This document shows, one piece after another, positions 1 to 64,000 of a stretch of DNA of 64,000 nucleotides. The notes under the pieces were generated by a model that was not told the origin of the DNA, did not search any database, and saw only the letters and a list, made by a program, of their open reading frames with translations. Origin of the DNA: a virus. Every line of letters begins with the position of its first letter. The stretch's first letter is position 1. A program made the translations under genes and the position numbers. The DNA is taken from the IMG/VR virus record IMGVR_UViG_3300028920_000041, positions 1 through 64,000 of that record; one strand, 5' to 3'.

Positions 1-22
1 GGGTATTAGTTTTAGATATTAC

Positions 23-51
23 TTGACATCAAACTGGAAGTGGTCTATAAG
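23..51 (+). promoter_or_regulatory. sigma-70-type promoter candidate
   Basis: A perfect -35 hexamer TTGACA (23-28) is separated by 17 bases from TATAAG (46-51), which matches the -10 consensus in five of six positions. Transcription would start near 58, only a few bases before the ATG at 64. That would remove the apparent Shine-Dalgarno AAGGGG (52-57) from the mRNA, so the site may be fortuitous or the message nearly leaderless. Confidence 0.5.
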
Positions 52-63
52 AAGGGGTTTCGA

Positions 64-366
64 ATGAGAGCTTTACGGATACGGATGGTAGGCAAGCAGG
101 ACGTTAATAAGGATGATTACTATTTTACGACTACTCATGTTCCTGCTTTAATCGATCTGAATCGTGCTGTGATACATTTTTATCCAGACGAAGAGGCAAA
201 TGGCCCTGGTTTTGGTGGCGAGTTAGTGGTCCGACACTACGACCCACACATGAAGGCCTCGGCTGTGCAGAAGTCTTATAGAAGGAGACGTAGAAAGACT
301 TCGTCAGACGATGCGACAGAGCCTGAAGATCAGAATTCGGAGGTTTTAGAGGAAGAAGACGAGTAG
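64..366 (+). CDS. hypothetical protein with basic/acidic tail
   Basis: A protein of 100 residues that I do not recognise. The ATG at 64 is preceded by AAGGGG at a good distance; an in-frame GTG at 40 lacks a comparable site. The N-terminal two thirds look globular. A stretch of consecutive arginines and lysines near residue 75 is followed by a strongly acidic C-terminus, a pattern common in nucleic-acid-associated phage proteins. It is the first gene of the replication block and sits upstream of a sigma-like gene, so a regulatory role is possible but not shown. Confidence 0.7.
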   Translation: MRALRIRMVGKQDVNKDDYYFTTTHVPALIDLNRAVIHFYPDEEANGPGFGGELVVRHYDPHMKASAVQKSYRRRRRKTSSDDATEPEDQNSEVLEEEDE

Positions 367-414
367 GATCTATCACCATCTAATCTTTTACTACATTCTA
401 CAGACGGGTCTAAT

Positions 415-1128
415 ATGTCTTCTGATTTCATGTACAGACTCTCTACGTTGGAACCGGTTGTGTGGTCTTATGCAAGGCATTACGAGATAAAAGGAATCCT
501 CCCAGCAGACGATTTGTATCAAGAGGGTCTTATAGAGCTTGACAAAACTTCCTCCCTGGAGTTTTATAAGAACCTTTCCCGCGAGCAGTTCGCTACTTAC
601 TTCAGAGTAAGACTCTCCAGCAGATATAGACGGTTGATCCGCTTTCACACTCAGCAGAAGCGGGACTGGAGAAGTACTGTCTATTTTGATGAGTTCTTAG
701 AAGAAAAAAGCTTTAGCAGGGTGGAGGAATCAGATCCATTCACTGTTGATGCATCGTCTTTGCCTTACTTCTGTGGCAGCAATACTGATTCTCCCTATAC
801 AGAGCTAGAGCTAAGGGGTAAGGCAAAGGAGGCTGAAGAGTTCATAGAAGCTGTTAAAGCAGGGTTAGATTTGGACTCAAGAAAGGCTTTCGAGCATATC
901 ATTTCTGGTGACTTCCCCGAAGAGATTAAAGCAGAGTATCAACGTGTTCCCGGACATGTGTCTATCACAGTGTTAAGCAAGATACTTGGATGGGATCGCG
1001 GGAAGACCTGTTATGCGCTCAAAAGAATCAAGAAGTGTGCTTCTGCTGTCATAAAGAAGCAGTTTCGTACAGGCTCACTTCTTTGGACTAAAGACAACGT
1101 TAAAGACGTAATCAAACGACAAAAGTGA
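415..1128 (+). CDS. sigma-70-family-like RNA polymerase factor
   Basis: A protein of 237 residues that resembles a divergent sigma factor. The segment PADDLYQEGLIELDK (about residues 30-44) matches the region 2 helix that usually reads DLxQEGxxGLxxA. The following FATYFRVRLSSRYRRLIRF matches the aromatic and basic core-binding and -10-recognition part of region 2. Near residues 190-215 a helix-turn-helix (VLSKILGWDRGKTCYALKRI) is in the place of region 4. Phages use such factors to redirect host RNA polymerase to middle or late promoters. The upstream site is weak (GACGGG). The family is inferred from motif order only; a distant sigma-like or anti-sigma protein is an alternative. Confidence 0.55.
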   Translation: MSSDFMYRLSTLEPVVWSYARHYEIKGILPADDLYQEGLIELDKTSSLEFYKNLSREQFATYFRVRLSSRYRRLIRFHTQQKRDWRSTVYFDEFLEEKSFSRVEESDPFTVDASSLPYFCGSNTDSPYTELELRGKAKEAEEFIEAVKAGLDLDSRKAFEHIISGDFPEEIKAEYQRVPGHVSITVLSKILGWDRGKTCYALKRIKKCASAVIKKQFRTGSLLWTKDNVKDVIKRQK

Positions 1129-1134
1129 GGACGT

Positions 1135-1509
1135 ATGATCTATCATCCAACAGAGATACAGGTTTTTCATGATTTGGTACTTGTCAGAAGGATTGATACG
1201 GTACAGACTCCAGGTGGTTTGATTCTGCCATACCATCCGGACAAAAAAGAATCAAACATTGTTAAGGTGGTCCAGGTGGGCTGTGGCGTCGTGAATAAGC
1301 CTGAGACAGTGCCGCAGTGCTGCCCCGGTGAGTATTGGCTAGTTGCTCGATACATTGGGACGATTATAACGCTAAATGGTCTTGATCATGTATTGGTCAA
1401 GTGGAACGACATGCAGGCGCGAGTATCCTTTTCTGAGGAAGCCAGGAAGCTTTTGGATGATGCGTTAGATTCCAAGGAAGGTCTTGCTAATGAGCGAAAG
1501 GCTTCTTGA
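1135..1509 (+). CDS. GroES-like co-chaperonin
   Basis: A protein of 124 residues with the GroES (Cpn10) pattern: VFHDLVLVRRIDTVQTPGGLILP near the N-terminus matches the family opening, where a conserved basic strand is followed by the mobile loop ending in GGI(V/L)LP. Next comes VVQVGCGV, equivalent to the family's VxAVGxG. The C-terminal strand HVLVKWND also fits. In T4 the co-chaperonin Gp31 replaces GroES so that GroEL can fold the capsid protein, and a similar role is inferred here. The last 20 bases overlap the start of the polymerase gene, so the two are probably translated together. The C-terminal 25 residues are extra relative to bacterial GroES. Confidence 0.7.
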   Translation: MIYHPTEIQVFHDLVLVRRIDTVQTPGGLILPYHPDKKESNIVKVVQVGCGVVNKPETVPQCCPGEYWLVARYIGTIITLNGLDHVLVKWNDMQARVSFSEEARKLLDDALDSKEGLANERKAS

Positions 1510-4438
1510 TGTTGCTTGTACAAAGTGTCCACTTCATCTAAGCGCGTTTACTGTTAAGGTAGCTAGTAGAGGATCTGAGAAGCCTCGAATACTCTTTGTT
1601 GGTGAAGCACCTGGTAGGGTCGAGGACAAGGCTGGCCAAGCCTTTGTTGGCAAGTCTGGTAAGAAGCTCAAGGAGTTATTTGGCCGGACGGGTATCGATG
1701 AGGACTGGTGTCGCTTCACCAACGTCGTTAGGTGCCTCCCACCGGGTCAAGGTGGGGCCAGTGTCAGGCCACCTTATCCCGAAGAGGTAGAAGCCTGCAG
1801 AGACTATTTAGAAGCAGAGATAGTCTCATGTGATCCTATATTCATTGTTCCACTTGGCCTTAGTGCTATAAAGTTTTTCTGTCCTAATCTAAAGACAGTC
1901 AAAGGAGCACGTGGTAAACGCCATGTTGTAGAGTTTCCATCGATAACATGGAGCTATAAGAAGTACAGGAAGTGGCTTCAGATCAAAGGCCTCGACGATG
2001 AGGTAAAGCAGGTATCCTCTGAAGGCCAGATGAAGGCTCAGCTAAAAAAAGCTATCAAGTCTGGGTTTCCAAATATACCGACAAAGACCTATACTGTTTG
2101 GCCGACGTTTCACCCCGCTGCAGTTCTTCGGGGGAATGCTGAAGCCGAACAACACATGGTTGAAGACTTCAGCTATATCAGGCATCAGATCACAGGGGAG
2201 TCTTCCATTCCCTGGCAGAAGTATAGGATTCTAAAGACTCTTGATGAGATCAAAGAAGTCTATGAGAACATAAAACAGCTTTACTTAACCGGGCAAATAA
2301 AGCACATTGTTTCAGATGTTGAAACGACAACTCTTGAAACGCATTTATGTCCGTTCTATGAGCTACTGTGTTTCTGTATTACATGGGGCGAAGAGCAGTC
2401 GGTTACGATTCCTTTCAACCATAAAGACAGCCCGTTTTTTAATGATAAGCTCTTACTTGATGCAGTTCGCTCTCTCACGAATGAACTTTTCGAGCTAGTT
2501 CCTGTTGCGAACCATAACCTCAAGTTTGATGTTCAGGCGTTTTGGAAGGCAGGCATCCATGTTAAGAAGGTATCTGATGATCCGATGCTTGCTGCCTGGA
2601 CACTTTTCAACGATACAGCAGAGCATGGATTAGAAGCTCTGACAACGCGTTATACGGATATGTTGTCCCACAAGGAAGAGTTTAGCTTGGCCTATAATAC
2701 TCTTCCCAATTACATGCCGTTGGAGGAAAAATATCATCGGGCAGATGGTGAGATCCCAAAGTTTTGTATCGAAGACGATAGTGGTAACCTTTATCGTCCT
2801 AAACACTATGGGGATGTGGATTTTGATATCCTCTGCAGGTACTGCGCAGCGGATGGTGATGGTACGTTTCGTCTCCAGGTTGTGTTAGAAAAGATCTTGC
2901 GGGAAAAGGGTTTGTGGGAGTCTCATCAAGCGCTTGCCATAAGAGCAACGCTGCCCGTTGCACAGATGGAATGGGATGGTATCCGACTTGATGTGGATAT
3001 GTTCCGGAAGTCTCAAAAAGAGTTTGAAAGGTCTTTGTCTCAAATAACACAGTGGTTCGAGGATCGTGGTTATTTAGAAGAGGCTTTGGAGGTTGTTAAT
3101 ACTCGGCTCAAGAAACCGGCTAAGTCAGCAAAGCTCACAAGTACGAATGTCAAACGAGCTATCGTTTACGACATACTTGGGTTTCCTGTTAAGAAGAAAA
3201 CGAAGAACAAAGATCCATTAAAAAGACTTCCTTCCACAGACAAAGAGGCTATAGAAGAGTGCCTAGAGCAGTGTTTGAAGCATAAAGGTACAGCTAAAGA
3301 CAAGCAAGGTTTCTACTCGCACCGAATAGAGGCTCTGACCAAGATCTTAACGTTCAACAAGGACAATAAAACTCTTACCAGTTACCTGAAGCGACTTCCA
3401 GAGCAAGTTGACGAAAACAAAATAGGTCACACGCATCTGGGAATACGAACAACAGACACTGGCAGATTTAACTGTAAGTCACCTTCATGGCATATTATCC
3501 CCTGGCACTCCATTATCAAAAAAGCTATCGTGCCCCTTCATGAAAATGGTTTGATCATGGTTTCGGACTTTGCACAGCAAGAGCTAAGAGTCCTGGCTAT
3601 GGTGACACAGGATGAAAAGCTCTTAGCTGCGTTTTCTAGTGATCGGGACCTGCACCGATACGTTGCGTCTTTGTGCTACAAAAAGCCTGAAGAGGACATT
3701 ACCGATGCAGAGAGACGAGACACAAAGTCTGTCTCTTTTGGTATTATATTTGGTCGTGGTGCGCCTGCTATTGCTGCACAGTTAAATATCTCCATAGACG
3801 AAGCGCAAGGCTTGATTGATCTGTGGATGACAACTTTCCCCAAAGTCAAGGAGTGGATTGATAGGCAGCACGAATTAGCACACAAGAACATGGAGGTTTG
3901 GACATGTTCAGGGTTCCATCGCATCTTTCCAGAGGGTATGTATGATGTTGGTGAAATAGAAAGAAGAGCACAAAATACACCGATTCAGGGTCCTGCTTCT
4001 GATATCTGTGATTATGCGATGATTCGCGCACAGGAAATTCTGTCAAAGGTAACCCAGCTACAATCAAAGCTCTGGGTTACGATTCATGACAGTCTTTGTT
4101 TTTCAATCTATCCATCGGAACTTTTGCCTATTGCAAACCTGGCAAGGAAGACAATGGTTGACTTAACACAAAGAGAGTTGCCGTGGGTGAAAATACCGCT
4201 AAAGAATGATTATGAAGTTGGGGTGACATGGGGTGAGCTTTTGAAAATGGAGCTACTCCAGGAGTTTGGAAAAGTTGAGCTAGATGGTCCTACAGAATAC
4301 TATGATCGCTTTGTCGAGTGTGTAATGAATTGGCAAAAGACACCAGAGCTATTATATGAAGAAACAAGGACAAAAGAAGGAGACGATGGATCTGTTGTAG
4401 AGTACACAAAATCTACTTGGAACTTAGCTGTTAACTAA
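1490..4438 (+). CDS. polA: uracil-DNA glycosylase / family A DNA polymerase fusion
   Basis: Replicative DNA polymerase of 982 residues with an N-terminal family 4 uracil-DNA glycosylase. The glycosylase part (about 1-240) has motif GEAPGRVED, the strand FTNVVRCLPP, the motif HPAAVLR, and four cysteines (10, 13, 82, 103) placed to hold an iron-sulphur cluster. The 3'-5' exonuclease follows with DVET, NHNLKFD and YCAADGD. The polymerase part has motif A (DFAQQELRVLA), motif B (RRDTKSVSFGIIFG) and motif C. Motif C reads HDS where most relatives have HDE, and the O-helix tyrosine after the fingers phenylalanine is phenylalanine. No 5'-3' exonuclease domain is attached; that activity is encoded separately at 8155. 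Start ATG 1490 follows AAGGAAGG. SPO1-type phages are known to carry a similar fusion. Confidence 0.95.
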   Translation: MSERLLDVACTKCPLHLSAFTVKVASRGSEKPRILFVGEAPGRVEDKAGQAFVGKSGKKLKELFGRTGIDEDWCRFTNVVRCLPPGQGGASVRPPYPEEVEACRDYLEAEIVSCDPIFIVPLGLSAIKFFCPNLKTVKGARGKRHVVEFPSITWSYKKYRKWLQIKGLDDEVKQVSSEGQMKAQLKKAIKSGFPNIPTKTYTVWPTFHPAAVLRGNAEAEQHMVEDFSYIRHQITGESSIPWQKYRILKTLDEIKEVYENIKQLYLTGQIKHIVSDVETTTLETHLCPFYELLCFCITWGEEQSVTIPFNHKDSPFFNDKLLLDAVRSLTNELFELVPVANHNLKFDVQAFWKAGIHVKKVSDDPMLAAWTLFNDTAEHGLEALTTRYTDMLSHKEEFSLAYNTLPNYMPLEEKYHRADGEIPKFCIEDDSGNLYRPKHYGDVDFDILCRYCAADGDGTFRLQVVLEKILREKGLWESHQALAIRATLPVAQMEWDGIRLDVDMFRKSQKEFERSLSQITQWFEDRGYLEEALEVVNTRLKKPAKSAKLTSTNVKRAIVYDILGFPVKKKTKNKDPLKRLPSTDKEAIEECLEQCLKHKGTAKDKQGFYSHRIEALTKILTFNKDNKTLTSYLKRLPEQVDENKIGHTHLGIRTTDTGRFNCKSPSWHIIPWHSIIKKAIVPLHENGLIMVSDFAQQELRVLAMVTQDEKLLAAFSSDRDLHRYVASLCYKKPEEDITDAERRDTKSVSFGIIFGRGAPAIAAQLNISIDEAQGLIDLWMTTFPKVKEWIDRQHELAHKNMEVWTCSGFHRIFPEGMYDVGEIERRAQNTPIQGPASDICDYAMIRAQEILSKVTQLQSKLWVTIHDSLCFSIYPSELLPIANLARKTMVDLTQRELPWVKIPLKNDYEVGVTWGELLKMELLQEFGKVELDGPTEYYDRFVECVMNWQKTPELLYEETRTKEGDDGSVVEYTKSTWNLAVN

Positions 4439-4493
4439 TAATAATACCTCTACGACCACCGTTTTGTGCAAATACTTCATTCCAGTAAGGAGG

Positions 4494-4510
4494 GCACTGG
4501 CCTATATACC
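4494..4510 (+). promoter_or_regulatory. shared 17-base upstream motif, copy 1
   Basis: GCACTGGCCTATATACC lies just upstream of the Shine-Dalgarno site of the 4523 gene and matches 15 of 17 bases of the element at 18901-18917 in front of the ligase gene. The CTATATA core could be the -10 part of a phage-specific promoter. Only two copies were noticed, so this is tentative. Confidence 0.35.
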
Positions 4511-4522
4511 AAAGGAGGGTAT

Positions 4523-5017
4523 ATGTCCATTTCTGATAGTGGGTATCTTGCTATTGTCAAGCTTGCAGTTCGTAATGAACAGCTTGATTCAGAGGACAGG
4601 GTTGTGCTTAAAGAGGTTGTCAACGGACTTGACATAACGAGTCCACAAGCTTTTCTGGACATGAATCAGAGATGGACGATCCAACAAAGATTAGAAGCAA
4701 GTATGATCTACTTGCTTACGAAGTATGAATCGAGAGCGGCTAAACAGGAGCGTTTCACGGAGGAAGTCGAGGCAGCAGAGTTTCTAAGCCTGCCAGAAAA
4801 GAAGTCTGATGGGAAGAGGTACACAGTAGAAGATAAAAAGAGCTTACTGAAGTTGGAGGATACCGTAAGGACATGTAACAAAACTCTGCTAGATACACAA
4901 GAACTAAGTAATTTGATGAACAAGTTAGCCAAGTCTGTATTTGGTCGAAACCAGAAATTAGATCACATGGGCGTGAATTATCGTCGAGAGCTTTCATGTG
5001 ATGAGAATTCCCACTAA
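4523..5017 (+). CDS. hypothetical helical protein of the replication block
   Basis: A protein of 164 residues without a recognisable family. The ATG at 4523 follows AAAGGAGGG at ideal spacing and is preferred to an upstream ATG at 4466. The sequence is mostly charged helix with no clear catalytic motif, and the C-terminal third is rich in lysine and asparagine. It sits between the DNA polymerase and the ssDNA-binding candidate, so a part in replication, for example as a loader or accessory factor, is a guess from context only. Confidence 0.75.
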   Translation: MSISDSGYLAIVKLAVRNEQLDSEDRVVLKEVVNGLDITSPQAFLDMNQRWTIQQRLEASMIYLLTKYESRAAKQERFTEEVEAAEFLSLPEKKSDGKRYTVEDKKSLLKLEDTVRTCNKTLLDTQELSNLMNKLAKSVFGRNQKLDHMGVNYRRELSCDENSH

Positions 5018-5043
5018 GGGAATCTTTGTACTAAGGAGCCACC

Positions 5044-6048
5044 GTGCAAATTACTGTCCATAAGCCTAATCTCGAAGTCATCTCGCAAGAAGCAAAGCGT
5101 ATCAGGCTCGAAGGTGGAGGTAGCGGAGAGATCAAGCGATTCGATTTCAAGGAAGGCAAAAACACCATACGGCTTCTACCTCCCTGGAGTGTTAAGGGTC
5201 TTTTGTTTAAGAAGTTCATGACGCACTTTAGTATCAAGCCTGAAAACAGCATCTTTAACTGCCTTTCGACGTGGCCGGACAAGTATGATTCATGCTTTGT
5301 CTGTGAGTCCCTAGATAAGGTACAAGCGCTCTTTCCAGACCTTGACTTGTGGCGACAAAGAGCAACTGTTAATTACCATTCTAACGTGATAGACAGAGCC
5401 GATGAAGACAAAGGTGTCCAGATAGCCAGGATCACACCTGGAGTCTATAACTGGATTATGCTACAAATGGATAATCCTGAAGTAGGGGATTTGTCTGACT
5501 ACGAAAGCGCGTTTGATATTGTCGTAACAAAAACTGTTGAGAAAAAGGGCAATCAAAAACGGACAACTTATAAGTGTGATAGAGCTGTTAACAGGACAGC
5601 TTTGCATGAAGATGAGGACATAGTAGCATCATGGTTAACATCTATCTATGACCTGGACCGGATCGTAGCTCCTCCAAAGGACGAGATCTTATCGGAGATG
5701 AAGGGTGCATCCAGCCGGATGCTGACGTACTATCAGCGCAAGCACAGGGATGGGGCAGACCTCGGGGAGGATAGTCCGGACTCAGATCCAGCCCCAGCGC
5801 CTTCTGAGCCTTCTGAGGTTGCGTCCAAATCCAATGGCAGCCCATCGGGGCAGTCGGTGGAAAAGAGCGCTCCTGCTGATAGCCTCGAAGAGCTAGACCC
5901 GTCCCAGTATCCCCCCTGCCATGCGAGCCTTGATGCGCCCAAGAAGAACGAAAGCGGCACCATCGGGTTTGATCCGTCTGGCGAAGACTGCATTACCTGT
6001 GCATTTGAGTTTGCGTGCATGGACGCTAAAGCTGCTAAGGGTCTTTAA
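5044..6048 (+). CDS. single-stranded DNA-binding protein candidate (gp32-like)
   Basis: A protein of 334 residues beginning with GTG after AAGGAG at a five-base gap. The N-terminal part has the pattern of T4 gp32-like proteins: a basic opening, then FKEGKNTIRLLPPW, a segment that recurs in phage ssDNA-binding proteins, and a cysteine/histidine cluster (NCLSTWPDKYDSCFVC) that may bind zinc. A low-complexity acidic linker rich in Pro, Ser, Asp and Glu follows (about 235-285). It ends in a small cysteine-bearing module (CHASL, then CITCAFEFAC). The gene lies directly upstream of the RecA-like gene and overlaps its start, which fits partners in recombination. The assignment rests on pattern and context. 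Confidence 0.6.
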   Translation: MQITVHKPNLEVISQEAKRIRLEGGGSGEIKRFDFKEGKNTIRLLPPWSVKGLLFKKFMTHFSIKPENSIFNCLSTWPDKYDSCFVCESLDKVQALFPDLDLWRQRATVNYHSNVIDRADEDKGVQIARITPGVYNWIMLQMDNPEVGDLSDYESAFDIVVTKTVEKKGNQKRTTYKCDRAVNRTALHEDEDIVASWLTSIYDLDRIVAPPKDEILSEMKGASSRMLTYYQRKHRDGADLGEDSPDSDPAPAPSEPSEVASKSNGSPSGQSVEKSAPADSLEELDPSQYPPCHASLDAPKKNESGTIGFDPSGEDCITCAFEFACMDAKAAKGL

Positions 6049-7094
6049 TGCCAAACTCTGATGTTTCCCACCTTCAGACCGTAACAAAAGACCTAAACAA
6101 AGAGTTCAAGTCAATCGTAGCTGTTACAGGCGACGATCTGTGTATCTCTGATGTAACGACAATTGTACCTACCAGAAGCTTTGGCCTTAATAAGGTCTTA
6201 GGTGGTGGTGCGCCTTGTGGTCGTGTTGTTGAGATTTTTGGTGATCCGTCTCATGGTAAAAGTACTATCATTGAAGAAATGATGATAGGCTTTCAGCGGT
6301 ACCCTGGTATCAGCGTGTTAATCGATGCTGATACAGGTTGGTCTCGTAAGCGTGCAGAGATCATGGGGCACAACAGCTCAAGGCATATCCATTTGCAAGC
6401 TGATACAGTCGAGTATGGTTTCAAAGTCATTACATCAACCATAGAGCGGCTAAGAATGCCGGGCCGGTTCCCTAAAGAGGTACCTATCGGCATTTTTTGG
6501 GATACAATCTCTGCGTCTCAAACAGAAGGTGAAAAGGAAGGTGACAAATACAAAGAGGGAATGATGGACAAGCCAAAGAAGATCAGAGAAGCGCTTCGAA
6601 AGCTTGCACCAGAACTCCCTAGAAAGAACGTTTGTCTTGTTTTTGCTTGTCATACCCACGCAGAGGTTAAAGCGAAAAAGGGCCAGCAAGGAAAGAAATC
6701 ATCTACAGGTGGTGAAGCCATACCGTTCTGGGCTTGCAAACGTATCAAGGTGTGGATAGCGGGCAGATTGCAGCATCCATACAAAGGCGCGGGTATTTTG
6801 ACAGCGGTGGAAGCCGTTAAAGACAAGCTAAACGCACCGTGGAGACGAGTTGAAATCCCGATTATCCACGAAACAGGGATCAATCCGGGTTATGAGCTAG
6901 TGTACTACCTGGTAGATAACTCTTCATGGGTCAATATGCATGGAGCCTATCTTTCTATTCCAGATTATCCGGAGCCTGGTAAGAATCTTGGCTTCTTTCC
7001 AAAAGAGTTACATGCCAAGCTAGAGAGATTTCCAGATCTGTTTGACTACCTTTGGTCTTGTGCAGAGCAGACATGGAAAGAGCAACATGGATAA
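6048..7094 (+). CDS. RecA/UvsX-like recombinase
   Basis: A 348-residue RecA-superfamily ATPase. SFGLNKVLGGGAPCGRVVEIFG leads into the Walker A motif GDPSHGKST (about residues 65-73). The Walker B-like strand is IGIFWDTISA. The later LVFACHTHAEVKAKKG and SSTGGEAIPFWACKRIKVWI match the RecA region where loop L2 lies between a core strand and the next helix. Such proteins form filaments on single-stranded DNA and carry out strand exchange. Length is close to bacterial RecA. The start ATG overlaps the stop of the preceding gene (TAATG), and the stop overlaps the next start. Confidence 0.85.
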   Translation: MPNSDVSHLQTVTKDLNKEFKSIVAVTGDDLCISDVTTIVPTRSFGLNKVLGGGAPCGRVVEIFGDPSHGKSTIIEEMMIGFQRYPGISVLIDADTGWSRKRAEIMGHNSSRHIHLQADTVEYGFKVITSTIERLRMPGRFPKEVPIGIFWDTISASQTEGEKEGDKYKEGMMDKPKKIREALRKLAPELPRKNVCLVFACHTHAEVKAKKGQQGKKSSTGGEAIPFWACKRIKVWIAGRLQHPYKGAGILTAVEAVKDKLNAPWRRVEIPIIHETGINPGYELVYYLVDNSSWVNMHGAYLSIPDYPEPGKNLGFFPKELHAKLERFPDLFDYLWSCAEQTWKEQHG

Positions 7095-7782
7095 CTATAA
7101 GCCGAAAGTTTACCTGGAGGTAGAAGGGGGTGAATTAGACTCTGTTTTGGAATGGGTCATGCTCTCAAATTGTCCTTATGATGTACAAGAGGTTGTCTAT
7201 CCTGATGACATGATCAAGTCTGTTTATTCTACGGTTGAAGAACAGGCAAAAGAGATAGAAGACCTTATCTCTAAGACATCAAGGCTAGAGTGCGCTCTTG
7301 AAAAAGAAATCAAACGCGCTAACGATGCCGAGAGCGAGGTTGAAGAGCTTTTGGCACCTAGCAGTCGGAGGCCTCCACCTCATTTCAGGTTACCTGATGA
7401 GCGGCCAAGTGTAACCCATTCGTTTCATATCGGATCTTCTGACTTGGGCAAAGGCTATATCACAGCTAGCTACTATCCTGGTACCAAAGATGTTGGTGAA
7501 GTTTTTATCAAGATGAATTCAATGGCGACTAAAGTGGATAGTCTTGACAACGCTAAGCAGCAGATTAGCGACTTGACGTGGTTTCTGAAGGGTATTTTAG
7601 ATCAATTGGCTATTTCTGTGTCAATAGGTCTGCAACGCGGCATACCACTTAGCGTTTATATCAACAGGTTTTCTCACACAAAGTTTACTCCAGATGGAAT
7701 GACCCATAACAAAGAGATACCTCGGTGTTCATCGATTGTTGACTACTTGTTTCGTTGGCTAGGACGCAAGTTTGGCTCGTAA
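7087..7782 (+). CDS. hypothetical coiled-coil protein
   Basis: A protein of 231 residues with no family that I recognise. Start ATG 7087 lies inside the end of the recA-like gene and follows GGAAAGAG, so translation is probably coupled. Residues about 45-90 form a predicted coiled coil (EEQAKEIEDLISKTSRLECALEKEI is typical; only key positions matter). The remainder looks mixed alpha/beta. Its place between recombinase and nucleases suggests the recombination operon but gives no function. Confidence 0.75.
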   Translation: MDNYKPKVYLEVEGGELDSVLEWVMLSNCPYDVQEVVYPDDMIKSVYSTVEEQAKEIEDLISKTSRLECALEKEIKRANDAESEVEELLAPSSRRPPPHFRLPDERPSVTHSFHIGSSDLGKGYITASYYPGTKDVGEVFIKMNSMATKVDSLDNAKQQISDLTWFLKGILDQLAISVSIGLQRGIPLSVYINRFSHTKFTPDGMTHNKEIPRCSSIVDYLFRWLGRKFGS

Positions 7783-7837
7783 GTTTAGTCAAGGTGTCTG
7801 ATGCTGTTATGGCTCATGCTACTGTTAGGAGAGTTGA

Positions 7838-8146
7838 ATGGAGATCCCAATAGTGCAGTTGGAAGAAAAACAGTCTAAGAGTCAAAAAACTCCGGTAAGT
7901 CTAGAGCGAGCTGTAATAGGATCTATCTTTGGATTGGGTAATCTCCTTATAGAAGGTGTTTCTTTAACACACAAAGCCGTATCGCGAATTGTAGTAGTAC
8001 CCTTGGTACTTATGGAGCTATTTGCAACATTAGGACTTTCTTGTGCACAAGAACTCGTTTTATGGATCGTGGTCCATATGGTGCGATTGTCTCATGCAGC
8101 CAAGCAAAGAGGGTTGCCCGGAGCCGAGGATTCACTGTCCGCTTAG
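7838..8146 (+). CDS. small putative membrane protein
   Basis: A 102-residue protein starting at ATG 7838, six bases after AGGAG. A long hydrophobic stretch (about residues 50-80, from VVVPLVLMELFATLG to LVLWIVVHMV) could span the membrane once or twice; the ends are polar and basic. I do not recognise a family. It lies between recombination genes, which is unusual for a membrane protein, so it could instead be a hydrophobic helical soluble protein. Confidence 0.6.
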   Translation: MEIPIVQLEEKQSKSQKTPVSLERAVIGSIFGLGNLLIEGVSLTHKAVSRIVVVPLVLMELFATLGLSCAQELVLWIVVHMVRLSHAAKQRGLPGAEDSLSA

Positions 8147-8154
8147 GTACTCAT

Positions 8155-9120
8155 ATGTCAGTAGCTATTGTTGACGGAAATTACCTGTTACATAGATGCA
8201 TGCGTGTTGGGTCTGTAGCGGACTTGACAACCAAGACAGGGAAGCCTACAGGCGGGTTTTTTGCTTCTCTTAGATTCATACATGGGGCCATATCAGACAG
8301 CAATGCTAGCTCTGTCTATGTAGTGTTTGATTCTGGTATTTCGAAGAGACGAAGAGCACTACTACCACAGTACAAAGGCTCTCGTTATAGGGACGAGTCA
8401 GATCCTCTATACGAGCCACCAGACGAAGAGCACGCGCTTTACCTAAAGAAGTTTCGGCTTCAAAGAGCAATGCTGCAGTACATACTACCAAGACTTGCAG
8501 TGAGAACAGTAAGACTAAAGGAACCACATGGCTGGGAGGCAGATGATCTCATTTACTCGCTAACCAAGCTAGTCCCGTCCAAGAATGTCATTGTGGTTTC
8601 TGATGACAAAGACATGTTGCAACTTGTGTCACACACAGAAGATAGGTGTGTACAGGTTTCAAGACCTATTGCTAAGCAGTTTGTGACACAAGAGAACTTC
8701 GAGGACTGGTTTGAGTATCCACACGATCAAGAGCTTTTAAGAAAAGCCATACTAGGTGATTCAAGTGATAACATTCCTAAAGTGCCTGGTTGTGGTAAGA
8801 AGGGTGTTGATGCCATCTTTGATGAAGGTGCTCCGGTCGATTCTTATCCATTTGGAGATTTTATATGTTGGTGCATGGATCACAGACTCAAGAAGGTGCG
8901 CAGTATAGCGGATAACCTTGACGTTGTAATCAGAAACTATGAATTGATGTGTTTTGGTTTTGAAGATATGAGCCTTGCTGAAGCACAGTTAAAAGACATA
9001 ATCTCAGCGCCGGTAGATGTAGACTTGATCGAAGTCAAGAGTTTTTTGTCTAAGCTGGAACTGGCATCTATTGTCAATGAGCTTCATACGTGGGCCGCGG
9101 CTTTTCAGAGATTGAGATGA
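8155..9120 (+). CDS. 5'-3' exonuclease / flap endonuclease
   Basis: A 321-residue FEN/PIN-type nuclease like T5 D15 and T4 RNase H. It begins SVAIVDGNYLLHR, with the first metal-binding aspartate. The motif YVVFDSG and a basic arch segment (RRRALLPQYKGSR) follow. WEADDLIYSL and VVSDDKDMLQL give the acidic metal ligands, and LGDSSDNIPKVPGCGKKG is the helix-hairpin-helix DNA-binding element. It supplies the primer-removal activity that the polymerase here lacks. Start ATG 8155 is chosen because the family opening begins there; the reading frame is open 38 codons further upstream, overlapping the previous gene. The end overlaps the next start by four bases. Confidence 0.9.
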   Translation: MSVAIVDGNYLLHRCMRVGSVADLTTKTGKPTGGFFASLRFIHGAISDSNASSVYVVFDSGISKRRRALLPQYKGSRYRDESDPLYEPPDEEHALYLKKFRLQRAMLQYILPRLAVRTVRLKEPHGWEADDLIYSLTKLVPSKNVIVVSDDKDMLQLVSHTEDRCVQVSRPIAKQFVTQENFEDWFEYPHDQELLRKAILGDSSDNIPKVPGCGKKGVDAIFDEGAPVDSYPFGDFICWCMDHRLKKVRSIADNLDVVIRNYELMCFGFEDMSLAEAQLKDIISAPVDVDLIEVKSFLSKLELASIVNELHTWAAAFQRLR

Positions 9121-11975
9121 AATTTCTTCTGTTCACAGACACCCATATTAGCTCTAAAGTGGAGTTTTCTAAGCCTACCGAAGATGGCTTAACAGACTAC
9201 CTGCATAGAGTAATCAGATCTTTTGAATGGGTAGAAAGTCTAATTGAAAGTCATGATCCTGACTCTGTAGCTATGCTTGGGGATTTGTTTGATACAACAG
9301 GCTTTGTCGATACACTTTCTCTGCATGTAGGGTCTAAGGTTTGCAGTAGCTTAATCAGTACGTGTTGTGCGTTAGAAAAGCCGCTTTATTGGGTTGTCGG
9401 CAATCACGATATCTATTCAGAAGCAGCACACAATCTAGGGTTCCTAGGTGATCTGTCTACATGGGGTCAAGTTGTAGACAAGCCTCGAATTGTAAGGATT
9501 CAAGACACACCGATATTGTTTCTGCCATGGGGCTATGAGCCAAAAGAGGGTGAGTATTCTATCATCTTGTCTCATACAGAAATCAAAGGCGGTATGCTCA
9601 ACCCAAAGGCTCGCAGTACGGAAGGCATGGACCCAAATCACGGGCCTTGGATATTTAATGGACACTATCATCTTCCAGATCAACTAAGCGAAAGGTGTGT
9701 TCAAGTTGGGTCACTTCTTTCTAAGGACTTTAGGGATGGTCCTTCACTTTGTCGTGGTGTTGCTATTGTGGATTACGACGGTAGTAACTGCATTGTCACA
9801 AGGATAGCAAACCCACACGAAGTACCGTATAGAACAGTTAGAGTACTAGAGCACAAAGACTCTGTTTTGTGGAAGGCCAGGCTTGATGAAGGTATTACGG
9901 GCTTGGAAGATTCTTATGTTAAAGTTGTCTATGATGAGGCTTACAAGGAGGTTGCAGAACAGGTTTCTTACCTGACAAAAGGATCTAGGCTGGAGTTAAA
10001 GTCAGAACCTATACCAGAGTTAAAAGACAGTGTCGTAAACGAAGCTTTCTCGCCCGAAGAGAACTTTAAGAAGTATGTTGAAAATGTATTGCTCTTTGAC
10101 GAAGAAAAAGATGCTGAATTGGTCTTGTCAAAGGGTTTGGGTTATATAGAGTCTGTCAAAAAAGACTTCAATACTTCCACACAGCCTGTACTGTTCAAGT
10201 CACTCTATATCAAGGGTTTTCAGTCTATTGGTGAGATTGAAGTTGATTTGAAAGATCAGGGTTTGATTTGGGTAGGTGGCCCGAACGGGGTAGGCAAGAC
10301 AACGCTACTAGAGTCCTTGTTTTGGGCTTTGACAGGAAGGTCAGCGCGTCATGGGGATAGGTCTGGGGATGAGGTTATCGGCTGGCACACAGACACCTGT
10401 GAAGTGTCCGTAGATCTAACAATTGGAGGCCATGACTACACGATTACGAGAGGCAGGAAACCCAACAGAGTAGAGCTTTATCTAGGTGAGACTTCAATAA
10501 GCGCAAGAAGAGCTAGAGACACAGATAAAATCATACAAGAGCTAGTTGGACGATCCAAAGATGTCTTACAACACAGCATCTTTTTGACTTCCGGACTCGA
10601 TACCAAGTTCACCTCTCTGTCTTATCCAGATCGTATCCGCTTACTTGAGAGCATTACAGACGCTGGAGTTTATTCAAAAGTAGAAAGTAAAGTAAAGAAA
10701 GACATAAAGCAAGTTTATAGGGGCTTATCCTATGAGGAAGGTGCAAAGGAGTCCATAGAGAAAAGGCTTAATTCGCTCAATAGTAGGTTGCCTGAAGTAC
10801 AGGGCGAGATTGTCCAAGTTAGACGGGAGCTGTCAACGAAACAAGATAGTCTCAGAAGAGATCTAAAGGAGCTAGTAAATCAAAGAAAGGATTTTGTAGT
10901 TCTTCTTAAAGACAAAGAGGCAGAACGGAGGAAAATAGAGGAAGAGTACTCTGTGCTTGATAGAACAGCTTCTATGGTCCGTTCTGCTAGAGTGTCTATG
11001 GTAAACAGGTTGACAGAGCTAGAGACCACAGCACGGTATTTGAAGCAAGACATAAAGAACAAACTAGATCTAGCGGCTTCTGGGCGGTGTCCAACGTGCT
11101 TTTCATCCAACGTAAAGAAGTCTCTAACGGGGTATATTGAAAAGCAACAGACAGAGTTGAGCGAAGTATTAAGCGAGCGTAACGAGAAAATTCTACCAAA
11201 GAGTAAGTTCTACGAAAACGAAGAAAAGAAACAAGAGAGCAAGTTAGCAAACCTTGATCTCAGAGTCAGACAGTACAGGAACGAAGAAGATAGGCTAAAC
11301 ATAAAGCTTCAAGAAATAGAACGCACAATAAATGGTGTTAAAGTAGAAATCAACCTATCAAGCTCCAAGGTTGATAAGCTGGAAGCCAAAAAAGAAGAGA
11401 TACAACTCTCTATTGCCGAAGAGCGTTCTGCACTTCAAAACAGCAAAGAAAAGATCTCATCGCTTCAACTGGAAGAAAGGATCTATTCGTTCTTGGTCAA
11501 GGCGTTTTCAACCAATGGTATCCGGGCAAGCATGCTTTCTTCCACTACAGTTCCGTTTCTTAACTCTCGGATAGAACAATACGCGTCAACACTGAGCCTG
11601 CCGTTTAGTCTTACAAACAAAGTAGAGACCAAATCAGGTGCTGAAGACAACAAGGTTGATATAGCTCTTCCAGGAAAGCGGACCTACAAAGCATGCTCCA
11701 GAGGTGAGAGACGCAGAATTGATTTGGCTGTACAATGCGCCATAAATGATCTTGCTATTGCAACAGGTGGTTCCAGAGTTAACTTGCTTGTAGCAGATGA
11801 AGTCATAGATCCATTGGATGATGCAGGCGTCAAGTCATTCATTGACATACTGCAAACCAAATCAAAAGACAGCACAGTCATTTTAATTACACACAAGCCT
11901 TTCATAGATTCTTATGCAGCTAAAAGATGGCTCTTGACTAAAGAGTATGACGTAACGAACCTACAGACGGTATAA
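9117..11975 (+). CDS. SbcD-SbcC (Mre11-Rad50) fusion nuclease-ATPase
   Basis: A 952-residue protein in which both halves of the recombination nuclease are in one chain. The N-terminal phosphoesterase has DTH (8-10), GDLFD (55-59), GNHD (95-98), a later SHTEI and GHYH, all Mre11/SbcD metal motifs. After a linker, a Rad50/SbcC ATPase starts with LYIKGFQSIGEIEVDL and Walker A GGPNGVGKTT (387-396). A long coiled coil carries the zinc-hook CPTC (658-661). The distal half has the signature SRGERRRIDLAVQ and Walker B LLVADEVIDPLD. In T4 (gp47/gp46) and E. coli the two are separate genes. It processes DNA ends for recombination and replication restart. The open frame is unbroken, so this is a true fusion and not a read-through artefact. 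Confidence 0.92.
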   Translation: MKFLLFTDTHISSKVEFSKPTEDGLTDYLHRVIRSFEWVESLIESHDPDSVAMLGDLFDTTGFVDTLSLHVGSKVCSSLISTCCALEKPLYWVVGNHDIYSEAAHNLGFLGDLSTWGQVVDKPRIVRIQDTPILFLPWGYEPKEGEYSIILSHTEIKGGMLNPKARSTEGMDPNHGPWIFNGHYHLPDQLSERCVQVGSLLSKDFRDGPSLCRGVAIVDYDGSNCIVTRIANPHEVPYRTVRVLEHKDSVLWKARLDEGITGLEDSYVKVVYDEAYKEVAEQVSYLTKGSRLELKSEPIPELKDSVVNEAFSPEENFKKYVENVLLFDEEKDAELVLSKGLGYIESVKKDFNTSTQPVLFKSLYIKGFQSIGEIEVDLKDQGLIWVGGPNGVGKTTLLESLFWALTGRSARHGDRSGDEVIGWHTDTCEVSVDLTIGGHDYTITRGRKPNRVELYLGETSISARRARDTDKIIQELVGRSKDVLQHSIFLTSGLDTKFTSLSYPDRIRLLESITDAGVYSKVESKVKKDIKQVYRGLSYEEGAKESIEKRLNSLNSRLPEVQGEIVQVRRELSTKQDSLRRDLKELVNQRKDFVVLLKDKEAERRKIEEEYSVLDRTASMVRSARVSMVNRLTELETTARYLKQDIKNKLDLAASGRCPTCFSSNVKKSLTGYIEKQQTELSEVLSERNEKILPKSKFYENEEKKQESKLANLDLRVRQYRNEEDRLNIKLQEIERTINGVKVEINLSSSKVDKLEAKKEEIQLSIAEERSALQNSKEKISSLQLEERIYSFLVKAFSTNGIRASMLSSTTVPFLNSRIEQYASTLSLPFSLTNKVETKSGAEDNKVDIALPGKRTYKACSRGERRRIDLAVQCAINDLAIATGGSRVNLLVADEVIDPLDDAGVKSFIDILQTKSKDSTVILITHKPFIDSYAAKRWLLTKEYDVTNLQTV

Positions 11976-11976
11976 C

Positions 11977-12552
11977 ATGTCTTCAACAAGAGGTTTTAAA
12001 CTTCCGAGAGATGAGTACTTGACGCCTCGAAGGCTAGTCAAGGCTGCTATTATCAAGCTGCATAGATCTTATCCGGAGTTTAAGCCTCTTACGTGTCTTG
12101 AACCGGGCTGTTCTTGGGCTTCTCACCTGGATTATGCACAAGATACCTTCTCAACATTAATCTACACAGTAGGTGTTGACGTATTAGACCAACCCACACA
12201 CCCAAGCCATGAGTTTATGTGTCATGACTTCACAACATGGCAAACAGAAGACAAGTTTGATCTGATAGTAACGAATCCACCATTCGGACTAGCAGAAGAG
12301 TTCTTCTTAAAGTCAAAAAACTTGCTAACGCCAACAGGCATAGCAATGTTGTTTCAGCGAATTGGTTTTTTTGCTTCGAAGAAAAGAAGACACAACTTGT
12401 GGGGCGAGATTAACTTAAAGCAGGTATGGATCTGTACGACGCGGCCTGCGATGATAGGCCAGCCGTCTGCAGACTCTTGCGAGTACGCTTATTACGTGTT
12501 TGATGCTAATTTGCCTGAAGGGAAAGTTCGGCTGGATTGGCTGGATTGGTAA
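11977..12552 (+). CDS. adenine-specific methyltransferase-like protein
   Basis: A 191-residue Rossmann-fold methyltransferase candidate. It shows a motif I-like strand (CLEPGCSWASHLD, with the usual ExGxG degenerate), an acidic end of strand 2 (VGVDVLD), and motif IV FDLIVTNPPFG, the NPPF signature of N6-adenine DNA methyltransferases. The following LLTPTGIAMLFQRIGF fits the next strand. It has no target-recognition domain and is short, so it may be a solitary or degenerate enzyme. Its start is one base after the preceding stop. Methylation could protect phage DNA, but this is inference; an RNA or protein substrate is possible. Confidence 0.65.
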   Translation: MSSTRGFKLPRDEYLTPRRLVKAAIIKLHRSYPEFKPLTCLEPGCSWASHLDYAQDTFSTLIYTVGVDVLDQPTHPSHEFMCHDFTTWQTEDKFDLIVTNPPFGLAEEFFLKSKNLLTPTGIAMLFQRIGFFASKKRRHNLWGEINLKQVWICTTRPAMIGQPSADSCEYAYYVFDANLPEGKVRLDWLDW

Positions 12553-12826
12553 CTTTATCAGAACATGTGTCCTGACCAATGTTGCTAAGCAGATAGTGAA
12601 GCTGTACTATCTTTTTTGCTAAAGACACACCGCCCATGCCTGAAAGAGTCCATGTTGCCAGGCACAAGAAACCAGAGGCTAAGAGCAGTCTATTGGAGCA
12701 TCCCTTCTGACCGGGTTGCTGCGCTTGGGATTGCGCTGTCTGGTGTAGTACCTCCATAACCGATGTGATCTGATTCCCACAATTCTGGACCACTGAAGTG
12801 GGATTACAGGGTTTTGACGTAGCCAT
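12506..12826 (-). CDS. small putative membrane protein, minus strand
   Basis: A 106-residue protein encoded against the direction of nearly all other genes. Its start is supported by a perfect AGGAGG seven bases before the ATG (the preceding codon is also ATG). The N-terminal half is polar and rich in Gln, Ser and Cys. A hydrophobic segment near residues 47-70 (LLLASGFLCLATWTLSGMGG) could be a membrane helix. Its 3' end converges on and overlaps the methyltransferase gene by 47 bases. It opens the accessory island and has no family that I recognise. The strong ribosome site is the main reason to trust it. Confidence 0.55.
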   Translation of the reverse strand: MATSKPCNPTSVVQNCGNQITSVMEVLHQTAQSQAQQPGQKGCSNRLLLASGFLCLATWTLSGMGGVSLAKKIVQLHYLLSNIGQDTCSDKVTNPANPAELSLQAN

Positions 12827-12937
12827 CATGAAACCTCCTACGGACATCTATAGCACCGATATGAGGCTATTTCCAGGCCTCTTCTTTTCAGCTACTCTAA
12901 CCTACGAAAAATGTCCATAGATTATCACTAAATTTTA

Positions 12938-12966
12938 TTGACAGCTATATATCTGCCTGCTACCTA
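12938..12966 (+). promoter_or_regulatory. weak promoter candidate
   Basis: A perfect TTGACA (12938-12943) is followed after 17 bases by TACCTA, a poor -10. It lies between the divergent minus-strand gene and the small gene at 12987. The -35 match is the only strong part, so this is a tentative call. Confidence 0.25.
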
Positions 12967-12986
12967 TGGTCGGTGGAGGGTTAGGC

Positions 12987-13157
12987 ATGATGCTGTCCAA
13001 AGAGAACCTGAGGAAAATGATCGGCCAGAACAGCAACACGAGGCAGCGCCTGGAGCAACTCAGGGCCGTAACGCTACAGCTCCTGGCGACACTCGATAGC
13101 CGACCGAAAAACCAGGCTCGCTCAGCCTATCCACTCCCAAACCTGATCGCATGCTGA
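12987..13157 (+). CDS. small hypothetical basic protein
   Basis: A 56-residue helical, basic peptide starting at an ATG (immediately followed by a second ATG) six bases after GGAGGG. It contains a heptad-like stretch (NTRQRLEQLRAVTLQLLATL) that could dimerise. Nothing identifies a function. It sits at the left edge of the island, upstream of the operator-rich leader, so it could be a small regulator. Confidence 0.45.
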   Translation: MMLSKENLRKMIGQNSNTRQRLEQLRAVTLQLLATLDSRPKNQARSAYPLPNLIAC

Positions 13158-13582
13158 ACTAGCTCCCCACCTGCGATATTAGCTAGAATGTTCTTTCTGG
13201 CTAAATCTCTCCCCTGATCTGTCAAGCTTCCAAACACAAACTTAGCTAGAATCTACCTGGAAAACTTGATCCAGAAATGCAGCTCTTTGTCAAGAGCTGT
13301 GTTACTGGCTGTCTTGTCGTGTCTTGATGCAATGCAGATCATGCACACTGGCTTGGCAGGACTAGACAGGAACCGTGTCACTGGCCACTCTACTAGCCCG
13401 TACCCTGCTAGGTAATCCCTTGTAATGATTACAGTAATTTGCCTGGTATTTGTCCGACAAATGTCCTTGACTGGATAGTACTATCTGTGTGAAACTAAAA
13501 GGAAAAACTAAAATTTGTTAGATTGGGAATCCCAGCAACGTCAACAACAGAGTCAACAACAGAGTCAACAAGGAGATGAGAG
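13158..13582 (+). promoter_or_regulatory. non-coding, operator-rich leader of the MoxR/vWA island
   Basis: No convincing gene lies in these 425 bases. They hold a direct repeat TTAGCTAGAAT (13179-13189 and 13242-13252) and three short perfect palindromes: GTAAT-G-ATTAC (13422-13432), ATTTGTC-C-GACAAAT (13448-13462) and GATAGTACTATC (13474-13485). A TTGACT lies just before the last palindrome. The palindromes are centred about 25-28 bases apart, which would suit cooperative binding of a dimeric repressor. The ribbon-helix-helix protein at the far end of the island is one candidate for the protein that binds here. Confidence 0.5.
13540..13574 (+). repeat. 12-base tandem repeat before island gene 1
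   Basis: The unit GTCAACAACAGA occurs at 13540-13551 and 13552-13563, and a third copy begins at 13564 and merges into the ribosome site AAGGAG of the following gene. The repeat therefore forms most of the 5' leader and could affect translation through copy-number change. Confidence 0.7.
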
Positions 13583-14590
13583 ATGAGTAAGACCACGAAG
13601 CGCAACACCAAGTCCGTCCACAACAACCGTTACAGTGACGGTGCCTTTGTGATGTGGAGTGCCAGGCTCACTGCCGCAGCGATGTCCTCACAGGACATCA
13701 GAGACATGGCCAACGCGGCTGGTCTCCCGGAGTCCATTGTCCCTGACTATGCCGGGGACCGAGCAATATGCAGTAGGGTCATTGACAGGCATGCGAGCAA
13801 GCTCAAGCGCCAGGGTTACGTGCTGTCCAAGCTCAAGAGGACCAAGAGCCATGTGCTCATGACAATCCACGAAACCTCGCGGGACATTGCTGCGAGGGAG
13901 ACAGAGTTACCGCAGGCGGGCACCCTGGAATGGACTAGCGAGACAAACGGCATTGTCTCGCCAGAGCAGCACACCGTTGCCGATTACCTGGATTACCACT
14001 ATCAGGATGCAGTGGGCAAAATCCATGCAACGGATTGGTCTAGCACCCTGATTGCCTATTTGCAGGATGAATGCCTTGCACAGGCCTGGAGAGATGATGG
14101 TCGGGTTTACTGGGTCCCTCCGACCCATCTTGACAGAGTCAGAGAGCTACAGGATTGGCTACAGAGTGTTGGTGTGAGCCTGGCCGTTGCTGAGATTGAC
14201 GGCGCTGTCAGAGAGTCTGTGGTTGAGGTAGTCGAGGCCTCTTTGGTGGACCAATTGGATGAGCTGCAAGCCGAAGTGGATGGATTCAACGGCTTGCAGA
14301 AGCCAAGCACCTACGCCGACCGTATCGAGAGGTATCATGAGCTACGCAAACGCGTTACCGTGCATACAGAGTGCCTGGGTATCGCTAAGTCCACTGCTAA
14401 CAGCCTCCTAAAGCAACTCGAAGACATGGAAGTGACCGTAGTGCAGCACTTGGCAACCCGTGAGAACATCCGTGTCAAAAGGGATGGCACAATAGAGCAG
14501 TTGGCTCCGGCCACAGACGAGTATGAGGACTCCGAGGACGAAGAGACGGACAACGAAACCGATACTCCCGTTGTGTCGTTTGATTGGTAG
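13583..14590 (+). CDS. uncharacterised first protein of the MoxR/vWA island
   Basis: A 335-residue protein starting at ATG 13583 after AAGGAG. The N-terminus is basic and Thr/Asn rich. The middle (about 130-210) looks globular, with conserved-looking aromatic residues. A helical, charged region (about 215-290) could be coiled coil. The C-terminus is acidic and ends in FDW. No catalytic motif is visible. It is followed after nine bases by the MoxR ATPase gene, so the two are almost certainly co-expressed, and it is probably a partner or substrate adaptor of the ATPase. Related three-gene sets (unknown protein, MoxR, vWA) exist in bacteria and phages, but I cannot name the family with confidence. 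Confidence 0.75.
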   Translation: MSKTTKRNTKSVHNNRYSDGAFVMWSARLTAAAMSSQDIRDMANAAGLPESIVPDYAGDRAICSRVIDRHASKLKRQGYVLSKLKRTKSHVLMTIHETSRDIAARETELPQAGTLEWTSETNGIVSPEQHTVADYLDYHYQDAVGKIHATDWSSTLIAYLQDECLAQAWRDDGRVYWVPPTHLDRVRELQDWLQSVGVSLAVAEIDGAVRESVVEVVEASLVDQLDELQAEVDGFNGLQKPSTYADRIERYHELRKRVTVHTECLGIAKSTANSLLKQLEDMEVTVVQHLATRENIRVKRDGTIEQLAPATDEYEDSEDEETDNETDTPVVSFDW

Positions 14591-14599
14591 GAGGGGACC

Positions 14600-15820
14600 A
14601 TGGCAACCAAAAAGAGTGCTAATAAGAAGACAACCAAGACGAACGGTATCCGTAAAAAAGTAACGGAATTTGTCATTGAATTGACAAAATGCCTCTTGGA
14701 ACGCGAGAGAGCGATAATGCTCGCCATGGTGGCCTTGTTGTCCAGAGAGCACTTGTTGTTGTTGGGTCCTCCAGGGGTTGCCAAGTCGCTATTGGTCCGC
14801 GAGATAACAAAGAGGATTGAAGGTAGCCAGTACTACGAACGCTTAATGAGCCAAACCACCGAGCCCAACGAAGTTTTCGGCCCAGTGGACTTGGCAGCGC
14901 TTAGTGACAGAGGCGAGTACCGCAGAGTCAGTAAGGGTGCGTTACAGACCGCCCATATTGGTTTTTTGGACGAGATATTCAAGGCTAACAGTACCATCTT
15001 GAATTGTCTGTTGACGCTAACCAACGAAAGACTGTACCACGAGGTTGGCTATGAGCCTCAACAGGCCCCACTACTGTCAATATTTGGGGCCAGCAACGAA
15101 ACACCGCAAGAGGACGAGTTAGGCGCGTTGTATGACCGGTTTCCCTTGAAGGTCGTGATTACCGATACGGTAGAGGAGTCCTCTTTTGAAGCTCTTGTGT
15201 TGGGTACCTTTGGCTCTACTGTCAAAAACACCATTACTGTTGACGATATCTTGGAAGCGCAGAAATTGTGTGACGCAGTAACAATACCCTCCGAAGTAGT
15301 TGAGGGGCTTAAACGCATTTGCCGTATCGAAGCCCCATCACAAGGGATCAGGGTGTCTGACCGTACCGTTGTCAAAGCCGCTAAAGTGCTCAAAGCAGCG
15401 GCCTGGTTGCGTGGTCGTAATGAGGTGATAGTAGAGGACTTGTCAATATTGGCTGATATGCTCTGGTCCGAACCAAAACAAATTAAAGCAGTTGAGCGTT
15501 TGGTCTACGAGGTTAGCAACCCACTACATCTCAGGGCAATTGAGACAGAGGACAGCGCTCGCGAAGTTTTTGGACAAATGCCGGATGATGATGCTGCCTG
15601 GCAGTCCAGCTATGACTCGTCCAAACGGACTGCGGAAAACGTAATTAAGCAGTTAGTTGATATGGATAACACTTTAGAGCGAGATATAGCGTCTAGTAAG
15701 GCCAGAGACAAGCGCAGAGCTTGGCAGTCCCTGCATGCGGTAAGAGAGCTACGCAAGCAAGCTGCTACAGTGCTTTACCGCAAAGCAGGCAAACAGTCCA
15801 CGCGCCTGGCGAGGGGCTGA
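14600..15820 (+). CDS. MoxR-family AAA+ ATPase, RavA-like
   Basis: A 406-residue AAA+ ATPase. Walker A is GPPGVAKS (56-63) in HLLLLGPPGVAKSLL, close to E. coli RavA. TTEPNEVFGPVDLAAL, the MoxR-specific segment, follows, then Walker B GFLDEIFKA (D124, E125), a segment ILNCLLTLTNER, and the sensor 1 region FGASNE. ALYDRFPLKV gives the arginine-finger area. These motifs occur in the same order in RavA. MoxR ATPases act as hexameric chaperones that insert cofactors or remodel complexes, working with a vWA partner. The gene has a GAGGGG-type site, and the next gene begins just after its stop. Leucine codons are unusually often TTG. Confidence 0.88.
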   Translation: MATKKSANKKTTKTNGIRKKVTEFVIELTKCLLERERAIMLAMVALLSREHLLLLGPPGVAKSLLVREITKRIEGSQYYERLMSQTTEPNEVFGPVDLAALSDRGEYRRVSKGALQTAHIGFLDEIFKANSTILNCLLTLTNERLYHEVGYEPQQAPLLSIFGASNETPQEDELGALYDRFPLKVVITDTVEESSFEALVLGTFGSTVKNTITVDDILEAQKLCDAVTIPSEVVEGLKRICRIEAPSQGIRVSDRTVVKAAKVLKAAAWLRGRNEVIVEDLSILADMLWSEPKQIKAVERLVYEVSNPLHLRAIETEDSAREVFGQMPDDDAAWQSSYDSSKRTAENVIKQLVDMDNTLERDIASSKARDKRRAWQSLHAVRELRKQAATVLYRKAGKQSTRLARG

Positions 15821-15822
15821 CA

Positions 15823-17253
15823 ATGGGACTATGTTACAAAACTTCAACGTGGGCTGACCGATTGTGGTCTAGCCACGTTAAGCAGTCCCGACAGGCACAG
15901 GCTATTGTTAGTAGAGGAGAGGTTAAGCAGGGAGCTAGCTACAGCGGGTTCGCTAGCGACCTACACAGCAGATTGTACCTCAACAACGAGCCTGACAAGC
16001 TTAACAGTGGTCCAGACTGGGCGAGCAAACTGCATGAGTCAGCTAGTGACCTAGCGGAGTGGCGTCAACTCAAGTCGCGGTGTCGCCATGATGGGTTTGC
16101 CGCTGGCGTTGCTACAGAGGCAATCCTGTCGTGTCTGTCAGATCAGATACCCGATAGTAGCGATAGTGACAACTCCGACCCTGACACGTCAGAGCTACCC
16201 TATACGGATGCACCAGTGGTGCCTGGCCAGGCCAGCGGCCCCCCAGCGGCTTGGACGGACCAGAGTCCACCTGATGATGCTGACACCCGCCAGGCGCTTA
16301 GGCGGGCTGTCAGAGCGGCCAGAGATGCAGTGGTGGAGATAGACGCCAGTCTAGACGGTCTGCAGACTGCTCTAGGACTGCGCCGGCCAGGGACCGCTAT
16401 CGGGGAGCAAGCTACGTATCAGGATATAGATAAAATCAGAGAGGCACACCGGACAGTATCCCGGTCCCGCAACCTGCAGCAGATAGCAGAGCTAGCAGGC
16501 CGGTTCACGCGCTTGGCAGCAACCAAGCAGCGTAACAAAGTGCGCGGTAGCGTGGGCGCGGTCAAAGGGGTTGAGCTATCTGGTGACCTATCACGCGTGC
16601 TACCAAGCGAGCTAGCAGGCCTCAGAGGCAGCCGCTATGAGCGTTTGCTCACACTGGCCAAGTTGGTTGACAAGAGAGCGCTCTCCTATCGGTTGGAGGC
16701 TAAAGAGACCGAGGCCAGGGGTCCCGTAGTCATATGCACTGACCTATCAAGCTCTATGCGAGGGTCCAGAGACCTGTGGGCCAAAGCTTGCACGCTAGCC
16801 ATCCTGTCCACGGCCACTAGACAGCGTCGGGCCTGCACTGTGCTCGGCTTTGACCGGGCTATCAGGCATACAGACACTATCAGAGCCAGTGATACTACGG
16901 CCGATGATATTGACAGGGTACTATCGCATGCCCCGCGCGGAGGTACCGATTACAATCCTCCGCTTACAAAGGCTGCAGATATAATAGAGACAGATCATGT
17001 TATGTCTAAAGCTGACATTATCCTAATCACTGACGGCGAGGCATACCTGGATACTGAGGTTGCTACTAGATTGCAGAGCCTGACTACAGACCATGGTGTT
17101 AACATCTACGTCATAGCCATTGGCAACGAGGCGAGGGAAATACAGCAGGGACCACTGTCAAGGGTAGCAACGCGGCTAGCAGTGGTCGAGTCAACAGCAC
17201 TCGATACGGCCACAGACCCGGTCGTATTCGAGTCGGTAAATTTGGAGGGATAA
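15823..17253 (+). CDS. vWA-domain protein, ViaA/CoxE-like partner of the MoxR ATPase
   Basis: A 476-residue protein whose C-terminal half is a von Willebrand A domain with a complete metal site: DLSSS (D307, S309, S311), GGTD with T375, and ITDGEA with D404. The stretch before it (LPSELAGLRGSRYERLLTLAK then SYRLEAKE and RGPVVICTD) has the same order as in E. coli ViaA. Residues 105-160 form an acidic, disordered-looking linker. RavA and ViaA work as a pair in E. coli, where they affect respiratory enzymes and aminoglycoside sensitivity. Here the pair is in a phage, and its target is unknown. Start ATG 15823 follows GAGGGG two bases after the ATPase stop. Confidence 0.85.
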   Translation: MGLCYKTSTWADRLWSSHVKQSRQAQAIVSRGEVKQGASYSGFASDLHSRLYLNNEPDKLNSGPDWASKLHESASDLAEWRQLKSRCRHDGFAAGVATEAILSCLSDQIPDSSDSDNSDPDTSELPYTDAPVVPGQASGPPAAWTDQSPPDDADTRQALRRAVRAARDAVVEIDASLDGLQTALGLRRPGTAIGEQATYQDIDKIREAHRTVSRSRNLQQIAELAGRFTRLAATKQRNKVRGSVGAVKGVELSGDLSRVLPSELAGLRGSRYERLLTLAKLVDKRALSYRLEAKETEARGPVVICTDLSSSMRGSRDLWAKACTLAILSTATRQRRACTVLGFDRAIRHTDTIRASDTTADDIDRVLSHAPRGGTDYNPPLTKAADIIETDHVMSKADIILITDGEAYLDTEVATRLQSLTTDHGVNIYVIAIGNEAREIQQGPLSRVATRLAVVESTALDTATDPVVFESVNLEG

Positions 17254-17254
17254 G

Positions 17255-17761
17255 ATGGCAACAGAGATGCAAGATCAGGAGTTGAGGTCAGAGTTTGAGA
17301 GTATTGTCGATTGGGTTGAGAGCAATTGTCATAAGAGTTTGCTCTACGTGTACAACTACCAGGTGCACGGTACTGGCAGGAGTGATAGGTATGAGCGGGC
17401 GCTCAAAGAGGTTAACAACTCTGTGCATTACGCGATAGCCTGTTTTAAGGTGATTCGGTTGCGTAGGATTTGCAAACTGTACGAGGTTAATCTGTTTGGT
17501 GACACACGCAAGGCTAACATGATAGATCGTATCTGTAGCAGGATGGTGACAATTTTGCTAGATAGGTTTTCGAAGTACGAAGACAGCGAAAAGGCCAAAG
17601 AAGAGACAATACATTTTATTACTCGCATTCACGAGCACTATATTGCGCATAAACACGTTGGAGAGCATCCAGAACAGTATACAGAGACCATCGTAACGCG
17701 CCAGATGGCTCTAACGATGTTGAGGATTGCCACATCGGTTCTCACAGACTACGAGGACTAG
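17255..17761 (+). CDS. hypothetical helical protein, possible SAP-like motif
   Basis: A 168-residue, mostly helical protein starting after GGAGGG, one base behind the vWA gene. The segment LRRICKLYEVNLFGDTRKANMIDRI resembles the two-helix SAP motif that binds DNA, but the match is by eye. The rest (HFITRIHEHYIAHKH) is histidine rich. It belongs to the island operon and has no known family to me. Confidence 0.65.
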   Translation: MATEMQDQELRSEFESIVDWVESNCHKSLLYVYNYQVHGTGRSDRYERALKEVNNSVHYAIACFKVIRLRRICKLYEVNLFGDTRKANMIDRICSRMVTILLDRFSKYEDSEKAKEETIHFITRIHEHYIAHKHVGEHPEQYTETIVTRQMALTMLRIATSVLTDYED

Positions 17762-17772
17762 ACGCAACGTGT

Positions 17773-17821
17773 GATAGCTGCTAGGCTGCATCGCTACCAC
17801 GGTGCGGCCTGTGGAGCTATC
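17773..17821 (+). promoter_or_regulatory. long imperfect hairpin between island genes
   Basis: Outer arms GATAGCT (17773-17779) and AGCTATC (17815-17821) enclose inner arms AGGCTGCATCG (17783-17793) and CGGTGCGGCCT (17800-17810). The inner arms pair throughout with two G-U wobbles around a six-base loop. There is no T-tract, so it is not a classical terminator. It ends 22 bases before the next start and could shape translation or mRNA stability. Confidence 0.55.
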
Positions 17822-17842
17822 AACCCGTGCTAAGGAGGATCC

Positions 17843-18484
17843 ATGCGACCAAGAGTGACAATCAATGACAAAAGCATTGTCAGCCACAACTACAATCGCG
17901 CTAGCAGTACATATGAGCGATCAAACTGGCAACACCTTTTAACGATGGATGAGGACGGCACCATAGACGTAGAGACGCTGTTTGGAGGTGGGACTCCACT
18001 GTCTGTACACACGGGCAGGACGCTGGTACTAGCTCACGTACCAGACGGGGTGGCGGATGCCTCTGACTTGGCAGAGTGGCTACAGGACCAGGACAACCTG
18101 ACAGGCCTGCAGAGCCTGCTAGATGGCCACAGTACGAGCATGGACAACAACGGCCGGTGGCAGGGGGTGCTGACAGACAGCGCGGCAGACTGGCTCCAGG
18201 AGCTAGCAGACCGCTGCCAGGCGGTCTGCTACGAGTTGCCTCAGTACTGGGATGCTAACGACTATTATATTGACACATCGCGAGAGCTAATCGAGGCTGC
18301 GTTTTCCGATGACCGCCAGACGCAGGTGGAGCTACTCGTTGACGCTGCGTTGACAGATAGCGAGCCGGCGCACCTGGAGCCTGCAGATGTGGACTCTCAC
18401 CTGGATTGGGTCAAGGATAACTACTGTCACCAGTGCTACGAGGACAGCAGATACTGTACCTGTGAGGAGGACTCAGCATGCTAG
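17843..18484 (+). CDS. hypothetical acidic protein with C-terminal cysteine cluster
   Basis: A 213-residue acidic protein starting after a perfect AAGGAGG. The body has no family I recognise; it is rich in Asp, Leu and Trp (LAEWLQDQ, DWLQELADRC). The last 20 residues contain CHQCYEDSRYCTCEED, five or more cysteines that could bind zinc. The stop overlaps the next start by seven bases. As part of the MoxR/vWA island it may be a client or adaptor. Confidence 0.7.
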   Translation: MRPRVTINDKSIVSHNYNRASSTYERSNWQHLLTMDEDGTIDVETLFGGGTPLSVHTGRTLVLAHVPDGVADASDLAEWLQDQDNLTGLQSLLDGHSTSMDNNGRWQGVLTDSAADWLQELADRCQAVCYELPQYWDANDYYIDTSRELIEAAFSDDRQTQVELLVDAALTDSEPAHLEPADVDSHLDWVKDNYCHQCYEDSRYCTCEEDSAC

Positions 18485-18690
18485 CTCCAGGTACACGAGT
18501 CATCATGGTTGAGGTGGACCACAGGGGTGTTGCGCACCGGGTCAACTGCATAGGGACGGTGGTGCAAACGGGTCTGTCAGAGTCTGTCAGTGGTAGCAAA
18601 GCGTGGTACAAAGTTCGGTGGGACGCTGTTACAGGCCTCGGCACCGGATGGATTCACATTACGCAACTAGAGCCACTGTATCATGGCTGA
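18478..18690 (+). CDS. small beta-rich protein (SH3-like barrel candidate)
   Basis: A 70-residue protein that begins in the preceding gene's last codons, eight bases after AGGAGG. Its pattern (GTRVIMVEVDHRG, NCIGTVVQTG, WYKVRWDAVTG, GWIHITQLEPL) is that of a small barrel that often sits in nucleic-acid or protein interaction modules. This is a fold guess. It overlaps the following regulator gene by eight bases. Confidence 0.65.
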   Translation: MLAPGTRVIMVEVDHRGVAHRVNCIGTVVQTGLSESVSGSKAWYKVRWDAVTGLGTGWIHITQLEPLYHG

Positions 18691-18847
18691 CAAAACCGAT
18701 AGCAGGCGTATTGACATCCGAGTCAGCGGACAGCTATTTTCGTGGGTTGACTCTCAGGCCAAAGCCAAAGGGTTTCGCACTCGTTCTGAGTTTATTCGTT
18801 ATGTCCTGGAGTCTCTAAGGCTCAAAGACCGTAAAAAACTCCTGTAG
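18683..18847 (+). CDS. ribbon-helix-helix (CopG/Arc-type) regulator
   Basis: A 54-residue protein at the end of the island, overlapping the previous gene by eight bases. RIDIRVSGQLFSWVDSQAKA then GFRTRSEFIRYVLESLR is the ribbon-helix-helix pattern: a short beta strand that enters the DNA major groove, two helices, and the conserved S-E-F/I-R turn. Such dimers repress their own operons by binding short palindromes. The palindromes at 13422-13485 in front of the island are natural candidate targets. The family call is firm; the target is inference. Confidence 0.85.
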   Translation: MADKTDSRRIDIRVSGQLFSWVDSQAKAKGFRTRSEFIRYVLESLRLKDRKKLL

Positions 18848-18900
18848 CCCCTTCTTCACTCCACACACACACAAGCCAAGTTTTGGTGCCAACAAGCTTA

Positions 18901-18917
18901 GCACAGGTCTATATACC
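18901..18917 (+). promoter_or_regulatory. shared 17-base upstream motif, copy 2
   Basis: GCACAGGTCTATATACC is nearly the same as 4494-4510 and lies 31 bases before the ligase start, in the only gap between the island and the ligase gene. CTATATA could be a -10 element for a phage-specific or host polymerase. Confidence 0.35.
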
Positions 18918-18947
18918 GCAGAGCGATAGATCTACCTGGAGCCTGCT

Positions 18948-20306
18948 ATGAATTTACTTTCTCTTTTCGATGCGTTAGACGAGTGCAAAGACTGCTCTTC
19001 CACGACTGAAAAACGGAAAGTCATAGACGAGATACTTAGCTCTGAAAATTCTGCTGCTTTTACGGACATAGCTTCTTTTGTGCATAACCCTTTTCGTAAA
19101 GCACATATCAAGGTAACAGATGATCTGTTGTTCTTTACGAAAGAAGTGTTAGCAAGTCCAGCTAGAAAGAACGTAGATCTAAAAGACACACAAATATGGG
19201 CAAGGTTTAAGAGCATACTGCACTCTCTGGAGACGAGAGAAGTCACTGGCAACTCTGCTAGTAGAGTAGTAGCTAACTTTTTCTCCAGCATACCAGAAGA
19301 GTACTATGATTACTTCGTTGGTATTATCAACAAAGATCTAAAGATTGGTGTTGGTAAGAAGATACTTGAAAAGCATATACCAAACCTTGCACCTAAATTT
19401 AACGTACAACTATGTCCTAGCAAACAATGGGACGGATACACAGTACCTAATGGTGGATGGCTGGTATCCCCTAAGATAGATGGTATTAGAGGCATAGTCG
19501 TACAAGTTGGTACAGACGGTAAGTTCCACGGGTATAGAGCACTGTCAAGAAACGGCCACGAACTAAGTAACACAGATCATATACTTGATGAACTTTCCTA
19601 TTTAGCTAAAGCTTTTTATGACAAAGAGTCTGTATGGCCTGTCTTTGACGGTGAGTTTTATACGCATGGCTGGGAGTTATCAAGCTCTATTGTCTCAACA
19701 AAGAAGACAAGCCATCCCGAGGCCTACAGGCTCCAGTATCATGTGTTTGATATGCTCACCTATCCGGAGTGGACAGCCAATCAGTGCAAAGCAGAAGCAC
19801 ACCTTCGAGACCGTGCTCTCGCTAATGTCTTAAAAAATTGCTCAGAAAAAATCGTGCATGTTCCATCGATGCTGTCCGTAGATCCTGATGAGGTGGGGAT
19901 CATCACAGATGCGTATGTGGCGGATGGCTATGAAGGCTCTGTCATCAAGGCTCGAAATTCCCTCTACGAATTCAAGCGTTCCAAGGCCTGGCAAAAAGTC
20001 AAGCCCTACTTCGACCTTGACGCACCGGTGACAAAAATCATCTACGGGAGGCTTGACACGGGCGGTACCATGTATGATGATGCAGACCCTAGAGCAACAG
20101 GCAGGCGAGCTGTAAGATCACTGGTGGTGAACGTGGCAGGTGTGGAGACGGCGGTAGGCACCGGGCTGAGTCAGGATCAGCGACTCAGGTATGCGGAGTG
20201 TCCAGCCGAGGTAGTCGGGCTGACTATCACGGTAAGGTACCAGCGGATCTCAGAAGATGGAAGACTCATATTCCCAAGGTATCAGGGGATACGAATTGAT
20301 AAGTAG
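18948..20306 (+). CDS. ATP-dependent DNA ligase
   Basis: A 452-residue ligase of the T4 gp30 type. An alpha-helical N-terminal domain (1-160) precedes motif I, SPKIDGIRG, with the adenylated lysine at 176. Then come RNG (ALSRNG), motif III with DGEF, the segment EGSVIKARN (motif IV), and motif V with EFKRSKAWQKVKP. A C-terminal OB-fold follows, ending FPRYQGIRID. It seals nicks after primer removal by the exonuclease at 8155. The start ATG has GGAG at seven bases. Codons change visibly from AT-rich to GC-rich in the last third (from about 19680). Confidence 0.93.
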   Translation: MNLLSLFDALDECKDCSSTTEKRKVIDEILSSENSAAFTDIASFVHNPFRKAHIKVTDDLLFFTKEVLASPARKNVDLKDTQIWARFKSILHSLETREVTGNSASRVVANFFSSIPEEYYDYFVGIINKDLKIGVGKKILEKHIPNLAPKFNVQLCPSKQWDGYTVPNGGWLVSPKIDGIRGIVVQVGTDGKFHGYRALSRNGHELSNTDHILDELSYLAKAFYDKESVWPVFDGEFYTHGWELSSSIVSTKKTSHPEAYRLQYHVFDMLTYPEWTANQCKAEAHLRDRALANVLKNCSEKIVHVPSMLSVDPDEVGIITDAYVADGYEGSVIKARNSLYEFKRSKAWQKVKPYFDLDAPVTKIIYGRLDTGGTMYDDADPRATGRRAVRSLVVNVAGVETAVGTGLSQDQRLRYAECPAEVVGLTITVRYQRISEDGRLIFPRYQGIRIDK

Positions 20307-20339
20307 GAGTAGCGTTCACGTCAAAAGGAGAGAGGTAAA

Positions 20340-21161
20340 ATGGGCACTATTGAAAAACTTCAGGCAGCCGGTCTTGATGTACAGTTTGACTCATTTATGG
20401 ATGAGTTTTTCCTTGATGATGCAAAAAAGGATCAGCTCCGCACTATGGTTGATCAGAGGGGGCTGACGGATCCGGTGGTCATGAAGACCATCGGTGTGAT
20501 GCAGCGTGAAAAAGTGATGCAGGTTGGCATTTACAAGCAGTTCAAGGCCCTGCAGGCCGAGCTGGACGATCCCTCTGGTGAGTCTGCTCCGCAGTCTGTG
20601 GATGCCTCCGAGGCACCTGCGAGCGATTCTGAGACGGCTCAGAGTCCTTCAGGCGGCAATGGTCATTCGGCAGCGGCAGAGCCCAGCGACGAAGAGGTGG
20701 AGGCCAGGATCGCAGCCTACTCGTTTTCCTCCGAGCAAGAGGAGATGATCAAGCAGCGTCTCAAAGCCGAGGAAGAGAAGATTCGTAAGCGTCTTCTGGC
20801 TCAAGAAAAGAAGATCCGCGAGCAGATTGTTACCGGCCGTGTCAGGAAGCGGACAAGGCTTGGTCTCAAGCCCGAGCAAGCCAAGGAGTTTACTGAGGCG
20901 CGGGAAGCAATCAAGAAGAACCAGGCAAAGATCAAAGAGCTGCGCGCTGAAAATGCGCAGCATAAGAAGGTTATTGAAAGACTGCGTCCCAAGCGCAATG
21001 TGACGCCTTCCACGCCAGCGCAGAAGCAACTCAGGGTTGCCAAGCGCAAGCTCACCATGGCTATCAACGAAAAGAATGATACGTTGATCGAACAGGCCAA
21101 GCTCAATCTTGCCAAGGCAGAGCAAGTGCTCGAAGCCGAGCAAGCGCAGCTTCAGGTGTAG
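20340..21161 (+). CDS. hypothetical coiled-coil protein
   Basis: A 273-residue protein starting after AAAGGAGAGAGG. Residues 1-75 look globular and helical. A low-complexity Ser/Ala/Pro/Glu linker (75-120) follows. The last 150 residues are a long charged helix with many lysine, glutamate and glutamine heptads, clearly a coiled coil (EEKIRKRLLAQEKKIREQ). The family is unknown. It is GC-richer than the neighbouring resolvase. It is probably structural or a DNA-associated scaffold. Confidence 0.75.
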   Translation: MGTIEKLQAAGLDVQFDSFMDEFFLDDAKKDQLRTMVDQRGLTDPVVMKTIGVMQREKVMQVGIYKQFKALQAELDDPSGESAPQSVDASEAPASDSETAQSPSGGNGHSAAAEPSDEEVEARIAAYSFSSEQEEMIKQRLKAEEEKIRKRLLAQEKKIREQIVTGRVRKRTRLGLKPEQAKEFTEAREAIKKNQAKIKELRAENAQHKKVIERLRPKRNVTPSTPAQKQLRVAKRKLTMAINEKNDTLIEQAKLNLAKAEQVLEAEQAQLQV

Positions 21162-21172
21162 ATCAAACTTCC

Positions 21173-21249
21173 TGGAGCGAGGAAAGCTCTATATCGGCGG
21201 TACTCCTCCCGCACGGTTCTCCTTTGTGGATGCGATATAGCTTGCTCCA
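21173..21249 (+). ncRNA. candidate structured RNA element between genes
   Basis: In this 77-base stretch TGGAGC (21173-21178) pairs with GCTCCA (21244-21249), CTATATCG (21189-21196) pairs with CGATATAG (21233-21240), and GCGG (21197-21200) can pair with CCGC (21209-21212) inside. The nested arms suggest a folded leader or small RNA. No known family is recognised and there is no promoter evidence. Confidence 0.35.
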
Positions 21250-21287
21250 AAGGGGTGTCTACGGTCTTTTGACTTCAACGATGCCTC

Positions 21288-21324
21288 TTGCTTGACACAA
21301 AAGCTTTCTTCGAGTGTCAAGCAA
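21288..21324 (+). promoter_or_regulatory. perfect 11-base inverted repeat
   Basis: TTGCTTGACAC (21288-21298) and GTGTCAAGCAA (21314-21324) form perfect arms around a 15-base loop. No T-tract follows, so an operator or mRNA hairpin is more likely than an intrinsic terminator. It lies 56 bases before the resolvase gene. Confidence 0.5.
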
Positions 21325-21379
21325 CTCTTACCGCAGTACAAAAACTTCAGCCAGTACATTCTAGTTAAAGTAAGCCATC

Positions 21380-21835
21380 ATGTTTGCCGGGTTTGATCTG
21401 GGTGCAAAGCTTGGGTACGCCTTCTTAACGGATGAAGGTGCTATTTGTGACTCTGGTGTGCTGAAGCTTGGCAAGAGAACTCCAGAGTCGGTCAGGAAGG
21501 CTTATGATGGAATTAGAGCGCTTTTTACAGCGCACACACCGCCGATTGTGGGCTATGAAAAAGTCACGTTCTTTGGTCGTGGGATCCAGGCAGCCCATGC
21601 TTATGGCAGCTATGAGGCTGTTCTGTGGCTCATAGCTCTTGATTCAGAGTCTCTTATAGAGCAAGTAACAGTCAAAGAAGTAAAGAAGCTGGCAACCGGA
21701 AAAGCGAACGCTATCAAACACGACATGATCACTCAGGCCTTGATGAGATGGGCATACCTTCCAGATGACGACAATGAAGCAGACGCCTTATGGATCGCAG
21801 AGTGTACCAGAAGAAAGTACTTTGGATTGCTTTGA
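21380..21835 (+). CDS. RuvC-like Holliday junction resolvase
   Basis: A 151-residue RNase H-fold nuclease. It opens FAGFDLGAKLGYAFL with the first catalytic aspartate, has an acidic YEKVTFFGRGIQAAHAYGSYEA strand and helix as in RuvC, and ends with DDNEADALWIAE, the last acidic cluster. Length is close to bacterial RuvC (about 170). It would resolve branched DNA before packaging, consistent with its place shortly before the terminase genes. The end overlaps the next reading frame. Confidence 0.82.
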   Translation: MFAGFDLGAKLGYAFLTDEGAICDSGVLKLGKRTPESVRKAYDGIRALFTAHTPPIVGYEKVTFFGRGIQAAHAYGSYEAVLWLIALDSESLIEQVTVKEVKKLATGKANAIKHDMITQALMRWAYLPDDDNEADALWIAECTRRKYFGLL

Positions 21836-22496
21836 TGAGACTTATGATCCTGATTTGTCTTGTCTATTGTTTCATGCGTTAACAAATGGAACAAAAGAAA
21901 AAGACAAACCGGAAGTTTTAAATGAATTGGTGCATCAAATGGCTCCATTGGTGAAGCTGGTAGCCAGCGTTGAGCTGAATCCAAATCTTGGAGGACATAG
22001 TACAGATGTCATAAAGCTAGAAGCGTTAGAGTACCTCTACTTTATGTTGATATCAGATGCGTATGTACCTCCACACATCAGTCAGAATAGCTGGATATTC
22101 ACGCGATACTTTTGGACCATAATAAAGCGAGGCCTTCAGTCAGGTTATCGTAAGAACTACGATCAACCTGTGTTTGATTGTATTGAGTATGGGCGGGAAG
22201 AGCCTATCTATGGCAGGGTTCCGACGCATAGTGACACAGAAACCAGGATCTATCTAACTCAGTTTTATAGGACAGTACTGCAGACGTGTATTGATGACAT
22301 CAGGTTCACAGGTGTTGAAAAGAAAGCATGTATCTATATCGGAATGTGCCTGATAGGTCTTATCAACTTCCATCCGCATTCAGCACGGTTTAGATATGGT
22401 TTGAAGTATGCAAGGGCGAGGTTTCTGACAGACTATATGGAGCACTTAATCAAAGCCACAATCTATGAGGTTAGGCGAATTGAAGACGAAATCTGA
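21765..22496 (+). CDS. hypothetical protein, possible second sigma-like factor
   Basis: A 243-residue helical protein. The start is uncertain: ATG 21765, ATG 21774 and TTG 21822 are all in frame, none has a strong ribosome site, and the last gives the smallest overlap with the resolvase gene. MAPLVKLVASVE, then VIKLEALEYLYFML, then FTRYFWTIIKRGLQSGYRK follows the order of sigma region 2 (helix, acidic helix, aromatic and basic helix). In T4 the late sigma gene 55 lies near recombination genes. This is a weak resemblance and a plain hypothetical label is equally defensible. Confidence 0.5.
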   Translation: MTTMKQTPYGSQSVPEESTLDCFDETYDPDLSCLLFHALTNGTKEKDKPEVLNELVHQMAPLVKLVASVELNPNLGGHSTDVIKLEALEYLYFMLISDAYVPPHISQNSWIFTRYFWTIIKRGLQSGYRKNYDQPVFDCIEYGREEPIYGRVPTHSDTETRIYLTQFYRTVLQTCIDDIRFTGVEKKACIYIGMCLIGLINFHPHSARFRYGLKYARARFLTDYMEHLIKATIYEVRRIEDEI

Positions 22497-22842
22497 GATT
22501 CACGATACAGCGTTAAAAGAGCAGATCATATACATCATGCTCTTGCGCTCCGGTAAGCATTCTTTCTTACCCGAACTGCTAGACGTAGTGGGTAAAGACA
22601 AGATGATGGAACTTCTCCAGCTATTCTCTGGCTTACAGATTTCGTTTCCTACAATGTCAGAACTTAACTTGCACGCAAAAGAAGTGAACATCTTTTTCAG
22701 GATGCACAGAGCAACAAAAGCTCAACAGTCCAGAGTCGTAAAAGACTTAACTGAAGAGTACTATATTGATGAAGATACTGTTCACTATATCTATAAGAAG
22801 CTGAAGTATCTCCTGGAAGATGAGTTGTTGATCTCTGTGTGA
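22465..22842 (+). CDS. hypothetical helical DNA-binding-like protein
   Basis: A 125-residue protein overlapping the previous gene by 32 bases; a TTG at 22480 with GAGG upstream is an alternative start. LPELLDVVGKDKMMELLQLFSGLQISFP resembles the first half of Mor-type transcription activators, and the later RVVKDLTEEYYIDEDTVHYIYKKLK looks like a helix-turn-helix. It might be a transcription factor or part of the small terminase. The call is by pattern only. Confidence 0.5.
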   Translation: MRLGELKTKSEIHDTALKEQIIYIMLLRSGKHSFLPELLDVVGKDKMMELLQLFSGLQISFPTMSELNLHAKEVNIFFRMHRATKAQQSRVVKDLTEEYYIDEDTVHYIYKKLKYLLEDELLISV

Positions 22843-22859
22843 CGGTATTGGAGGTTTTT

Positions 22860-23480
22860 GTGTCGAAAACAGAAGATTCTATAAGACAAGAAATTGACAG
22901 GCTCTTAAACAAGCCTATAGCGAGTGAGAAACGGGTATTAGAGATCATTGTCGACGCTATCACAAGCAAGTACGCCGACCCTGACCTGGTAGAAAAAGCA
23001 GTAAGACAATCTGTGTTCAACTATGAAACACAGATGCGTATCTTCCAAATTGCTGCAGCAAAAAGACAGCTAAACCGTATTGTCAAGTTAATCAATATGA
23101 CAGAGGCTCTTGAAGATCACGCCATGTCACCCGAGGTTATGGCGAAAATGGAGTCTAAGGATTTGATTAACCTCTACGGTAAAGCACAAGCGGCAGTTAG
23201 GGAAGGGTTAGACCATATCAAGAGAGTTGTCGATATGCGGCTTGAGGCTACAGCCGCACAGACAGCTATGATGTCTACAATTAACCAAAGAGAAGTAGAG
23301 GCTGTAGATATCACAGGGATCAGCAATTTGACATCACAGCAAAGAGACAAAGTCAGAAGGATTGTAGATGGTATAGTTGACGATATAGATGACTTGAATA
23401 CAGGCGATGCAAATCTACTAAAAGAGTCTGGCAGCAATGGGCATGGTGGTAACGGAGAATCCAATCTAGGTTCTATCTAA
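22860..23480 (+). CDS. helical protein upstream of terminase, small-terminase candidate
   Basis: A 206-residue, almost fully helical protein. GTG 22860 follows TGGAGG at a five-base gap and is preferred to an upstream GTG at 22839. The middle contains a heptad-rich helix; the tail is disordered and Gly/Asn/Ser rich. The stop overlaps the start of the large terminase gene, the usual place of the small terminase. No clear helix-turn-helix is seen, so the role is inferred from position. Confidence 0.5.
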   Translation: MSKTEDSIRQEIDRLLNKPIASEKRVLEIIVDAITSKYADPDLVEKAVRQSVFNYETQMRIFQIAAAKRQLNRIVKLINMTEALEDHAMSPEVMAKMESKDLINLYGKAQAAVREGLDHIKRVVDMRLEATAAQTAMMSTINQREVEAVDITGISNLTSQQRDKVRRIVDGIVDDIDDLNTGDANLLKESGSNGHGGNGESNLGSI

Positions 23481-26400
23481 TGCAGCACAAAACCGTAGAG
23501 ACGATAGTTAATCAGCTACTCCAGGGCAATACGAGTATCTATGATCAGCTAGCAGCCGATGAGCGAAAGCTACTCGATTCCATACTAGATGAGCTAAAGA
23601 AGTTTGGTAAGTCAACAACGCTATCGTCGCTATGGGAACAAGACTTCGAGATTAAGCCAGTAACTATTGATAAGTTCCTGCATGATGATTACTACCTAGG
23701 CAAGATAGGTAAAGACATATTCCCGAAGTGGAAAGATGAGCTAAAGACCGTATGTGATCCCAATAAAGAAATTTGTGAATGGGTAATTCGTGGCTGCGTA
23801 GGCAGTGGAAAAACTACTGTGGCAGTAGTAGCTCTTCTGCATAGGATTCATTTACTCTGCTGTATGAAGAATCCACAGCAGTTCTATGGTTTGATGGAAG
23901 GGTCTCCAATCGTTTTTGGCTTGTTCAATATCTATAAGTACTTAGCACAGGATACTAGCTATAAGTACTTTACTAATTGGGTGAAGCTATCACCTTTCTT
24001 TCAAGAGTCTATGCGCGCAGCCTATGCGCAAGAGAGATCTGTACCGGGTTGGCTACAGCGCTTAAATAGGATGTATGGTATTGATAATGATGAGATGGCC
24101 AATAGCTATATGCGATTTCCAAAAGGGATTACAATAGCACTTGGCAGCAGTGCTATCCACGCATTGGGTCAGAATTTGTTTGGAGGTTTGTGCTTTGTAG
24201 GGAGTACTAAGATTCCTTTATTGAATGGTACAATTAAAACTCTTGAGGAGTTATCTAGATCCTCAGATGATAGTTTCTGGTATTATGGGGTTGATAGAGA
24301 CGGGGGGTTAGTTCCAACTTTAGGGACCAAACCAGTAAAAACTAGATCTAATGTACCTGTAGTAAAGGTAACTCTAGACAATGGTTCTCACGAGGTTTGT
24401 ACTCCAGACCATGAATGGATGCTTACAGATGGAAGCTATGTAAAAGCTTCGAATCTCAGTAGCGGGGATTCGTTGATGCCTTTTTATTCAAAGATAAATG
24501 ACTATGGTTACCAAGAAGTGTGGAGTAGTGAGTCTCATTCTTGGGAGAAAACTCACCAGATGGTGGGTAGGTTTATGTGGGGTGATCTTTATGGGGAAAA
24601 AGTCGCAGAGGGTCAATACAATGTTGTTCATCATACTAATGGTAAGCTGGATAATACTCCTGAGTCTTTAAGGTTGATGGGACATTTGGATCATATGGAG
24701 TTACATACTCGTCTAGTAGAGTTAAGCCATTCTCCAAAAGCTATGGAGAAGAGACGAAAGACACTAGAGGATTATTGGAAGACAGAACGCCCAGATATCA
24801 GTTCTAAGATCTCTAAAAAAGCTTGGAAAGAGTACAAGGCAGGTTTGAGAACTGGCTATGATAATACTATAATAAGAGCTAAGTTCAAGACAGAAGAGGA
24901 ATTGCTGACACTTAAAAATATGTGCATAAATAGGAACAAAACCGATAAAATGCGGGAGTTGTCTGGAAAAAGGATTTTAAAGTGGAGTTTAGAGCATAAG
25001 GAAGAGTTACGTAGGGCAGGCCGGGAGCAGATGAAGAGATTGTGGAGTGATCCAGAGTTTGTAGATAGGCAACGCGAAAGAGCTAGGCTCCGGTTCTATG
25101 AATACAATAAAACAGTAAAAAGGTCAAAGTTGACGTTTGGTGATTTAACTTCAGCTACTATGGACATTTTGCGTGATGTAGGAGTTAACACCAGAGGTCA
25201 AGATTATATCTTTTCTAAGAATTTACTGGCTGATTATCTTGGGCTTAGATCAAGAACAGTTATAGATCGTATTTTACGGGAGAATGATTTATCCTGGAAC
25301 GAATTCACCTCTGCGTTTGGTTGTAGAGTTAGGAACCATAAAGTTGTTTCTGTGGAGCCTTATGGGAGTGCTGATGTCTATTGCTTAAAGACGACTGTTG
25401 GTAATTTTGCTCTTACAAACAGCATAGTCCATAACTGCGATGAAGCTGACATGAGCAAAAATAGAGCGCTCAAGTCCGACGAAAAGACTAAGGTCGAAGA
25501 GCTATATGGCCAAGCAAAGTCAAGGCTAGACTCCAGGTTTCTTCAATTAGGTGGTGTTAATCCAGGACTCTTGATCTTGGTATCTCAGGTTCAAGAGTCA
25601 GATAGTTTTTTAAGTAAGCATGTAGATAAGGTTTCTAAAGATCTAAGAACCCACATTAGTGGGTTTGCTCTTTGGGAGATCAAGGACCATCTTTTCCCAG
25701 ATACAGAACCACGGTTCAAGGTCGTAGTAGGAACACGAAGCTACAGAAGCTTTATTGCGGAACCGGGTAAGCTAATCCCCAAAGGCGCACAGATTATTGA
25801 GGTACCAGAGTCTCTAAGGCCTAGGTTCGAATACTCTGTAGATGATGCTATCAGAGACCAAGCAGGTATCCCCACCTATGGTGCCAACCTGTTTCTTCCA
25901 AGGCGGGATAAGCTCTTCGAGTGTTACCAGAAGTCTGCATACAGAGATCATCCTTTTACGACAGATACAGTAGAGCTTTCTATTGAGGTTGAAGACCAAA
26001 GCTCCATAGCAGATTACTTTACCAAAGAAGCTTGCATGGAGCAATACGACAAAGCCACAGGCAGGTGGAGGCCTAAGTGGTTTCCTGGAGAAGACAGAGC
26101 GATCCATATTGACCTTTCAAAAAATGGTGACTGTACAGGCTTAGCCATGGGGTGTATCGGCAACATCAAACGTGTACAGCGTTATGATGGTGATGGTAGA
26201 CCTTATTGGGAGCAAGACTATGAGACCTTTATTGACTTTGTCTTGCAGATTAAAGCAGCTAAAGGTTCAGAGATAGACTTTTCCAAGATCAGACAGTTCA
26301 TTTTCTACTTACAGGCTTTAGGTTACCAGATACGCTATATTAGCCTTGATGGCTGGAATTCTGTAGACACCATTCAGATCATGAAAAAGGCAGGATTCGA

Positions 26401-26800
26401 CGCTAAAGAACTGTCTGTTGACAAGAAAGCTACTCAGTACAATTACCTGAAATCGACTATCTATGAACTTAGATTGGACATGTACGAGTACGAGGTTTTT
26501 ACGAGCGAGATAACAACACTACAAGATAGGACTCTGGACAATGGTAAGCCTCCCATAGATCACCCACCTAAGAAAAGTAAAGACTGCTCTGATGCTGTCT
26601 GTGGAGTCACTTCCAGGTTAGCTGAGATTAAAGAAGAGCTACGGCCAGGTGTTACTTCTTCTATGATTCTTGAAAGAGCCAAAGTCCATAATCCTGACAA
26701 GACAGTACCACTGCAGCAAATGCAAGATCCTAGTTGGGTTGGACGGGTTAAGAATGAAAACCCATTGTCTCAACTTTTCAGGCCACAGAGTAGGAGGTAA
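23480..26800 (+). CDS. terminase large subunit, interrupted by an intein
   Basis: An open frame of 1106 codons. The N-extein (residues 1-237) has the packaging ATPase Walker A RGCVGSGKTT (104-113). The intein occupies codons 238-652. The C-extein resumes with CDEADMSKNRAL, so the joined sequence LFGGL-CDEAD is the Walker B motif with its acidic pair. Further on, DRAIHIDLSKNGDCTGLAMG starts the RNase H-fold nuclease that cuts concatemers. Without the intein the protein would be 691 residues, a normal large terminase length. Translation starts by overlap with the preceding stop. The protein is expected to be inactive until the intein is removed, because the ATPase motif is split. Confidence 0.93.
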   Translation: MQHKTVETIVNQLLQGNTSIYDQLAADERKLLDSILDELKKFGKSTTLSSLWEQDFEIKPVTIDKFLHDDYYLGKIGKDIFPKWKDELKTVCDPNKEICEWVIRGCVGSGKTTVAVVALLHRIHLLCCMKNPQQFYGLMEGSPIVFGLFNIYKYLAQDTSYKYFTNWVKLSPFFQESMRAAYAQERSVPGWLQRLNRMYGIDNDEMANSYMRFPKGITIALGSSAIHALGQNLFGGLCFVGSTKIPLLNGTIKTLEELSRSSDDSFWYYGVDRDGGLVPTLGTKPVKTRSNVPVVKVTLDNGSHEVCTPDHEWMLTDGSYVKASNLSSGDSLMPFYSKINDYGYQEVWSSESHSWEKTHQMVGRFMWGDLYGEKVAEGQYNVVHHTNGKLDNTPESLRLMGHLDHMELHTRLVELSHSPKAMEKRRKTLEDYWKTERPDISSKISKKAWKEYKAGLRTGYDNTIIRAKFKTEEELLTLKNMCINRNKTDKMRELSGKRILKWSLEHKEELRRAGREQMKRLWSDPEFVDRQRERARLRFYEYNKTVKRSKLTFGDLTSATMDILRDVGVNTRGQDYIFSKNLLADYLGLRSRTVIDRILRENDLSWNEFTSAFGCRVRNHKVVSVEPYGSADVYCLKTTVGNFALTNSIVHNCDEADMSKNRALKSDEKTKVEELYGQAKSRLDSRFLQLGGVNPGLLILVSQVQESDSFLSKHVDKVSKDLRTHISGFALWEIKDHLFPDTEPRFKVVVGTRSYRSFIAEPGKLIPKGAQIIEVPESLRPRFEYSVDDAIRDQAGIPTYGANLFLPRRDKLFECYQKSAYRDHPFTTDTVELSIEVEDQSSIADYFTKEACMEQYDKATGRWRPKWFPGEDRAIHIDLSKNGDCTGLAMGCIGNIKRVQRYDGDGRPYWEQDYETFIDFVLQIKAAKGSEIDFSKIRQFIFYLQALGYQIRYISLDGWNSVDTIQIMKKAGFDAKELSVDKKATQYNYLKSTIYELRLDMYEYEVFTSEITTLQDRTLDNGKPPIDHPPKKSKDCSDAVCGVTSRLAEIKEELRPGVTSSMILERAKVHNPDKTVPLQQMQDPSWVGRVKNENPLSQLFRPQSRR
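24191..25435 (+). mobile_element. intein with HNH homing endonuclease in terminase
   Basis: A 415-residue intein. It begins with Cys (CFVGSTKIPLLNG, block A), has the block B motif TPDHEW, and ends with NSIVHN followed by Cys, the canonical His-Asn/Cys junction. Inside is an HNH nuclease motif (VVHHTNGKLDNTPESLRLMG then HMELH), followed by basic helices and a helix-turn-helix-like tail (LLADYLGLRSRTVIDRIL) that may bind the target DNA. The boundaries are exact in frame, and removal restores an uninterrupted Walker B motif. The insertion is more AT-rich in places than the flanking gene. Confidence 0.93.
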
Positions 26801-26803
26801 CTC

Positions 26804-27004
26804 GTGTCATCTTGTGCAAAGTGTGGGTATGGTTTTGTCAATGAGTCAATGAAGCCATACAAGCGTGTTTATAACTCATGTCCTCGGTGTGGTGCAGTGT
26901 TGTCACCACCAGTAGTAACAGGGTCTCCGAATGAGTCTCAGGAGTCAGAGAAACCTGCCTATGGTCCTATTATTGAGTGTGACAAACAGCGGGGGGCATC
27001 ATGA
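26804..27004 (+). CDS. small zinc-ribbon protein
   Basis: A 66-residue protein starting at GTG after AGGAGG. CAKCGYGFVNES with a later CPRCGAVL forms a four-cysteine zinc ribbon; the remainder is flexible and Pro/Ser rich. It overlaps the next gene by four bases. The function is unknown; similar small ribbons are frequent in phage operons. Confidence 0.75.
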   Translation: MSSCAKCGYGFVNESMKPYKRVYNSCPRCGAVLSPPVVTGSPNESQESEKPAYGPIIECDKQRGAS

Positions 27005-27339
27005 CAATAGATGGGTTGATAGATGTCATCTTAGAGCAAAATCCGGGTATGATCAAAGAAGATGTCAGGAAGATTGTCAGGGTCGTTTTCAAAGGAACTA
27101 AAGAGGTAGTACATAGAGGCGAGTCGTTATTGTTGCCAGGGATAGGGAAGATTTATCCTGCATTCAAAGAGGGGAAAGAGTTGTGGAGAAATCCTTATAC
27201 GAAAAAGCATGTTGTGCTAGATAGAAGGATTGTACTAAAGTTTACAGCGTACAAGAAATTTGAAGATCACTTAACGAGTCTTATGGCTGAAGAGATTTCG
27301 CCAGAGGACTTTGGACTTGATGAAAGTACGAGGGTATGA
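27001..27339 (+). CDS. HU/IHF-like DNA-binding protein
   Basis: A 112-residue member of the bacterial histone-like family. The N-terminal helices (IDVILEQNPGMIKEDVRKIVRVVFKGTKEVVHRGE) and the strand LLLPGIGKIYP match HU. WRNPYTKKHVVLDRRIVLKFTAYKKF is the beta-arm and return strand, with RNPYT for the family's RNPxT. An acidic C-terminal extension is extra. It may bend DNA during packaging or replication. The start overlaps the preceding gene. Confidence 0.85.
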   Translation: MTIDGLIDVILEQNPGMIKEDVRKIVRVVFKGTKEVVHRGESLLLPGIGKIYPAFKEGKELWRNPYTKKHVVLDRRIVLKFTAYKKFEDHLTSLMAEEISPEDFGLDESTRV

Positions 27340-27815
27340 GAGTGAGTGCAGGACATAAGAAGAAAACTAAGAAGATAAGTACTAGCTTGACTAAGAAGCT
27401 CAAGATCCATTCGAGGATTCAGGTAGTCGAGTCTCAGATTAAAAGCATGCTGGAGTCCAAATCACAAGAGGCTCATTTCCAGGCTAGTATGATGTTTGGT
27501 CTGAATGGTTTGGTTGAAGCACTTGTGGAAAAGAATGTTGTCACTATGGACGATATAGAAAGATCCCGTTTCAAAGTGATGGCAGATTACAGAGCTGAAA
27601 GAGTTGAGCAATTAAAAGCAAGCAAGACAGCAGAGAAGTACAATAACTGCCCGGTTCACTATGACTCAACAACAGATAAGTGGTTTGTGTTTGCTCCTAA
27701 TTGGAAGGATAAGCTTGGACCGTTTTTGTCTCAGGAAGCCGCAGAGACTGCAAGGAAACAGATAGAAGATCCAAGGACTGTTTCAACACCTGTTAATCAA
27801 GAGGTAGAGAGCTGA
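27336..27815 (+). CDS. hypothetical protein
   Basis: A 159-residue protein with a lysine-rich N-terminus, a helical middle (residues 25-95) and a short beta motif (YDSTTDKWFVFAPNWKDKLGPF) near the end. No family is recognised. Both ends overlap neighbouring genes by a few bases, which indicates one operon with the HU-like gene. Confidence 0.7.
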   Translation: MRVSAGHKKKTKKISTSLTKKLKIHSRIQVVESQIKSMLESKSQEAHFQASMMFGLNGLVEALVEKNVVTMDDIERSRFKVMADYRAERVEQLKASKTAEKYNNCPVHYDSTTDKWFVFAPNWKDKLGPFLSQEAAETARKQIEDPRTVSTPVNQEVES

Positions 27816-28084
27816 TGTCTCTTAGCATTACTGACTATTGGGTATATGTACTAACAAGCATTGTGCTTTTCTTTCTAACCAATACGGTGTTTTTTAGGTG
27901 GGGTTTTTCTCGTGGTCGGAAAGAAGTGATAAGTGTTTTTGACCAGATCTTAATTCGTATGTACAAGCTGGTTTTGTCAGGAAAAAATGAAGAGCTTCAC
28001 TCTTTTTTGAGTGATGTTTGTGGTAAGCAGATTGACGACAAATTAGTGCATAATGATAGTGGGAAGAAGGGTTATATACAGTAG
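27815..28084 (+). CDS. single-span membrane protein
   Basis: An 89-residue protein with a hydrophobic N-terminal helix (VYVLTSIVLFFLTNTVFF) followed by RWGFSRGRK, so the C-terminal part likely faces the cytoplasm. The gene overlaps the previous stop (TGATG). It lies a little upstream of the endolysin and could belong to the lysis cassette, for example as a holin or spanin-like protein, but one span and no family match leave this open. Confidence 0.65.
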   Translation: MSLSITDYWVYVLTSIVLFFLTNTVFFRWGFSRGRKEVISVFDQILIRMYKLVLSGKNEELHSFLSDVCGKQIDDKLVHNDSGKKGYIQ

Positions 28085-28102
28085 ACTAGCAGGGATGATG
28101 AC

Positions 28103-28312
28103 TTGTCAACTTGGGAATCAACGCTCCACATAGTTAGTTCTTTGAGACATAGTCCATTACTCATAAGTGTAGTGCTAGACGACTTGGAAAGTGAGATTTC
28201 AGATCTAAGGAATAAAAGAGAATCCGGAGAATTGACAAAGAGTCAAGAAGAGAAGCTTAGGGTTTCTCTACTCAAAAGGTATATCCTGAGTAAGAGGTTG
28301 AATCTCTTGTGA
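28103..28312 (+). CDS. small hypothetical helical protein
   Basis: A 69-residue protein starting at TTG 28103, eight bases after AGGG. It is helical and charged (LESEISDLRNKRESGELTKSQ). No family was recognised. The TTG start makes the exact N-terminus uncertain. Confidence 0.6.
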   Translation: MSTWESTLHIVSSLRHSPLLISVVLDDLESEISDLRNKRESGELTKSQEEKLRVSLLKRYILSKRLNLL

Positions 28313-28319
28313 GGATCAC

Positions 28320-28544
28320 ATGGCCTTGTTTGAGTACAACGAATGTTCTGATTATTGGTTTCTAGCCTACCACACCAGAGGCATTCCAGGTTCTATTGAC
28401 AATACGGTCATTGATGAAAGTCCTTTTGATTGGCTTCTGGAAGGCGACAGAGCTTTGTTGTACACTATTGTTTTCTTCTGTAGGATAAAGCAGGGAAGAT
28501 ACGAAGAGCTTTTTCAAGCGTTCAAGGATCTAGGTTTCGTGTAA
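28320..28544 (+). CDS. small hypothetical protein
   Basis: A 74-residue protein starting at ATG after GAGGA. It contains several aromatic residues (DYWFLAYHTRG) and an amphipathic C-terminal helix. The family is unknown. It sits immediately before the endolysin gene. Confidence 0.65.
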   Translation: MALFEYNECSDYWFLAYHTRGIPGSIDNTVIDESPFDWLLEGDRALLYTIVFFCRIKQGRYEELFQAFKDLGFV

Positions 28545-28565
28545 CGAGCACGTAAGGAGAGTGTT

Positions 28566-29438
28566 ATGTACTTGTTTCTAACAGAGCCAAGGTTACGCGG
28601 TGCGGCAGTTAAGAGACTTCAAGAAATGCTCTCTTTTTGTGGTTACGACATAGGAGAATGGGGCGCAGATGGGATCTTTGGAGAAGATACCTTGCGTGCT
28701 GTTGTTCGTTACCAGTCCACAAAGCCACATTTGCTAAAAAAAGGAGTTGTCACTGAAAGCACATGGTACGCATTAGAAAAAGATGTGCAGACTGTATCCC
28801 AGCTTCATACGAGAGAGATAATACATCCATCAGGATCAGGGTGTGTTGTTGATATCAGAAAAGAGCACATAAAACCTAAGCTCTATAGGTTCCATAGATC
28901 TCCAAGGTCTTGGTCAAAGATTGAAGGAGTGACACTACACCAAACAGGATGCAATCTAGCAGATAAGCCGAAAAGATGGTACTCACTGAATGCCCATATT
29001 GGTGTTCTCAAAGACGGCACTATTTTACTGGTTAATGATCCCACGGATTTCATCTGGCATGCACAAGGGTTTTCACACAACACAATAGGAATAGAGTTTA
29101 ACGGTAATTTCTGGGGTGATGGTAGTGACATTAGTACATGGTGGGCAGCCGGTGGGGAAGCCTCGTTTTTGACACCAGAGCAGAAGAAAGCATCTAAGAC
29201 TTTACTAAGGTGGCTAGAGCTTCAATTTGCGAAAAACGATGCTACGTTTTCCAAGGTCTATGCCCATAGACAAGCTTCTAAGGATAGGCGAGCAGATCCA
29301 GGCTCTGAGATATGGCGTTCTGTAGCAATGCCTTGGATGAGAGAACTTGGAGCTACAGATGGTGGACCGGAGTTCACCTATGGATCTGGCAGACCAATAC
29401 CAAAGAACTGGGACCCTTCTTACTTTCATTCTTACTAG
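28566..29438 (+). CDS. N-acetylmuramoyl-L-alanine amidase endolysin
   Basis: A 290-residue cell-wall hydrolase. Residues 8-55 form a peptidoglycan-binding domain (VKRLQEMLSFCGYDIG then GIFGEDTLRAVVRYQ). The catalytic Amidase_2 domain has GVTLHQTG with the first zinc histidine, then NAHIGVLKDGTI, WHAQGFSHNTIGIEFNG, and AHRQASKDRRADPG with the last histidine and substrate-site residues. It cleaves the bond between muramic acid and L-alanine and releases progeny. No signal peptide is visible, so it depends on a holin. The ATG has AAGGAGAG. Confidence 0.92.
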   Translation: MYLFLTEPRLRGAAVKRLQEMLSFCGYDIGEWGADGIFGEDTLRAVVRYQSTKPHLLKKGVVTESTWYALEKDVQTVSQLHTREIIHPSGSGCVVDIRKEHIKPKLYRFHRSPRSWSKIEGVTLHQTGCNLADKPKRWYSLNAHIGVLKDGTILLVNDPTDFIWHAQGFSHNTIGIEFNGNFWGDGSDISTWWAAGGEASFLTPEQKKASKTLLRWLELQFAKNDATFSKVYAHRQASKDRRADPGSEIWRSVAMPWMRELGATDGGPEFTYGSGRPIPKNWDPSYFHSY

Positions 29439-29451
29439 AAAGGCACTCTAC

Positions 29452-29715
29452 ATGGAATTCTGGTCAAAATACGCTAGAGACGCACTAGCCTACACTCTTC
29501 CAGACATCAGTGATGAGGAGTTGAAGTACAGACCTTATGCTGCAAGTGAGTATTTTTCAAAAGACTTGGAAGCTATGGTTTCGGCCTGGCGAAAGAGATA
29601 CGGAACCCATCTTACAAGACACAGTGTTTCAACAATTCTCCAAGAGATGATCCTACGCCTAGAAAAAAATGAACATAAACAAAGGAAGGAACAAAAGGAA
29701 CGAAGAGACGGCTAA
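29452..29715 (+). CDS. hypothetical helical protein
   Basis: An 87-residue protein; ATG 29452 with AAGG upstream is preferred to an ATG at 29347 that would lie in the endolysin gene. It is helical and highly charged, ending in a lysine/glutamate tail that overlaps the next gene. The family is unknown. Confidence 0.65.
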   Translation: MEFWSKYARDALAYTLPDISDEELKYRPYAASEYFSKDLEAMVSAWRKRYGTHLTRHSVSTILQEMILRLEKNEHKQRKEQKERRDG

Positions 29716-30265
29716 GTATGCTTCTATGTGTGATAAGCCTTGGCCTCCTAAAGACATACTGATAGCAGCTTTTGAGAGTTTGGTGAACTGGTACACAGTA
29801 GATGAGATAGCTATGTTCTTTGGTAGAACGCGCTATGCTACCGGGCGAAAGATTAGTGCTCTCAAAGTCAAAGTGAGGTGGAGGAAGAACCATAAAGGAT
29901 CTGCTCGTATGTGGCAGAAAGGAGAAAGAGCGCTACTGACAGCAGAAAGCAGTCAATCAAAAACACAAAGAGAGGTAGCAGAGAAGTTAGGTGTATCAAG
30001 GTATGCGGTTGTCTTCAAGTGGTCCAAGATAGGTTCCAAATGGGGCCAAGGTTATATCAGTTTATCGGATATTGCACGTATTGCAGGTTGCACTGCATCC
30101 GCTGTTTCGAAGCGTGTTAAAGACTCATTACCTCACATAGCAAGACTCCAACAAGGCAGAGGTAAAGGGAGCCGTTACAGACTCTCTGTAGATCAGGCAG
30201 AGGAAGTTATGGCTAAAGTGCGTCCAGGGAGGGTTTATTTCATCCGGCAGATTTATGGTGATTAA
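29669..30265 (+). CDS. helix-turn-helix DNA-binding protein
   Basis: A 198-residue protein with at least two helix-turn-helix units: TQREVAEKLGVSRYAVVFKWSKI (about 97-119) and SLSDIARIAGCTASAVSKRVKD (about 131-152). An N-terminal unit YTVDEIAMFFGRTRYATGRKI looks like a third. The basic C-terminus (RLQQGRGKGSRYRLS) could also contact DNA. ATG 29669 overlaps the previous gene; ATG 29726 is an alternative start and neither has a strong ribosome site. It is likely a phage transcription regulator or a homing-type DNA-binding protein without its nuclease. Confidence 0.7.
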   Translation: MNINKGRNKRNEETAKYASMCDKPWPPKDILIAAFESLVNWYTVDEIAMFFGRTRYATGRKISALKVKVRWRKNHKGSARMWQKGERALLTAESSQSKTQREVAEKLGVSRYAVVFKWSKIGSKWGQGYISLSDIARIAGCTASAVSKRVKDSLPHIARLQQGRGKGSRYRLSVDQAEEVMAKVRPGRVYFIRQIYGD

Positions 30266-30342
30266 AAGTTTAAAAACACTATTGAATCTGTTGTAGCGGT
30301 GGTGTAGTCTTGCAGGTCGTTTGGTAGATACAGGAGTTAGTT

Positions 30343-30531
30343 ATGGAGCGTGTGTACAATGTGGTTAAGGTGTTTTCTGCAACGAGAGCTAGGGAAAGAA
30401 TAGCGTTAGGAGATCCGGTTACGGAATGGTTAAAGCAAAACAAAGGATTAGAGGTTATCGAAGTTATGGTTAAACAGTCATCAGATAACGCGTTTCACTG
30501 TCTGACGATATTGCTTTTCTGCAAGAGGTAG
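30343..30531 (+). CDS. small hypothetical protein
   Basis: A 62-residue protein starting after AGGAG. The pattern VVKVFSAT then VTEWLKQ then LTILLFCK resembles a family of small phage and Firmicutes proteins, such as the sporulation protein Cse60. The match is by eye and no role is implied. Confidence 0.6.
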   Translation: MERVYNVVKVFSATRARERIALGDPVTEWLKQNKGLEVIEVMVKQSSDNAFHCLTILLFCKR

Positions 30532-30539
30532 GAGTATCT

Positions 30540-30917
30540 ATGGTTCCTGGATATAAGACGCTAGATGTTTTGTACACAGAACAGGATGTAGCGGGTAAGA
30601 TCCCTGTAGAAGTCCACGTGGAAAAGCAGCAGAGGGTACGAGACGATGAGTCTGTTACAAGGCCATTCATCAAATTGAGGCTAGTGATAGGCAATCGTGT
30701 TGTTTATTGTGACATCAGGCAAGCAGAGGCACTGTCCAGATTGATTGATAGGATTGCTCCGAGTGCTCAAGATGCTTTAGAAGAGCTGTTGTCATCTTCA
30801 GATCGCAGTTACAAGCCATTCAAAGAGGCACCAGTGACTTCAGATGGAACACCTGTAGAGAATAGACGAGTTAGACGGAAGGTTCGAAAGTATCAGGAGT
30901 ATGACAACAACCATTAG
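30540..30917 (+). CDS. hypothetical protein
   Basis: A 125-residue protein starting after TAGGAG. The first 80 residues look like a beta-rich domain (IKLRLVIGNRVVYCDI), followed by a basic tail (RRVRRKVRK). The end overlaps the next gene by 17 bases. No family is recognised. Confidence 0.65.
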   Translation: MVPGYKTLDVLYTEQDVAGKIPVEVHVEKQQRVRDDESVTRPFIKLRLVIGNRVVYCDIRQAEALSRLIDRIAPSAQDALEELLSSSDRSYKPFKEAPVTSDGTPVENRRVRRKVRKYQEYDNNH

Positions 30918-31284
30918 AAAGTCTCTATGTTTTACTATGACTGATGAAGAGTATGAGTACATCAAGGCATGGTTTAAGCACCTTTATCAATGGACAGATC
31001 TATTAGAACGTTCTGGTTACGTAGGTTATAATTCGATGAACATCGAAAAGATGCGAGTCACTACATATGCTGCACTGCTAATGCTAGCGGATGGTTGCTA
31101 CGCTACAGCGGAAGAGATAGCAAGTGCGGCCGATATTGGAATAGGTAGTATGGAGGATGTTTTGACCGGTCTCACCTATATGCGGGAGGTCGAAGCGGAG
31201 ATGTTCGATGACGGGGAGATTGGGTACAAATTGACATCGTTTGGTCAAGCGTGGGCATCTACGCTCGTTGCAGAATGTGAATAG
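30901..31284 (+). CDS. winged-helix-like protein
   Basis: A 127-residue protein. ALLMLADGCYATAEEIASAADIGIGSMEDVLTGLTYMREVEAEM resembles a winged helix where the second and third helices bind DNA and a small beta wing follows. Its stop codon is directly followed by the first base of the tRNA gene, so gene and tRNA are likely on one transcript. Confidence 0.6.
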   Translation: MTTTIRKSLCFTMTDEEYEYIKAWFKHLYQWTDLLERSGYVGYNSMNIEKMRVTTYAALLMLADGCYATAEEIASAADIGIGSMEDVLTGLTYMREVEAEMFDDGEIGYKLTSFGQAWASTLVAECE

Positions 31285-31358
31285 GCCTCCATAGGCCAAC
31301 TGGCAGAGCCATGACACTTAAAATGTCAAAAGTCTGGGTTCGAATCCCAGTGGAGGCA
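31285..31358 (+). tRNA. tRNA with anticodon UAA (Leu codon UUA), short variable arm
   Basis: A 74-base cloverleaf: acceptor GCCTCCA with TGGAGGC, D-arm GGC/GCC with an 11-base loop, anticodon stem TGACA/TGTCA around loop CTTAAAA (anticodon TAA), a five-base variable region AAAGT, T-arm CTGGG/CCCAG with loop TTCGAAT, and discriminator A. No CCA is encoded. The anticodon reads UUA leucine, but leucine tRNAs of bacteria normally have a long variable arm, which this one lacks. It begins one base after the stop of the preceding gene. Confidence 0.88.
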
Positions 31359-31380
31359 GCGTCTCTGTGGAGGTAGTCTA

Positions 31381-31596
31381 GTGGAGGTTATCTTCAGGAA
31401 GGTAGATCGTAGTGTGTGGTTGGTCTATCTAAAGAGTGACTATTGGGGGAAGCTGTGGCAGACACTGCCCAGCGGTTTGTGGACTCTCATTGACACGAAT
31501 CATAGGAGGTACAGTCTAGGCCAGTTTTTAACACCGTCTAAGGCGAAGTCGAAAGCGGTTATTTTAATCACAGAGTCTCACTGCTCTGTTAACTGA
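31381..31596 (+). CDS. small hypothetical protein
   Basis: A 71-residue protein starting at GTG after GGAGG, 22 bases behind the tRNA. It is rich in Trp and Leu (SVWLVYLKSDYWGKLWQ) with no known family. It looks beta-rich, possibly a small interaction domain. Confidence 0.55.
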   Translation: MEVIFRKVDRSVWLVYLKSDYWGKLWQTLPSGLWTLIDTNHRRYSLGQFLTPSKAKSKAVILITESHCSVN

Positions 31597-31634
31597 GAAG
31601 GTGTGTTAGACATTTTTTCAATGGGAGCCAAGCA

Positions 31635-31958
31635 ATGGATGAGCAGTCCAAAAAATTCCTAGCTGGTATGTTTGGTCCAGCCGCGCCTGTTATGGACCTT
31701 GATACATGTGCCAAGGTTCTTTACAAGCCCCTCAAGGACAGCAAAGACATTGCTTGGCTTCCCATTGGATGGGAGACACATCAGCCAGTGCTCTTTGTTC
31801 AGGCCCAAGATCCAGAGGACAGGCTTTTGGTCAATGCGTTAGGCGAGCAAGAGGTGATTATTTCCGGCCGAACGTATGTCAACCTTGATGTACTGTCACC
31901 GGAGTTAAAACGATCAATCAGGGAAGAGCTAGGCCTATCCCTGCAGACGAAGCAATGA
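31635..31958 (+). CDS. hypothetical protein
   Basis: A 107-residue acidic protein. The upstream region has GGGAGCC seven bases before the ATG. It has a mixed alpha/beta sequence without a recognised motif, and a C-terminal helix (SPELKRSIREELGLSL). Confidence 0.65.
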   Translation: MDEQSKKFLAGMFGPAAPVMDLDTCAKVLYKPLKDSKDIAWLPIGWETHQPVLFVQAQDPEDRLLVNALGEQEVIISGRTYVNLDVLSPELKRSIREELGLSLQTKQ

Positions 31959-31974
31959 TAAGGCCTGACAAGCA

Positions 31975-32319
31975 GTGAAAAATCCTGACAGAGATAAGCG
32001 GATAGACAAAACGCTAACAAGCATTCTGTCAGGGACTTACTCAGAGGCTCGCCAGTCCCTGACTGACATCTACCAGTTTGCACCGAATAGGCGTATTGTG
32101 TGCTCTGTCTGTGCCATCAAAGGAATAGAGCCAGAGAATCTAAGGCATCTTGTTTTGGTGATTCGAGACCTAATCACAAATCGCTGGATTGGTCTTCGCT
32201 TGCCTACGGTCCGTAAGATTGTCAAGTTTGTTATTGGTAATAAACTCTTGTCAAGCCGTGCATTGTCAGATGTAGAGAGGCTAAAATTATACTGGATTAA
32301 AACGTTCAAGGAAAGTTAA
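31975..32319 (+). CDS. hypothetical protein, possibly the first part of a frameshifted gene
   Basis: A 114-residue basic protein from GTG 31975 with a distant AAGG. It is helical, with a CSVC pair. It ends at TAA 32317-32319, but the +1 frame is already open from 32285 and continues for 1 kb in sequence that has no good start codon. Either this gene continues by frameshifting or the next gene's start is unusual. Confidence 0.55.
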   Translation: MKNPDRDKRIDKTLTSILSGTYSEARQSLTDIYQFAPNRRIVCSVCAIKGIEPENLRHLVLVIRDLITNRWIGLRLPTVRKIVKFVIGNKLLSSRALSDVERLKLYWIKTFKES

Positions 32320-32446
32320 GAACAGAATCAAGCGCACAACACGAAGAGTCATCAGGGAGGTTATAGAAGAAGGCGAGGAGTTTTCAGCAAAGTTTGTTGA
32401 AGGTAAGATCCGCGACAAGGGTCTTTTAAACAAATGTGTCTTAGAC

Positions 32447-33343
32447 TTGGGTCAATACCTAAAAGAGGAAGCTCGTAGTAAGGTGTGGGTTGTCTGTACA
32501 AAGGATACAGGAGTTCCACGCTATAAGCTGATTCAAGGTGGTATTGAGTCTACTGAAGCAATTGAGGTAAAAGAAGAGATGTCAGAATCTACAGAGTCTA
32601 TTAGTGATAGGATAGCTGAGATACAGGGACCGGAAGAGCCAGTAGGATCTAAGGGATTCTCCAGAATAGCCCAATACGTTACACGGTTCGTGGAAGTCTT
32701 CGCTTCTGTGCTGGGTACAGAAGAGTCCATGTCCAAGCAAGAGGCCAAAGAAGTTTTGCGCAAGGTGTGTGGTTTTACGGACCAGACACCAGCCACTGCC
32801 GTTGGAAAGATACTAGCAGGCCTTGCTAAGACAACATCGGCAAGACCAGAGCTATTGTACTTTCTAGATCATCAACAGGTAACACTGAGCCTGACCGGTC
32901 GCAAGGTTGCTAAGGGTACGTGGGCGCTAAGAGACCATTTCAAAGGTGTAAGGGTCCTTAACTTCGCTACGGGCTGTTTTGTAGACGCTGACGAGATGGA
33001 TATCGAGGAAGCAGACAAGCCCCCCAAGCGGACCCGAGCCAAAGTGCCCCCTTTCAATCCCCCTCGCCTGGCGGCCGAATCCAGGCCAGCCAGACAGCGC
33101 CAGACAGCGCCTGACAGCTCGGATAGGCCTGGTATCCCCGAGCTACCCACAACGCAATCTCAAGAGGCTGGCGAGGCCTCAGAGCCTGTCCCAAGTGTTC
33201 CCACCGGACAGGTTTCCTATCAAGAGTTCTATTGGTCTCGTGCCGCGCAGCGGCTGTTTGAGATTTTGGTAACGGAGTGCCATCCGGCAGATTACCCACA
33301 CGTGATAGACCTGTTTGTACAAAAGATAACAGGTAGAAAGTAA
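32447..33343 (+). CDS. hypothetical protein with proline-rich linker; start unclear
   Basis: At least 298 residues. The only standard start (TTG 32447) has no ribosome site, and the same frame is open back to 32285 with coding-like, basic sequence (IKRTTRRVIREVIEEGEEF). The middle (residues 80-185) is a globular helical domain; a Pro/Arg/Ser-rich linker (200-260) is GC-rich; a helical C-terminus ends VIDLFVQKITGRK. No family is recognised. It may be the downstream half of the gene at 31975. Confidence 0.55.
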   Translation: MGQYLKEEARSKVWVVCTKDTGVPRYKLIQGGIESTEAIEVKEEMSESTESISDRIAEIQGPEEPVGSKGFSRIAQYVTRFVEVFASVLGTEESMSKQEAKEVLRKVCGFTDQTPATAVGKILAGLAKTTSARPELLYFLDHQQVTLSLTGRKVAKGTWALRDHFKGVRVLNFATGCFVDADEMDIEEADKPPKRTRAKVPPFNPPRLAAESRPARQRQTAPDSSDRPGIPELPTTQSQEAGEASEPVPSVPTGQVSYQEFYWSRAAQRLFEILVTECHPADYPHVIDLFVQKITGRK

Positions 33344-33348
33344 GATCT

Positions 33349-33609
33349 ATGTCCAAGCTTCGTGAGGATTTGGCAGACTATGCGCATGAGACCTGGTGTG
33401 GATGGATGCGTTATATGTTCCATGTCTGCACGGAGCTAGACAGAACAGAAAAAGAAGTGATACTGAGCCTTCCAGCCAAGACCTACGACCGGTGGCAGCG
33501 ACAGATGAATACGCTTTATGCTAATTTGCCAGTGCAGGAGAAGGACAGTGATAGGCGGGAAGCAGACCGTATTTTGTCTATCATTCATTTTGACTATCCT
33601 TCGAGATAG
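33349..33609 (+). CDS. small phage protein resembling the RyR domain
   Basis: An 86-residue protein. LADYAHETWCGWMRYMF then LPVQEKDSDRREADRIL resembles a motif pair widespread in phage small proteins and in RyR domains, where a His/Trp helix precedes an EKxxDR turn. The biochemical role is not known. It begins six bases after the preceding stop. Confidence 0.65.
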   Translation: MSKLREDLADYAHETWCGWMRYMFHVCTELDRTEKEVILSLPAKTYDRWQRQMNTLYANLPVQEKDSDRREADRILSIIHFDYPSR

Positions 33610-33618
33610 TGAGATCTT

Positions 33619-33879
33619 ATGACACAAAAAGTGAAGTTAGAAACTAACTTAACGGACGAAGAAAAAGAGTTGCTTGATGCAATTATGGATGTGTCTAGGC
33701 TCCTTAGAAAAGCGTTAGAAATCGCTAGATCAAAAGAGGAAGAGTTACAACATTCTTCAAAGGTCGTGGAACACCTGCAATCGGATTTTGAAGAGCTGAA
33801 ACAAAAGATAAAAGAGCATGATTTAGGTGGCAACTACAGAAGGCTTTGCTACATTCACGGTATAATAAAAGGATTTTAA
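33619..33879 (+). CDS. small coiled-coil protein
   Basis: An 86-residue protein; nearly the whole length is a charged helix with heptads (EEELQHSSKVVEHLQSDFE). The function is unknown. Its spacing of nine bases after the previous gene fits the operon. Confidence 0.65.
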   Translation: MTQKVKLETNLTDEEKELLDAIMDVSRLLRKALEIARSKEEELQHSSKVVEHLQSDFEELKQKIKEHDLGGNYRRLCYIHGIIKGF

Positions 33880-33882
33880 GCT

Positions 33883-34149
33883 ATGCCTATATATGAAGTT
33901 TCAGGTACTCTCAAGTGTACAGTTGTCTGCGAAGTGGAAGTGTCTAAGGAAGAGATAGATCGGATTAAGGAAAATGAAGGTGATGTAGATGATTACATCA
34001 TTGCAAAGGCCTACGATACCTTTGGTGGTGTGAGTAACTATTCTGGCAACGGTGGGATGGACAAGTTAGTTGGTGTCTGTGGTAGTGATGAGTCTATCGA
34101 GGCATCTGATGACTATGAGTTTACTACTGTTGAAGAACAAAGAGTCTAA
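33883..34149 (+). CDS. small hypothetical protein
   Basis: An 88-residue acidic protein with a beta-hairpin start (YEVSGTLKCTVVCEVEV) and a glycine-rich middle (FGGVSNYSGNGGMDKLVG). It is a type of small phage protein that I have seen described only as hypothetical. Confidence 0.65.
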   Translation: MPIYEVSGTLKCTVVCEVEVSKEEIDRIKENEGDVDDYIIAKAYDTFGGVSNYSGNGGMDKLVGVCGSDESIEASDDYEFTTVEEQRV

Positions 34150-34297
34150 TACGTTCATAAAGTACGTCAAAGTGGACTCTTTAATGGCTTACTTGGACGG
34201 ACTCGAAAAAGACGTAGCATCGAAAGAGCAATTAGCTGTTGTCAAAGAAATCAAAAGGTGGTTGCGAATTAAATTCTATTTGGAGGATCGTCAATGA
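34109..34297 (+). CDS. small hypothetical protein
   Basis: A 62-residue helical protein. ATG 34109 with GAGG six bases upstream is chosen over an ATG at 34070; it overlaps the preceding gene by 41 bases, so the start could also be further downstream (ATG 34184). No family is recognised. Confidence 0.5.
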   Translation: MTMSLLLLKNKESNTFIKYVKVDSLMAYLDGLEKDVASKEQLAVVKEIKRWLRIKFYLEDRQ

Positions 34298-34533
34298 AAG
34301 ACAAAGCAAAGACTCGGTGTGAAAAATTCGTCAAGGCAGTAAAGGACCAGACCTACGGCAAGACTCTAGGCCTCAAAGACAGAATCGACAACATGGTTTT
34401 TGTCTTTGATGATCGTGTTAACGTTACCGTATCTCAGTGCTCAGATAAACAGAAACGCTATCTACTGAATGTGGCTCGTGAGCTTCAGTATGAGCCTCTT
34501 TGGTACAATCCAGAGCCATCGTTTGATTGGTAA
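34294..34533 (+). CDS. small hypothetical basic protein
   Basis: A 79-residue protein starting after TTGGAGG. The N-terminus is basic (KDKAKTRCEKFVKAVKDQ), the middle beta-like (NMVFVFDDRVNVTVSQ), and the end FDW. No family is recognised. Confidence 0.65.
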   Translation: MKDKAKTRCEKFVKAVKDQTYGKTLGLKDRIDNMVFVFDDRVNVTVSQCSDKQKRYLLNVARELQYEPLWYNPEPSFDW

Positions 34534-34823
34534 TGGATGATCTGTTACACACGGTAGTTAAAGTGGTAGCCAGGCTCAACTATGTCTCAGAAAAAGAGCT
34601 TGGCTGCCACCTTTTTCGTGTGGAGTATGTACCCAACACAGTTATTTCCATTTGCACCAGTGAGTTTGTCATCTGGAATAACGAGGAAGAGCAGTATGAC
34701 GACTGCGATGGATCAGAGACTAGCATACTGTCTTACGTGAAGTTGAGGTTAGGTGAGATACAAGATGAGATGGGTAAGATAGTGGAAGCCTACCCGTCAC
34801 TATCTCCAGGCCTGATGAGTTAA
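34533..34823 (+). CDS. small hypothetical acidic protein
   Basis: A 96-residue protein whose ATG overlaps the previous stop (TAATG). It is beta-rich and acidic (EFVIWNNEEEQYDDCDG). The function is unknown. Confidence 0.65.
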   Translation: MDDLLHTVVKVVARLNYVSEKELGCHLFRVEYVPNTVISICTSEFVIWNNEEEQYDDCDGSETSILSYVKLRLGEIQDEMGKIVEAYPSLSPGLMS

Positions 34824-34825
34824 GC

Positions 34826-35140
34826 ATGAACATAGGACCATCAAGAAACAAACTGAGGTATAAGAATCACTGCAAGTACTGTGGCCGAGAGTTTAATGCT
34901 AAGAGAAGCTCTACTCTTGTGTGTGACAGAGGGGAGTGTCAGCGTCGTAAAGGCTCTGAGAACAACCATAAGAAGTATGTTACCAGTGTCCGCCGCAAAT
35001 GGGAGGAGTCAGATAGTGTAGTGGACCAGATCCATTACCTGGAGCTTTGTCTGAAGCATGAGGTTTTGTACAACAACGGGGAGCCTAACCAAGAAAAAAT
35101 AGAGTCAATAAAGAAGCAAATACAAGAGCTGTGTATTTAA
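34826..35140 (+). CDS. zinc-finger-like small protein
   Basis: A 104-residue basic protein. CKYCGREFNAKRSSTLVCDRGECQRRKGSENNHKK holds four cysteines in the order of a treble-clef or zinc-finger module and resembles the finger in front of HNH proteins. No HNH residues follow. The C-terminal half is helical. Confidence 0.7.
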   Translation: MNIGPSRNKLRYKNHCKYCGREFNAKRSSTLVCDRGECQRRKGSENNHKKYVTSVRRKWEESDSVVDQIHYLELCLKHEVLYNNGEPNQEKIESIKKQIQELCI

Positions 35141-35355
35141 TGACGAACATCATCAGAAGTGGAACACCTTGTCCATTCTGTGGCTCGACAGAATGGTATG
35201 GCTACTTTTTTCAAGCGGATGGTTCTTTGGATGAAGAGCACGTTAGTTCTCCAGAGATGTATCCTCCGCTGATAGATTGTGACTATGATCTATATTTCTC
35301 AATCCATGGTGCGCTTGATGAGTGCGTCAACTGCGGTGCAGTGATAGGAGTCTAG
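35140..35355 (+). CDS. small zinc-ribbon protein
   Basis: A 71-residue protein overlapping the previous stop (TAATG). CPFCGSTEW at the start and CVNCGAVIG at the end form a zinc ribbon around an acidic, aromatic insert. The function is unknown. Confidence 0.7.
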   Translation: MTNIIRSGTPCPFCGSTEWYGYFFQADGSLDEEHVSSPEMYPPLIDCDYDLYFSIHGALDECVNCGAVIGV

Positions 35356-35356
35356 T

Positions 35357-35587
35357 GTGAATATGGTTGACGATATATTTGAGCCTTTACTTGACAAAGA
35401 AGTACAGATTGGCATCTACACAGCCGAAGGAGACTACAGACGGATTTTGGTTGCTGTGTTTGTGGATTATGCAGTAGATGAGTATAACAGTGTTACACTG
35501 CTCAAAGTCAGGCATGGTCGTGTGGTATCAGTTCTTTTTGTGAGACCTGGAATGCTGATACAAGAAACTGTCCGTAATGCGGAGTAA
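35357..35587 (+). CDS. small beta-rich hypothetical protein
   Basis: A 76-residue protein starting at GTG 35357 or ATG 35363 after TAGGAG. The pattern EVQIGIYTAEGDYRRILVAVFVDY then VVSVLFVRPGMLI suggests an Sm or SH3-like beta barrel. It is unknown otherwise. Confidence 0.6.
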   Translation: MNMVDDIFEPLLDKEVQIGIYTAEGDYRRILVAVFVDYAVDEYNSVTLLKVRHGRVVSVLFVRPGMLIQETVRNAE

Positions 35588-35592
35588 TCGAT

Positions 35593-35934
35593 ATGATCCG
35601 TTTACGTAGAAAAGTGATTGAGATACTCTCTCAAACGAGAAGTGGTGTCCGTATGTACCTCTTAGAGTGTGGCCACACAGTAAGCCGAAGAGACTATGGC
35701 AAGAACAAGCCACACAATTCTACTTACTGTGATTTGTGTCAGATTGTCTTAGAGCGATTAGACAGGCTAGGTGGGAATCAGACTTCTTTTGCGCTTAGAA
35801 CAAACGATGAGGTTATGGAGTTCTTGGCAAAGGAAGGTCGTGTTAAACGGATCGAAGAGCCTGCAGATCCTACAACACAAGCACAGTGCCCAAATGCTGT
35901 TGTCGTTTCGTGGAAGCGTTACGATTACAGGTAA
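35593..35934 (+). CDS. small zinc-binding hypothetical protein
   Basis: A 113-residue protein. LLECGHTVSRRDY with YCDLCQIVLER looks like a CxxH...CxxC zinc-binding site seen in small phage proteins. The C-terminus is mixed. The family is not identified. Confidence 0.65.
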   Translation: MIRLRRKVIEILSQTRSGVRMYLLECGHTVSRRDYGKNKPHNSTYCDLCQIVLERLDRLGGNQTSFALRTNDEVMEFLAKEGRVKRIEEPADPTTQAQCPNAVVVSWKRYDYR

Positions 35935-35942
35935 CAGGGACT

Positions 35943-36332
35943 ATGCATAGAACAACAAAGCAAGGTGTACGAGACCTGAACAGCTTGAAACCATCTGTAG
36001 ATGTTCCAGAGCCTGCTAAGCCTTCTAAAGAGTCATGCTCTGAGCTTGACAAACCAATTCAGCAGGACTTGATCTATGATTCGTCAGCTAAGGAAGACAT
36101 ACTCACACAGTTTCCAAATGCTAAGATTGCAGAGGTATGGGATTATATCCATGACACAAGGCTGAAGGTCGTTATTCCAGACTGCTCCTTACGAAGTTGG
36201 TTTATGTTTTTGCTAGATACGGGCTGGGCTGGTGTTTCTTTTGTGTGTCAAATGTATATTATACAAGATACTGAGTTGATATCTGGTTTGATGGACGAGA
36301 TCAATCCAGGTTGGAGGAACAAAAACAGATGA
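35943..36332 (+). CDS. hypothetical protein
   Basis: A 129-residue protein from ATG 35943 after ACAGGGA. The N-terminal third is disordered and Pro/Ser/Lys rich; the rest (FPNAKIAEVWDYIHDTRLKVVI) looks globular. The family is unknown. The end overlaps the next start. Confidence 0.6.
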   Translation: MHRTTKQGVRDLNSLKPSVDVPEPAKPSKESCSELDKPIQQDLIYDSSAKEDILTQFPNAKIAEVWDYIHDTRLKVVIPDCSLRSWFMFLLDTGWAGVSFVCQMYIIQDTELISGLMDEINPGWRNKNR

Positions 36333-36589
36333 ACGAACAAGAGATTGAAGTGGTAAAGATTATACAAAGGTTCGTTAAAAGGTCTGGAGGCCTTGAAAGA
36401 ATTGTCAAGGCGAAAGATGCTATCAAGTCAATACCTCCAGGCAGTATGAGTGAGTACGTTAAAAGGATATCCCAAACAGAAGGGGGATCTAGTCAGTTAC
36501 TAGCAGCAGCTCTTTTAGGCTTCTCTGTTGCAGCACAGATAGGCAAGGTCAAACTTGAGGATAAGGTCAAACTTGAGGATGATGAATAA
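36329..36589 (+). CDS. small hypothetical protein with a terminal duplication
   Basis: An 86-residue protein from ATG 36329; GGAGG is 11 bases upstream. The last residues contain a perfect tandem repeat (KVKLED twice) that is also an exact 18-base DNA duplication, a mark of recent slippage. The body is helical. Confidence 0.6.
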   Translation: MNEQEIEVVKIIQRFVKRSGGLERIVKAKDAIKSIPPGSMSEYVKRISQTEGGSSQLLAAALLGFSVAAQIGKVKLEDKVKLEDDE

Positions 36590-36659
36590 AGAGCAAGAGA
36601 CGCCCGGAGCCTGTTACCTGCGATGTGTGTAGGAAAAAACTAGAAAAGGGTGAGTACCG

Positions 36660-36866
36660 ATGATCCCCACTGGTTACTGGGTAAAGCCAGCACCACACAT
36701 AAGGCAATACCCGGAGCCACCCTATTATGGTTCTTGGGTCTGTCAAAAGTGTTGGGGCATTGATGAGTGTTGGTGCATGGGAGATGAGTCAGACCCTATA
36801 TGTGATTGTGGATGGCCTGCATATTCTTGTCGATGCGACGATGAAGAGGCTTGGATTGAAGAGTAA
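36660..36866 (+). CDS. cysteine- and tryptophan-rich small protein
   Basis: A 68-residue protein with nine cysteines and several tryptophans (WVCQKCWGIDECWCMG, CDCGWPAYSCRC), probably binding one or two zinc ions. The 70 bases before it (36590-36659) hold only a short open stretch with no start codon (CDVCRKKLEKGEYR), perhaps the remains of another finger gene. Confidence 0.65.
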   Translation: MIPTGYWVKPAPHIRQYPEPPYYGSWVCQKCWGIDECWCMGDESDPICDCGWPAYSCRCDDEEAWIEE

Positions 36867-36869
36867 TCA

Positions 36870-37115
36870 ATGCAAGTAAGAACAACATGCGCCAGGTGCG
36901 GTAGTACTGAAACTTATAAGATTGACCCGTCCCATCACCTTGACCCATGGGTTGGTTGTTGGGTTTGTTTTGATTGCAAGAACGGCAATCAGTCTCAATT
37001 TGAGCCGGTAGAGCACAAGGGAAGAGACGAAATCCGTTGTAAGCTCTGCGGAAGTTTTAACACCGGTGAACCTGACTGGCATGCAGGAACAGAAACGGAT
37101 GGCCAAAAATACTGA
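36870..37115 (+). CDS. double zinc-ribbon small protein
   Basis: An 81-residue protein with two cysteine-pair modules (CARCGSTETY...CWVCFDC and CKLCGSFNTG). It belongs to the local set of small zinc-binding proteins. The function is unknown. Confidence 0.65.
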   Translation: MQVRTTCARCGSTETYKIDPSHHLDPWVGCWVCFDCKNGNQSQFEPVEHKGRDEIRCKLCGSFNTGEPDWHAGTETDGQKY

Positions 37116-37314
37116 AGTCCGTGTTTGTGCTTGCGGCCACTACTACGTAGGAGATCATGGTTGTCCTGAATGTGGTGCTCCTTGGCTTCTGACTAGTCGA
37201 ATCATGATAGCGGTATCCAGGAAGGTCGCAAGGCTGATTGCAGCGGAGTGTCGGGCCAACGGGAAGCGAGCGGTGGAGCACCACAAGGGAGGACGATTTG
37301 GTGCAGAGCATTGA
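37099..37314 (+). CDS. small zinc-ribbon protein
   Basis: A 71-residue protein; ATG 37099 overlaps the previous gene by 17 bases. CACGHYYVGDHGCPECG is a four-cysteine ribbon; a basic helix (SRKVARLIAAECRANGKRA) follows and could bind nucleic acid. Confidence 0.6.
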   Translation: MAKNTEVRVCACGHYYVGDHGCPECGAPWLLTSRIMIAVSRKVARLIAAECRANGKRAVEHHKGGRFGAEH

Positions 37315-37630
37315 TTGCCGAAAGTGTGGGGCATGTTGTTCTGGGCTCATGGACTATGGGTATTTTGTTGATCTGGAAGAGGGTGACGTTTTGCGTCTGC
37401 CCAAGCACTACCGCAAGAAGCATGTGCTTCAGGTGAACAATTCCAGTGACTGGATGGCCTTGGCGACAAAGGTTCGACCATCAGGGATGGTGGTTTGCGT
37501 GGCGTTTCGAGGTCGGCCAGGCAAAAAGTGTTGGTGTTCCATTTATGACATGAGGCCTAGGGCTTGCAGAGACTTTAAGCCTGGAAGCCTTGCTTGTCGA
37601 GAGTTAGTCAAGCTACAGGAGCGTAAATAA
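37301..37630 (+). CDS. YkgJ-like CxxCxxCC metal-chelating protein
   Basis: A 109-residue protein. IDCRKCGACCSG near the start, then CWCSIYDMRPRACRDF and a last cysteine, follow the pattern of the putative zinc- or iron-chelating YkgJ family. The start is a GTG at 37301, eight bases after GGGAGG; longer frames have no such site. A second member lies at 61947. The role is unknown in phages. Confidence 0.75.
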   Translation: MQSIDCRKCGACCSGLMDYGYFVDLEEGDVLRLPKHYRKKHVLQVNNSSDWMALATKVRPSGMVVCVAFRGRPGKKCWCSIYDMRPRACRDFKPGSLACRELVKLQERK

Positions 37631-37631
37631 C

Positions 37632-37829
37632 ATGGACGACAAGAGCAACGTATTAGCCGTGGGCACTATCAAAGATGCACGTGTTGAATGCAGGATTGTT
37701 GAGTGGCCGAACACTACTGGAAAAGACCAGTACGAAATCGTATGGATTGTGATCAAGGGGGATAAGGTTGTGAAGATAGACCCCATTCAAGCCATCGCTT
37801 TGGGTATAATGGAGGATTTTGAATCATAA
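37632..37829 (+). CDS. small hypothetical protein
   Basis: A 65-residue beta-rich protein (VLAVGTIKDARVECRIVEW, YEIVWIVIKGDKVVKI) that starts one base after the previous stop. The family is unknown. Confidence 0.6.
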   Translation: MDDKSNVLAVGTIKDARVECRIVEWPNTTGKDQYEIVWIVIKGDKVVKIDPIQAIALGIMEDFES

Positions 37830-38022
37830 ACAGAGAATGATAGACTTTATGGCTAGAGTTGATGTTCATCTTGGTGAATGTCCGAACTGTAAAGGGACTG
37901 GTAGAGACCCTCGTAAACGGACTCGTAATTGTCCTGAGTGTAATGGTCATAAAGTCATTGAACTTTGTAACAAGTGCAATACGAAGATTCCATGCCCTTG
38001 TGATGAAGGGATATTGTATTGA
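37819..38022 (+). CDS. DnaJ-type zinc-finger small protein
   Basis: A 67-residue protein with CPNCKGTGRDPRKR then CPECNGHK then CNKC and CPC, the CxxCxGxG pattern of the DnaJ cysteine-rich domain but without a J domain. The start is uncertain: TTG 37819 has GGAGG only three bases upstream, ATG 37837 lacks one. Confidence 0.6.
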   Translation: MNHKQRMIDFMARVDVHLGECPNCKGTGRDPRKRTRNCPECNGHKVIELCNKCNTKIPCPCDEGILY

Positions 38023-38024
38023 CA

Positions 38025-38198
38025 ATGAGAGATCCCAGAGACGAACCACAGGTTGAAACGGATGTAAATGGAGATATGTTTTTTGTGTCGCAGAACGGTA
38101 AACGAATTACAGTTGAAGGTATCGAAGTAGCTAAACTTATTGAAAAGGTTGAAAAGTATTTGAAGTTCTCAGAACAGTTCCCTATGGGGATGAAATAA
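38025..38198 (+). CDS. small hypothetical protein
   Basis: A 57-residue protein starting two bases after the preceding stop. A beta hairpin (MFFVSQNGKRITVEGIEV) is followed by a helix (AKLIEKVEKYLKF). It is well formed but short; there is no known family. Confidence 0.6.
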   Translation: MRDPRDEPQVETDVNGDMFFVSQNGKRITVEGIEVAKLIEKVEKYLKFSEQFPMGMK

Positions 38199-38222
38199 GA
38201 TAATAAACAAAAGAGGCCTGTG

Positions 38223-38516
38223 ATGTTACCTAAACTAAACCTTGGTATTGTTAGAAACAAAGAACGTTCTATTTCACATAGGTCTCTTCTAAAGGTTGTC
38301 TGCAATCCCTTCCTCAGAACATTAGGTTTTATGATAGCTACTATTGTGCAACCTAAATTGCAGAGTGTATTTGTAGATGAAGATGAAGATGAAGTCGTTG
38401 GTATCTCTCTCATAAGAGTACCAAAGAGCTTTGATCTAATAAGTAACCTTAGAGATAGCTGGATATACGAGCTAGAGCCTGATGAATTTGTAATCAAATC
38501 AAACAGACTATGGTGA
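38223..38516 (+). CDS. hypothetical protein
   Basis: A 97-residue protein from ATG 38223, six bases after AGAGG (a GTG three bases upstream is also possible). It is basic in the first half, acidic in the middle (VDEDEDEVVG). The family is unknown. Confidence 0.6.
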   Translation: MLPKLNLGIVRNKERSISHRSLLKVVCNPFLRTLGFMIATIVQPKLQSVFVDEDEDEVVGISLIRVPKSFDLISNLRDSWIYELEPDEFVIKSNRLW

Positions 38517-38542
38517 GTCCGATTAATGAAAAGGAGTAAGAG

Positions 38543-39172
38543 ATGAAAGACGCAACTGAGATTGTTATTGTTCTAGATAAATCTGGATCCATGTACGGCA
38601 TTAAGGATGATACAATAGGTGGGTTCAACAATTTTCTCCAGGAGCAACAGAAAGAATCAGGAGAAGCTAATTTAACACTTATCCAGTTCGATAGTGGCTA
38701 CCGTACAGTTTATTTAGGCAAGCCAATCAAGCAAGTAGAGCCTTTGAACAAAGAAACTTATGTTACAGGAGGCAACACAGCTCTGAATGATTCGTTGGCT
38801 AGCGCAATACTACAAACAGGAATGCGTTTAGAGGCACTGGAAGAGCAAAATAGACCAGACAAGGTTATTGTTGTTGTGATAACAGATGGTCAGGAGAATA
38901 GCTCCAAAGAACATTCTAAGCAGCAACTTGCTGAAATGGTCAAACACCAAGAAGAGAAGTACGATTGGGCATTCTTGTTTTTCGGAGCTGATATTGATTC
39001 GTTTAGAGAAGCTAGGAAGATTGGAATAAGTGGGGATGCTGTAATGGATTTTAGTAAGACTCAGATCAAGTCTGCTTATTTAGGGGCAAGCCATGCGGTT
39101 AGTAGCTTTAGAGTGGGCGGTAAGAAAAAGATGAAGGAGGAAGAGACTTCTTGGAAGTCAAAGGTTAAGTAA
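38543..39172 (+). CDS. vWA-domain protein
   Basis: A 209-residue von Willebrand A domain protein. The metal site is complete: DKSGSM near the N-terminus, the threonine in GGNTAL, and ITDGQE. The domain fills almost the whole length; a lysine-rich tail follows. This single-domain form is common in large phages, where its partner is unknown. It is unrelated in detail to the vWA protein of the island. ATG after AAAAGGAG. Confidence 0.85.
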   Translation: MKDATEIVIVLDKSGSMYGIKDDTIGGFNNFLQEQQKESGEANLTLIQFDSGYRTVYLGKPIKQVEPLNKETYVTGGNTALNDSLASAILQTGMRLEALEEQNRPDKVIVVVITDGQENSSKEHSKQQLAEMVKHQEEKYDWAFLFFGADIDSFREARKIGISGDAVMDFSKTQIKSAYLGASHAVSSFRVGGKKKMKEEETSWKSKVK

Positions 39173-39286
39173 ATGGTATATGGCTTTCGCAGAAATCCTT
39201 TAGTCAAGTCAATCAACCCCTCACCGGATAACTGGGATCTCGTGTGGCAGAACTGTCAAACGGTAGTAGCCACTGTACAACCATAA
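39173..39286 (+). CDS. very small possible peptide
   Basis: A 37-codon frame directly after the vWA stop (TAAATG). The sequence (FRRNPLVKSINPSPDNWDLVW) looks protein-like, but it overlaps the next possible gene in another frame and has only the upstream gene's sequence as ribosome site. Confidence 0.3.
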   Translation: MVYGFRRNPLVKSINPSPDNWDLVWQNCQTVVATVQP

Positions 39287-39456
39287 CTAAAGCTTACTCT
39301 CTAAATGAGATAATCGTAGACATGGAACGGTACCACGAGCAAGAAAACGAACCCATGCCTGACATACCTACAATAGCCTATGATCTAATCAGACTCATCT
39401 CAGTAGGCCTGGTACTGGTAGAAGAGATTAAAGAAGAAAAGCACTCCACAACCTAA
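39244..39456 (+). CDS. small hypothetical protein
   Basis: A 70-codon frame from GTG 39244. The second half (MERYHEQENEPMPDIPTIAYD onward) looks like a real helical protein; the first 25 codons are less convincing and the start may be ATG 39322. It is the last gene before the G-poor non-coding region. Confidence 0.45.
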   Translation: MAELSNGSSHCTTITKAYSLNEIIVDMERYHEQENEPMPDIPTIAYDLIRLISVGLVLVEEIKEEKHSTT

Positions 39457-40098
39457 TACCCACGCTAAATCCTCCCTAAACCACTTCCAGATGGTAATTC
39501 CATTCGGTCTTTACCAATCACTATCTTATGTTTTTCGCAGTAGACTTTGTAGCTAACCCGTCAAACATGATCAGTCAAGACAAGCAAAACAACTTCTTGA
39601 GCGATGACTTCAAGTCAAACTCATTCGTTTGTTGTTCCTTCCAAAGAGATTTTCATCTCAAGTCTTGACTTCTCCAACCAATCAAACTTAACAATTCATT
39701 TAACACACCAACTATGTCCAAACAGTCTTAACACTGTTTGTGACCAAGATACCCCTTTTCACCCTATAGGGGATGCATCAAACCATGTCAATTTCGCCCA
39801 AATCCATCCGATATTGACACAAACCAAATCAACTCAAACAAACGATATCAACAGCACAACCCAATCAACACTCCTCACTGACACAAACGATATCAACAAC
39901 ACAAACCAACCCCACAGAACACACAAACCGAATCAACGAACCCAAACAGCTAACTCCAACCCTATCAACAAAACACACAAACGATATCAAAAAACACACA
40001 AATCATGTCAAGACGTAGTTTCCCCCCGGTGGAACCGCGCTGTTTCGTGACTTTTGGATCTGATTCACTATGTAACGGACAATAACAAGGAGAAACAA
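39457..40098 (+). promoter_or_regulatory. G-poor non-coding region with palindromes and repeats
   Basis: About 640 bases with no convincing gene; an open frame at 39604-40050 is low-complexity Thr/Asn/Gln from the base composition. From about 39780 to 40015 the + strand is almost all A and C. Palindromes: TGACTT-C-AAGTCA (39605-39617), AAGTC-TT-GACTT (39660-39671), CAAACAGT/ACTGTTTG with a six-base loop (39719-39740), and CCCTATAGGG (39762-39771). It separates the small early-type genes from the virion-type genes, so it may hold an origin, a partition site or the main late promoter. Confidence 0.55.
39841..39990 (+). repeat. iteron-like repeats AACGATATCAACA
   Basis: Copies at 39841-39853 and 39886-39898 are identical, and 39980-39990 matches the first eleven bases. 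Looser forms (CCGAATCAAC, ATCATGTCAA, CCATGTCAA) lie between and around them. The good copies are 45 and 94 bases apart. The GATATC core is palindromic. Confidence 0.6.
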
Positions 40099-40524
40099 AT
40101 GGGATTCAAGCGAATGAACGAAGTTGGACCCGGTGGCTACTCTGGACCCGAGAAGGTACTGAGAGATGAAAAGAAGAAGAAGAAGCCAAAGTTCGGCAAG
40201 ATCACAACCAAGAACACGAGCGATGATGAAATCTCTGTAAAGGCTCCAGCTGGGAGCATGATGGCAGACAAGCTTGACAATACGGATTTCCAAAAGGAGA
40301 TCAAAGGCGTCAAGACTTCCAAGAAGTATCCAAAGAAAGCACAAGCAAAGAGAGCGTTCCTTGCAGGCCTCATCCATAAGATGACTGGCAAGAGCGAGTC
40401 CTCGGATACAGCTAACGAGATGATTGATTTGGTACTCGAAGGCTATGATCCGTTTGACATCGTCGAGAAGTTCCCGTTCAAGAAAAAGAAGTGCAAGGAC
40501 GACGAAGAAGACGATGACGAGTAG
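40099..40524 (+). CDS. hypothetical basic/acidic protein with shared tail motif
   Basis: A 141-residue protein from ATG 40099 after AAGGAG. It is lysine rich at the start (KKKKKPKFGK), has a helical middle, and near the end the motif EMIDLVLEGYDPFDIVEKF, a degenerate copy of which recurs in several proteins up to 54.6 kb. It ends in an acidic tail. It opens the block that I take to be virion or capsid-associated proteins. Confidence 0.65.
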   Translation: MGFKRMNEVGPGGYSGPEKVLRDEKKKKKPKFGKITTKNTSDDEISVKAPAGSMMADKLDNTDFQKEIKGVKTSKKYPKKAQAKRAFLAGLIHKMTGKSESSDTANEMIDLVLEGYDPFDIVEKFPFKKKKCKDDEEDDDE

Positions 40525-40561
40525 GTCATAACGATAACCCACAAACACAGCACATAGCCCA

Positions 40562-41440
40562 ATGACAAAAAACGCATCGAATAGCAGAGCAAGAAACCCG
40601 CCCAAAGAATCTGTAGCAACCAGGCTCGTTGAATCAGCCACACAAGGAACACTTCCAGCCGATTTAATCAAGTCTATGATCTACCAGGGTAAGTTTAACG
40701 ATGACCACAAAGAGCATCACTATAAGCTAACTGAAGGTGAAGCCGCTTTCAAGCTCAACACACCGGAAGAGATGACACAGGTTGAAGAGCTTATAACGAA
40801 CTTGTCAGCGGCACAAATACCCTATACTCTTTCAGACGATGAAGACACAAGAGAAGTAGTCTTGTCATGGAAAGAAGAGTACACAGATCAAATTGAATCC
40901 ACGATGGAAGCTCTTGGTATCGAAGTCTACGATGATGACAGTCAAACAGAGTCACTTATAGAGACTTCCATTTTCAAACCGCAAGGCGAAATCAAGAACA
41001 CAAAACCACCATACAAGAGAAAGCCGACCGGTTACTTGCAGAGACTCTCAAAGAAGACACAATCCACGCATGCAAGAGGCCTGCAGCCAGAGACACCAAT
41101 AGAGCCGATGGTATCGGCTATGGAGCAATCAATGAACGTAAAAGAGATGATCGACAGTGTTATCAACGGTGAGTCTGTAAAGCACTTGGTAGGCTCTTTC
41201 TGTGAATCTGATAAGCCTTGGTTGAAGAAACTAAAGAGTCTTGGATGGGATCCGACTCCTGTAGAGGTTAAGCAAGCTCTTTCTACCTATAAATCGCTCA
41301 ATAAGAAGTATGGGGCGCAGAGGGCAGCAGTTGAAGTGTTTGGAGGTGTAAAGAACAAACTTCGTAGAGCAGAGATGGCAAATGTTCTACGAAAAGAACT
41401 TGGCTTAGATCCAGTGGAGTTGCCTAAGCCTCTTAGGTAG
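40562..41440 (+). CDS. hypothetical protein with shared motif
   Basis: A 292-residue protein without a clear ribosome site before ATG 40562. Region 40-135 is globular and acidic; a basic, proline-rich linker follows; the motif EMIDSVINGESVKHLVGSF lies near residue 200; the C-terminus (TPVEVKQALSTYKSLNKKYG onward) is helical. No family is recognised; likely a virion-associated protein from context. Confidence 0.65.
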   Translation: MTKNASNSRARNPPKESVATRLVESATQGTLPADLIKSMIYQGKFNDDHKEHHYKLTEGEAAFKLNTPEEMTQVEELITNLSAAQIPYTLSDDEDTREVVLSWKEEYTDQIESTMEALGIEVYDDDSQTESLIETSIFKPQGEIKNTKPPYKRKPTGYLQRLSKKTQSTHARGLQPETPIEPMVSAMEQSMNVKEMIDSVINGESVKHLVGSFCESDKPWLKKLKSLGWDPTPVEVKQALSTYKSLNKKYGAQRAAVEVFGGVKNKLRRAEMANVLRKELGLDPVELPKPLR

Positions 41441-41471
41441 GGATATAGTAATCTATCCAAGGAGCAAGCAA

Positions 41472-41909
41472 ATGGATTGGTCACCAAATAGCTCAAAGAG
41501 AAGACTGCTGGAAGCCTGCGAGTCAAGAGGCATTGATGCTTCAATGACTATGGTCAAAGCTGAGCTGATTGCTTTGCTGACAGCTCACGACATAGAAGCC
41601 GACATAGAAGCCGATCAAGGCCCACCAGAGCCACCTGCAGAGCCCACACAGCTGCCACCCCTTCCCCCTATCCCCAAGTTCGAGCCGACTCCTAAACCGG
41701 CCCCACAGGCCACGCCAGAGCCACCACAGGCCACGCCAGAGCAAGGTGGAGTCCTGGATTACCTCGCAGCGGCAGAAGAGAAGGTATCCCTGAAACACCT
41801 TGTCAAAGACCTTGGCAGTGAAGTGATCGAAGAACTCAGAGAGCTAGTAAAAGCCAACAAAGTAACTCAGTACAAACAGCACAACAATTTTTGGTACAAG
41901 GCTAGGTAA
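41472..41909 (+). CDS. SAP-like / winged-helix-like protein with proline linker
   Basis: A 145-residue protein. Residues 8-40 (KRRLLEACESRGIDASMTMVKAELIALL) resemble the SAP DNA-binding helix pair. A Pro/Glu/Thr linker built from short repeats follows (two copies of a 12-base DNA unit coding IEAD, and of an ATPEPPQ-type unit). The C-terminal 50 residues look like a winged helix (SLKHLVKDLGSEVIEELRELVK). Confidence 0.6.
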   Translation: MDWSPNSSKRRLLEACESRGIDASMTMVKAELIALLTAHDIEADIEADQGPPEPPAEPTQLPPLPPIPKFEPTPKPAPQATPEPPQATPEQGGVLDYLAAAEEKVSLKHLVKDLGSEVIEELRELVKANKVTQYKQHNNFWYKAR

Positions 41910-41920
41910 TAGTCCACTAG

Positions 41921-42562
41921 ATGACACCCGAGCTAATCACACCAAAGCCGATCATATTCATACACATACCAAGAACTGGAGGTATGTCTTTCCGTAAGAT
42001 GATGCACATTGCTTACGGCTATGACAACATAGGTAGGCCATGGTGGGGTGAGCATGAAGGCGAGTACATAAACGATAAGCAGAAGTCTAAGAAAGCTTGG
42101 TATGGTCACTTCAAGTTTGGACTACATGAGCAGATACCTTTTCCAGTCAAATACTTCACTATAGTAAGAGAGCCAGCAGCTAGGTTGCTATCTGAGTATC
42201 ATAGAAACGAGTACAGGACTCGATATAACATGAGTCCATTGGACTTGGCTAGATCTGACAGAGGCAATAACATCATGGTTCGTATGCTATCAGGTGCGAA
42301 CATGACAGACACTCTAACGATACACCATGTAGATATCGCTATGGCCAACATAGAAGAGCACTTCGTTTTCGTTGGCCAGACAGAGAAGTTTTCTGACATT
42401 ATGCGAGTAGTAAAGCGCATGGGTTGGCCTGTATCGAAACAGCCTCATGAGAACACCGGTAAGACAGAAACGATAACACTGAATGAGTTGATAGATCTAA
42501 GGAAGCTACCAGAGCTTGCCTTGGACTATGAACTATACAGGAGGGTTGCCTATGCCTGGTAG
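41921..42562 (+). CDS. sulfotransferase-family protein
   Basis: A 213-residue protein with the two nucleotide-binding motifs of sulfotransferases. IIFIHIPRTGGMSFRK is the 5'-phosphosulfate loop, and FTIVREPAARLLSEY is the 3'-phosphate motif. It should transfer sulfate from PAPS to a sugar or protein, and it resembles the heparan-sulfate 2-O type found in marine bacteria and large viruses. A role in modifying the cell surface or virion glycans is inference. The gene overlaps the next start by 11 bases. Confidence 0.8.
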   Translation: MTPELITPKPIIFIHIPRTGGMSFRKMMHIAYGYDNIGRPWWGEHEGEYINDKQKSKKAWYGHFKFGLHEQIPFPVKYFTIVREPAARLLSEYHRNEYRTRYNMSPLDLARSDRGNNIMVRMLSGANMTDTLTIHHVDIAMANIEEHFVFVGQTEKFSDIMRVVKRMGWPVSKQPHENTGKTETITLNELIDLRKLPELALDYELYRRVAYAW

Positions 42563-43100
42563 AGTAGAGTCCATTCGACAAGTACTAAGGTCTACGTTAC
42601 TGGAGTCAACACAAGATTTTTCGAAGATGTCTAAGGATCAGCTAAAGGATGCACGTCAGATGTATCAAGACGTTATTTCCATGAATAAATCCAAGGGAAG
42701 GCCTATAAAGCAGTACTACCTTGATAATTTGAGTAGTATTGAGGCTCTTCTTTCAGGCAAGCCTAGTGGTCAAGGTGTTACTAGCGATCCTTCAGTGTTT
42801 GGGCATCCACAGCAAACTAGCCATCCTAAGTATAGAAACTTGGTTCCTGTCAAAGTAAAAACCAAGGCACAGGTTCAGAAGTTCATAGACAAAGCACAGA
42901 AGTCTTATGATTCAATAATGACTAAATGGTCTAAGGAAGAGGCTATTGCTTTAGGTAGAATCAAGGCAACACCGACACGAAGAGCTAAAGCCAAGAGAGC
43001 TATCAAGTCAAGAGACTGGATTGATCTGAAAAGCTATGCAGAGCTTATCAGAGATGAGACAATGAAAGAGCTTCAGAGGCTTTACAAGTTGGCGGGATAA
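42552..43100 (+). CDS. hypothetical protein with shared N-terminal leader, copy 1
   Basis: A 182-residue protein from ATG 42552, seven bases after AGGAGG. The leader MPGRVESIRQVLRSTLLES is nearly the same as in the next two genes, while the rest, a basic helical protein, is unrelated to them. A leader ending in LLE resembles T4 capsid-targeting sequences that the prohead protease removes after (L/I)xE, which suggests packaging into the head. The cargo function is unknown. Confidence 0.7.
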   Translation: MPGRVESIRQVLRSTLLESTQDFSKMSKDQLKDARQMYQDVISMNKSKGRPIKQYYLDNLSSIEALLSGKPSGQGVTSDPSVFGHPQQTSHPKYRNLVPVKVKTKAQVQKFIDKAQKSYDSIMTKWSKEEAIALGRIKATPTRRAKAKRAIKSRDWIDLKSYAELIRDETMKELQRLYKLAG

Positions 43101-43112
43101 AGAGAGAGACCT

Positions 43113-43703
43113 ATGCCTGGTAAAGTAGAGTCCATTCGACAAGTACTCAGAGAGTCCCTTTTGAAAGAAGCCAATGATTGGGATGGTCGTTCTACAATGT
43201 TTGGACACCTTCCAAGCCAAGATCTATACTTCTCTCCAGTTGAGAAGCTAAAAAACGGTAACTACAAGGGCTATATGGTTGATGTGAGTTCGGGCCGACC
43301 AAAGAAGGCCAAACAGACCAGTATGAACAAGCGTTGGTGGTCAGAGTCCTGGAAGATAATCAGTCAAAGCGAAGTTCCAAAAACGGTGCTTAGCAAGTTT
43401 TCAGACAAAATCGAATTACAAGCGCAGAAGGCCAGCGAACCAAAGGCAGCACCAACACCTGTTAATGTTAAGTCACCGGACAAGCTCTTGACGCAGAGAC
43501 AAGCCAGGGTAGGGCTCAGAGTAGATACAGATCCAGAGAGTGAAAGCAGTAGTTGGGTGATTCGGCGTATGACAAACAAGTCTGTTACCATTGGCTCTGA
43601 TAGTGGGGTTGACGTTGGACCAAAGTTTGCTGGAAGGACATTCATGTATCGTTGGGACGGTACAGGGTTTGTTAGACAAAAACAGTACCTCTATGCGGTG
43701 TGA
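43113..43703 (+). CDS. hypothetical protein with shared N-terminal leader, copy 2
   Basis: A 196-residue protein with leader MPGKVESIRQVLRESLLKE. Its first 35 DNA bases match copy 1 at 34 positions, so the leader was copied recently or is under strong constraint. The cargo is beta-rich: an N-terminal part with an SGRPKKAKQ loop and a C-terminal domain (WVIRRMTNKSVTIGSDSG). The ATG follows GAGAGAGA. The family is unknown. Confidence 0.7.
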   Translation: MPGKVESIRQVLRESLLKEANDWDGRSTMFGHLPSQDLYFSPVEKLKNGNYKGYMVDVSSGRPKKAKQTSMNKRWWSESWKIISQSEVPKTVLSKFSDKIELQAQKASEPKAAPTPVNVKSPDKLLTQRQARVGLRVDTDPESESSSWVIRRMTNKSVTIGSDSGVDVGPKFAGRTFMYRWDGTGFVRQKQYLYAV

Positions 43704-43705
43704 CG

Positions 43706-44497
43706 ATGCCTGATACGGTTCAAGAGTCCATTAGAGACTCTCTGAGAGCAACGCTACTTGAGGGAAGACCTGTCCCTATCAAGAAAGCCTATCTGAAAAG
43801 GCTAGCTAGGTCTCTATTTGATGAAATGTACAAAAGGTGGCTCAAACCATTTCACTTAAAGAAGCGGGATCGACCAACCAGTATATTGTTCATTGGGAGT
43901 AAAGATGGGATCCCAAGTCACCATACTATAGAGTTTACAGAGTTAGCTGGCCCCTGGAAGGGTCGCAAGAGGCAAGTTCCCATTGTCTTCCAGTTAGGAG
44001 GAACAGGGAATTTTGTAAGAAAGTACATCACAGGTGGCGGTGTCTATAGTGTGAGGCAGGGTAAACGTAGTGTTTCTAAGTACATGATCTATCTTAATAT
44101 AGCTGATACTCTTATTCTGGATTTTGTCAAGAACAAGAAACAAGTTATAGATGAGTTTTACTCTGTTTTGATACACGAAGCAACACACCTAGCAGATCAA
44201 CTCCCTAGAGTTGCTTCTGATGCAGATAACGAAGACCTAAAAATCTACTACAATAAGCCAACAGAAGTCAGAGCGTTCATGCAGCAGATTGTTGATGAAG
44301 TAGTTGCACACGCTAGGTCCATAGCGAAAGACCTTGAAGGCTTCACTGACACAGAACAGCTTGTCAGATTGTCTCTTGAGCGAAGCACGACATGGGACAG
44401 AGTCAGACCCTACGTCAACCCAAGCAACAAAAGGAAGATACTGAAAGCTGTTCATGGAGTCATAGACAGAGCCAATCTTCCAGCTAGGTATGAGTGA
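43706..44497 (+). CDS. HExxH metalloprotease-like protein with leader, copy 3
   Basis: A 263-residue protein with a diverged leader (MPDTVQESIRDSLRATLLEG). The core carries VLIHEATHLADQL, the HExxH zinc motif, and downstream YYNKPTEVRAF, whose glutamate would be the third ligand; this pair is known from phage zincin-like proteases. Following the leader-as-packaging-tag idea, it could be carried in the virion and act on the prohead or on host proteins; this is inference. The TGATG overlap couples it to the next gene. Confidence 0.72.
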   Translation: MPDTVQESIRDSLRATLLEGRPVPIKKAYLKRLARSLFDEMYKRWLKPFHLKKRDRPTSILFIGSKDGIPSHHTIEFTELAGPWKGRKRQVPIVFQLGGTGNFVRKYITGGGVYSVRQGKRSVSKYMIYLNIADTLILDFVKNKKQVIDEFYSVLIHEATHLADQLPRVASDADNEDLKIYYNKPTEVRAFMQQIVDEVVAHARSIAKDLEGFTDTEQLVRLSLERSTTWDRVRPYVNPSNKRKILKAVHGVIDRANLPARYE

Positions 44498-47400
44498 TGC
44501 CTGACAGAGATAAGTGGATCTATGGTAAGGGCCAGTCAAAGTCCACTGGACTCTATAAAGACGTAACGTATGCCTCAAAAGGCAGTCAACCTCACTCTAC
44601 TACTCCAGATGACTGGCCATGGTCCAAAGAAGCCAAAAAGAAGTATGGTAAGAACATAGCATTCAACAAGCCATTGCCTGAAGTGTCAGACGATGAAGAT
44701 GTTGAAGCATGGTTCAAGCGTGTTGAAAAAGAACGCAAAGAACGAGAGAGACGCTATAAGCGTGAAGTCAAGTTAGGCACAGAATGGAAGACAAGAAACC
44801 TTGACTGGATCGCAGTCCTGCCTGATGCAAGTCACCCGGGCAAGGTCCGTATACAGCGCTATGATGAAGATGGCTTCTCAGGACATACTACGTTTGACAA
44901 TCTACAGAAGCTAGTGGCCTATCTCATTGAATGGGAAACATCACTAAAGAAGGCCAACGGCACTATGGACAAGTTCAGCAAGACAGCCCGATGGAAACGA
45001 GGCATGAAAAGACTAGCAGCGTTTCACACCAAAGAGTCTAGTGTTGAAGATCTTGTTGATAGGATAGACCAGTTACTTGAGAGAGCGGCGCGAATAAAGC
45101 CTATCCTTATGTTCCATGGTACGGCTTCCAAGAATCTTCGTTCAATACTCAAAAAAGGCTTTGTGCCGAATCCTAAAGAAAGGGTTTGGCAAGATGATCC
45201 AAATGCGGCACAGTCCTACCAGACAGTTACTAGAAAGACTGTAGGAGGTACCTATTTCTCTACTAACTTAAACGTAGCTACATCATCAGCATTAACAGCA
45301 GCACAAAAGTCCAAATCAGAGCAGTTGGTTATTGTTGCCAAGATACAGCCGAGAAGTGGTTATGCTGATGAAGACGACATTATTCATGATGCAAAACGCG
45401 GTATGAAGAAAGCCATGTTTCCATCTGGCCACATAGGGCATGAGGAAGCCTGGCCGCGGCGGTGGATAGAATTTGTTACGAGTCCGGGTGAAGCAAAGAA
45501 AGCTATCCAGAAGTTTGCTAAAGAGTTCAAGGTAGGTCTTGAGGCAGATCTACCTCAAGTAAAAAAGATACCCTTAGCTCCAAAAGCAGTAGAAGATATG
45601 TTTTGGGGTCTTTTAGAGCAAGTTGTAGCAAAGTGGTACTCGTATAACAAAAAGATGCCGTATGGTGCAGACTACTACGCAGCTACTAAGAGACTGAATC
45701 TCAGTAGAGAGCAAGAGCACAAGTACTATGCGTTGGTCTTGAAAAGGCTAAAGAGAGTCAGTTTGCAGAAGGCAGAAAAGCGCTACCTTAGTGCTGCAGA
45801 TAAGCTAACCAGACAGTTAAGCAAGTTAGCTATACCGAAGCCAGATGCTTTTAGAACGAATGTGAGGATCACAGACCCTGTCAACTTCAGGGGTAAGAAC
45901 AAGATTATTGCTGTGTTTGAGATGCGTAGTGGTGAGGACTATAAAGAAGATATCAAAGTCCACTATGGTAAGATCCCTTCAGAGGTAAAGAGCGCTCTTA
46001 ACCAGAATCTTGGGGACTGGCGTGAGGTTGATAAGTTTGAAACGTCTAGTTGGTGGACTAAGGCAAATAATGAGTCTGCTATGACTTTTTCAGATCCAAA
46101 GACGACACAAGAAAAGAAAGCTCTGAAGATGAACCGAAAGAAGTCAGAACAACAGCTCATCTCGAAGATTCAGAGCTTCATAGGTGACACTAATGAGGAA
46201 ACTCGACATAATACTAGGGTTCATGTTCGCTATGATAACAGCAGCACTGATCTACATAATCATGTCACTGAACTAGCAATAGGCAAGTTCAACTGGAAGC
46301 CTCTAAGAGATACGCCTATCGGTCCAGTCAAAGGCTATGAAGCAACCGGTTCGCTAAAGGGTAGGGCGAAGATTGAAAAGCGAAAAGTTGGAAGAGCACA
46401 GCGCTGGTTTTTGGTGTTGGATGGTAAGGACTATCCAATGCCTGGCAAGAAAGCGTCACTGGACCATGCCGAAGGGACTATAAAGAAAATGCTAGAATCA
46501 ACAGCCCTAGATCTTATTGAGCAAGTCATTCAAGGCGAAAGTCCATCGGAGTTGATTGAAAAGGTCAGCTACGCTTATGACATTCGACTTGACCAGAACA
46601 TACGAACTGGACCCGTGGTAAAGCTCACTAGCGGTCATTTCGGCGTAGCGAGTGCTCACAACTACGCCACAGAGTATGTGTGCGAAGCTAAGAAGGTCAA
46701 AGCAGTATGGTCGAAAGGTGCTACCAGAGCTTCTATAAGAAAGTGGCCTTTGACTGGCCGTAAAGCAGACCAATACAAAGATGGTACTTGGGCATGGGTA
46801 ACAAAGCTTGTCGATAATTGGAGTTCATCCAGTACGCGAAGACCTAAGCTTGTGATCAATGTTTTGGTATGGGACATGGATGGTAAACCTGTGCATAAAA
46901 AGCTTGGGCAGGAATTCACAGCGAAGGACTTAAAGGCAGCAAAGAGCTATGCAAAGAAGCTTATAGAGGATGGATTGTCTAGAATGACTAGTGTTGAGGG
47001 TAGGGTTATTATGCCTTATGAAGAAGATCAAATTGTTAATTTTGGGACTTTCGAACCTGCTAGGTCGTATGGGGAGGCGTTGAACGAAGTACGTAAGAAG
47101 CGAACACCATTCTATCAGATGGGTAAGGATGCTTTTGAGTCAGGTGTCAAGAGTCCAGCACCTATACTCAATAAGAAGGTGTTTGGTAAGATCTCAAAGA
47201 TAAAGTCAGACAAAGAACGTATGAAAGCAATGAAGGACTATCAAGATGGATGGCAACAAGCCAACCTAGATTCTCCACTTTCAGAGTCTATTGATGAAGC
47301 TAAGGGTAAGAAGCGCAAGGTTGGTGGTAGAATGGAGTATGCTCTAAGAGCTGCAGCAGATCATGGTATTACTGCCGGTGGTTCTTTTGCTTCATTTTCC

Positions 47401-47511
47401 TTGTTTCACAAAATGAGGGAAGCAGAGCTTATACATCCTCCAGGTTCAGGAGCTTGGAAGATCACAGATAAAGGTAAGCAAGCGCTCAAAGATGGGTTCT
47501 ACTACGCTTGA
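44497..47511 (+). CDS. large multidomain protein with ADP-ribosyltransferase-like domain
   Basis: A 1004-residue protein starting at TGATG. Residues about 200-345 look like an ADP-ribosyltransferase: MFHGTASKNLRSILKKGFVP (His207), GGTYFSTNLNVA (Tyr253) and RRWIEFV (Glu325), the H-Y-E pattern of the PARP-like branch. The motif DLIEQVIQGESPSELIEKV lies about two thirds along. The C-terminus (MEYALRAAADHGITAGGSF to the end) looks like a winged helix. T4 packages and injects Alt, an ADP-ribosyltransferase that modifies host RNA polymerase; this protein is a natural analogue but the link is inferred. Some of the middle is uncharacterised. Confidence 0.65.
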   Translation: MPDRDKWIYGKGQSKSTGLYKDVTYASKGSQPHSTTPDDWPWSKEAKKKYGKNIAFNKPLPEVSDDEDVEAWFKRVEKERKERERRYKREVKLGTEWKTRNLDWIAVLPDASHPGKVRIQRYDEDGFSGHTTFDNLQKLVAYLIEWETSLKKANGTMDKFSKTARWKRGMKRLAAFHTKESSVEDLVDRIDQLLERAARIKPILMFHGTASKNLRSILKKGFVPNPKERVWQDDPNAAQSYQTVTRKTVGGTYFSTNLNVATSSALTAAQKSKSEQLVIVAKIQPRSGYADEDDIIHDAKRGMKKAMFPSGHIGHEEAWPRRWIEFVTSPGEAKKAIQKFAKEFKVGLEADLPQVKKIPLAPKAVEDMFWGLLEQVVAKWYSYNKKMPYGADYYAATKRLNLSREQEHKYYALVLKRLKRVSLQKAEKRYLSAADKLTRQLSKLAIPKPDAFRTNVRITDPVNFRGKNKIIAVFEMRSGEDYKEDIKVHYGKIPSEVKSALNQNLGDWREVDKFETSSWWTKANNESAMTFSDPKTTQEKKALKMNRKKSEQQLISKIQSFIGDTNEETRHNTRVHVRYDNSSTDLHNHVTELAIGKFNWKPLRDTPIGPVKGYEATGSLKGRAKIEKRKVGRAQRWFLVLDGKDYPMPGKKASLDHAEGTIKKMLESTALDLIEQVIQGESPSELIEKVSYAYDIRLDQNIRTGPVVKLTSGHFGVASAHNYATEYVCEAKKVKAVWSKGATRASIRKWPLTGRKADQYKDGTWAWVTKLVDNWSSSSTRRPKLVINVLVWDMDGKPVHKKLGQEFTAKDLKAAKSYAKKLIEDGLSRMTSVEGRVIMPYEEDQIVNFGTFEPARSYGEALNEVRKKRTPFYQMGKDAFESGVKSPAPILNKKVFGKISKIKSDKERMKAMKDYQDGWQQANLDSPLSESIDEAKGKKRKVGGRMEYALRAAADHGITAGGSFASFSLFHKMREAELIHPPGSGAWKITDKGKQALKDGFYYA

Positions 47512-47526
47512 TATGGAGTTAGTAAC

Positions 47527-48621
47527 ATGACTCTTGCCAGTGATTTGATTGAAGCTGTCTTGAACGAGATTCCTGCATCTATTGTCTTAGGCTCCATTTG
47601 TGAAGTAGCCCATCAAGATGAGTTTTCCAAGATAGCTTTCAGGTTGGTCAAGTCTAACAAAGGCAACTGGAAGAGTGAAAAGCAAGCTCTGTTCTTGCTC
47701 GACAGTGCCACTGGTTTTAGCAAAAGACTTCTAGCACACGAGTCCGGGCTAGCGAAAGATTGGCTCAAAAAGAAAGGCTACAAAACAGACAATCTAGTAG
47801 CTTTAGCGTGGGCAAAACAGCTCAAAGGCTATGGTACGAGAGATCCAAGCAAGGTCCGTTACTCAGGTACTATTGTGGCCTTTGATGAGGTTGGTGTAGT
47901 ACTGATTGGTACTGTCAAAGTCATTCACCAAAAGCAGGGTGTGAAGCAGCAAAAAGGCTCAAGCCTAGATTTCAGCCGAGTCACTGTCAAGTATGAGAGA
48001 CCCAAGAGCCATAAGCCTACCGTTGTTATCAACTACTACAACAGACCCGTGGACTCAAAGACCATTGAAGTCATCAAGGGCATACCTGGCTATCAGAACC
48101 ACAGAATTCTGGTTAGCTTCCTTGATCAGCTAAACGACCATAAGAAGCTCTCACCAAAGCAGATGGTTGTCTTGAACAAGTTCTTACCGGAGCCGAAAGA
48201 CACCGGCATAGGGACCAAACAAGATCTACAGAAGGAACTAGAGACATTCTTCCAGTTGATACGAACCAAGTGTGTGCCTGTTGTCGTGGAAGGTGCTAAG
48301 GAGTTCGGTTGGAAGATCACAGAGGCTGATATTTCAAAGGACTGGACAAGCTTTGAGAAGGGAGCTAAGTATGATTTTTCTTCATCGGTGAAGCATGTTC
48401 AGACGTTGATTGTTCGTCTCTTTGAGAATGCTAGTGGTAGGCCAAAGAAGCTCTACAGTCAGACTTTCCTTCACGACACGAGAGACAGAGTCAAACGTGC
48501 TATCAAGATGAAGACACCAGGCAAGAGTCACGTTGAAGCCATTGCTGATATGCGATGGCTGAATAAAGCCTTAGAGAGGGTATCTGTGTCTAAGATACGA
48601 ACAGCGATGCAGCTTGATTAA
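47527..48621 (+). CDS. hypothetical protein
   Basis: A 364-residue protein from ATG 47527. The N-terminus ASDLIEAVLNEIPASIVLGSI is a loose relative of the shared motif. It is mixed alpha/beta afterwards (FDEVGVVLIGTVKVIHQK). There is no family that I recognise. It stands in the run of presumed virion-associated genes. Confidence 0.7.
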   Translation: MTLASDLIEAVLNEIPASIVLGSICEVAHQDEFSKIAFRLVKSNKGNWKSEKQALFLLDSATGFSKRLLAHESGLAKDWLKKKGYKTDNLVALAWAKQLKGYGTRDPSKVRYSGTIVAFDEVGVVLIGTVKVIHQKQGVKQQKGSSLDFSRVTVKYERPKSHKPTVVINYYNRPVDSKTIEVIKGIPGYQNHRILVSFLDQLNDHKKLSPKQMVVLNKFLPEPKDTGIGTKQDLQKELETFFQLIRTKCVPVVVEGAKEFGWKITEADISKDWTSFEKGAKYDFSSSVKHVQTLIVRLFENASGRPKKLYSQTFLHDTRDRVKRAIKMKTPGKSHVEAIADMRWLNKALERVSVSKIRTAMQLD

Positions 48622-48632
48622 CGGAGAGACCT

Positions 48633-48977
48633 ATGGACTTGGTAGATCGCATCCAAGAGTTCTTAGAGGAAGACTTGAGGACTCTTTTCCCAAAAAGACA
48701 GTTCAAAGGATGGAAGTCAAGCAAGAGCAAAAAAGACTTCATTTGGTACACCAAAGGAGATTATGTCTTCAGGCTCGAAGATGATGGTAATGCTGTGTCT
48801 ATCTTTTTGCAGTGGCCTGCATCGTTAGGTGATAGATTCGTTCCATCCGGCCGTAGTTGGATGGCAAGCAAGTCTGGCAACAAGTACTCTTTGTCTACTG
48901 ACTCCGATGAAGAGACTTGGAGTGATGATGTAGCTACCTTGAAAAAGATCATGAAACTGTTTATCTCCAAGGCGTAA
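48633..48977 (+). CDS. hypothetical protein
   Basis: A 114-residue protein starting after GGAGAG. A short amphipathic N-terminal helix (MDLVDRIQEFLEEDLR) precedes a small beta-rich domain with aromatic residues (FIWYTKGDYVFRLEDDG). The family is unknown. Confidence 0.65.
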   Translation: MDLVDRIQEFLEEDLRTLFPKRQFKGWKSSKSKKDFIWYTKGDYVFRLEDDGNAVSIFLQWPASLGDRFVPSGRSWMASKSGNKYSLSTDSDEETWSDDVATLKKIMKLFISKA

Positions 48978-48983
48978 TCAAAG

Positions 48984-49337
48984 ATGAGAGTATCTGCAAA
49001 ACTGCATCAGTCAATCCAGGCTCTAGGTCTTATGCTAGAGTTGAATCGAGTAGCACAGTCAAGGTCGTTTGATGAAGCGAAGCAGCAATTAGCAGATCTA
49101 AAGAGCAAGGCTAAGCAGAACTTCAAAGAGCTATCGCTAAAGCATCATCCCGATGTTGGTGGTGATGAAGAAACCATGAAGCTACTATCTGCAGCGTATG
49201 ACGAGATCAAGAAAGTTGACATAAAACAAGCACAGCCAAGGCCTGTTGCTCAAGTGGTTCGTGTTTATTGTGGTGGTGTGTACTCAACAACTAGCACTTG
49301 GCCCACAGGCAGCACAACCTCAACAAGCGGTTGGTGA
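48984..49337 (+). CDS. J-domain (DnaJ-like) protein
   Basis: A 117-residue protein. FKELSLKHHPDVGGDEETMKLLSAAYDEIKK is helix II, the HPD loop and helix III of a J domain, the part that stimulates DnaK ATPase. Helix I is long (EAKQQLADLKSKAKQN). The C-terminus is a Ser/Thr/Gly-rich tail without a zinc or substrate domain. It may recruit host DnaK during phage assembly; this is inference. The ATG has only a weak AAAG upstream. Confidence 0.8.
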   Translation: MRVSAKLHQSIQALGLMLELNRVAQSRSFDEAKQQLADLKSKAKQNFKELSLKHHPDVGGDEETMKLLSAAYDEIKKVDIKQAQPRPVAQVVRVYCGGVYSTTSTWPTGSTTSTSGW

Positions 49338-49341
49338 TCTT

Positions 49342-50877
49342 ATGAACACACTAGCACTCATAGAGGACTACATAAACAACAACTCTGTTTCATCTGCTAT
49401 AGACAACGCTCTATGGGAGGCTAGTTTATGTCAAATCAAGAAACAGAAGCCATGGTTCAAGGACTTAATAGACCTACTGAAAAAAGAGAAAGTAGCTAAC
49501 AAGTACATCCCATGGATCGTAGCTGTAATTGATGACAGAGAGAAAAGCACAATAGCTTCAATAAAAAAAGACTATAGTACTAGAGGTACAGCAGCAGGTA
49601 AAGTGTGGAACTCTTTTCTACTGTTTCCAGAGTACAAAATGGCGAAGCGTAGTAAAACGGTAAGTTTAAGATCTATGCCTCATTTGATAGGTGGGCTTGT
49701 TGGGCTCGCACTCCGCTACGAAGAAGCAGACAAAGCCAAACGGTGGGACAAAGCCATCAAGATGGGTCTCTTCCAGAACAGTCGTGTTAAAGACATCATG
49801 TTCTGGTCAAAGAAGAACGTCAAAACACAGTTCAAAAGTGGCGACTCGCTAGATGTCTTGTCTTCAGCACTTGATAGAATCTCAACACTCAAGAGCAGAA
49901 AAGAAATCAAAGTATCCGATGCAGATCTAATCCACAGAGACGATAGGTTTGTTATCTACTCACCACGGACAAAGAGAGCCTCTTGCCAGCTAGGTGCTGG
50001 TACCAAGTGGTGTATTGCTTCACGGCAAGATGACTACTTTGAAGACTACACAGAAAAGGGCGTTGCTTTTGCTTTCATCATGGACTCTGCAGCCGGCAAG
50101 GACATGGAAAAAATTGCAGTGGTCTATGATATAAACACCAGATCTATTGATGAGTACTATGATGTCATAGATGACAGCATCCCGGAGAAAGAAGTTAAGG
50201 ACAGTGTTGGCGACGCTAACTGGAAAAAGCTCAAGCCAAAGATATTGAGCTATATGAAGACCAGAAAGCTCGATATCAAGAGAAAAGAGGGTGACTACTG
50301 GGCTGGAGATCAAGTTGAGTATGATACTCAGATTAACGATAGTCTATGGAACAGGCTCTATGATGAAGTTAAACACTACTGGCTAGATCCTTGGCGATTC
50401 AAGAGCAAGCTACCAAGTACCGATCCTCCAGAATTTCGAGATGACGGGCTAGAAAATGAGGTACACGAAGCTCTTCACGATATCTTTTCCGGTGCATCGG
50501 GAGTAATCATAGCTCCGACTAGAACAAATGTAGACGATACAGAACCTATGGTCGATGTTGAGGGCGAGCTAGATTCAGATGCCAAGGATTGGAAAGAAAT
50601 AGCAGAGGAGTACTTTCCTATTCCAGACAAGCCAAAAGAGCCTGGCCAGAAAGATATATCCCTAGACAAAGGGAAGGGTCTCAGGGACCAGTACTTGATT
50701 GATCTGGAAGCTTATAACGATGCTGTGATGTTAAGGAAGGCTTTTGAAAAGGAAGTTGTAAAACCAATCAAAGCCTTGAGGTATGGTAAGTGGAAGGAAG
50801 AAATACACGTTTTCGACTTGAGCATAACCATGAAGATAGACCCAGCAAAATCTATTGAGAAGTATGGGCCTGTGTGA
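49342..50877 (+). CDS. hypothetical protein with GxGTxWC module
   Basis: A 511-residue protein from ATG 49342. The middle segment CQLGAGTKWCIASRQDDYFEDYTEKG, followed by a strand and IDEYYDVIDDSI, matches a module that recurs in large-phage proteins and PcfJ-like plasmid proteins with unknown function. The N-terminal 230 residues are helical, the C-terminal 130 acidic. It is the last + strand gene before the minus-strand pair. Confidence 0.65.
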   Translation: MNTLALIEDYINNNSVSSAIDNALWEASLCQIKKQKPWFKDLIDLLKKEKVANKYIPWIVAVIDDREKSTIASIKKDYSTRGTAAGKVWNSFLLFPEYKMAKRSKTVSLRSMPHLIGGLVGLALRYEEADKAKRWDKAIKMGLFQNSRVKDIMFWSKKNVKTQFKSGDSLDVLSSALDRISTLKSRKEIKVSDADLIHRDDRFVIYSPRTKRASCQLGAGTKWCIASRQDDYFEDYTEKGVAFAFIMDSAAGKDMEKIAVVYDINTRSIDEYYDVIDDSIPEKEVKDSVGDANWKKLKPKILSYMKTRKLDIKRKEGDYWAGDQVEYDTQINDSLWNRLYDEVKHYWLDPWRFKSKLPSTDPPEFRDDGLENEVHEALHDIFSGASGVIIAPTRTNVDDTEPMVDVEGELDSDAKDWKEIAEEYFPIPDKPKEPGQKDISLDKGKGLRDQYLIDLEAYNDAVMLRKAFEKEVVKPIKALRYGKWKEEIHVFDLSITMKIDPAKSIEKYGPV

Positions 50878-50975
50878 TTCTGGTAAGCGCTACTCTTGCA
50901 AGTCCTCTTCGTAGAGTAGATCCATGCCCAAGGCTTTAATGGTTTTTTTAATGGTTTTCCTTGTTCCATGAGTCG

Positions 50976-51365
50976 TTACCTCTCAACTCCAGTAACTATG
51001 ACACGTTCAGAATCAAGTATGAACTCAACATTGTCAGGTTTTGAGTAAGCTTTTTGAAACAGAGAGAAATCAATTCGGTTCATGTACTGGTGATCTCTTA
51101 GTGGAACACAGATGTAAACTTTACTATCACGAGATTCTTTCCAACCCTGGAGTAATTGGTATAGCTTTAGCACATTTTCGTTGCTCCAGTTGTCGTCGAT
51201 GTCAATATGTGCTGTCTTCCCGTGGCATTTATAGAGTAGTTTATACCCCTGTATATCAGAGTCCTTCCATGAGACATAGTACATAGTTACTTTGTTGGAA
51301 TCCGGATGGTCCACTGAGACTTCTTCCCAGATCACTACGAAGTTTCTCATGATGTCTTTAGACAT
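50976..51365 (-). CDS. hypothetical protein, minus strand
   Basis: A 129-residue protein read against the surrounding genes. In its own direction the ATG follows a GAGAGG/GAGG run. The sequence is acidic, with alternating hydrophobic residues (NFVVIWEEVSV, KVTMYYVSW) that suggest a beta sheet. There is no known family. The + strand has no comparable coding content here. Confidence 0.6.
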   Translation of the reverse strand: MSKDIMRNFVVIWEEVSVDHPDSNKVTMYYVSWKDSDIQGYKLLYKCHGKTAHIDIDDNWSNENVLKLYQLLQGWKESRDSKVYICVPLRDHQYMNRIDFSLFQKAYSKPDNVEFILDSERVIVTGVER

Positions 51366-51371
51366 TTACCT

Positions 51372-51524
51372 CTACCTCTCAATTCGGTTGTCAAAGAACA
51401 GAATATCGGGCAGGGTCTTACCACGAATCATGGCAAGCGTCAACTTGGCAGGAATGGCTTGGATTGACGGAACTAGAGTGTGCTCCTGACACGGAGCCGA
51501 GGAAGGAATGAGTGTGTGTGGTTA
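51372..51524 (-). other. gap with an open, start-less frame
   Basis: The 165 bases between the two minus-strand genes contain a frame of about 50 codons that ends seven bases before the next start, and its sequence (LTLAMIRGKTLPDILFFDNRIER) looks protein-like. It has no ATG with a ribosome site near its beginning. It may be a degraded gene or a very short peptide from ATG 51431. Confidence 0.3.
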
Positions 51525-51531
51525 GCAGAGT

Positions 51532-52014
51532 CTAGGGCACAGAATCGCCATGCTCCGCTGCAAGCTTTCCAGAGACTAAGTCTTGCCCCCATGAGCACGG
51601 ACAAGGATGGCCTTCCAGATCGTCACCTCGAATCAATCCGGTGTTCTCGCATCGGTGACAATTCGGCCGGGGAACTTGGCCAAGCTTGCTACAGCCGGTG
51701 ATGCGTCCCTTGTCGTCCCTGACAAGTCCTGCAGGGAAAACAAGGTCACGCCTTTCAGGCACGGCATTAGCAACCATCTGTGAAACGATGAGCCAGACTC
51801 CAGGTTGTGGTTCAGGTAGACCGGTCACCCGGCCAGGCCTCTGCAGGACCAGCGGGACAGGAAGCTCAAGGCTTCCCACGACCCTCACAGGCTCTTCGAG
51901 CATGGAGACCCGGGGCAGTGCCCCACAAGGCTCCAGGATGGCTGTGGTGGCGCTGTCAGACGCCACCAGATTGATGGTATGGGGTGTGCAGTTCTTGATT
52001 GTGGTGTGTTCCAT
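51532..52014 (-). CDS. GC-rich phage protein with C-terminal zinc finger
   Basis: A 160-residue protein on the minus strand. NCTPHTINLVA at the start, then GLPEPQPGVWLIVSQMVANAVPERRDLVFPAG and LVRDDKGRITGCSKL, follow a family of small proteins common in actinobacterial and proteobacterial phages (TPHxI...GLPxP...VS..VA.A.PxRxDL). A cysteine module (CHRCENTGLIRGDDLEGHPCPC) is attached at the C-terminus. It is far richer in G and C than its neighbours (38 of 60 bases at 51841-51900), so it likely arrived by transfer. The role is unknown. Confidence 0.7.
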   Translation of the reverse strand: MEHTTIKNCTPHTINLVASDSATTAILEPCGALPRVSMLEEPVRVVGSLELPVPLVLQRPGRVTGLPEPQPGVWLIVSQMVANAVPERRDLVFPAGLVRDDKGRITGCSKLGQVPRPNCHRCENTGLIRGDDLEGHPCPCSWGQDLVSGKLAAEHGDSVP

Positions 52015-52098
52015 GCCGACCTAGACGACATGAGACAGGCCAATTTGACAGGTGCCTGAAAAATAATTTCCAAGTAGCTCAGAGAGAGAGAGAGTCCG

Positions 52099-52836
52099 AT
52101 GATTCAAGAGAGCACACTTGACGTATTCAAGAAACTCGTTTTGACAGAGGCTGCTACGAGACTAAAGAAGATGCCTCCTAACACGAAGATCTATGCGGAT
52201 GCTCTTCACTGGTCATCTTGGGATGGCAAGCTGTCAATGGTCCATGGTCCTAGCTACTACAACACACAGAACAGTGCTTCTAAAGAATGGTTTGATCCTG
52301 CTTTGATGGCTAGAAAGTACATCGTACAGTTTGCCGTTGACAGCAATGGTAAGAGGTTGGCCCCACCTTCACAAGCCGTTATTGGTGGCAACATTGTGGT
52401 GAGAGATAGACGGTTACCTTATCACAAAACAACATGGTCCATGGGAACACCAAACTATGGACCAGTTATCACAGGATCGTTTGAGCCTAAACAATATGAG
52501 TACTTAGTGTTGGTAAAGTTGAAAGAGCTTGGTAAAGCTGAAGTAGGTATGGTTACAGATCTATATGACTCCTATGGGTACCTTGATGTTTCCGGGTATC
52601 CAAAGCTAAAGACTAAACAAGCTAACTGGAAAAAGCTTTTCACTAAGCGCAAGTTTGCAGACACTCAAAACCTGGATTCAGACTTAGCTAATGTTGCTGA
52701 TGCACTTATTCACATGAAAAACTCTTTCAGGTACGCAGATGATGAGACGCATGAACAGATCTTATGGGATGCTATCCAGGGTGTTTATAGCACAAACAAA
52801 AAAGGCGATAAGATTTCTTTTATCATAAAGAAGTGA
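52099..52836 (+). CDS. hypothetical protein with leader-like N-terminus
   Basis: A 245-residue protein. The opening MIQESTLDVFKKLVLTEA resembles the ESI..L...LLE leader of the 42.5-44.5 kb proteins and ends in a TEA that could be a protease site. The cargo is mixed alpha/beta (MVHGPSYYNTQ, YIVQFAVDSNG), not recognised. It is preceded by a GA-repeat (GAGAGAGAGAG) that serves as ribosome site. Confidence 0.65.
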   Translation: MIQESTLDVFKKLVLTEAATRLKKMPPNTKIYADALHWSSWDGKLSMVHGPSYYNTQNSASKEWFDPALMARKYIVQFAVDSNGKRLAPPSQAVIGGNIVVRDRRLPYHKTTWSMGTPNYGPVITGSFEPKQYEYLVLVKLKELGKAEVGMVTDLYDSYGYLDVSGYPKLKTKQANWKKLFTKRKFADTQNLDSDLANVADALIHMKNSFRYADDETHEQILWDAIQGVYSTNKKGDKISFIIKK

Positions 52837-52842
52837 GTAACC

Positions 52843-53169
52843 ATGCCCAAGATAGACAAAAAGAAAGCTAAGAAGGTCTACAACAAGTTGATGATGTCAG
52901 CGGCTTCTCTTAGCCCAGCGATGGTAGATCAAATTAGGCTCTTGTATTCTCTACTGTCCGGCCAAGTCGAAGACACAAGAAAGAGCTATCTTGTGAGGGT
53001 ACTCAGCGGCGAAGAGCCTGCAGACCTAATCAATGAGCTGACTACGTCTGCAAATAGCCTTGCAACCAAGATACCCAAGCCAATGGGTATGATCAAAAAG
53101 ACTCGAAAGAAAGACAAAATCATCAAACCAGCCGAGGCGAAGAAGCTTGGGCTAGACTTGAATGGATAA
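52843..53169 (+). CDS. hypothetical basic protein with shared motif
   Basis: A 108-residue lysine-rich protein with the motif YLVRVLSGEEPADLINEL in its middle. There is no enzyme motif. It is likely part of the same protein set as its neighbours. Confidence 0.6.
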   Translation: MPKIDKKKAKKVYNKLMMSAASLSPAMVDQIRLLYSLLSGQVEDTRKSYLVRVLSGEEPADLINELTTSANSLATKIPKPMGMIKKTRKKDKIIKPAEAKKLGLDLNG

Positions 53170-53172
53170 CAA

Positions 53173-53418
53173 ATGACGCCAGAACAGAGACGAACCGGGA
53201 ACATCGCAGCACTATATGGGTACAAGGTTCATGAAGACACGGTAGCTGCTGAATCATTTTCTCCAGGTGATGGTGCTATCGTTTTGACAGCAAAAGGTGA
53301 GCCTGTGATGTCAGGTACCATAGAAGAGGTCAAACCTGGTAACGATATGATGGCAGCTTCAATCAAGATAGGTGATATGTGGTACTATGAAGGACAATAC
53401 AAATTCAGAGATCTGTAA
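53173..53418 (+). CDS. small beta-rich hypothetical protein
   Basis: An 81-residue protein. VAAESFSPGDGAIVLTAKGEPVMSGTIEEVKPG suggests a small beta barrel. The family is unknown. It starts three bases after the preceding stop. Confidence 0.6.
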   Translation: MTPEQRRTGNIAALYGYKVHEDTVAAESFSPGDGAIVLTAKGEPVMSGTIEEVKPGNDMMAASIKIGDMWYYEGQYKFRDL

Positions 53419-53421
53419 TTC

Positions 53422-53691
53422 ATGACGACAAGTACAAAGCTAATTGATTTACGTGTTTCTGGGACATCTGCTAAGTACTTGGTAGACGCTTTGTTAGAAG
53501 AGCTTCCCCCTCCGGATGTGATCAAAAGAACCATTCTTAGGGACCTTCCAAAGAGCCTGGTTATTGTTAAAGAGGATGTTGTCTACATAGAATGCAGCGA
53601 TCGACAACTGCTAGCCTCAACACTCCCGCTCTTTGAACATATGTATCCTGAACTTGACTTTGTCAACTTAAACAAGACAGACAAAAGATAA
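53422..53691 (+). CDS. small hypothetical protein
   Basis: An 89-residue protein with YLVDALLEELPPPDVIKRT near the start, a loose form of the shared motif, and a C-terminal alpha/beta part (SLVIVKEDVVYIECSDRQ). Its stop overlaps the next frame's first ATG. Confidence 0.6.
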   Translation: MTTSTKLIDLRVSGTSAKYLVDALLEELPPPDVIKRTILRDLPKSLVIVKEDVVYIECSDRQLLASTLPLFEHMYPELDFVNLNKTDKR

Positions 53692-53702
53692 TGGAGAGAA
53701 TC

Positions 53703-54581
53703 ATGCAAGACAGAATGTCCCTGATCGAAGAGCAAGTAGAAGGTTTGATTGATCTCGTTCTGGACGGGGAAGATGCGAATGACTTGATGGAAGGTGTGTA
53801 TAGTGAGATTAACGAGGGTCCTGGTAACGGTCCTTATCACATCGGCTCTAAGGTCAAAGTCAATACAGGTTGGTCCGGGCAAGGAATCGATGGAAGCAAC
53901 GTCAATGTGTCCAAGGGCGACGTTGTCTCTGTTGTCTTGGCTAACTTAGGTGAGGAAGGCCAGGATCGTATGGTCCTCTTAGCAGACGGTAAGACCCGTG
54001 TAGTGGTTCCGTTTGCTATCTTGGGTGAAGGCCTCGAAGAGCAGAGCATGATGCATGGCCCAAAGGGACATGTTGTTAAATCTGCCAAAGGCAAGCTAGG
54101 TGGTATGGTCCAAGGCAGAGCACAGGGTGATGCGACAACTCCTGAACAGAGCATGTTAAAGCCAATTCCGGGCACTCGTAAGCCAAGCTCTCTGCAGTCC
54201 AAATCCATTGGTAAAGCAAAGCCAAAGGGTGACCCAACAGCCCAGATGCAAGGCCAGATGGTACCTTCTACTATCTCTGGAAAGACAGTAGAGCAAGTAG
54301 TGGATGAAGTTCTTTCCAGGTTTGAAGAAATCAGTGAAAAAGACGCTAGTGCACAGTCGCTAAGCGAAATGTTGGTTTCTGAAGATGATGAGATCATGTA
54401 TGCCATTATGCATGAGGCTCTCTTTGGTGAAGGTGAGTGCACACTAGATACTCTGCAGGGACTTGCAGAGATGATGAAAGACAAAAAGAAGAAGAACAAG
54501 AAAGACGATGACGAAGAAGGATACACTGAAGAAGACATTGACGAGATCTTCAGTGCTATGCACGAAGCATCGATGAGTTAA
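53703..54581 (+). CDS. hypothetical acidic protein with shared motif
   Basis: A 292-residue protein; ATG 53703 with GGAGAG at five bases is preferred to ATG 53691. The motif GLIDLVLDGEDANDLMEGV is near the N-terminus. A small beta domain follows (HIGSKVKVNTGWSGQGID), then a low-complexity Gly/Lys/Gln linker, and an acidic C-terminus with a lysine run (KDKKKKNKKDDDEE). It immediately precedes the first clear structural gene and could be a scaffold or core protein, from position only. Confidence 0.6.
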   Translation: MQDRMSLIEEQVEGLIDLVLDGEDANDLMEGVYSEINEGPGNGPYHIGSKVKVNTGWSGQGIDGSNVNVSKGDVVSVVLANLGEEGQDRMVLLADGKTRVVVPFAILGEGLEEQSMMHGPKGHVVKSAKGKLGGMVQGRAQGDATTPEQSMLKPIPGTRKPSSLQSKSIGKAKPKGDPTAQMQGQMVPSTISGKTVEQVVDEVLSRFEEISEKDASAQSLSEMLVSEDDEIMYAIMHEALFGEGECTLDTLQGLAEMMKDKKKKNKKDDDEEGYTEEDIDEIFSAMHEASMS

Positions 54582-54650
54582 TCTCAACTCATCACAAGTT
54601 GGTACAGACCAACTTAACACACAAGGTACAGACCTAAAAGGAGTAGGAAC

Positions 54651-55271
54651 ATGAGCGCAGTTCATCAGGGTTTTGGTGCCGCACTTGAAAACGCTGCAAC
54701 AGAGATTATGAGGATCGGGGAAGCCAAGGGACCGATTACTTTGTCCGTGAAACACGTGGATGAAGATGGTGGTCTTTTGGTTGTTCAGGTATCTCGTAAG
54801 AGTGACGGGGCATTGGTAGCGCTTGCCGAGGAAACAGCCGTTACCGATGAAGATACGGCATATGACGGCGATGCTTCGGAACTGGTCTTTACGGGTCAGG
54901 CTCTTGACAACACGCCTATCGTTCCAGGCTCAGTGACGATCAAGCCTACTGCAGGTGGTAACACCGTTAACCTGGTTGACACCAATGCAGATGGTATTCT
55001 GTACACTGATGACGTTGATGCAGACGTGGCCGGGAGTGTTAACTACTTCACTGGTGATCTTGAGCTGTCTTTCCCGAGTGGCAAAGACCCGGCTGCTACG
55101 AACATCTTGGCTGACTACAGCTATGGTGTTGGTGTTAACGTGCTCGGTACCAGGAATTTCCAGATCCAGTACTTCTCTGCAGCGGTTGACTTTGAGACGC
55201 TGATTGTCAAGGCGGCTGCAGCATCTAGTTCCAGGGTTCGTATTGAGGCCTATCAGTCAACGGTCGGCTAA
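54651..55271 (+). CDS. virion structural protein (beta-rich)
   Basis: A 206-residue protein from an ATG after AAAAGGAG. TPIVPGSVTIKP, then DTNADGILYT, then GSVNYFTGDLELSFPSG and ILADYSYG, is a repeating pattern in baseplate, fibre and tail proteins of many phages. The glycine/aspartate turns between short strands suggest an Ig-like or all-beta fold. The strong terminator after it indicates a highly expressed gene, as expected of a major virion protein. Confidence 0.75.
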   Translation: MSAVHQGFGAALENAATEIMRIGEAKGPITLSVKHVDEDGGLLVVQVSRKSDGALVALAEETAVTDEDTAYDGDASELVFTGQALDNTPIVPGSVTIKPTAGGNTVNLVDTNADGILYTDDVDADVAGSVNYFTGDLELSFPSGKDPAATNILADYSYGVGVNVLGTRNFQIQYFSAAVDFETLIVKAAAASSSRVRIEAYQSTVG

Positions 55272-55284
55272 CAGGTAGGTTTTT

Positions 55285-55346
55285 GGCACCGTAGGGGGTG
55301 ATTTGGAGCATGCTTCCCTGTGCGATCACCCCCTACGGTACCTTTT
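55285..55346 (+). terminator. strong rho-independent terminator
   Basis: Perfect 14-base arms CCGTAGGGGGTGAT (55289-55302) and ATCACCCCCTACGG (55325-55338), extended outwards by three more pairs, enclose a 22-base loop that itself contains a GGA-GCATGC-TTCC hairpin. TTTT follows at 55343-55346. The stem is far stronger than any other hairpin in the window and closes the 54651 gene. Since the arms are symmetrical it could act in both directions. Confidence 0.85.
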
Positions 55347-55357
55347 AGGACAATCAA

Positions 55358-55612
55358 ATGCCAAGACGACATGGATGGTTGCAAGACTATCACCAAGAGT
55401 TAGACCATGGTCCAGAAAGGTCTATCCAGGTGAACAATGGTTCTAGCACGCCACAAGCGCAGCCAAGTCCTGTAACTGTCAATGTGAATATCAATCTAGG
55501 GGACATTATAAGCCAGTTAATTAAGGGCCAGAAGACAACGAAAGAGGCTCTTGAAGAGATAGTTCAAGAAAGTCACAATAGAAAGAGATTGCTGATCGAA
55601 GATGAAGATTGA
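55358..55612 (+). CDS. small hypothetical protein
   Basis: An 84-residue protein starting 12 bases after the terminator. It has a disordered N-terminus, then a strand-helix segment (VTVNVNINLGDIISQLIKG) and an acidic end. It is probably a small virion component; no family is seen. Confidence 0.65.
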   Translation: MPRRHGWLQDYHQELDHGPERSIQVNNGSSTPQAQPSPVTVNVNINLGDIISQLIKGQKTTKEALEEIVQESHNRKRLLIEDED

Positions 55613-55739
55613 GGGAGTGATTTACAGGTACATACAGCCTGATAAGTGCATAGTTGCTAAGAAGGTATACCCTAGTAGACTTATCCTGTTGAAAGAGATT
55701 AAGGCAAAAAAGGTCAAAGATGGCAGTTCCGATCAATAA
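55602..55739 (+). CDS. very small basic protein
   Basis: A 45-residue protein that overlaps the gene before it by 11 bases and the next by 20. KIEGVIYRYIQPDKCIVAKKVYPSRLILLKEIKAK reads as a compact beta-rich peptide. No family is known. It fills an otherwise empty 107-base gap, which supports it. Confidence 0.6.
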   Translation: MKIEGVIYRYIQPDKCIVAKKVYPSRLILLKEIKAKKVKDGSSDQ

Positions 55740-56085
55740 AGCAATTTACTTCAGAAGCTACACGTTCGAAACACTGACAGAAAAGACAAGCGGGCCAGCA
55801 CAGTTTGTAGGGGTTCAAGGTGTTGTGTTCTACTGCAAGTCAACACAAGCTGGCATTCTACATATAGACATCAAAGTAGGATCTAATTGGGAAGAGCTTA
55901 CCGAGGAAACAGTCAGAGAAAACAAACTGCATGTATTGGATGTAGGATTCTATATCCCAGAGGCAAGAGTGAGGTTTGAACCAAAGGTAATCAACGCAGT
56001 GTTCTCAGCGTCTGCTTTTGGTTATCCATCTGTTTATGTCCGTGAGGACTTGAGTATCTTTGATACAGAAAGAGATCAGTTCTAG
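55720..56085 (+). CDS. virion structural protein candidate
   Basis: A 121-residue beta-rich protein (FVGVQGVVFYCKSTQAGILHIDIKVGSNWEEL) that resembles small sandwich-type appendage proteins. It overlaps both neighbours slightly. Its role in the virion is assumed from the surrounding block. Confidence 0.65.
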   Translation: MAVPINKAIYFRSYTFETLTEKTSGPAQFVGVQGVVFYCKSTQAGILHIDIKVGSNWEELTEETVRENKLHVLDVGFYIPEARVRFEPKVINAVFSASAFGYPSVYVREDLSIFDTERDQF

Positions 56086-56288
56086 TGGCAGGTGGGGCTA
56101 CAGTACACAAGCTTGGCAAGCGTCCTCTACACAATCCCGAGGAAGGACCAAACCCGGAGCTTGTGTTAACGTGGTCCGGAGATGAATTGATCTATATTGA
56201 TAAGACTATCGGTGAAATAAAGTATCGTAAGACGTTAACATGGACTGCTGGTAACTTAACTTCTATAAGCGAATGGGTTGAGCAGTGA
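56085..56288 (+). CDS. small structural-type protein
   Basis: A 67-residue protein from GTG 56085 (TAGTG overlap). LTWSGDELIYIDKTIGEIKYRKTLTWTAGNLTSIS is a duplicated beta hairpin with repeated LTW, common in tail proteins of marine phages. Confidence 0.65.
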   Translation: MAGGATVHKLGKRPLHNPEEGPNPELVLTWSGDELIYIDKTIGEIKYRKTLTWTAGNLTSISEWVEQ

Positions 56289-56289
56289 T

Positions 56290-56634
56290 ATGGCAAAGCA
56301 TACCCATTTTGTACTGGACTTTGAAGAAGGGGAAATAATAGGGCTTGCTTTACCTGTTGAAGCCAATGGAAGCTCTTCGGCAGGGAATGAAGTAACAGCA
56401 GTTCTTTCTGGATCAATCGACGGGTCAAACAGAGTGTTCGCTTTCCCTGTACCTGTGGTTTATGAAGGTGATGGTGGTGTTCAACCAAAGGTTTACCATG
56501 GGCCAAGAAGGCTGACTCCAGATCATATTGTCATATACGAGTCAAGTCCTGGTAGCTCTGGTTATGATAGGGTGCGGCTAAAGTGGTTCGCACCTAGAAG
56601 AAACAGCATCATTGCAGACTTCGTAGCCGCATAG
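56290..56634 (+). CDS. structural-type protein
   Basis: A 114-residue protein from ATG 56290. SIDGSNRVFAFPVPVVYEGDGG then RRLTPDHIVIYESS then RVRLKWFAPRRNSIIADFVA is the pattern of a beta-sandwich appendage protein (SxDGxNxxFxxP...), seen in several phage baseplate proteins. Confidence 0.65.
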   Translation: MAKHTHFVLDFEEGEIIGLALPVEANGSSSAGNEVTAVLSGSIDGSNRVFAFPVPVVYEGDGGVQPKVYHGPRRLTPDHIVIYESSPGSSGYDRVRLKWFAPRRNSIIADFVAA

Positions 56635-56646
56635 GAGGAAAGCCTC

Positions 56647-58599
56647 ATGTCTGGAATTCTTGATAACCTTATTGACCCTTTCAAAGACATCGGCGGTATT
56701 GATACCGCAGATCAGGCAAAGACCCTTGCCGATGAAAATTCCGGTATTGGTGATAGCGTCCAAACAGGGACAGGTGACTCCCTTACAGCGCCGGTATCCA
56801 ATGAGCAGACTTTAACGGATTCAGGCGCAACCTTTGTTGCTGCAGACATTGGCCGGTTTATTGTCATCAGTGGTGCGACCAATGGTGGCAATAACGGAAC
56901 CTTTCTTGTTACCGAGTTTGTTGATGTAAATAACATTAAGATCTTGAATTCCTCTGGTGTTGTAGAAACCAGTTCGTTTAGCTGGGACATCAGAGAGCCT
57001 TATATGATCGGTGACGATATCAACTTTGCTCGTACCGATAGAAAACTCATCAAAGGCACTACCAACTACTATGATGCTGTTCCGACTTATGAGCGGCCTA
57101 CAGCTATCGGTACTGACGTTGATGCAAACCTGACAAACTTAGCAGGTAAGACAGCGGATGCTTTGACCACTGTCAGGAATGTTAAGCAGGAAGGTATCAA
57201 GCTTCGTCCATCGATTACCGATGGTGATGCAACGCTAGCTATTGGTGATGAGACTTTCACCACAACGAACTATCACTTTACTTCAGACGATCTGAATTCG
57301 TTTATCACAATCAGTGGGTCAACGGATGCAGACGGTACTTACCGTATTAAGACAGTAACAAGTGGTAACACACTTGAACTTGATGGACTCAATAGCGCCA
57401 CAGCAGAGGGAACCATTACATGGGTCCTGGAAGCAGATTTGAAGGGCGTTCTTTCTTCCAGGAAGTATGCAGACGCTGCCAATAGGATCGGTCTTCCTAT
57501 TGCTGATAGCGGCGAGTATGACGAAACAAACTATGATGCTACTTACACCATGGTTGCCAATGGTGTTTCCGGTGGTGGGTCACCCCAAGAGGAAGATGGG
57601 GATGGGATTTATGGTCGTATGTTTGGTGATGAAAAAGATCCAAACAACACGACTTCAAATGAGGATACCAGGTTCTTTGTCCAGCTTGTTACCGGAGACA
57701 ATGACGGGACAGCCGTAGACAGCTCGTTAGAGGCTATCTCTGGTAGATCTGGTGCTGCAGCGTCGTTAGCGGGTAGCAATACCAATGTCTCTGGCCTTTC
57801 AGGCATGGTAACTGAGGACATTGGTCGATACATCTCCATTTGGAACCTTGCAGCCGATGAAGCAGGTCACTATCTCATTACTGCTGTGGTTTCTGCTACG
57901 GAAGTTACAGTAAGCCGTGGTTCTAGCTTCACAGCAGATGCTTCCGGAGCTATCAACTGGCAGGTTTCTAGGCATCCCGATACTTGGGATTTCTATAACG
58001 GTGATAGGTACCGCAACGATCAACTTGATGAAGCGTGGGCAAGAACGCTTTTGGTTGGTGGTCTGGTTTCTGGTAGCGAAGTCACCGGCGCTATTGATGA
58101 CTTGAGAGAGTTTGTTGGTGCTGCTGCTGGTGACACGACGCCAGGACTTACCAACACAGGTAACTACTACACGTTTTCAGATCTTGCTAATCCTGCAGAT
58201 ACGAGCCTTGAAGAAGCTGTCAACGTTATCAACCAAGAGATTGGGTCTAGAGACTACTCTGCAGGTGCTATTGCCAATGTTTCAGGCCTTGCAGACGGAC
58301 AGGACATCACAGCCAGTATTGAGGCTATCGCGCTGGCTATCGGTGCTTCGTCTGTAACCAGAACCATTGAAAGGCTTGCTGCTGCTATCCCCAAAAACAC
58401 AGCTTATACTATCCCGGTAACGTACACACTTGATGGGACAGGCAACGGTCGGAACCTTTGGGTTTTTGTCAGAGGGGTTCTGCAAGATCCTGGCACCAAA
58501 GCTGCTGGAGACAACTACGCTGAAACGTCTACTACACAGCTTACGTTCTATAAGCTTGTTTCAAGTGGAGACCACATCAACTACTTCTTACTCCAGTAA
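56647..58599 (+). CDS. large structural protein with three beta modules
   Basis: A 650-residue protein starting after TAGGAGG. Three repeats follow the plan D(I/L)xxFIxIxG, glycine-rich turn, Y/FxIxxV, then a strand ending in INW or similar: near residues 65-110, 218-255 and 395-435. The C-terminus (YTIPVTYTLDGTGNGRNLWVFVRGVLQDPG) is a second beta type. It is likely a tail fibre, baseplate or capsid decoration protein with repeated host-contact modules. Confidence 0.72.
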   Translation: MSGILDNLIDPFKDIGGIDTADQAKTLADENSGIGDSVQTGTGDSLTAPVSNEQTLTDSGATFVAADIGRFIVISGATNGGNNGTFLVTEFVDVNNIKILNSSGVVETSSFSWDIREPYMIGDDINFARTDRKLIKGTTNYYDAVPTYERPTAIGTDVDANLTNLAGKTADALTTVRNVKQEGIKLRPSITDGDATLAIGDETFTTTNYHFTSDDLNSFITISGSTDADGTYRIKTVTSGNTLELDGLNSATAEGTITWVLEADLKGVLSSRKYADAANRIGLPIADSGEYDETNYDATYTMVANGVSGGGSPQEEDGDGIYGRMFGDEKDPNNTTSNEDTRFFVQLVTGDNDGTAVDSSLEAISGRSGAAASLAGSNTNVSGLSGMVTEDIGRYISIWNLAADEAGHYLITAVVSATEVTVSRGSSFTADASGAINWQVSRHPDTWDFYNGDRYRNDQLDEAWARTLLVGGLVSGSEVTGAIDDLREFVGAAAGDTTPGLTNTGNYYTFSDLANPADTSLEEAVNVINQEIGSRDYSAGAIANVSGLADGQDITASIEAIALAIGASSVTRTIERLAAAIPKNTAYTIPVTYTLDGTGNGRNLWVFVRGVLQDPGTKAAGDNYAETSTTQLTFYKLVSSGDHINYFLLQ

Positions 58600-58607
58600 T
58601 CAGTAAC

Positions 58608-58829
58608 ATGCTAAAAGCCAACCTCACCCTTAATCATTTGCTGGAAGATCACGAACTATATCCTCGCAACGGTTTGTGTAAGTCTGGTCATAAGGTTGAG
58701 GGTGAGGTTAGGTTCTTTTATATCTCTGGTGAAACCCTACCAAGCCATAGGTGGGGTGCTTACTGTGAAGGTTGTGTCAAAGCAGCGTTTGACTTGAACC
58801 ATGCAAGGAAGACTAATGTCAACAGATGA
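58608..58829 (+). CDS. small zinc-binding-like protein
   Basis: A 73-residue protein with CKSGH and CEGC pairs (residues about 24 and 55) that may bind zinc, plus a C-terminal helix. There is no known family. Its end overlaps the next gene by 14 bases. Confidence 0.6.
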   Translation: MLKANLTLNHLLEDHELYPRNGLCKSGHKVEGEVRFFYISGETLPSHRWGAYCEGCVKAAFDLNHARKTNVNR

Positions 58830-59352
58830 AGTGTCAACAGCTCAAAAGAGGCATGGTACGCTAAGAGAAAACATCGCTAGGCTTAGAGTAGAGCTTCGTT
58901 CTTTGCTCGAAATGGGTGCTGGTATAGGGGACTTTGAAGTTATCTTGTTTCGGTTGTTGAAAGAGTTTGAGACGAGTAGGATAAGAGCAGAAGCAGCACA
59001 TAGAGATCTAGAGAAGAAACTAGCTTATGTGGAAGCAGATATTCGCGCTGCATCGGCTTACAGTGAATCTTTGATTACACTTGTCGAAGGCTATCGCAGC
59101 GAAGCCAAACAAAAGCAAGAAAAAGTGGAGTATAAGCTTACAGAAGATGTTATTCAGAATGTTTGTGCTTGTGGTTGTACGGACGAAGAGGACGAAAAAG
59201 AGTGTAAATGTTCTTGTCATCAAGGGACTCCTTGTGATGTTCCATGGTGTGTACCTTGCAGGGAGATAGAAGGTGTGAAGCCAACACCACATCCACATGC
59301 TAGAAACAAAACTACGCCACTCCATGGATCTGCCCGGCCCGGAACACAGTAA
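58816..59352 (+). CDS. coiled-coil protein with cysteine-rich end
   Basis: A 178-residue protein; ATG 58816 follows AAGGAAG and is preferred to ATG 58801. Residues 10-110 are a charged coiled coil. The C-terminal part has about ten cysteines and histidines (CACGCTDEEDEKECKCSCH...CVPC), a probable metal-binding domain. It stands between structural genes; the role is unknown. Confidence 0.6.
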   Translation: MSTDEVSTAQKRHGTLRENIARLRVELRSLLEMGAGIGDFEVILFRLLKEFETSRIRAEAAHRDLEKKLAYVEADIRAASAYSESLITLVEGYRSEAKQKQEKVEYKLTEDVIQNVCACGCTDEEDEKECKCSCHQGTPCDVPWCVPCREIEGVKPTPHPHARNKTTPLHGSARPGTQ

Positions 59353-60077
59353 TGACAGGTCTTCGTAAAGCAGACTTTGTTGATGTTGAGATTGTGGACC
59401 AAGAAGAGCTTGGTTCTGATGGCTCTTTGTCCATATTCACCGGAGCTACTGTTACTTCGTGTACGTCTTCAACAAAGAGGGTTGTCTGTTCAGGAACCCT
59501 CTTCATAAACGGTGATACAGATGAAACACTGGAGCCAAAAGACGTTGTCACAATAGCAGGATCTACAGCCGCAGATGGAACGTACACAGTAGACTCTATT
59601 GTCAGTGATACTGAATTTGATGTAGTTGAAGCTATATCAGACTCTACAGGCGGAACGCTAAGCGCGGTTCACCCTCCAGGAGCTAGGAAAGTAGGATTTG
59701 ATTCAACAGGCCTTACACATACAACAGCAGACAATTTACAAGATGCAATAGAAGATCTAGACGGGGCAATTTCTGATGGGGGTATAACAGAAGCCCAACA
59801 CGAAGCTCTTGATACCCTAACCCATGATCTGACAGAGAGCCACACGGTTACTATTACTAAAGCGTCTGGTAAGGTATCTCAAGTACTAGCTGAAGTCACT
59901 CCAGGCGGTACGGATATTAGGAAGGTAGATATACTGACTAGAACGGGCGGTAAAGTGAATACTCTTCGAGTCACACAGTATGCAGCAAATGGAACGACTA
60001 TAGAAAGACAACTTGATTTAACTCTCAATCGAACGGACGGTAAAGTAACGTCTATCACCGTAGTAAGGACTGTGTGA
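59352..60077 (+). CDS. structural protein sharing the beta module
   Basis: A 241-residue protein that overlaps the previous stop (TAATG). DVVTIAGSTAADGTYTVDSIVSDTEFDVVEAISDSTGGT repeats the module of the 56647 protein. The C-terminal third has three copies of a (S/T)xGKV strand unit (SGKVSQVLAEV, GGKVNTLRVTQ, DGKVTSITVV), typical of phage fibre and appendage proteins. Confidence 0.7.
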   Translation: MTGLRKADFVDVEIVDQEELGSDGSLSIFTGATVTSCTSSTKRVVCSGTLFINGDTDETLEPKDVVTIAGSTAADGTYTVDSIVSDTEFDVVEAISDSTGGTLSAVHPPGARKVGFDSTGLTHTTADNLQDAIEDLDGAISDGGITEAQHEALDTLTHDLTESHTVTITKASGKVSQVLAEVTPGGTDIRKVDILTRTGGKVNTLRVTQYAANGTTIERQLDLTLNRTDGKVTSITVVRTV

Positions 60078-60078
60078 T

Positions 60079-60708
60079 ATGTTCTTTATTGTCGAAGTAG
60101 ACAATGACGGGTTCCAGATACTGGACGTAAACGGCAACCCAATCATCTCTAAAGATAGGGGTGACGGAGATAGGTTAGGCGTTGATGCTACTATTGCTCC
60201 AGGCCAATCAATCAGTTTAGAGCCTGTCTCATCTAACGTAAGCCAGTCCTTTAGGGAATACTGTGAGAATGGTGGTTCTGAAGATCTAAGGGTTGATGGG
60301 AGTAGCTCTGCTGTTGATTTTGTGGTTAATGCTGACGCTACCGATGATATTCGTATAAGTGAAATTCGTTTTTTGTTAACTATAACCAATTTCAGAGAGA
60401 ATGGATCTATGTTTGGACAAGATCCAGAGCTTACCAATGGTATCCTCTTGTCTATTAGGTCGAATAGCATTGATAAAGACTTAATCAATATTACGCTATC
60501 GGAGCATTTTAGAGAGTTATTTAGTCATTCAGGAACAACGGTAGATCGTAGCGGCAATAATGATGTGGTTAGTGCTGGTATTTATTTTGGTGGTGCTGTT
60601 TCTCTTGTCGGAGGGAGCAGTGATTATGTCAGAGTTAGAGTTAGAGATGATCTGACTGATAATGAGTATAAGTATTTTACATGCACAGTCACAGGAATCA
60701 AAGGTTAG
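60079..60708 (+). CDS. structural protein of a local paralogous family
   Basis: A 209-residue protein. DLRVDGSSSAVDFVVNADATDDIRISEIRFLL, then ELTNGILLSI, then YVRVRVRDDLTDNEYKYFTCTVTG forms a beta domain repeated in the next gene and, more distantly, at the C-terminus of the 62336 gene. It is likely an appendage or neck protein. The start is one base behind the previous stop. Confidence 0.7.
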   Translation: MFFIVEVDNDGFQILDVNGNPIISKDRGDGDRLGVDATIAPGQSISLEPVSSNVSQSFREYCENGGSEDLRVDGSSSAVDFVVNADATDDIRISEIRFLLTITNFRENGSMFGQDPELTNGILLSIRSNSIDKDLINITLSEHFRELFSHSGTTVDRSGNNDVVSAGIYFGGAVSLVGGSSDYVRVRVRDDLTDNEYKYFTCTVTGIKG

Positions 60709-60711
60709 ACT

Positions 60712-61950
60712 ATGCCGGTCACTACTGAAGAGTCTAAGGGCTTAAATGCTTCTGACGAAGAGACTCCTTTACGGATAGATGTTAACAACCGTTTGTTGGT
60801 TTCTACACAAGATGAACTTCATCCTGGTTTTCTTGCTGTAAAGACAACTGCTGCAGCTTTACCCGCTTGCATTACTTCTACAGGGACAGCGCCTTTTGCT
60901 ATTGGTGGCGAGACGCTCAATATCAAGGTCAACGGGGTGGCGCAGTCCGTAACGTTTTCGACGACGCCTGCCACGGCCGGAACGTCAACATCTGACTACG
61001 ACCCAGCCACCTCGAATGCGTCGAAGAACAAGTTCAAGATCAGCATTGATGGTGGGGCTTCTACAGAAATTGAAATTAGTAAGAGTCTGACAAGTGGTGT
61101 GGCTATAGCCGCTGATATTGAGGATGAAATTCAGTCTGAGGTACCTAACGGTGGTAGCGCAACGTGTGACTATGATTCATCTGCTCCGGGTAAATATCGT
61201 GTTACAAGCGGTACCACAGGATCTAGTTCTAGTGTAGTTATTGTTGATTCTGGTAAGAGCAATATGGCTGCTATCTTAAAAATGGGAGTAGTCAATGGAG
61301 GACTTGAGATTGTAGGCACAGATGCTAACTCGTATAGTGTTTATGATGTTGTTGAAGAGCTAAACTCTCAGCTTTCAGATATTAGTGCATATGTTATTGA
61401 TGGTGATGTTGCAATAAAAACACTAGATATAGGGGCTTCTACAACCTTAGAAGTGACCGGAGGGGCAGCCAATACAGATCTAGGATTCACGACAGACGAA
61501 GTAACAGGCTCTGCACCTTCCGGAGCAACAGATTTAGCTGTAGATGGCAGTTCAGTACCTGTGGTTTTTAGAGTACCGCTTCATTCTCAGTACAAGTACG
61601 TTGTTACAAGGATCGTTTATGCTATCCGTGATGCCTCTGCTTCCAACAATACATTTGGAGGACTCGCAGAGCTAACAAATGGAGTCAAGGTGGAGGTTGA
61701 AAACTACAGTGAGCCATTACACGAATGGTTTATCGTTAAGACGAATTCAGAGTTACTCTCTCGGGCTGGTAGAGGTCAGCTCATAATCAGTGCATACGCT
61801 ACAGACGATCTTGTGTATGCTGATTTTGTTCTGAGCCCCGGTATTGTTTTAAGACCCGGAAGCTCTGACACTGTGCAGTTTACAGTTCAAGATGATCTGT
61901 CCGGTCTTACAGCGTTCGATATATTGGCAGAAGGATACTTGTATACATGA
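60712..61950 (+). CDS. large structural protein, same family with inserted modules
   Basis: A 412-residue protein whose C-terminal 140 residues match the 60079 protein (DLAVDGSSVPVVFRV, ELTNGVKVEVEN, DDLSGLTAFDILAEGYL). The first 250 residues include a module rich in Thr/Ala/Ser (TLNIKVNGVAQSVTFS ... GVAIAADIEDEI) that resembles flagellin-insertion or fibre domains and is locally GC-rich (about 60890-61040), so it is a mosaic. Confidence 0.7.
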   Translation: MPVTTEESKGLNASDEETPLRIDVNNRLLVSTQDELHPGFLAVKTTAAALPACITSTGTAPFAIGGETLNIKVNGVAQSVTFSTTPATAGTSTSDYDPATSNASKNKFKISIDGGASTEIEISKSLTSGVAIAADIEDEIQSEVPNGGSATCDYDSSAPGKYRVTSGTTGSSSSVVIVDSGKSNMAAILKMGVVNGGLEIVGTDANSYSVYDVVEELNSQLSDISAYVIDGDVAIKTLDIGASTTLEVTGGAANTDLGFTTDEVTGSAPSGATDLAVDGSSVPVVFRVPLHSQYKYVVTRIVYAIRDASASNNTFGGLAELTNGVKVEVENYSEPLHEWFIVKTNSELLSRAGRGQLIISAYATDDLVYADFVLSPGIVLRPGSSDTVQFTVQDDLSGLTAFDILAEGYLYT

Positions 61951-62345
61951 GAATTTGTGCTGAATGTGCAGCTTGTTGTCGGTCCCTTATAGTTGAAGAA
62001 CTTTCTAAGCCAACTAATACGAAGTGTAGGTTCCAAGACATTGGATGTTTGGTTTACCACAATAGGCCTAAGTCTTGTAGAGGCTTCGATTGTGCTTGGA
62101 AGATTAATATGATCGGGTTTGAGTCAGAGAGCATGAGACCTGATAGGTGTGGTATTGTAGCAACTCCTTGCTCTACAGATCATGGTACTGGGTTAGCTCT
62201 TTTCGAAGTATGGTTAGATGCTGCTATAGACAGTCGTATACAAGACATCATCATAAAGTACAACAAAAGATATCCTATCATGATAGTTCCTCCAAGTGGC
62301 AATAAAGGTAACCTCTTCGATATACATGGTGCACTATGCGAGTAG
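61947..62345 (+). CDS. YkgJ-like CxxCxxCC metal-chelating protein, second copy
   Basis: A 132-residue protein with CAECAACC at the start, CRFQDIGCLVY, and CRGFDCAW further on, like the 37301 protein but longer. It overlaps both neighbours by a few bases inside the structural block. Why a presumed metal-chelating protein is here is not clear; it may modify or protect a virion protein. Confidence 0.72.
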   Translation: MRICAECAACCRSLIVEELSKPTNTKCRFQDIGCLVYHNRPKSCRGFDCAWKINMIGFESESMRPDRCGIVATPCSTDHGTGLALFEVWLDAAIDSRIQDIIIKYNKRYPIMIVPPSGNKGNLFDIHGALCE

Positions 62346-63355
62346 TAGAGCTTCCAGCAATACGATCTATAGATGGTGTTCCTGTTTCTGCAAAGAGGAT
62401 TCTTAAACCGGGTCAAGTATCTTTTAAGAGACATGACAACAATACAGAGCAGATGAATGTTAATGGAGAGTCTTCTGGTACGGCTCTTGTTGTTTGGAAT
62501 GGAACCGGAGTAGGCGATACGGGAGGAGATTGGTCTGTATCAGGAGTAGGTTCTGAAACTTCAGGATCTATGTATTCAGGTACAAATGGATGGGATACCG
62601 GAGTCACGTCTTCTGGCAACAATACAACGCTTGACAATGGGTCTATGATTGATGTTGATGGCACCTATGATGAATTGAAGTTTTGGTTACAGCCGAAAGC
62701 GTATCCTGCAGGATCTAGGTTAAGAGTTGTGTGGTTGGATTCTAGCAATACAGCTATCGGACGCAGTATTCTAGTATCTAATTACACTGAAGACATGGAT
62801 CTAGACACTTGGCAACAGATAGCTATACCTATCAGTGATTTCAACTTGACGGGAAATGTTCAGAAGCTTCGTTTTATGTACATGAATGCCAGTGGACAGC
62901 AGTACTATCTAGATGACATAGATCTAGTCCATTCAGGTGGTGGAGGCCCTTATAGATTTCAAGTTGAGGCACCGGACGCTAACACTAGATACCATCTTTC
63001 TATGCTCGTGTTGATGATAGCAGGGCCGGGGTCTTCGTGGAGTCCGTCCACATTTGCAAACATATCTGCGCTTTCAAAAGGGCTATTGTTAAGGCAAAGA
63101 AGAAAGTCAGATGGTGAGATCTTGTGGAAGAGAAACAGTAAAGACAACCTAGCTCTGTTTGGTAGGTACCATCCTCAAGATGATATCACTTACTCAGATG
63201 GTACACTTCAGTTAGGTTTTATGATGAAACCAGGTAGGGCAGATGTTCTTATTACATATGATGAGATACTAGAGTTTGTTGTCAGAGATGATCTAAGTAG
63301 CATAACAGAGGCAAGAGCTTATGCAGAATTTGGTATAGAAGAGGCTTCATCATGA
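62336..63355 (+). CDS. structural protein with carbohydrate-binding-like domain
   Basis: A 339-residue protein. Residues 45-200 (YDELKFWLQPKAYPAGSRLRVVWLDSS ... WQQIAIPISDF ... KLRFMYMNASGQQYYLDDIDLV) resemble a beta-sandwich carbohydrate-binding module of the CBM type. The C-terminal 120 residues are a distant copy of the 60079 family domain (LEFVVRDDLSSITEARAYAEFG). It could be a receptor-binding or adhesion appendage. Confidence 0.68.
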   Translation: MRVVELPAIRSIDGVPVSAKRILKPGQVSFKRHDNNTEQMNVNGESSGTALVVWNGTGVGDTGGDWSVSGVGSETSGSMYSGTNGWDTGVTSSGNNTTLDNGSMIDVDGTYDELKFWLQPKAYPAGSRLRVVWLDSSNTAIGRSILVSNYTEDMDLDTWQQIAIPISDFNLTGNVQKLRFMYMNASGQQYYLDDIDLVHSGGGGPYRFQVEAPDANTRYHLSMLVLMIAGPGSSWSPSTFANISALSKGLLLRQRRKSDGEILWKRNSKDNLALFGRYHPQDDITYSDGTLQLGFMMKPGRADVLITYDEILEFVVRDDLSSITEARAYAEFGIEEASS

Positions 63356-64000
63356 GTGTTAATCTGAAGAGACCCTTAGAGACATCAGACCGTAAGCAGT
63401 ACATTAGATCTTCAGCGTACACTCTTGGTACACGTCTTTACATAGCCGGGTGTGGAGATCACAGAACCAATGGTACAGGTAAGGGGTCTCGGTTTGAAAA
63501 GGAACACAGTTCGTCAGGACTTTCTTCTTGGTATCCTTTTCAATTTAACGATTGGGTGGAATTAGGTGGCGGTGGGATGTGGTATAAGAATGCTGTTTAC
63601 GGTGACTATGTCACATTCAGAATGTACGCACCAGCTACAGAGATAGTTGAAAACGCGGGTAACGGAAACTGTAATGTGCACGCTTCTGGGATCTTAATCC
63701 CTGCTAGTGATGATGGCTCACATGATGTGGACTTGACAACAGCGGACAAAGCGATTCCTTTGATTACATCCGGTGGATTCTGGGACTGGAGCTATCCGGA
63801 TACAGGCCTAGGATCTTGTACTCCAGCACCTTCAGGGACTGGTAACTGCAATTTGGTGCCTGCCGAGGTTGCTATACACACCTACGTTGCCGATGTTGGG
63901 ATCTTAGGTGATGGTTACTTGAATGTCACTTTCCCTGGAGTAGACCCAACACGGTTTTTACCGCATTGGAAGATGGCTTGTAGGATCTATAATACAGATG
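63352..64000 (+). CDS. structural protein, truncated by window end
   Basis: An open frame of 216 codons from ATG 63352 (four-base overlap with the previous gene) without a stop before 64000. The sequence is Gly/Ser/Thr/Asn rich with many tryptophans (SGLSSWYPFQFNDWVELGGGGMWYKN), as expected of an appendage protein. It contains two GNGNC-like spots (GNGNCNVHA, GTGNCNLVPA). The function cannot be told from this part. Confidence 0.7.
   Translation, partial: MSVNLKRPLETSDRKQYIRSSAYTLGTRLYIAGCGDHRTNGTGKGSRFEKEHSSSGLSSWYPFQFNDWVELGGGGMWYKNAVYGDYVTFRMYAPATEIVENAGNGNCNVHASGILIPASDDGSHDVDLTTADKAIPLITSGGFWDWSYPDTGLGSCTPAPSGTGNCNLVPAEVAIHTYVADVGILGDGYLNVTFPGVDPTRFLPHWKMACRIYNTD

What the first reader, a model, noticed from the sequence alone, without database searches (positions are those of the whole stretch)
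12506..18847. Phage-borne RavA/ViaA-type MoxR-vWA island with its own regulator
Seen: a complete MoxR AAA+ ATPase (Walker A at codons 56-63, VFGP segment, FLDEI) is followed after two bases by a vWA protein with an intact metal site and a ViaA-like region before it. They sit in one operon with an unknown 335-aa protein upstream, a SAP-like protein, a cysteine-tailed protein, a small barrel-like protein and a ribbon-helix-helix regulator. The region is GC-richer than its flanks (32 of 60 bases at 16141-16200 against 27 of 60 at 8161-8220). Known: MoxR-vWA pairs are chaperone systems, and related pairs occur in predicted bacterial conflict systems. Inferred: a mobile chaperone or defence/counter-defence module in a phage. 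The combination with this set of partners may not have been described.
Basis: partly seen in the sequence, partly recalled or inferred. Interest (0 to 1): 0.8.

Follow-up and report, generated by a model that had tools for sequence, protein, structure and literature searches.

The report
Viral three-part protein-remodelling machine (DUF6744)
This phage carries three neighbouring genes, an ATP-driven ring motor, its metal-binding partner and a third protein of unknown function, and the same trio recurs across very different viruses of bacteria and archaea, which points to an undescribed virus-specific machine for reshaping or removing proteins while viral DNA is being copied.

Summary
The MoxR AAA+ ATPase (14600-15820) and vWA protein (15823-17253) are real and intact. 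The "unknown 335-aa protein" (13583-14590) is a divergent member of Pfam DUF6744. Profile searches find it beside MoxR-vWA pairs in 60 of 75 non-redundant viral groups, in varying gene order. Starting from DUF6744 alone, 50 of 57 viral loci carry a full AAA+/vWA pair: 17 RavA/ViaA-like, as here; 33 with a different AAA+ protein and a vWA fused to a metallopeptidase domain (DUF2201). No locus has both types. Cultured viruses with all three genes: MTATph1, 0305phi8-36 and the archaeal HVTV-1 and HCTV-5. DUF6744 thus looks like the dedicated third part of a viral AAA+/vWA machine; I found no description of it.

The 168-, 213-, 70- and 54-aa neighbours have no relatives in the other 92 loci, so the larger "island" is not a conserved unit. 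The GC and codon anomaly is real, but the trio sits in the same place in a relative 32-43% identical, which argues against recent arrival. Surrounding genes are for DNA replication and recombination. Likely action (inferred): ATP-driven remodelling of a DNA-metabolism client, with DUF6744 as adaptor or client. The client is unknown.

The parts
13583..14590 (+). 335-aa DUF6744-family protein, third component of the trio
   Evidence: Homologues beside MoxR-vWA in 60 of 75 viral groups; 48 of 53 homologues match PF20529 DUF6744, best 5.8e-90, though the window's own match is weak at 0.021; AF2 model pLDDT 87.8 matches HVTV-1 L7TK87 in the viral library, and HVTV-1 gene 25 of the same length is DUF6744 at 3e-19; no PDB match at E<=0.001
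14600..15820 (+). MoxR-type AAA+ ATPase, 406 aa, RavA-like core and lid without the LARA or RavA C-terminal domains
   Evidence: bpMoxR 1e-50, AAA_5 1e-24, AAA_lid_8 4e-16; PDB RavA 3nbx E=1.8e-45 over residues 19-301; the Salmonella RavA yardstick has LARA and RavA_C, the window protein does not
15823..17253 (+). vWA protein, 476 aa, with intact MIDAS and a helical N-terminal region, ViaA/NorD-like
   Evidence: VWA_2 7.9e-7; ViaA model 2.8e-21 over 201-433; conserved MIDAS residues; AF2 model pLDDT 86.8 matches NorD in the NorQD complex (9qhe_G, TMt 0.57) and the MDN1 MIDAS domain (8ql1_C)
17255..17761 (+). 168-aa protein of unknown function, co-directional, not part of the conserved module
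   Evidence: starts one base after the vWA gene; no relative in the other 92 loci; no SAP match
17843..18484 (+). 213-aa protein of unknown function, not part of the conserved module
   Evidence: no relative in the other 92 loci
18478..18690 (+). 70-aa protein of unknown function, not part of the conserved module
   Evidence: no relative in the other 92 loci
18683..18847 (+). 54-aa possible ribbon-helix-helix regulator, not part of the conserved module
   Evidence: phrog_27098 1.6e-5, phrog_4738 repressor 1.6e-3; NikR 1.2e-3; no relative in the other 92 loci

Best explanation
The core is a virus-specific three-part AAA+ remodelling machine: a MoxR AAA+ ATPase, a vWA/MIDAS partner and DUF6744. 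By analogy with NorQ-NorD, a MoxR ring would use ATP to move a vWA 'finger' in its pore while the vWA metal site grips an acidic residue of a client protein. DUF6744 has no conserved catalytic-looking residues and is built of an alpha/beta region plus a long helical segment, so it would be the adaptor that brings the client, or the client itself. Gene context places the action in the DNA replication and recombination stage of infection. In many other viruses DUF6744 is accompanied by a different AAA+ protein and a vWA fused to a metallopeptidase domain, so the outcome can be remodelling or, probably, cleavage of the client. Shown: gene content, conservation, intact motifs, co-occurrence, swapping of the motor types, predicted folds. 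Inferred: the complex, the pulling mechanism, the DNA-stage client.
For: From MoxR or vWA outward: DUF6744 in 60 of 75 viral groups, upstream, between or downstream of the pair, plus 0305phi8-36 where it lies beyond the fetched flank. From DUF6744 outward: 50 of 57 loci with a full AAA+/vWA pair, two mutually exclusive types, although the type-I MoxR pattern was found in only 84 contigs of a 2.9-million-contig collection. Some DUF6744-first loci are contigs already found through MoxR. All three genes in one genome in cultured viruses of bacteria and archaea. Correlated divergence: Mantel r 0.52 and 0.67, none of 999 permutations as high. In the MoxR tree the DUF6744-less loci need only 5 changes against 14 when shuffled. 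HExxH in 33 of 35 type-II vWA proteins. Neighbours: clamp loader, DnaB, primase-helicase, exonuclease, Sak4, RusA, PD-(D/E)XK nuclease. NorQD mechanism: PMC9976466; fold match to NorD.
Against: MoxR-vWA pairs without a detectable DUF6744 exist (CL131 and a nine-locus clade; AAA_5 proteins but no DUF6744 in S-PM2, P-SSM2, Atu_ph07 and RG-2014), so the pair can work without it. In HVTV-1, HCTV-5 and 0305phi8-36 the third gene is not adjacent to the pair. Gene neighbourhood is indirect evidence for the DNA-stage client, and many phage replication clusters also hold unrelated genes. No specific client was found; ribonucleotide reductase was tested and rejected. The Mantel values may partly reflect shared phage ancestry.
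Confidence: 0.55

Rival explanations
1. Virion assembly machine: the trio matures or assembles capsid or tail proteins, as reported for the Acidianus two-tailed virus pair and proposed for jumbo phages with a metallopeptidase-vWA.
For: The jumbo phage review proposes this for the metallopeptidase-vWA pair of group 2.2 jumbo phages and cites tail assembly in ATV (PMC7824862). The type-II loci here carry the same vWA design.
Against: Recurrent neighbours of the type-I trio are replication and recombination genes; no structural family is among the 18 PHROG families with two or more members. In 0305phi8-36 the MoxR pair is described among right-arm, non-structure genes (PMC2147016). DUF6744 was not found in ATV, Atu_ph07 or RG-2014.
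Confidence: 0.2
2. Cobalamin auxiliary metabolism: the AAA+/vWA pair is CobS-CobT working with a host CobN.
For: Proposed for the AAA+/vWA pair of archaeal tailed viruses including Druskaviridae (PMC8651126), the family of HVTV-1 and HCTV-5, which have DUF6744.
Against: In the window the best curated models are RavA and ViaA, with no CobS or CobT hit and only a weak putative-cobaltochelatase match (6.1e-5). No ribonucleotide reductase large subunit was found in this 120,930-base record, and only 4 of 47 trio contigs have one. The cobalamin pathway gives no role to DUF6744.
Confidence: 0.05
3. Defence or counter-defence module, comparable to MoxR-vWA conflict ternary systems.
For: Known conflict systems combine MoxR, vWA and a third component (PMC7159879); the window's MoxR matches bpMoxR, a family named from such systems. 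The GC and codon anomaly shows foreign-like composition.
Against: The third component is DUF6744; Pfam gave no VMAP, iSTAND, FtsH or beta-propeller match to the trio or its DUF6744 homologues. Salmonella RavA also matches bpMoxR, so that name is not specific. Conservation across viruses of bacteria and archaea fits a basic viral need better.
Confidence: 0.15
4. Chance cluster: the 335-aa gene is an unrelated neighbour of an ordinary MoxR-vWA pair.
For: DUF6744 is absent from some MoxR-vWA viruses and can lie several kilobases away.
Against: 50 of 57 DUF6744-first loci carry a full pair, in two exclusive types and several gene orders.
Confidence: 0.03

Closest known systems
RavA-ViaA of enterobacteria
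   Same: closest solved and curated relatives of the MoxR core (1.8e-45) and of the C-terminal half of the vWA protein (2.8e-21); adjacent genes in the same order
   Different: no LARA or RavA C-terminal domain, far below curated cut-offs; viral, with DUF6744
MoxR-vWA ternary conflict systems (VMAP, iSTAND, FtsH, beta-propeller; PMC7159879)
   Same: MoxR, vWA and one conserved third protein
   Different: a different third protein, viral genomes, no effector domains seen in the trio
MoxR plus metallopeptidase-vWA pair of group 2.2 jumbo phages (PMC7824862)
   Same: same vWA design as the type-II partners of DUF6744
   Different: the passages read name no third component; one jumbo phage tested, Atu_ph07, lacks DUF6744; the window uses the type without peptidase
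CobS-CobT-like pair of archaeal tailed viruses (PMC8651126)
   Same: AAA+ and vWA pair in viruses that also encode DUF6744 (HVTV-1, HCTV-5)
   Different: interpreted there as vitamin B12 synthesis; DUF6744 is not mentioned in the passages read
NorQ-NorD (PMC9976466)
   Same: mechanistic template; the NorD chain is a fold match to the window's vWA (TMt 0.57)
   Different: inserts iron into nitric oxide reductase; no DUF6744

Membership tests
MoxR AAA+/vWA pairs (general) | intact Walker A and B and AAA lid in the ATPase | tested here: met
   GPPGVAKS, FLDEI; AAA_5 and AAA_lid_8 matches
MoxR AAA+/vWA pairs (general) | vWA partner with DxSxS-T-D metal site encoded next to it | tested here: met
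   D307, S309, S311, T375, D404; two-base gap
MoxR AAA+/vWA pairs (general) | ring assembly and ATP-driven remodelling | not testable with these tools
   needs biochemistry
RavA (NF010054) | LARA and RavA C-terminal domains | tested here: not met
   absent in the window, present in the Salmonella yardstick
RavA/ViaA equivalogs | score above the curated cut-off | tested here: not met
   185 against 681 bits for RavA, 76 against 500 for ViaA
DUF6744 (PF20529) | match above Pfam's gathering score by the window protein itself | tested here: not met
   14.2 against 27 bits; filed as a divergent homologue, not as a member by Pfam's own cut-off
DUF6744 (PF20529) | homology to members that match the model | tested here: met
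   26 loci matched in the first pairwise round and 73 after iteration; 48 of 53 homologues match PF20529; predicted fold matches HVTV-1 L7TK87, a virus whose gene 25 is DUF6744
MoxR-vWA conflict ternary systems | third component VMAP, iSTAND, FtsH or beta-propeller | tested here: not met
   third component is DUF6744
CobS-CobT cobaltochelatase subunits | match to cobaltochelatase models | tested here: inconclusive
   only a weak TIGR02442 match, 6.1e-5, far under its cut-off; whether the library holds CobS and CobT models of the viral kind was not checked
Metallopeptidase-vWA (DUF2201) type | DUF2201_N domain with HExxH in the vWA protein | tested here: not met
   the window's vWA has no DUF2201_N match; this type occurs in other DUF6744 loci

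The most novel reading that the evidence does not exclude
DUF6744 marks an undescribed, virus-specific AAA+ machine shared by tailed viruses of bacteria and archaea, whose motor and vWA parts can be swapped between a chaperone-like and a protease-like version, and which acts on a DNA replication or recombination protein. The 'CobST' genes read as vitamin B12 genes in DUF6744-bearing archaeal viruses would be the same machine.
Probability: 0.35. Interest if true: 0.8.

Novelty: new variant of a known kind. Interest (0 to 1): 0.62.

Why it matters
MoxR-vWA pairs in viruses have been explained separately as virion assembly factors, vitamin B12 genes and conflict systems. A shared third gene ties several of these pairs together, gives a protein family of unknown function a testable partnership, and offers cultured viruses (0305phi8-36, MTATph1, HVTV-1, HCTV-5) in which to find the client. 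It also warns against reading viral AAA+/vWA pairs as cobalamin genes by default.

Tried and rejected
Single-protein viral scan with the window MoxR found nothing; the two- and three-sequence alignments worked. The first DUF6744 alignment was too diverse to scan with, and the eight-sequence one was too diverse for genome contigs; a four-sequence one gave only two loci there. DUF6744 against the PDB by sequence and by fold gave no convincing relative. Ribonucleotide reductase as client, suggested by its place near DUF6744 in HVTV-1 and MTATph1, was rejected: 4 of 47 trio contigs, none in this genome. A matched-background scan with the phage RecA returned only 4 loci and was not usable. No Rfam element other than one tRNA-Leu in the window, and no repeats in the 1-kb gap before the trio.
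Full report
What is in the window. The window is the first 64,000 bases of a 120,930-base IMG/VR virus record. The MoxR ATPase and the vWA protein are complete, two bases apart and intact in their known motifs. The 335-aa gene ends nine bases before MoxR.

The 335-aa protein is DUF6744. Pfam gives the window's own copy only a weak match (0.021). Profile iteration from it over 93 loci finds 73 homologues, 26 of them already in the first pairwise round, and 48 of 53 aligned homologues match PF20529. The AF2 model is confident (pLDDT 87.8). It has no PDB relative at E<=0.001, but matches four viral models, one of them HVTV-1 L7TK87; gene 25 of HVTV-1, of the same length, is DUF6744 by sequence. 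The best-conserved columns are glycines, aromatics, an arginine, a proline and hydrophobics, so an enzymatic role is unlikely.

The linkage. Starting from MoxR and vWA, viral scans gave 76 groups at 80% MoxR identity, one being the Salmonella yardstick. Of the other 75, 60 have DUF6744 within the fetched flanks, before, between or after the pair. Phage 0305phi8-36, counted as lacking it, has it just beyond the flank. Starting from DUF6744 through its R-x-x-G-G-x-Y motif, 57 further loci were read. 17 carry the MoxR/ViaA-like pair and 33 a second pair, an AAA_5 protein with a DUF2201 metallopeptidase-vWA; two have only the vWA and five neither. Three of the five have less than 2 kb on one side. 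Some of the 17 are contigs already found through MoxR. No locus has both types, and HExxH is kept in 33 of 35 type-II vWA proteins. In cultured viruses all three genes were seen in MTATph1, 0305phi8-36, HVTV-1 and HCTV-5. No DUF6744 was found in CL131, S-PM2, P-SSM2, Atu_ph07, RG-2014, HGTV-1 or ATV.

Evolution. Distances among the three proteins correlate over 67 non-redundant trios (r 0.52, 0.67 and 0.68; none of 999 permutations as high). A MoxR tree places the window with L005 (100/99) and gathers most DUF6744-less loci in one clade. L005 keeps the order gp32-like gene, RecA, exonuclease, Mre11-Rad50, then the trio, so the trio's place predates the split of the two phages. The window's trio is 8.7 points richer in GC than its flanks; across 115 loci the mean is 2.5 points and 89% are positive, so part of the excess is usual for these genes. 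The anomaly also covers the four unlinked genes and 20340-21161; in-place replacement is not excluded.

Context and mechanism. In the window the trio lies among DNA metabolism genes: UDG-DNA polymerase A (1484), gp32-like protein (5044), RecA (6048), Mre11-Rad50 (9090), DNA ligase (18948), with, by my reading of the sequence, a RuvC-like resolvase at 21380. Elsewhere, Pfam and PHROGs name clamp loaders, DnaB and primase-helicases, exonucleases, ParB-like proteins, Sak4, RusA and PD-(D/E)XK nucleases. The vWA model matches NorD in the NorQD complex and the MDN1 MIDAS domain. In NorQD the vWA is proposed to put a finger in the ATPase pore and to bind an acidic client patch through its metal site (PMC9976466). 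I infer the same here, with DUF6744 as adaptor or client.

Literature. Phage and archaeal virus pairs were read as virion assembly (PMC7824862), cobalamin synthesis (PMC8651126) or a metalloprotein chaperone (PMC2147016); cellular relatives form conflict systems (PMC7159879). No open-access paper in the library mentions DUF6744, so I treat the trio as undescribed, with the limit that most subscription papers and bioRxiv preprints are not in that library.

Limits. Linkage does not prove contact. Complexes could not be modelled. The viral contigs are often fragments, and the search patterns sample the family rather than exhaust it. No matched background rate of co-occurrence could be measured. 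Both predicted models rest on alignments of 50 to 52 sequences.

Noticed in passing
window 23480-26800: The terminase large subunit gene (1106 aa) carries an intein splicing domain (PF14890, 3.6e-12, residues 245-652); tblastn hits to other terminases fall in two pieces.
   Followed up: partly
window 1484-4438: Uracil-DNA glycosylase domain fused in front of a family A DNA polymerase with 3'-5' exonuclease.
   Followed up: no
window 12553-13582: About 1 kb with little coding before the trio, partly covered by a minus-strand 113-aa ORF (12506-12847) without Pfam match; no repeats or Rfam element.
   Followed up: partly
window 20340-21161: A 273-aa charged, coiled-coil-looking protein with GC and codon use like the island, separated from it by a ligase gene of ordinary composition.
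   Followed up: no
L017, L044, L054, L072, L087-L091: A clade of nine viral loci with MoxR-vWA but no DUF6744; a recurrent 300-aa gene near the pair is a reverse transcriptase (RVT_1, 1.3e-24 in L017), and L044 has a 2023-aa fused RNA polymerase beta-beta' gene.
   Followed up: partly
L003 758-1600: In Aphanizomenon phage CL131 the gene before MoxR-vWA is not DUF6744 but has a large polyvalent protein domain, LPD29 (6.8e-22), perhaps an alternative third component.
   Followed up: no
L150 9989-13465: An Anaeromyxobacter oryzisoli genome contig carries the full trio DUF6744-MoxR-vWA in one run; whether it is a prophage was not checked.
   Followed up: partly
window 31285-31358: The only tRNA gene in the window, tRNA-Leu (taa).
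   Followed up: no
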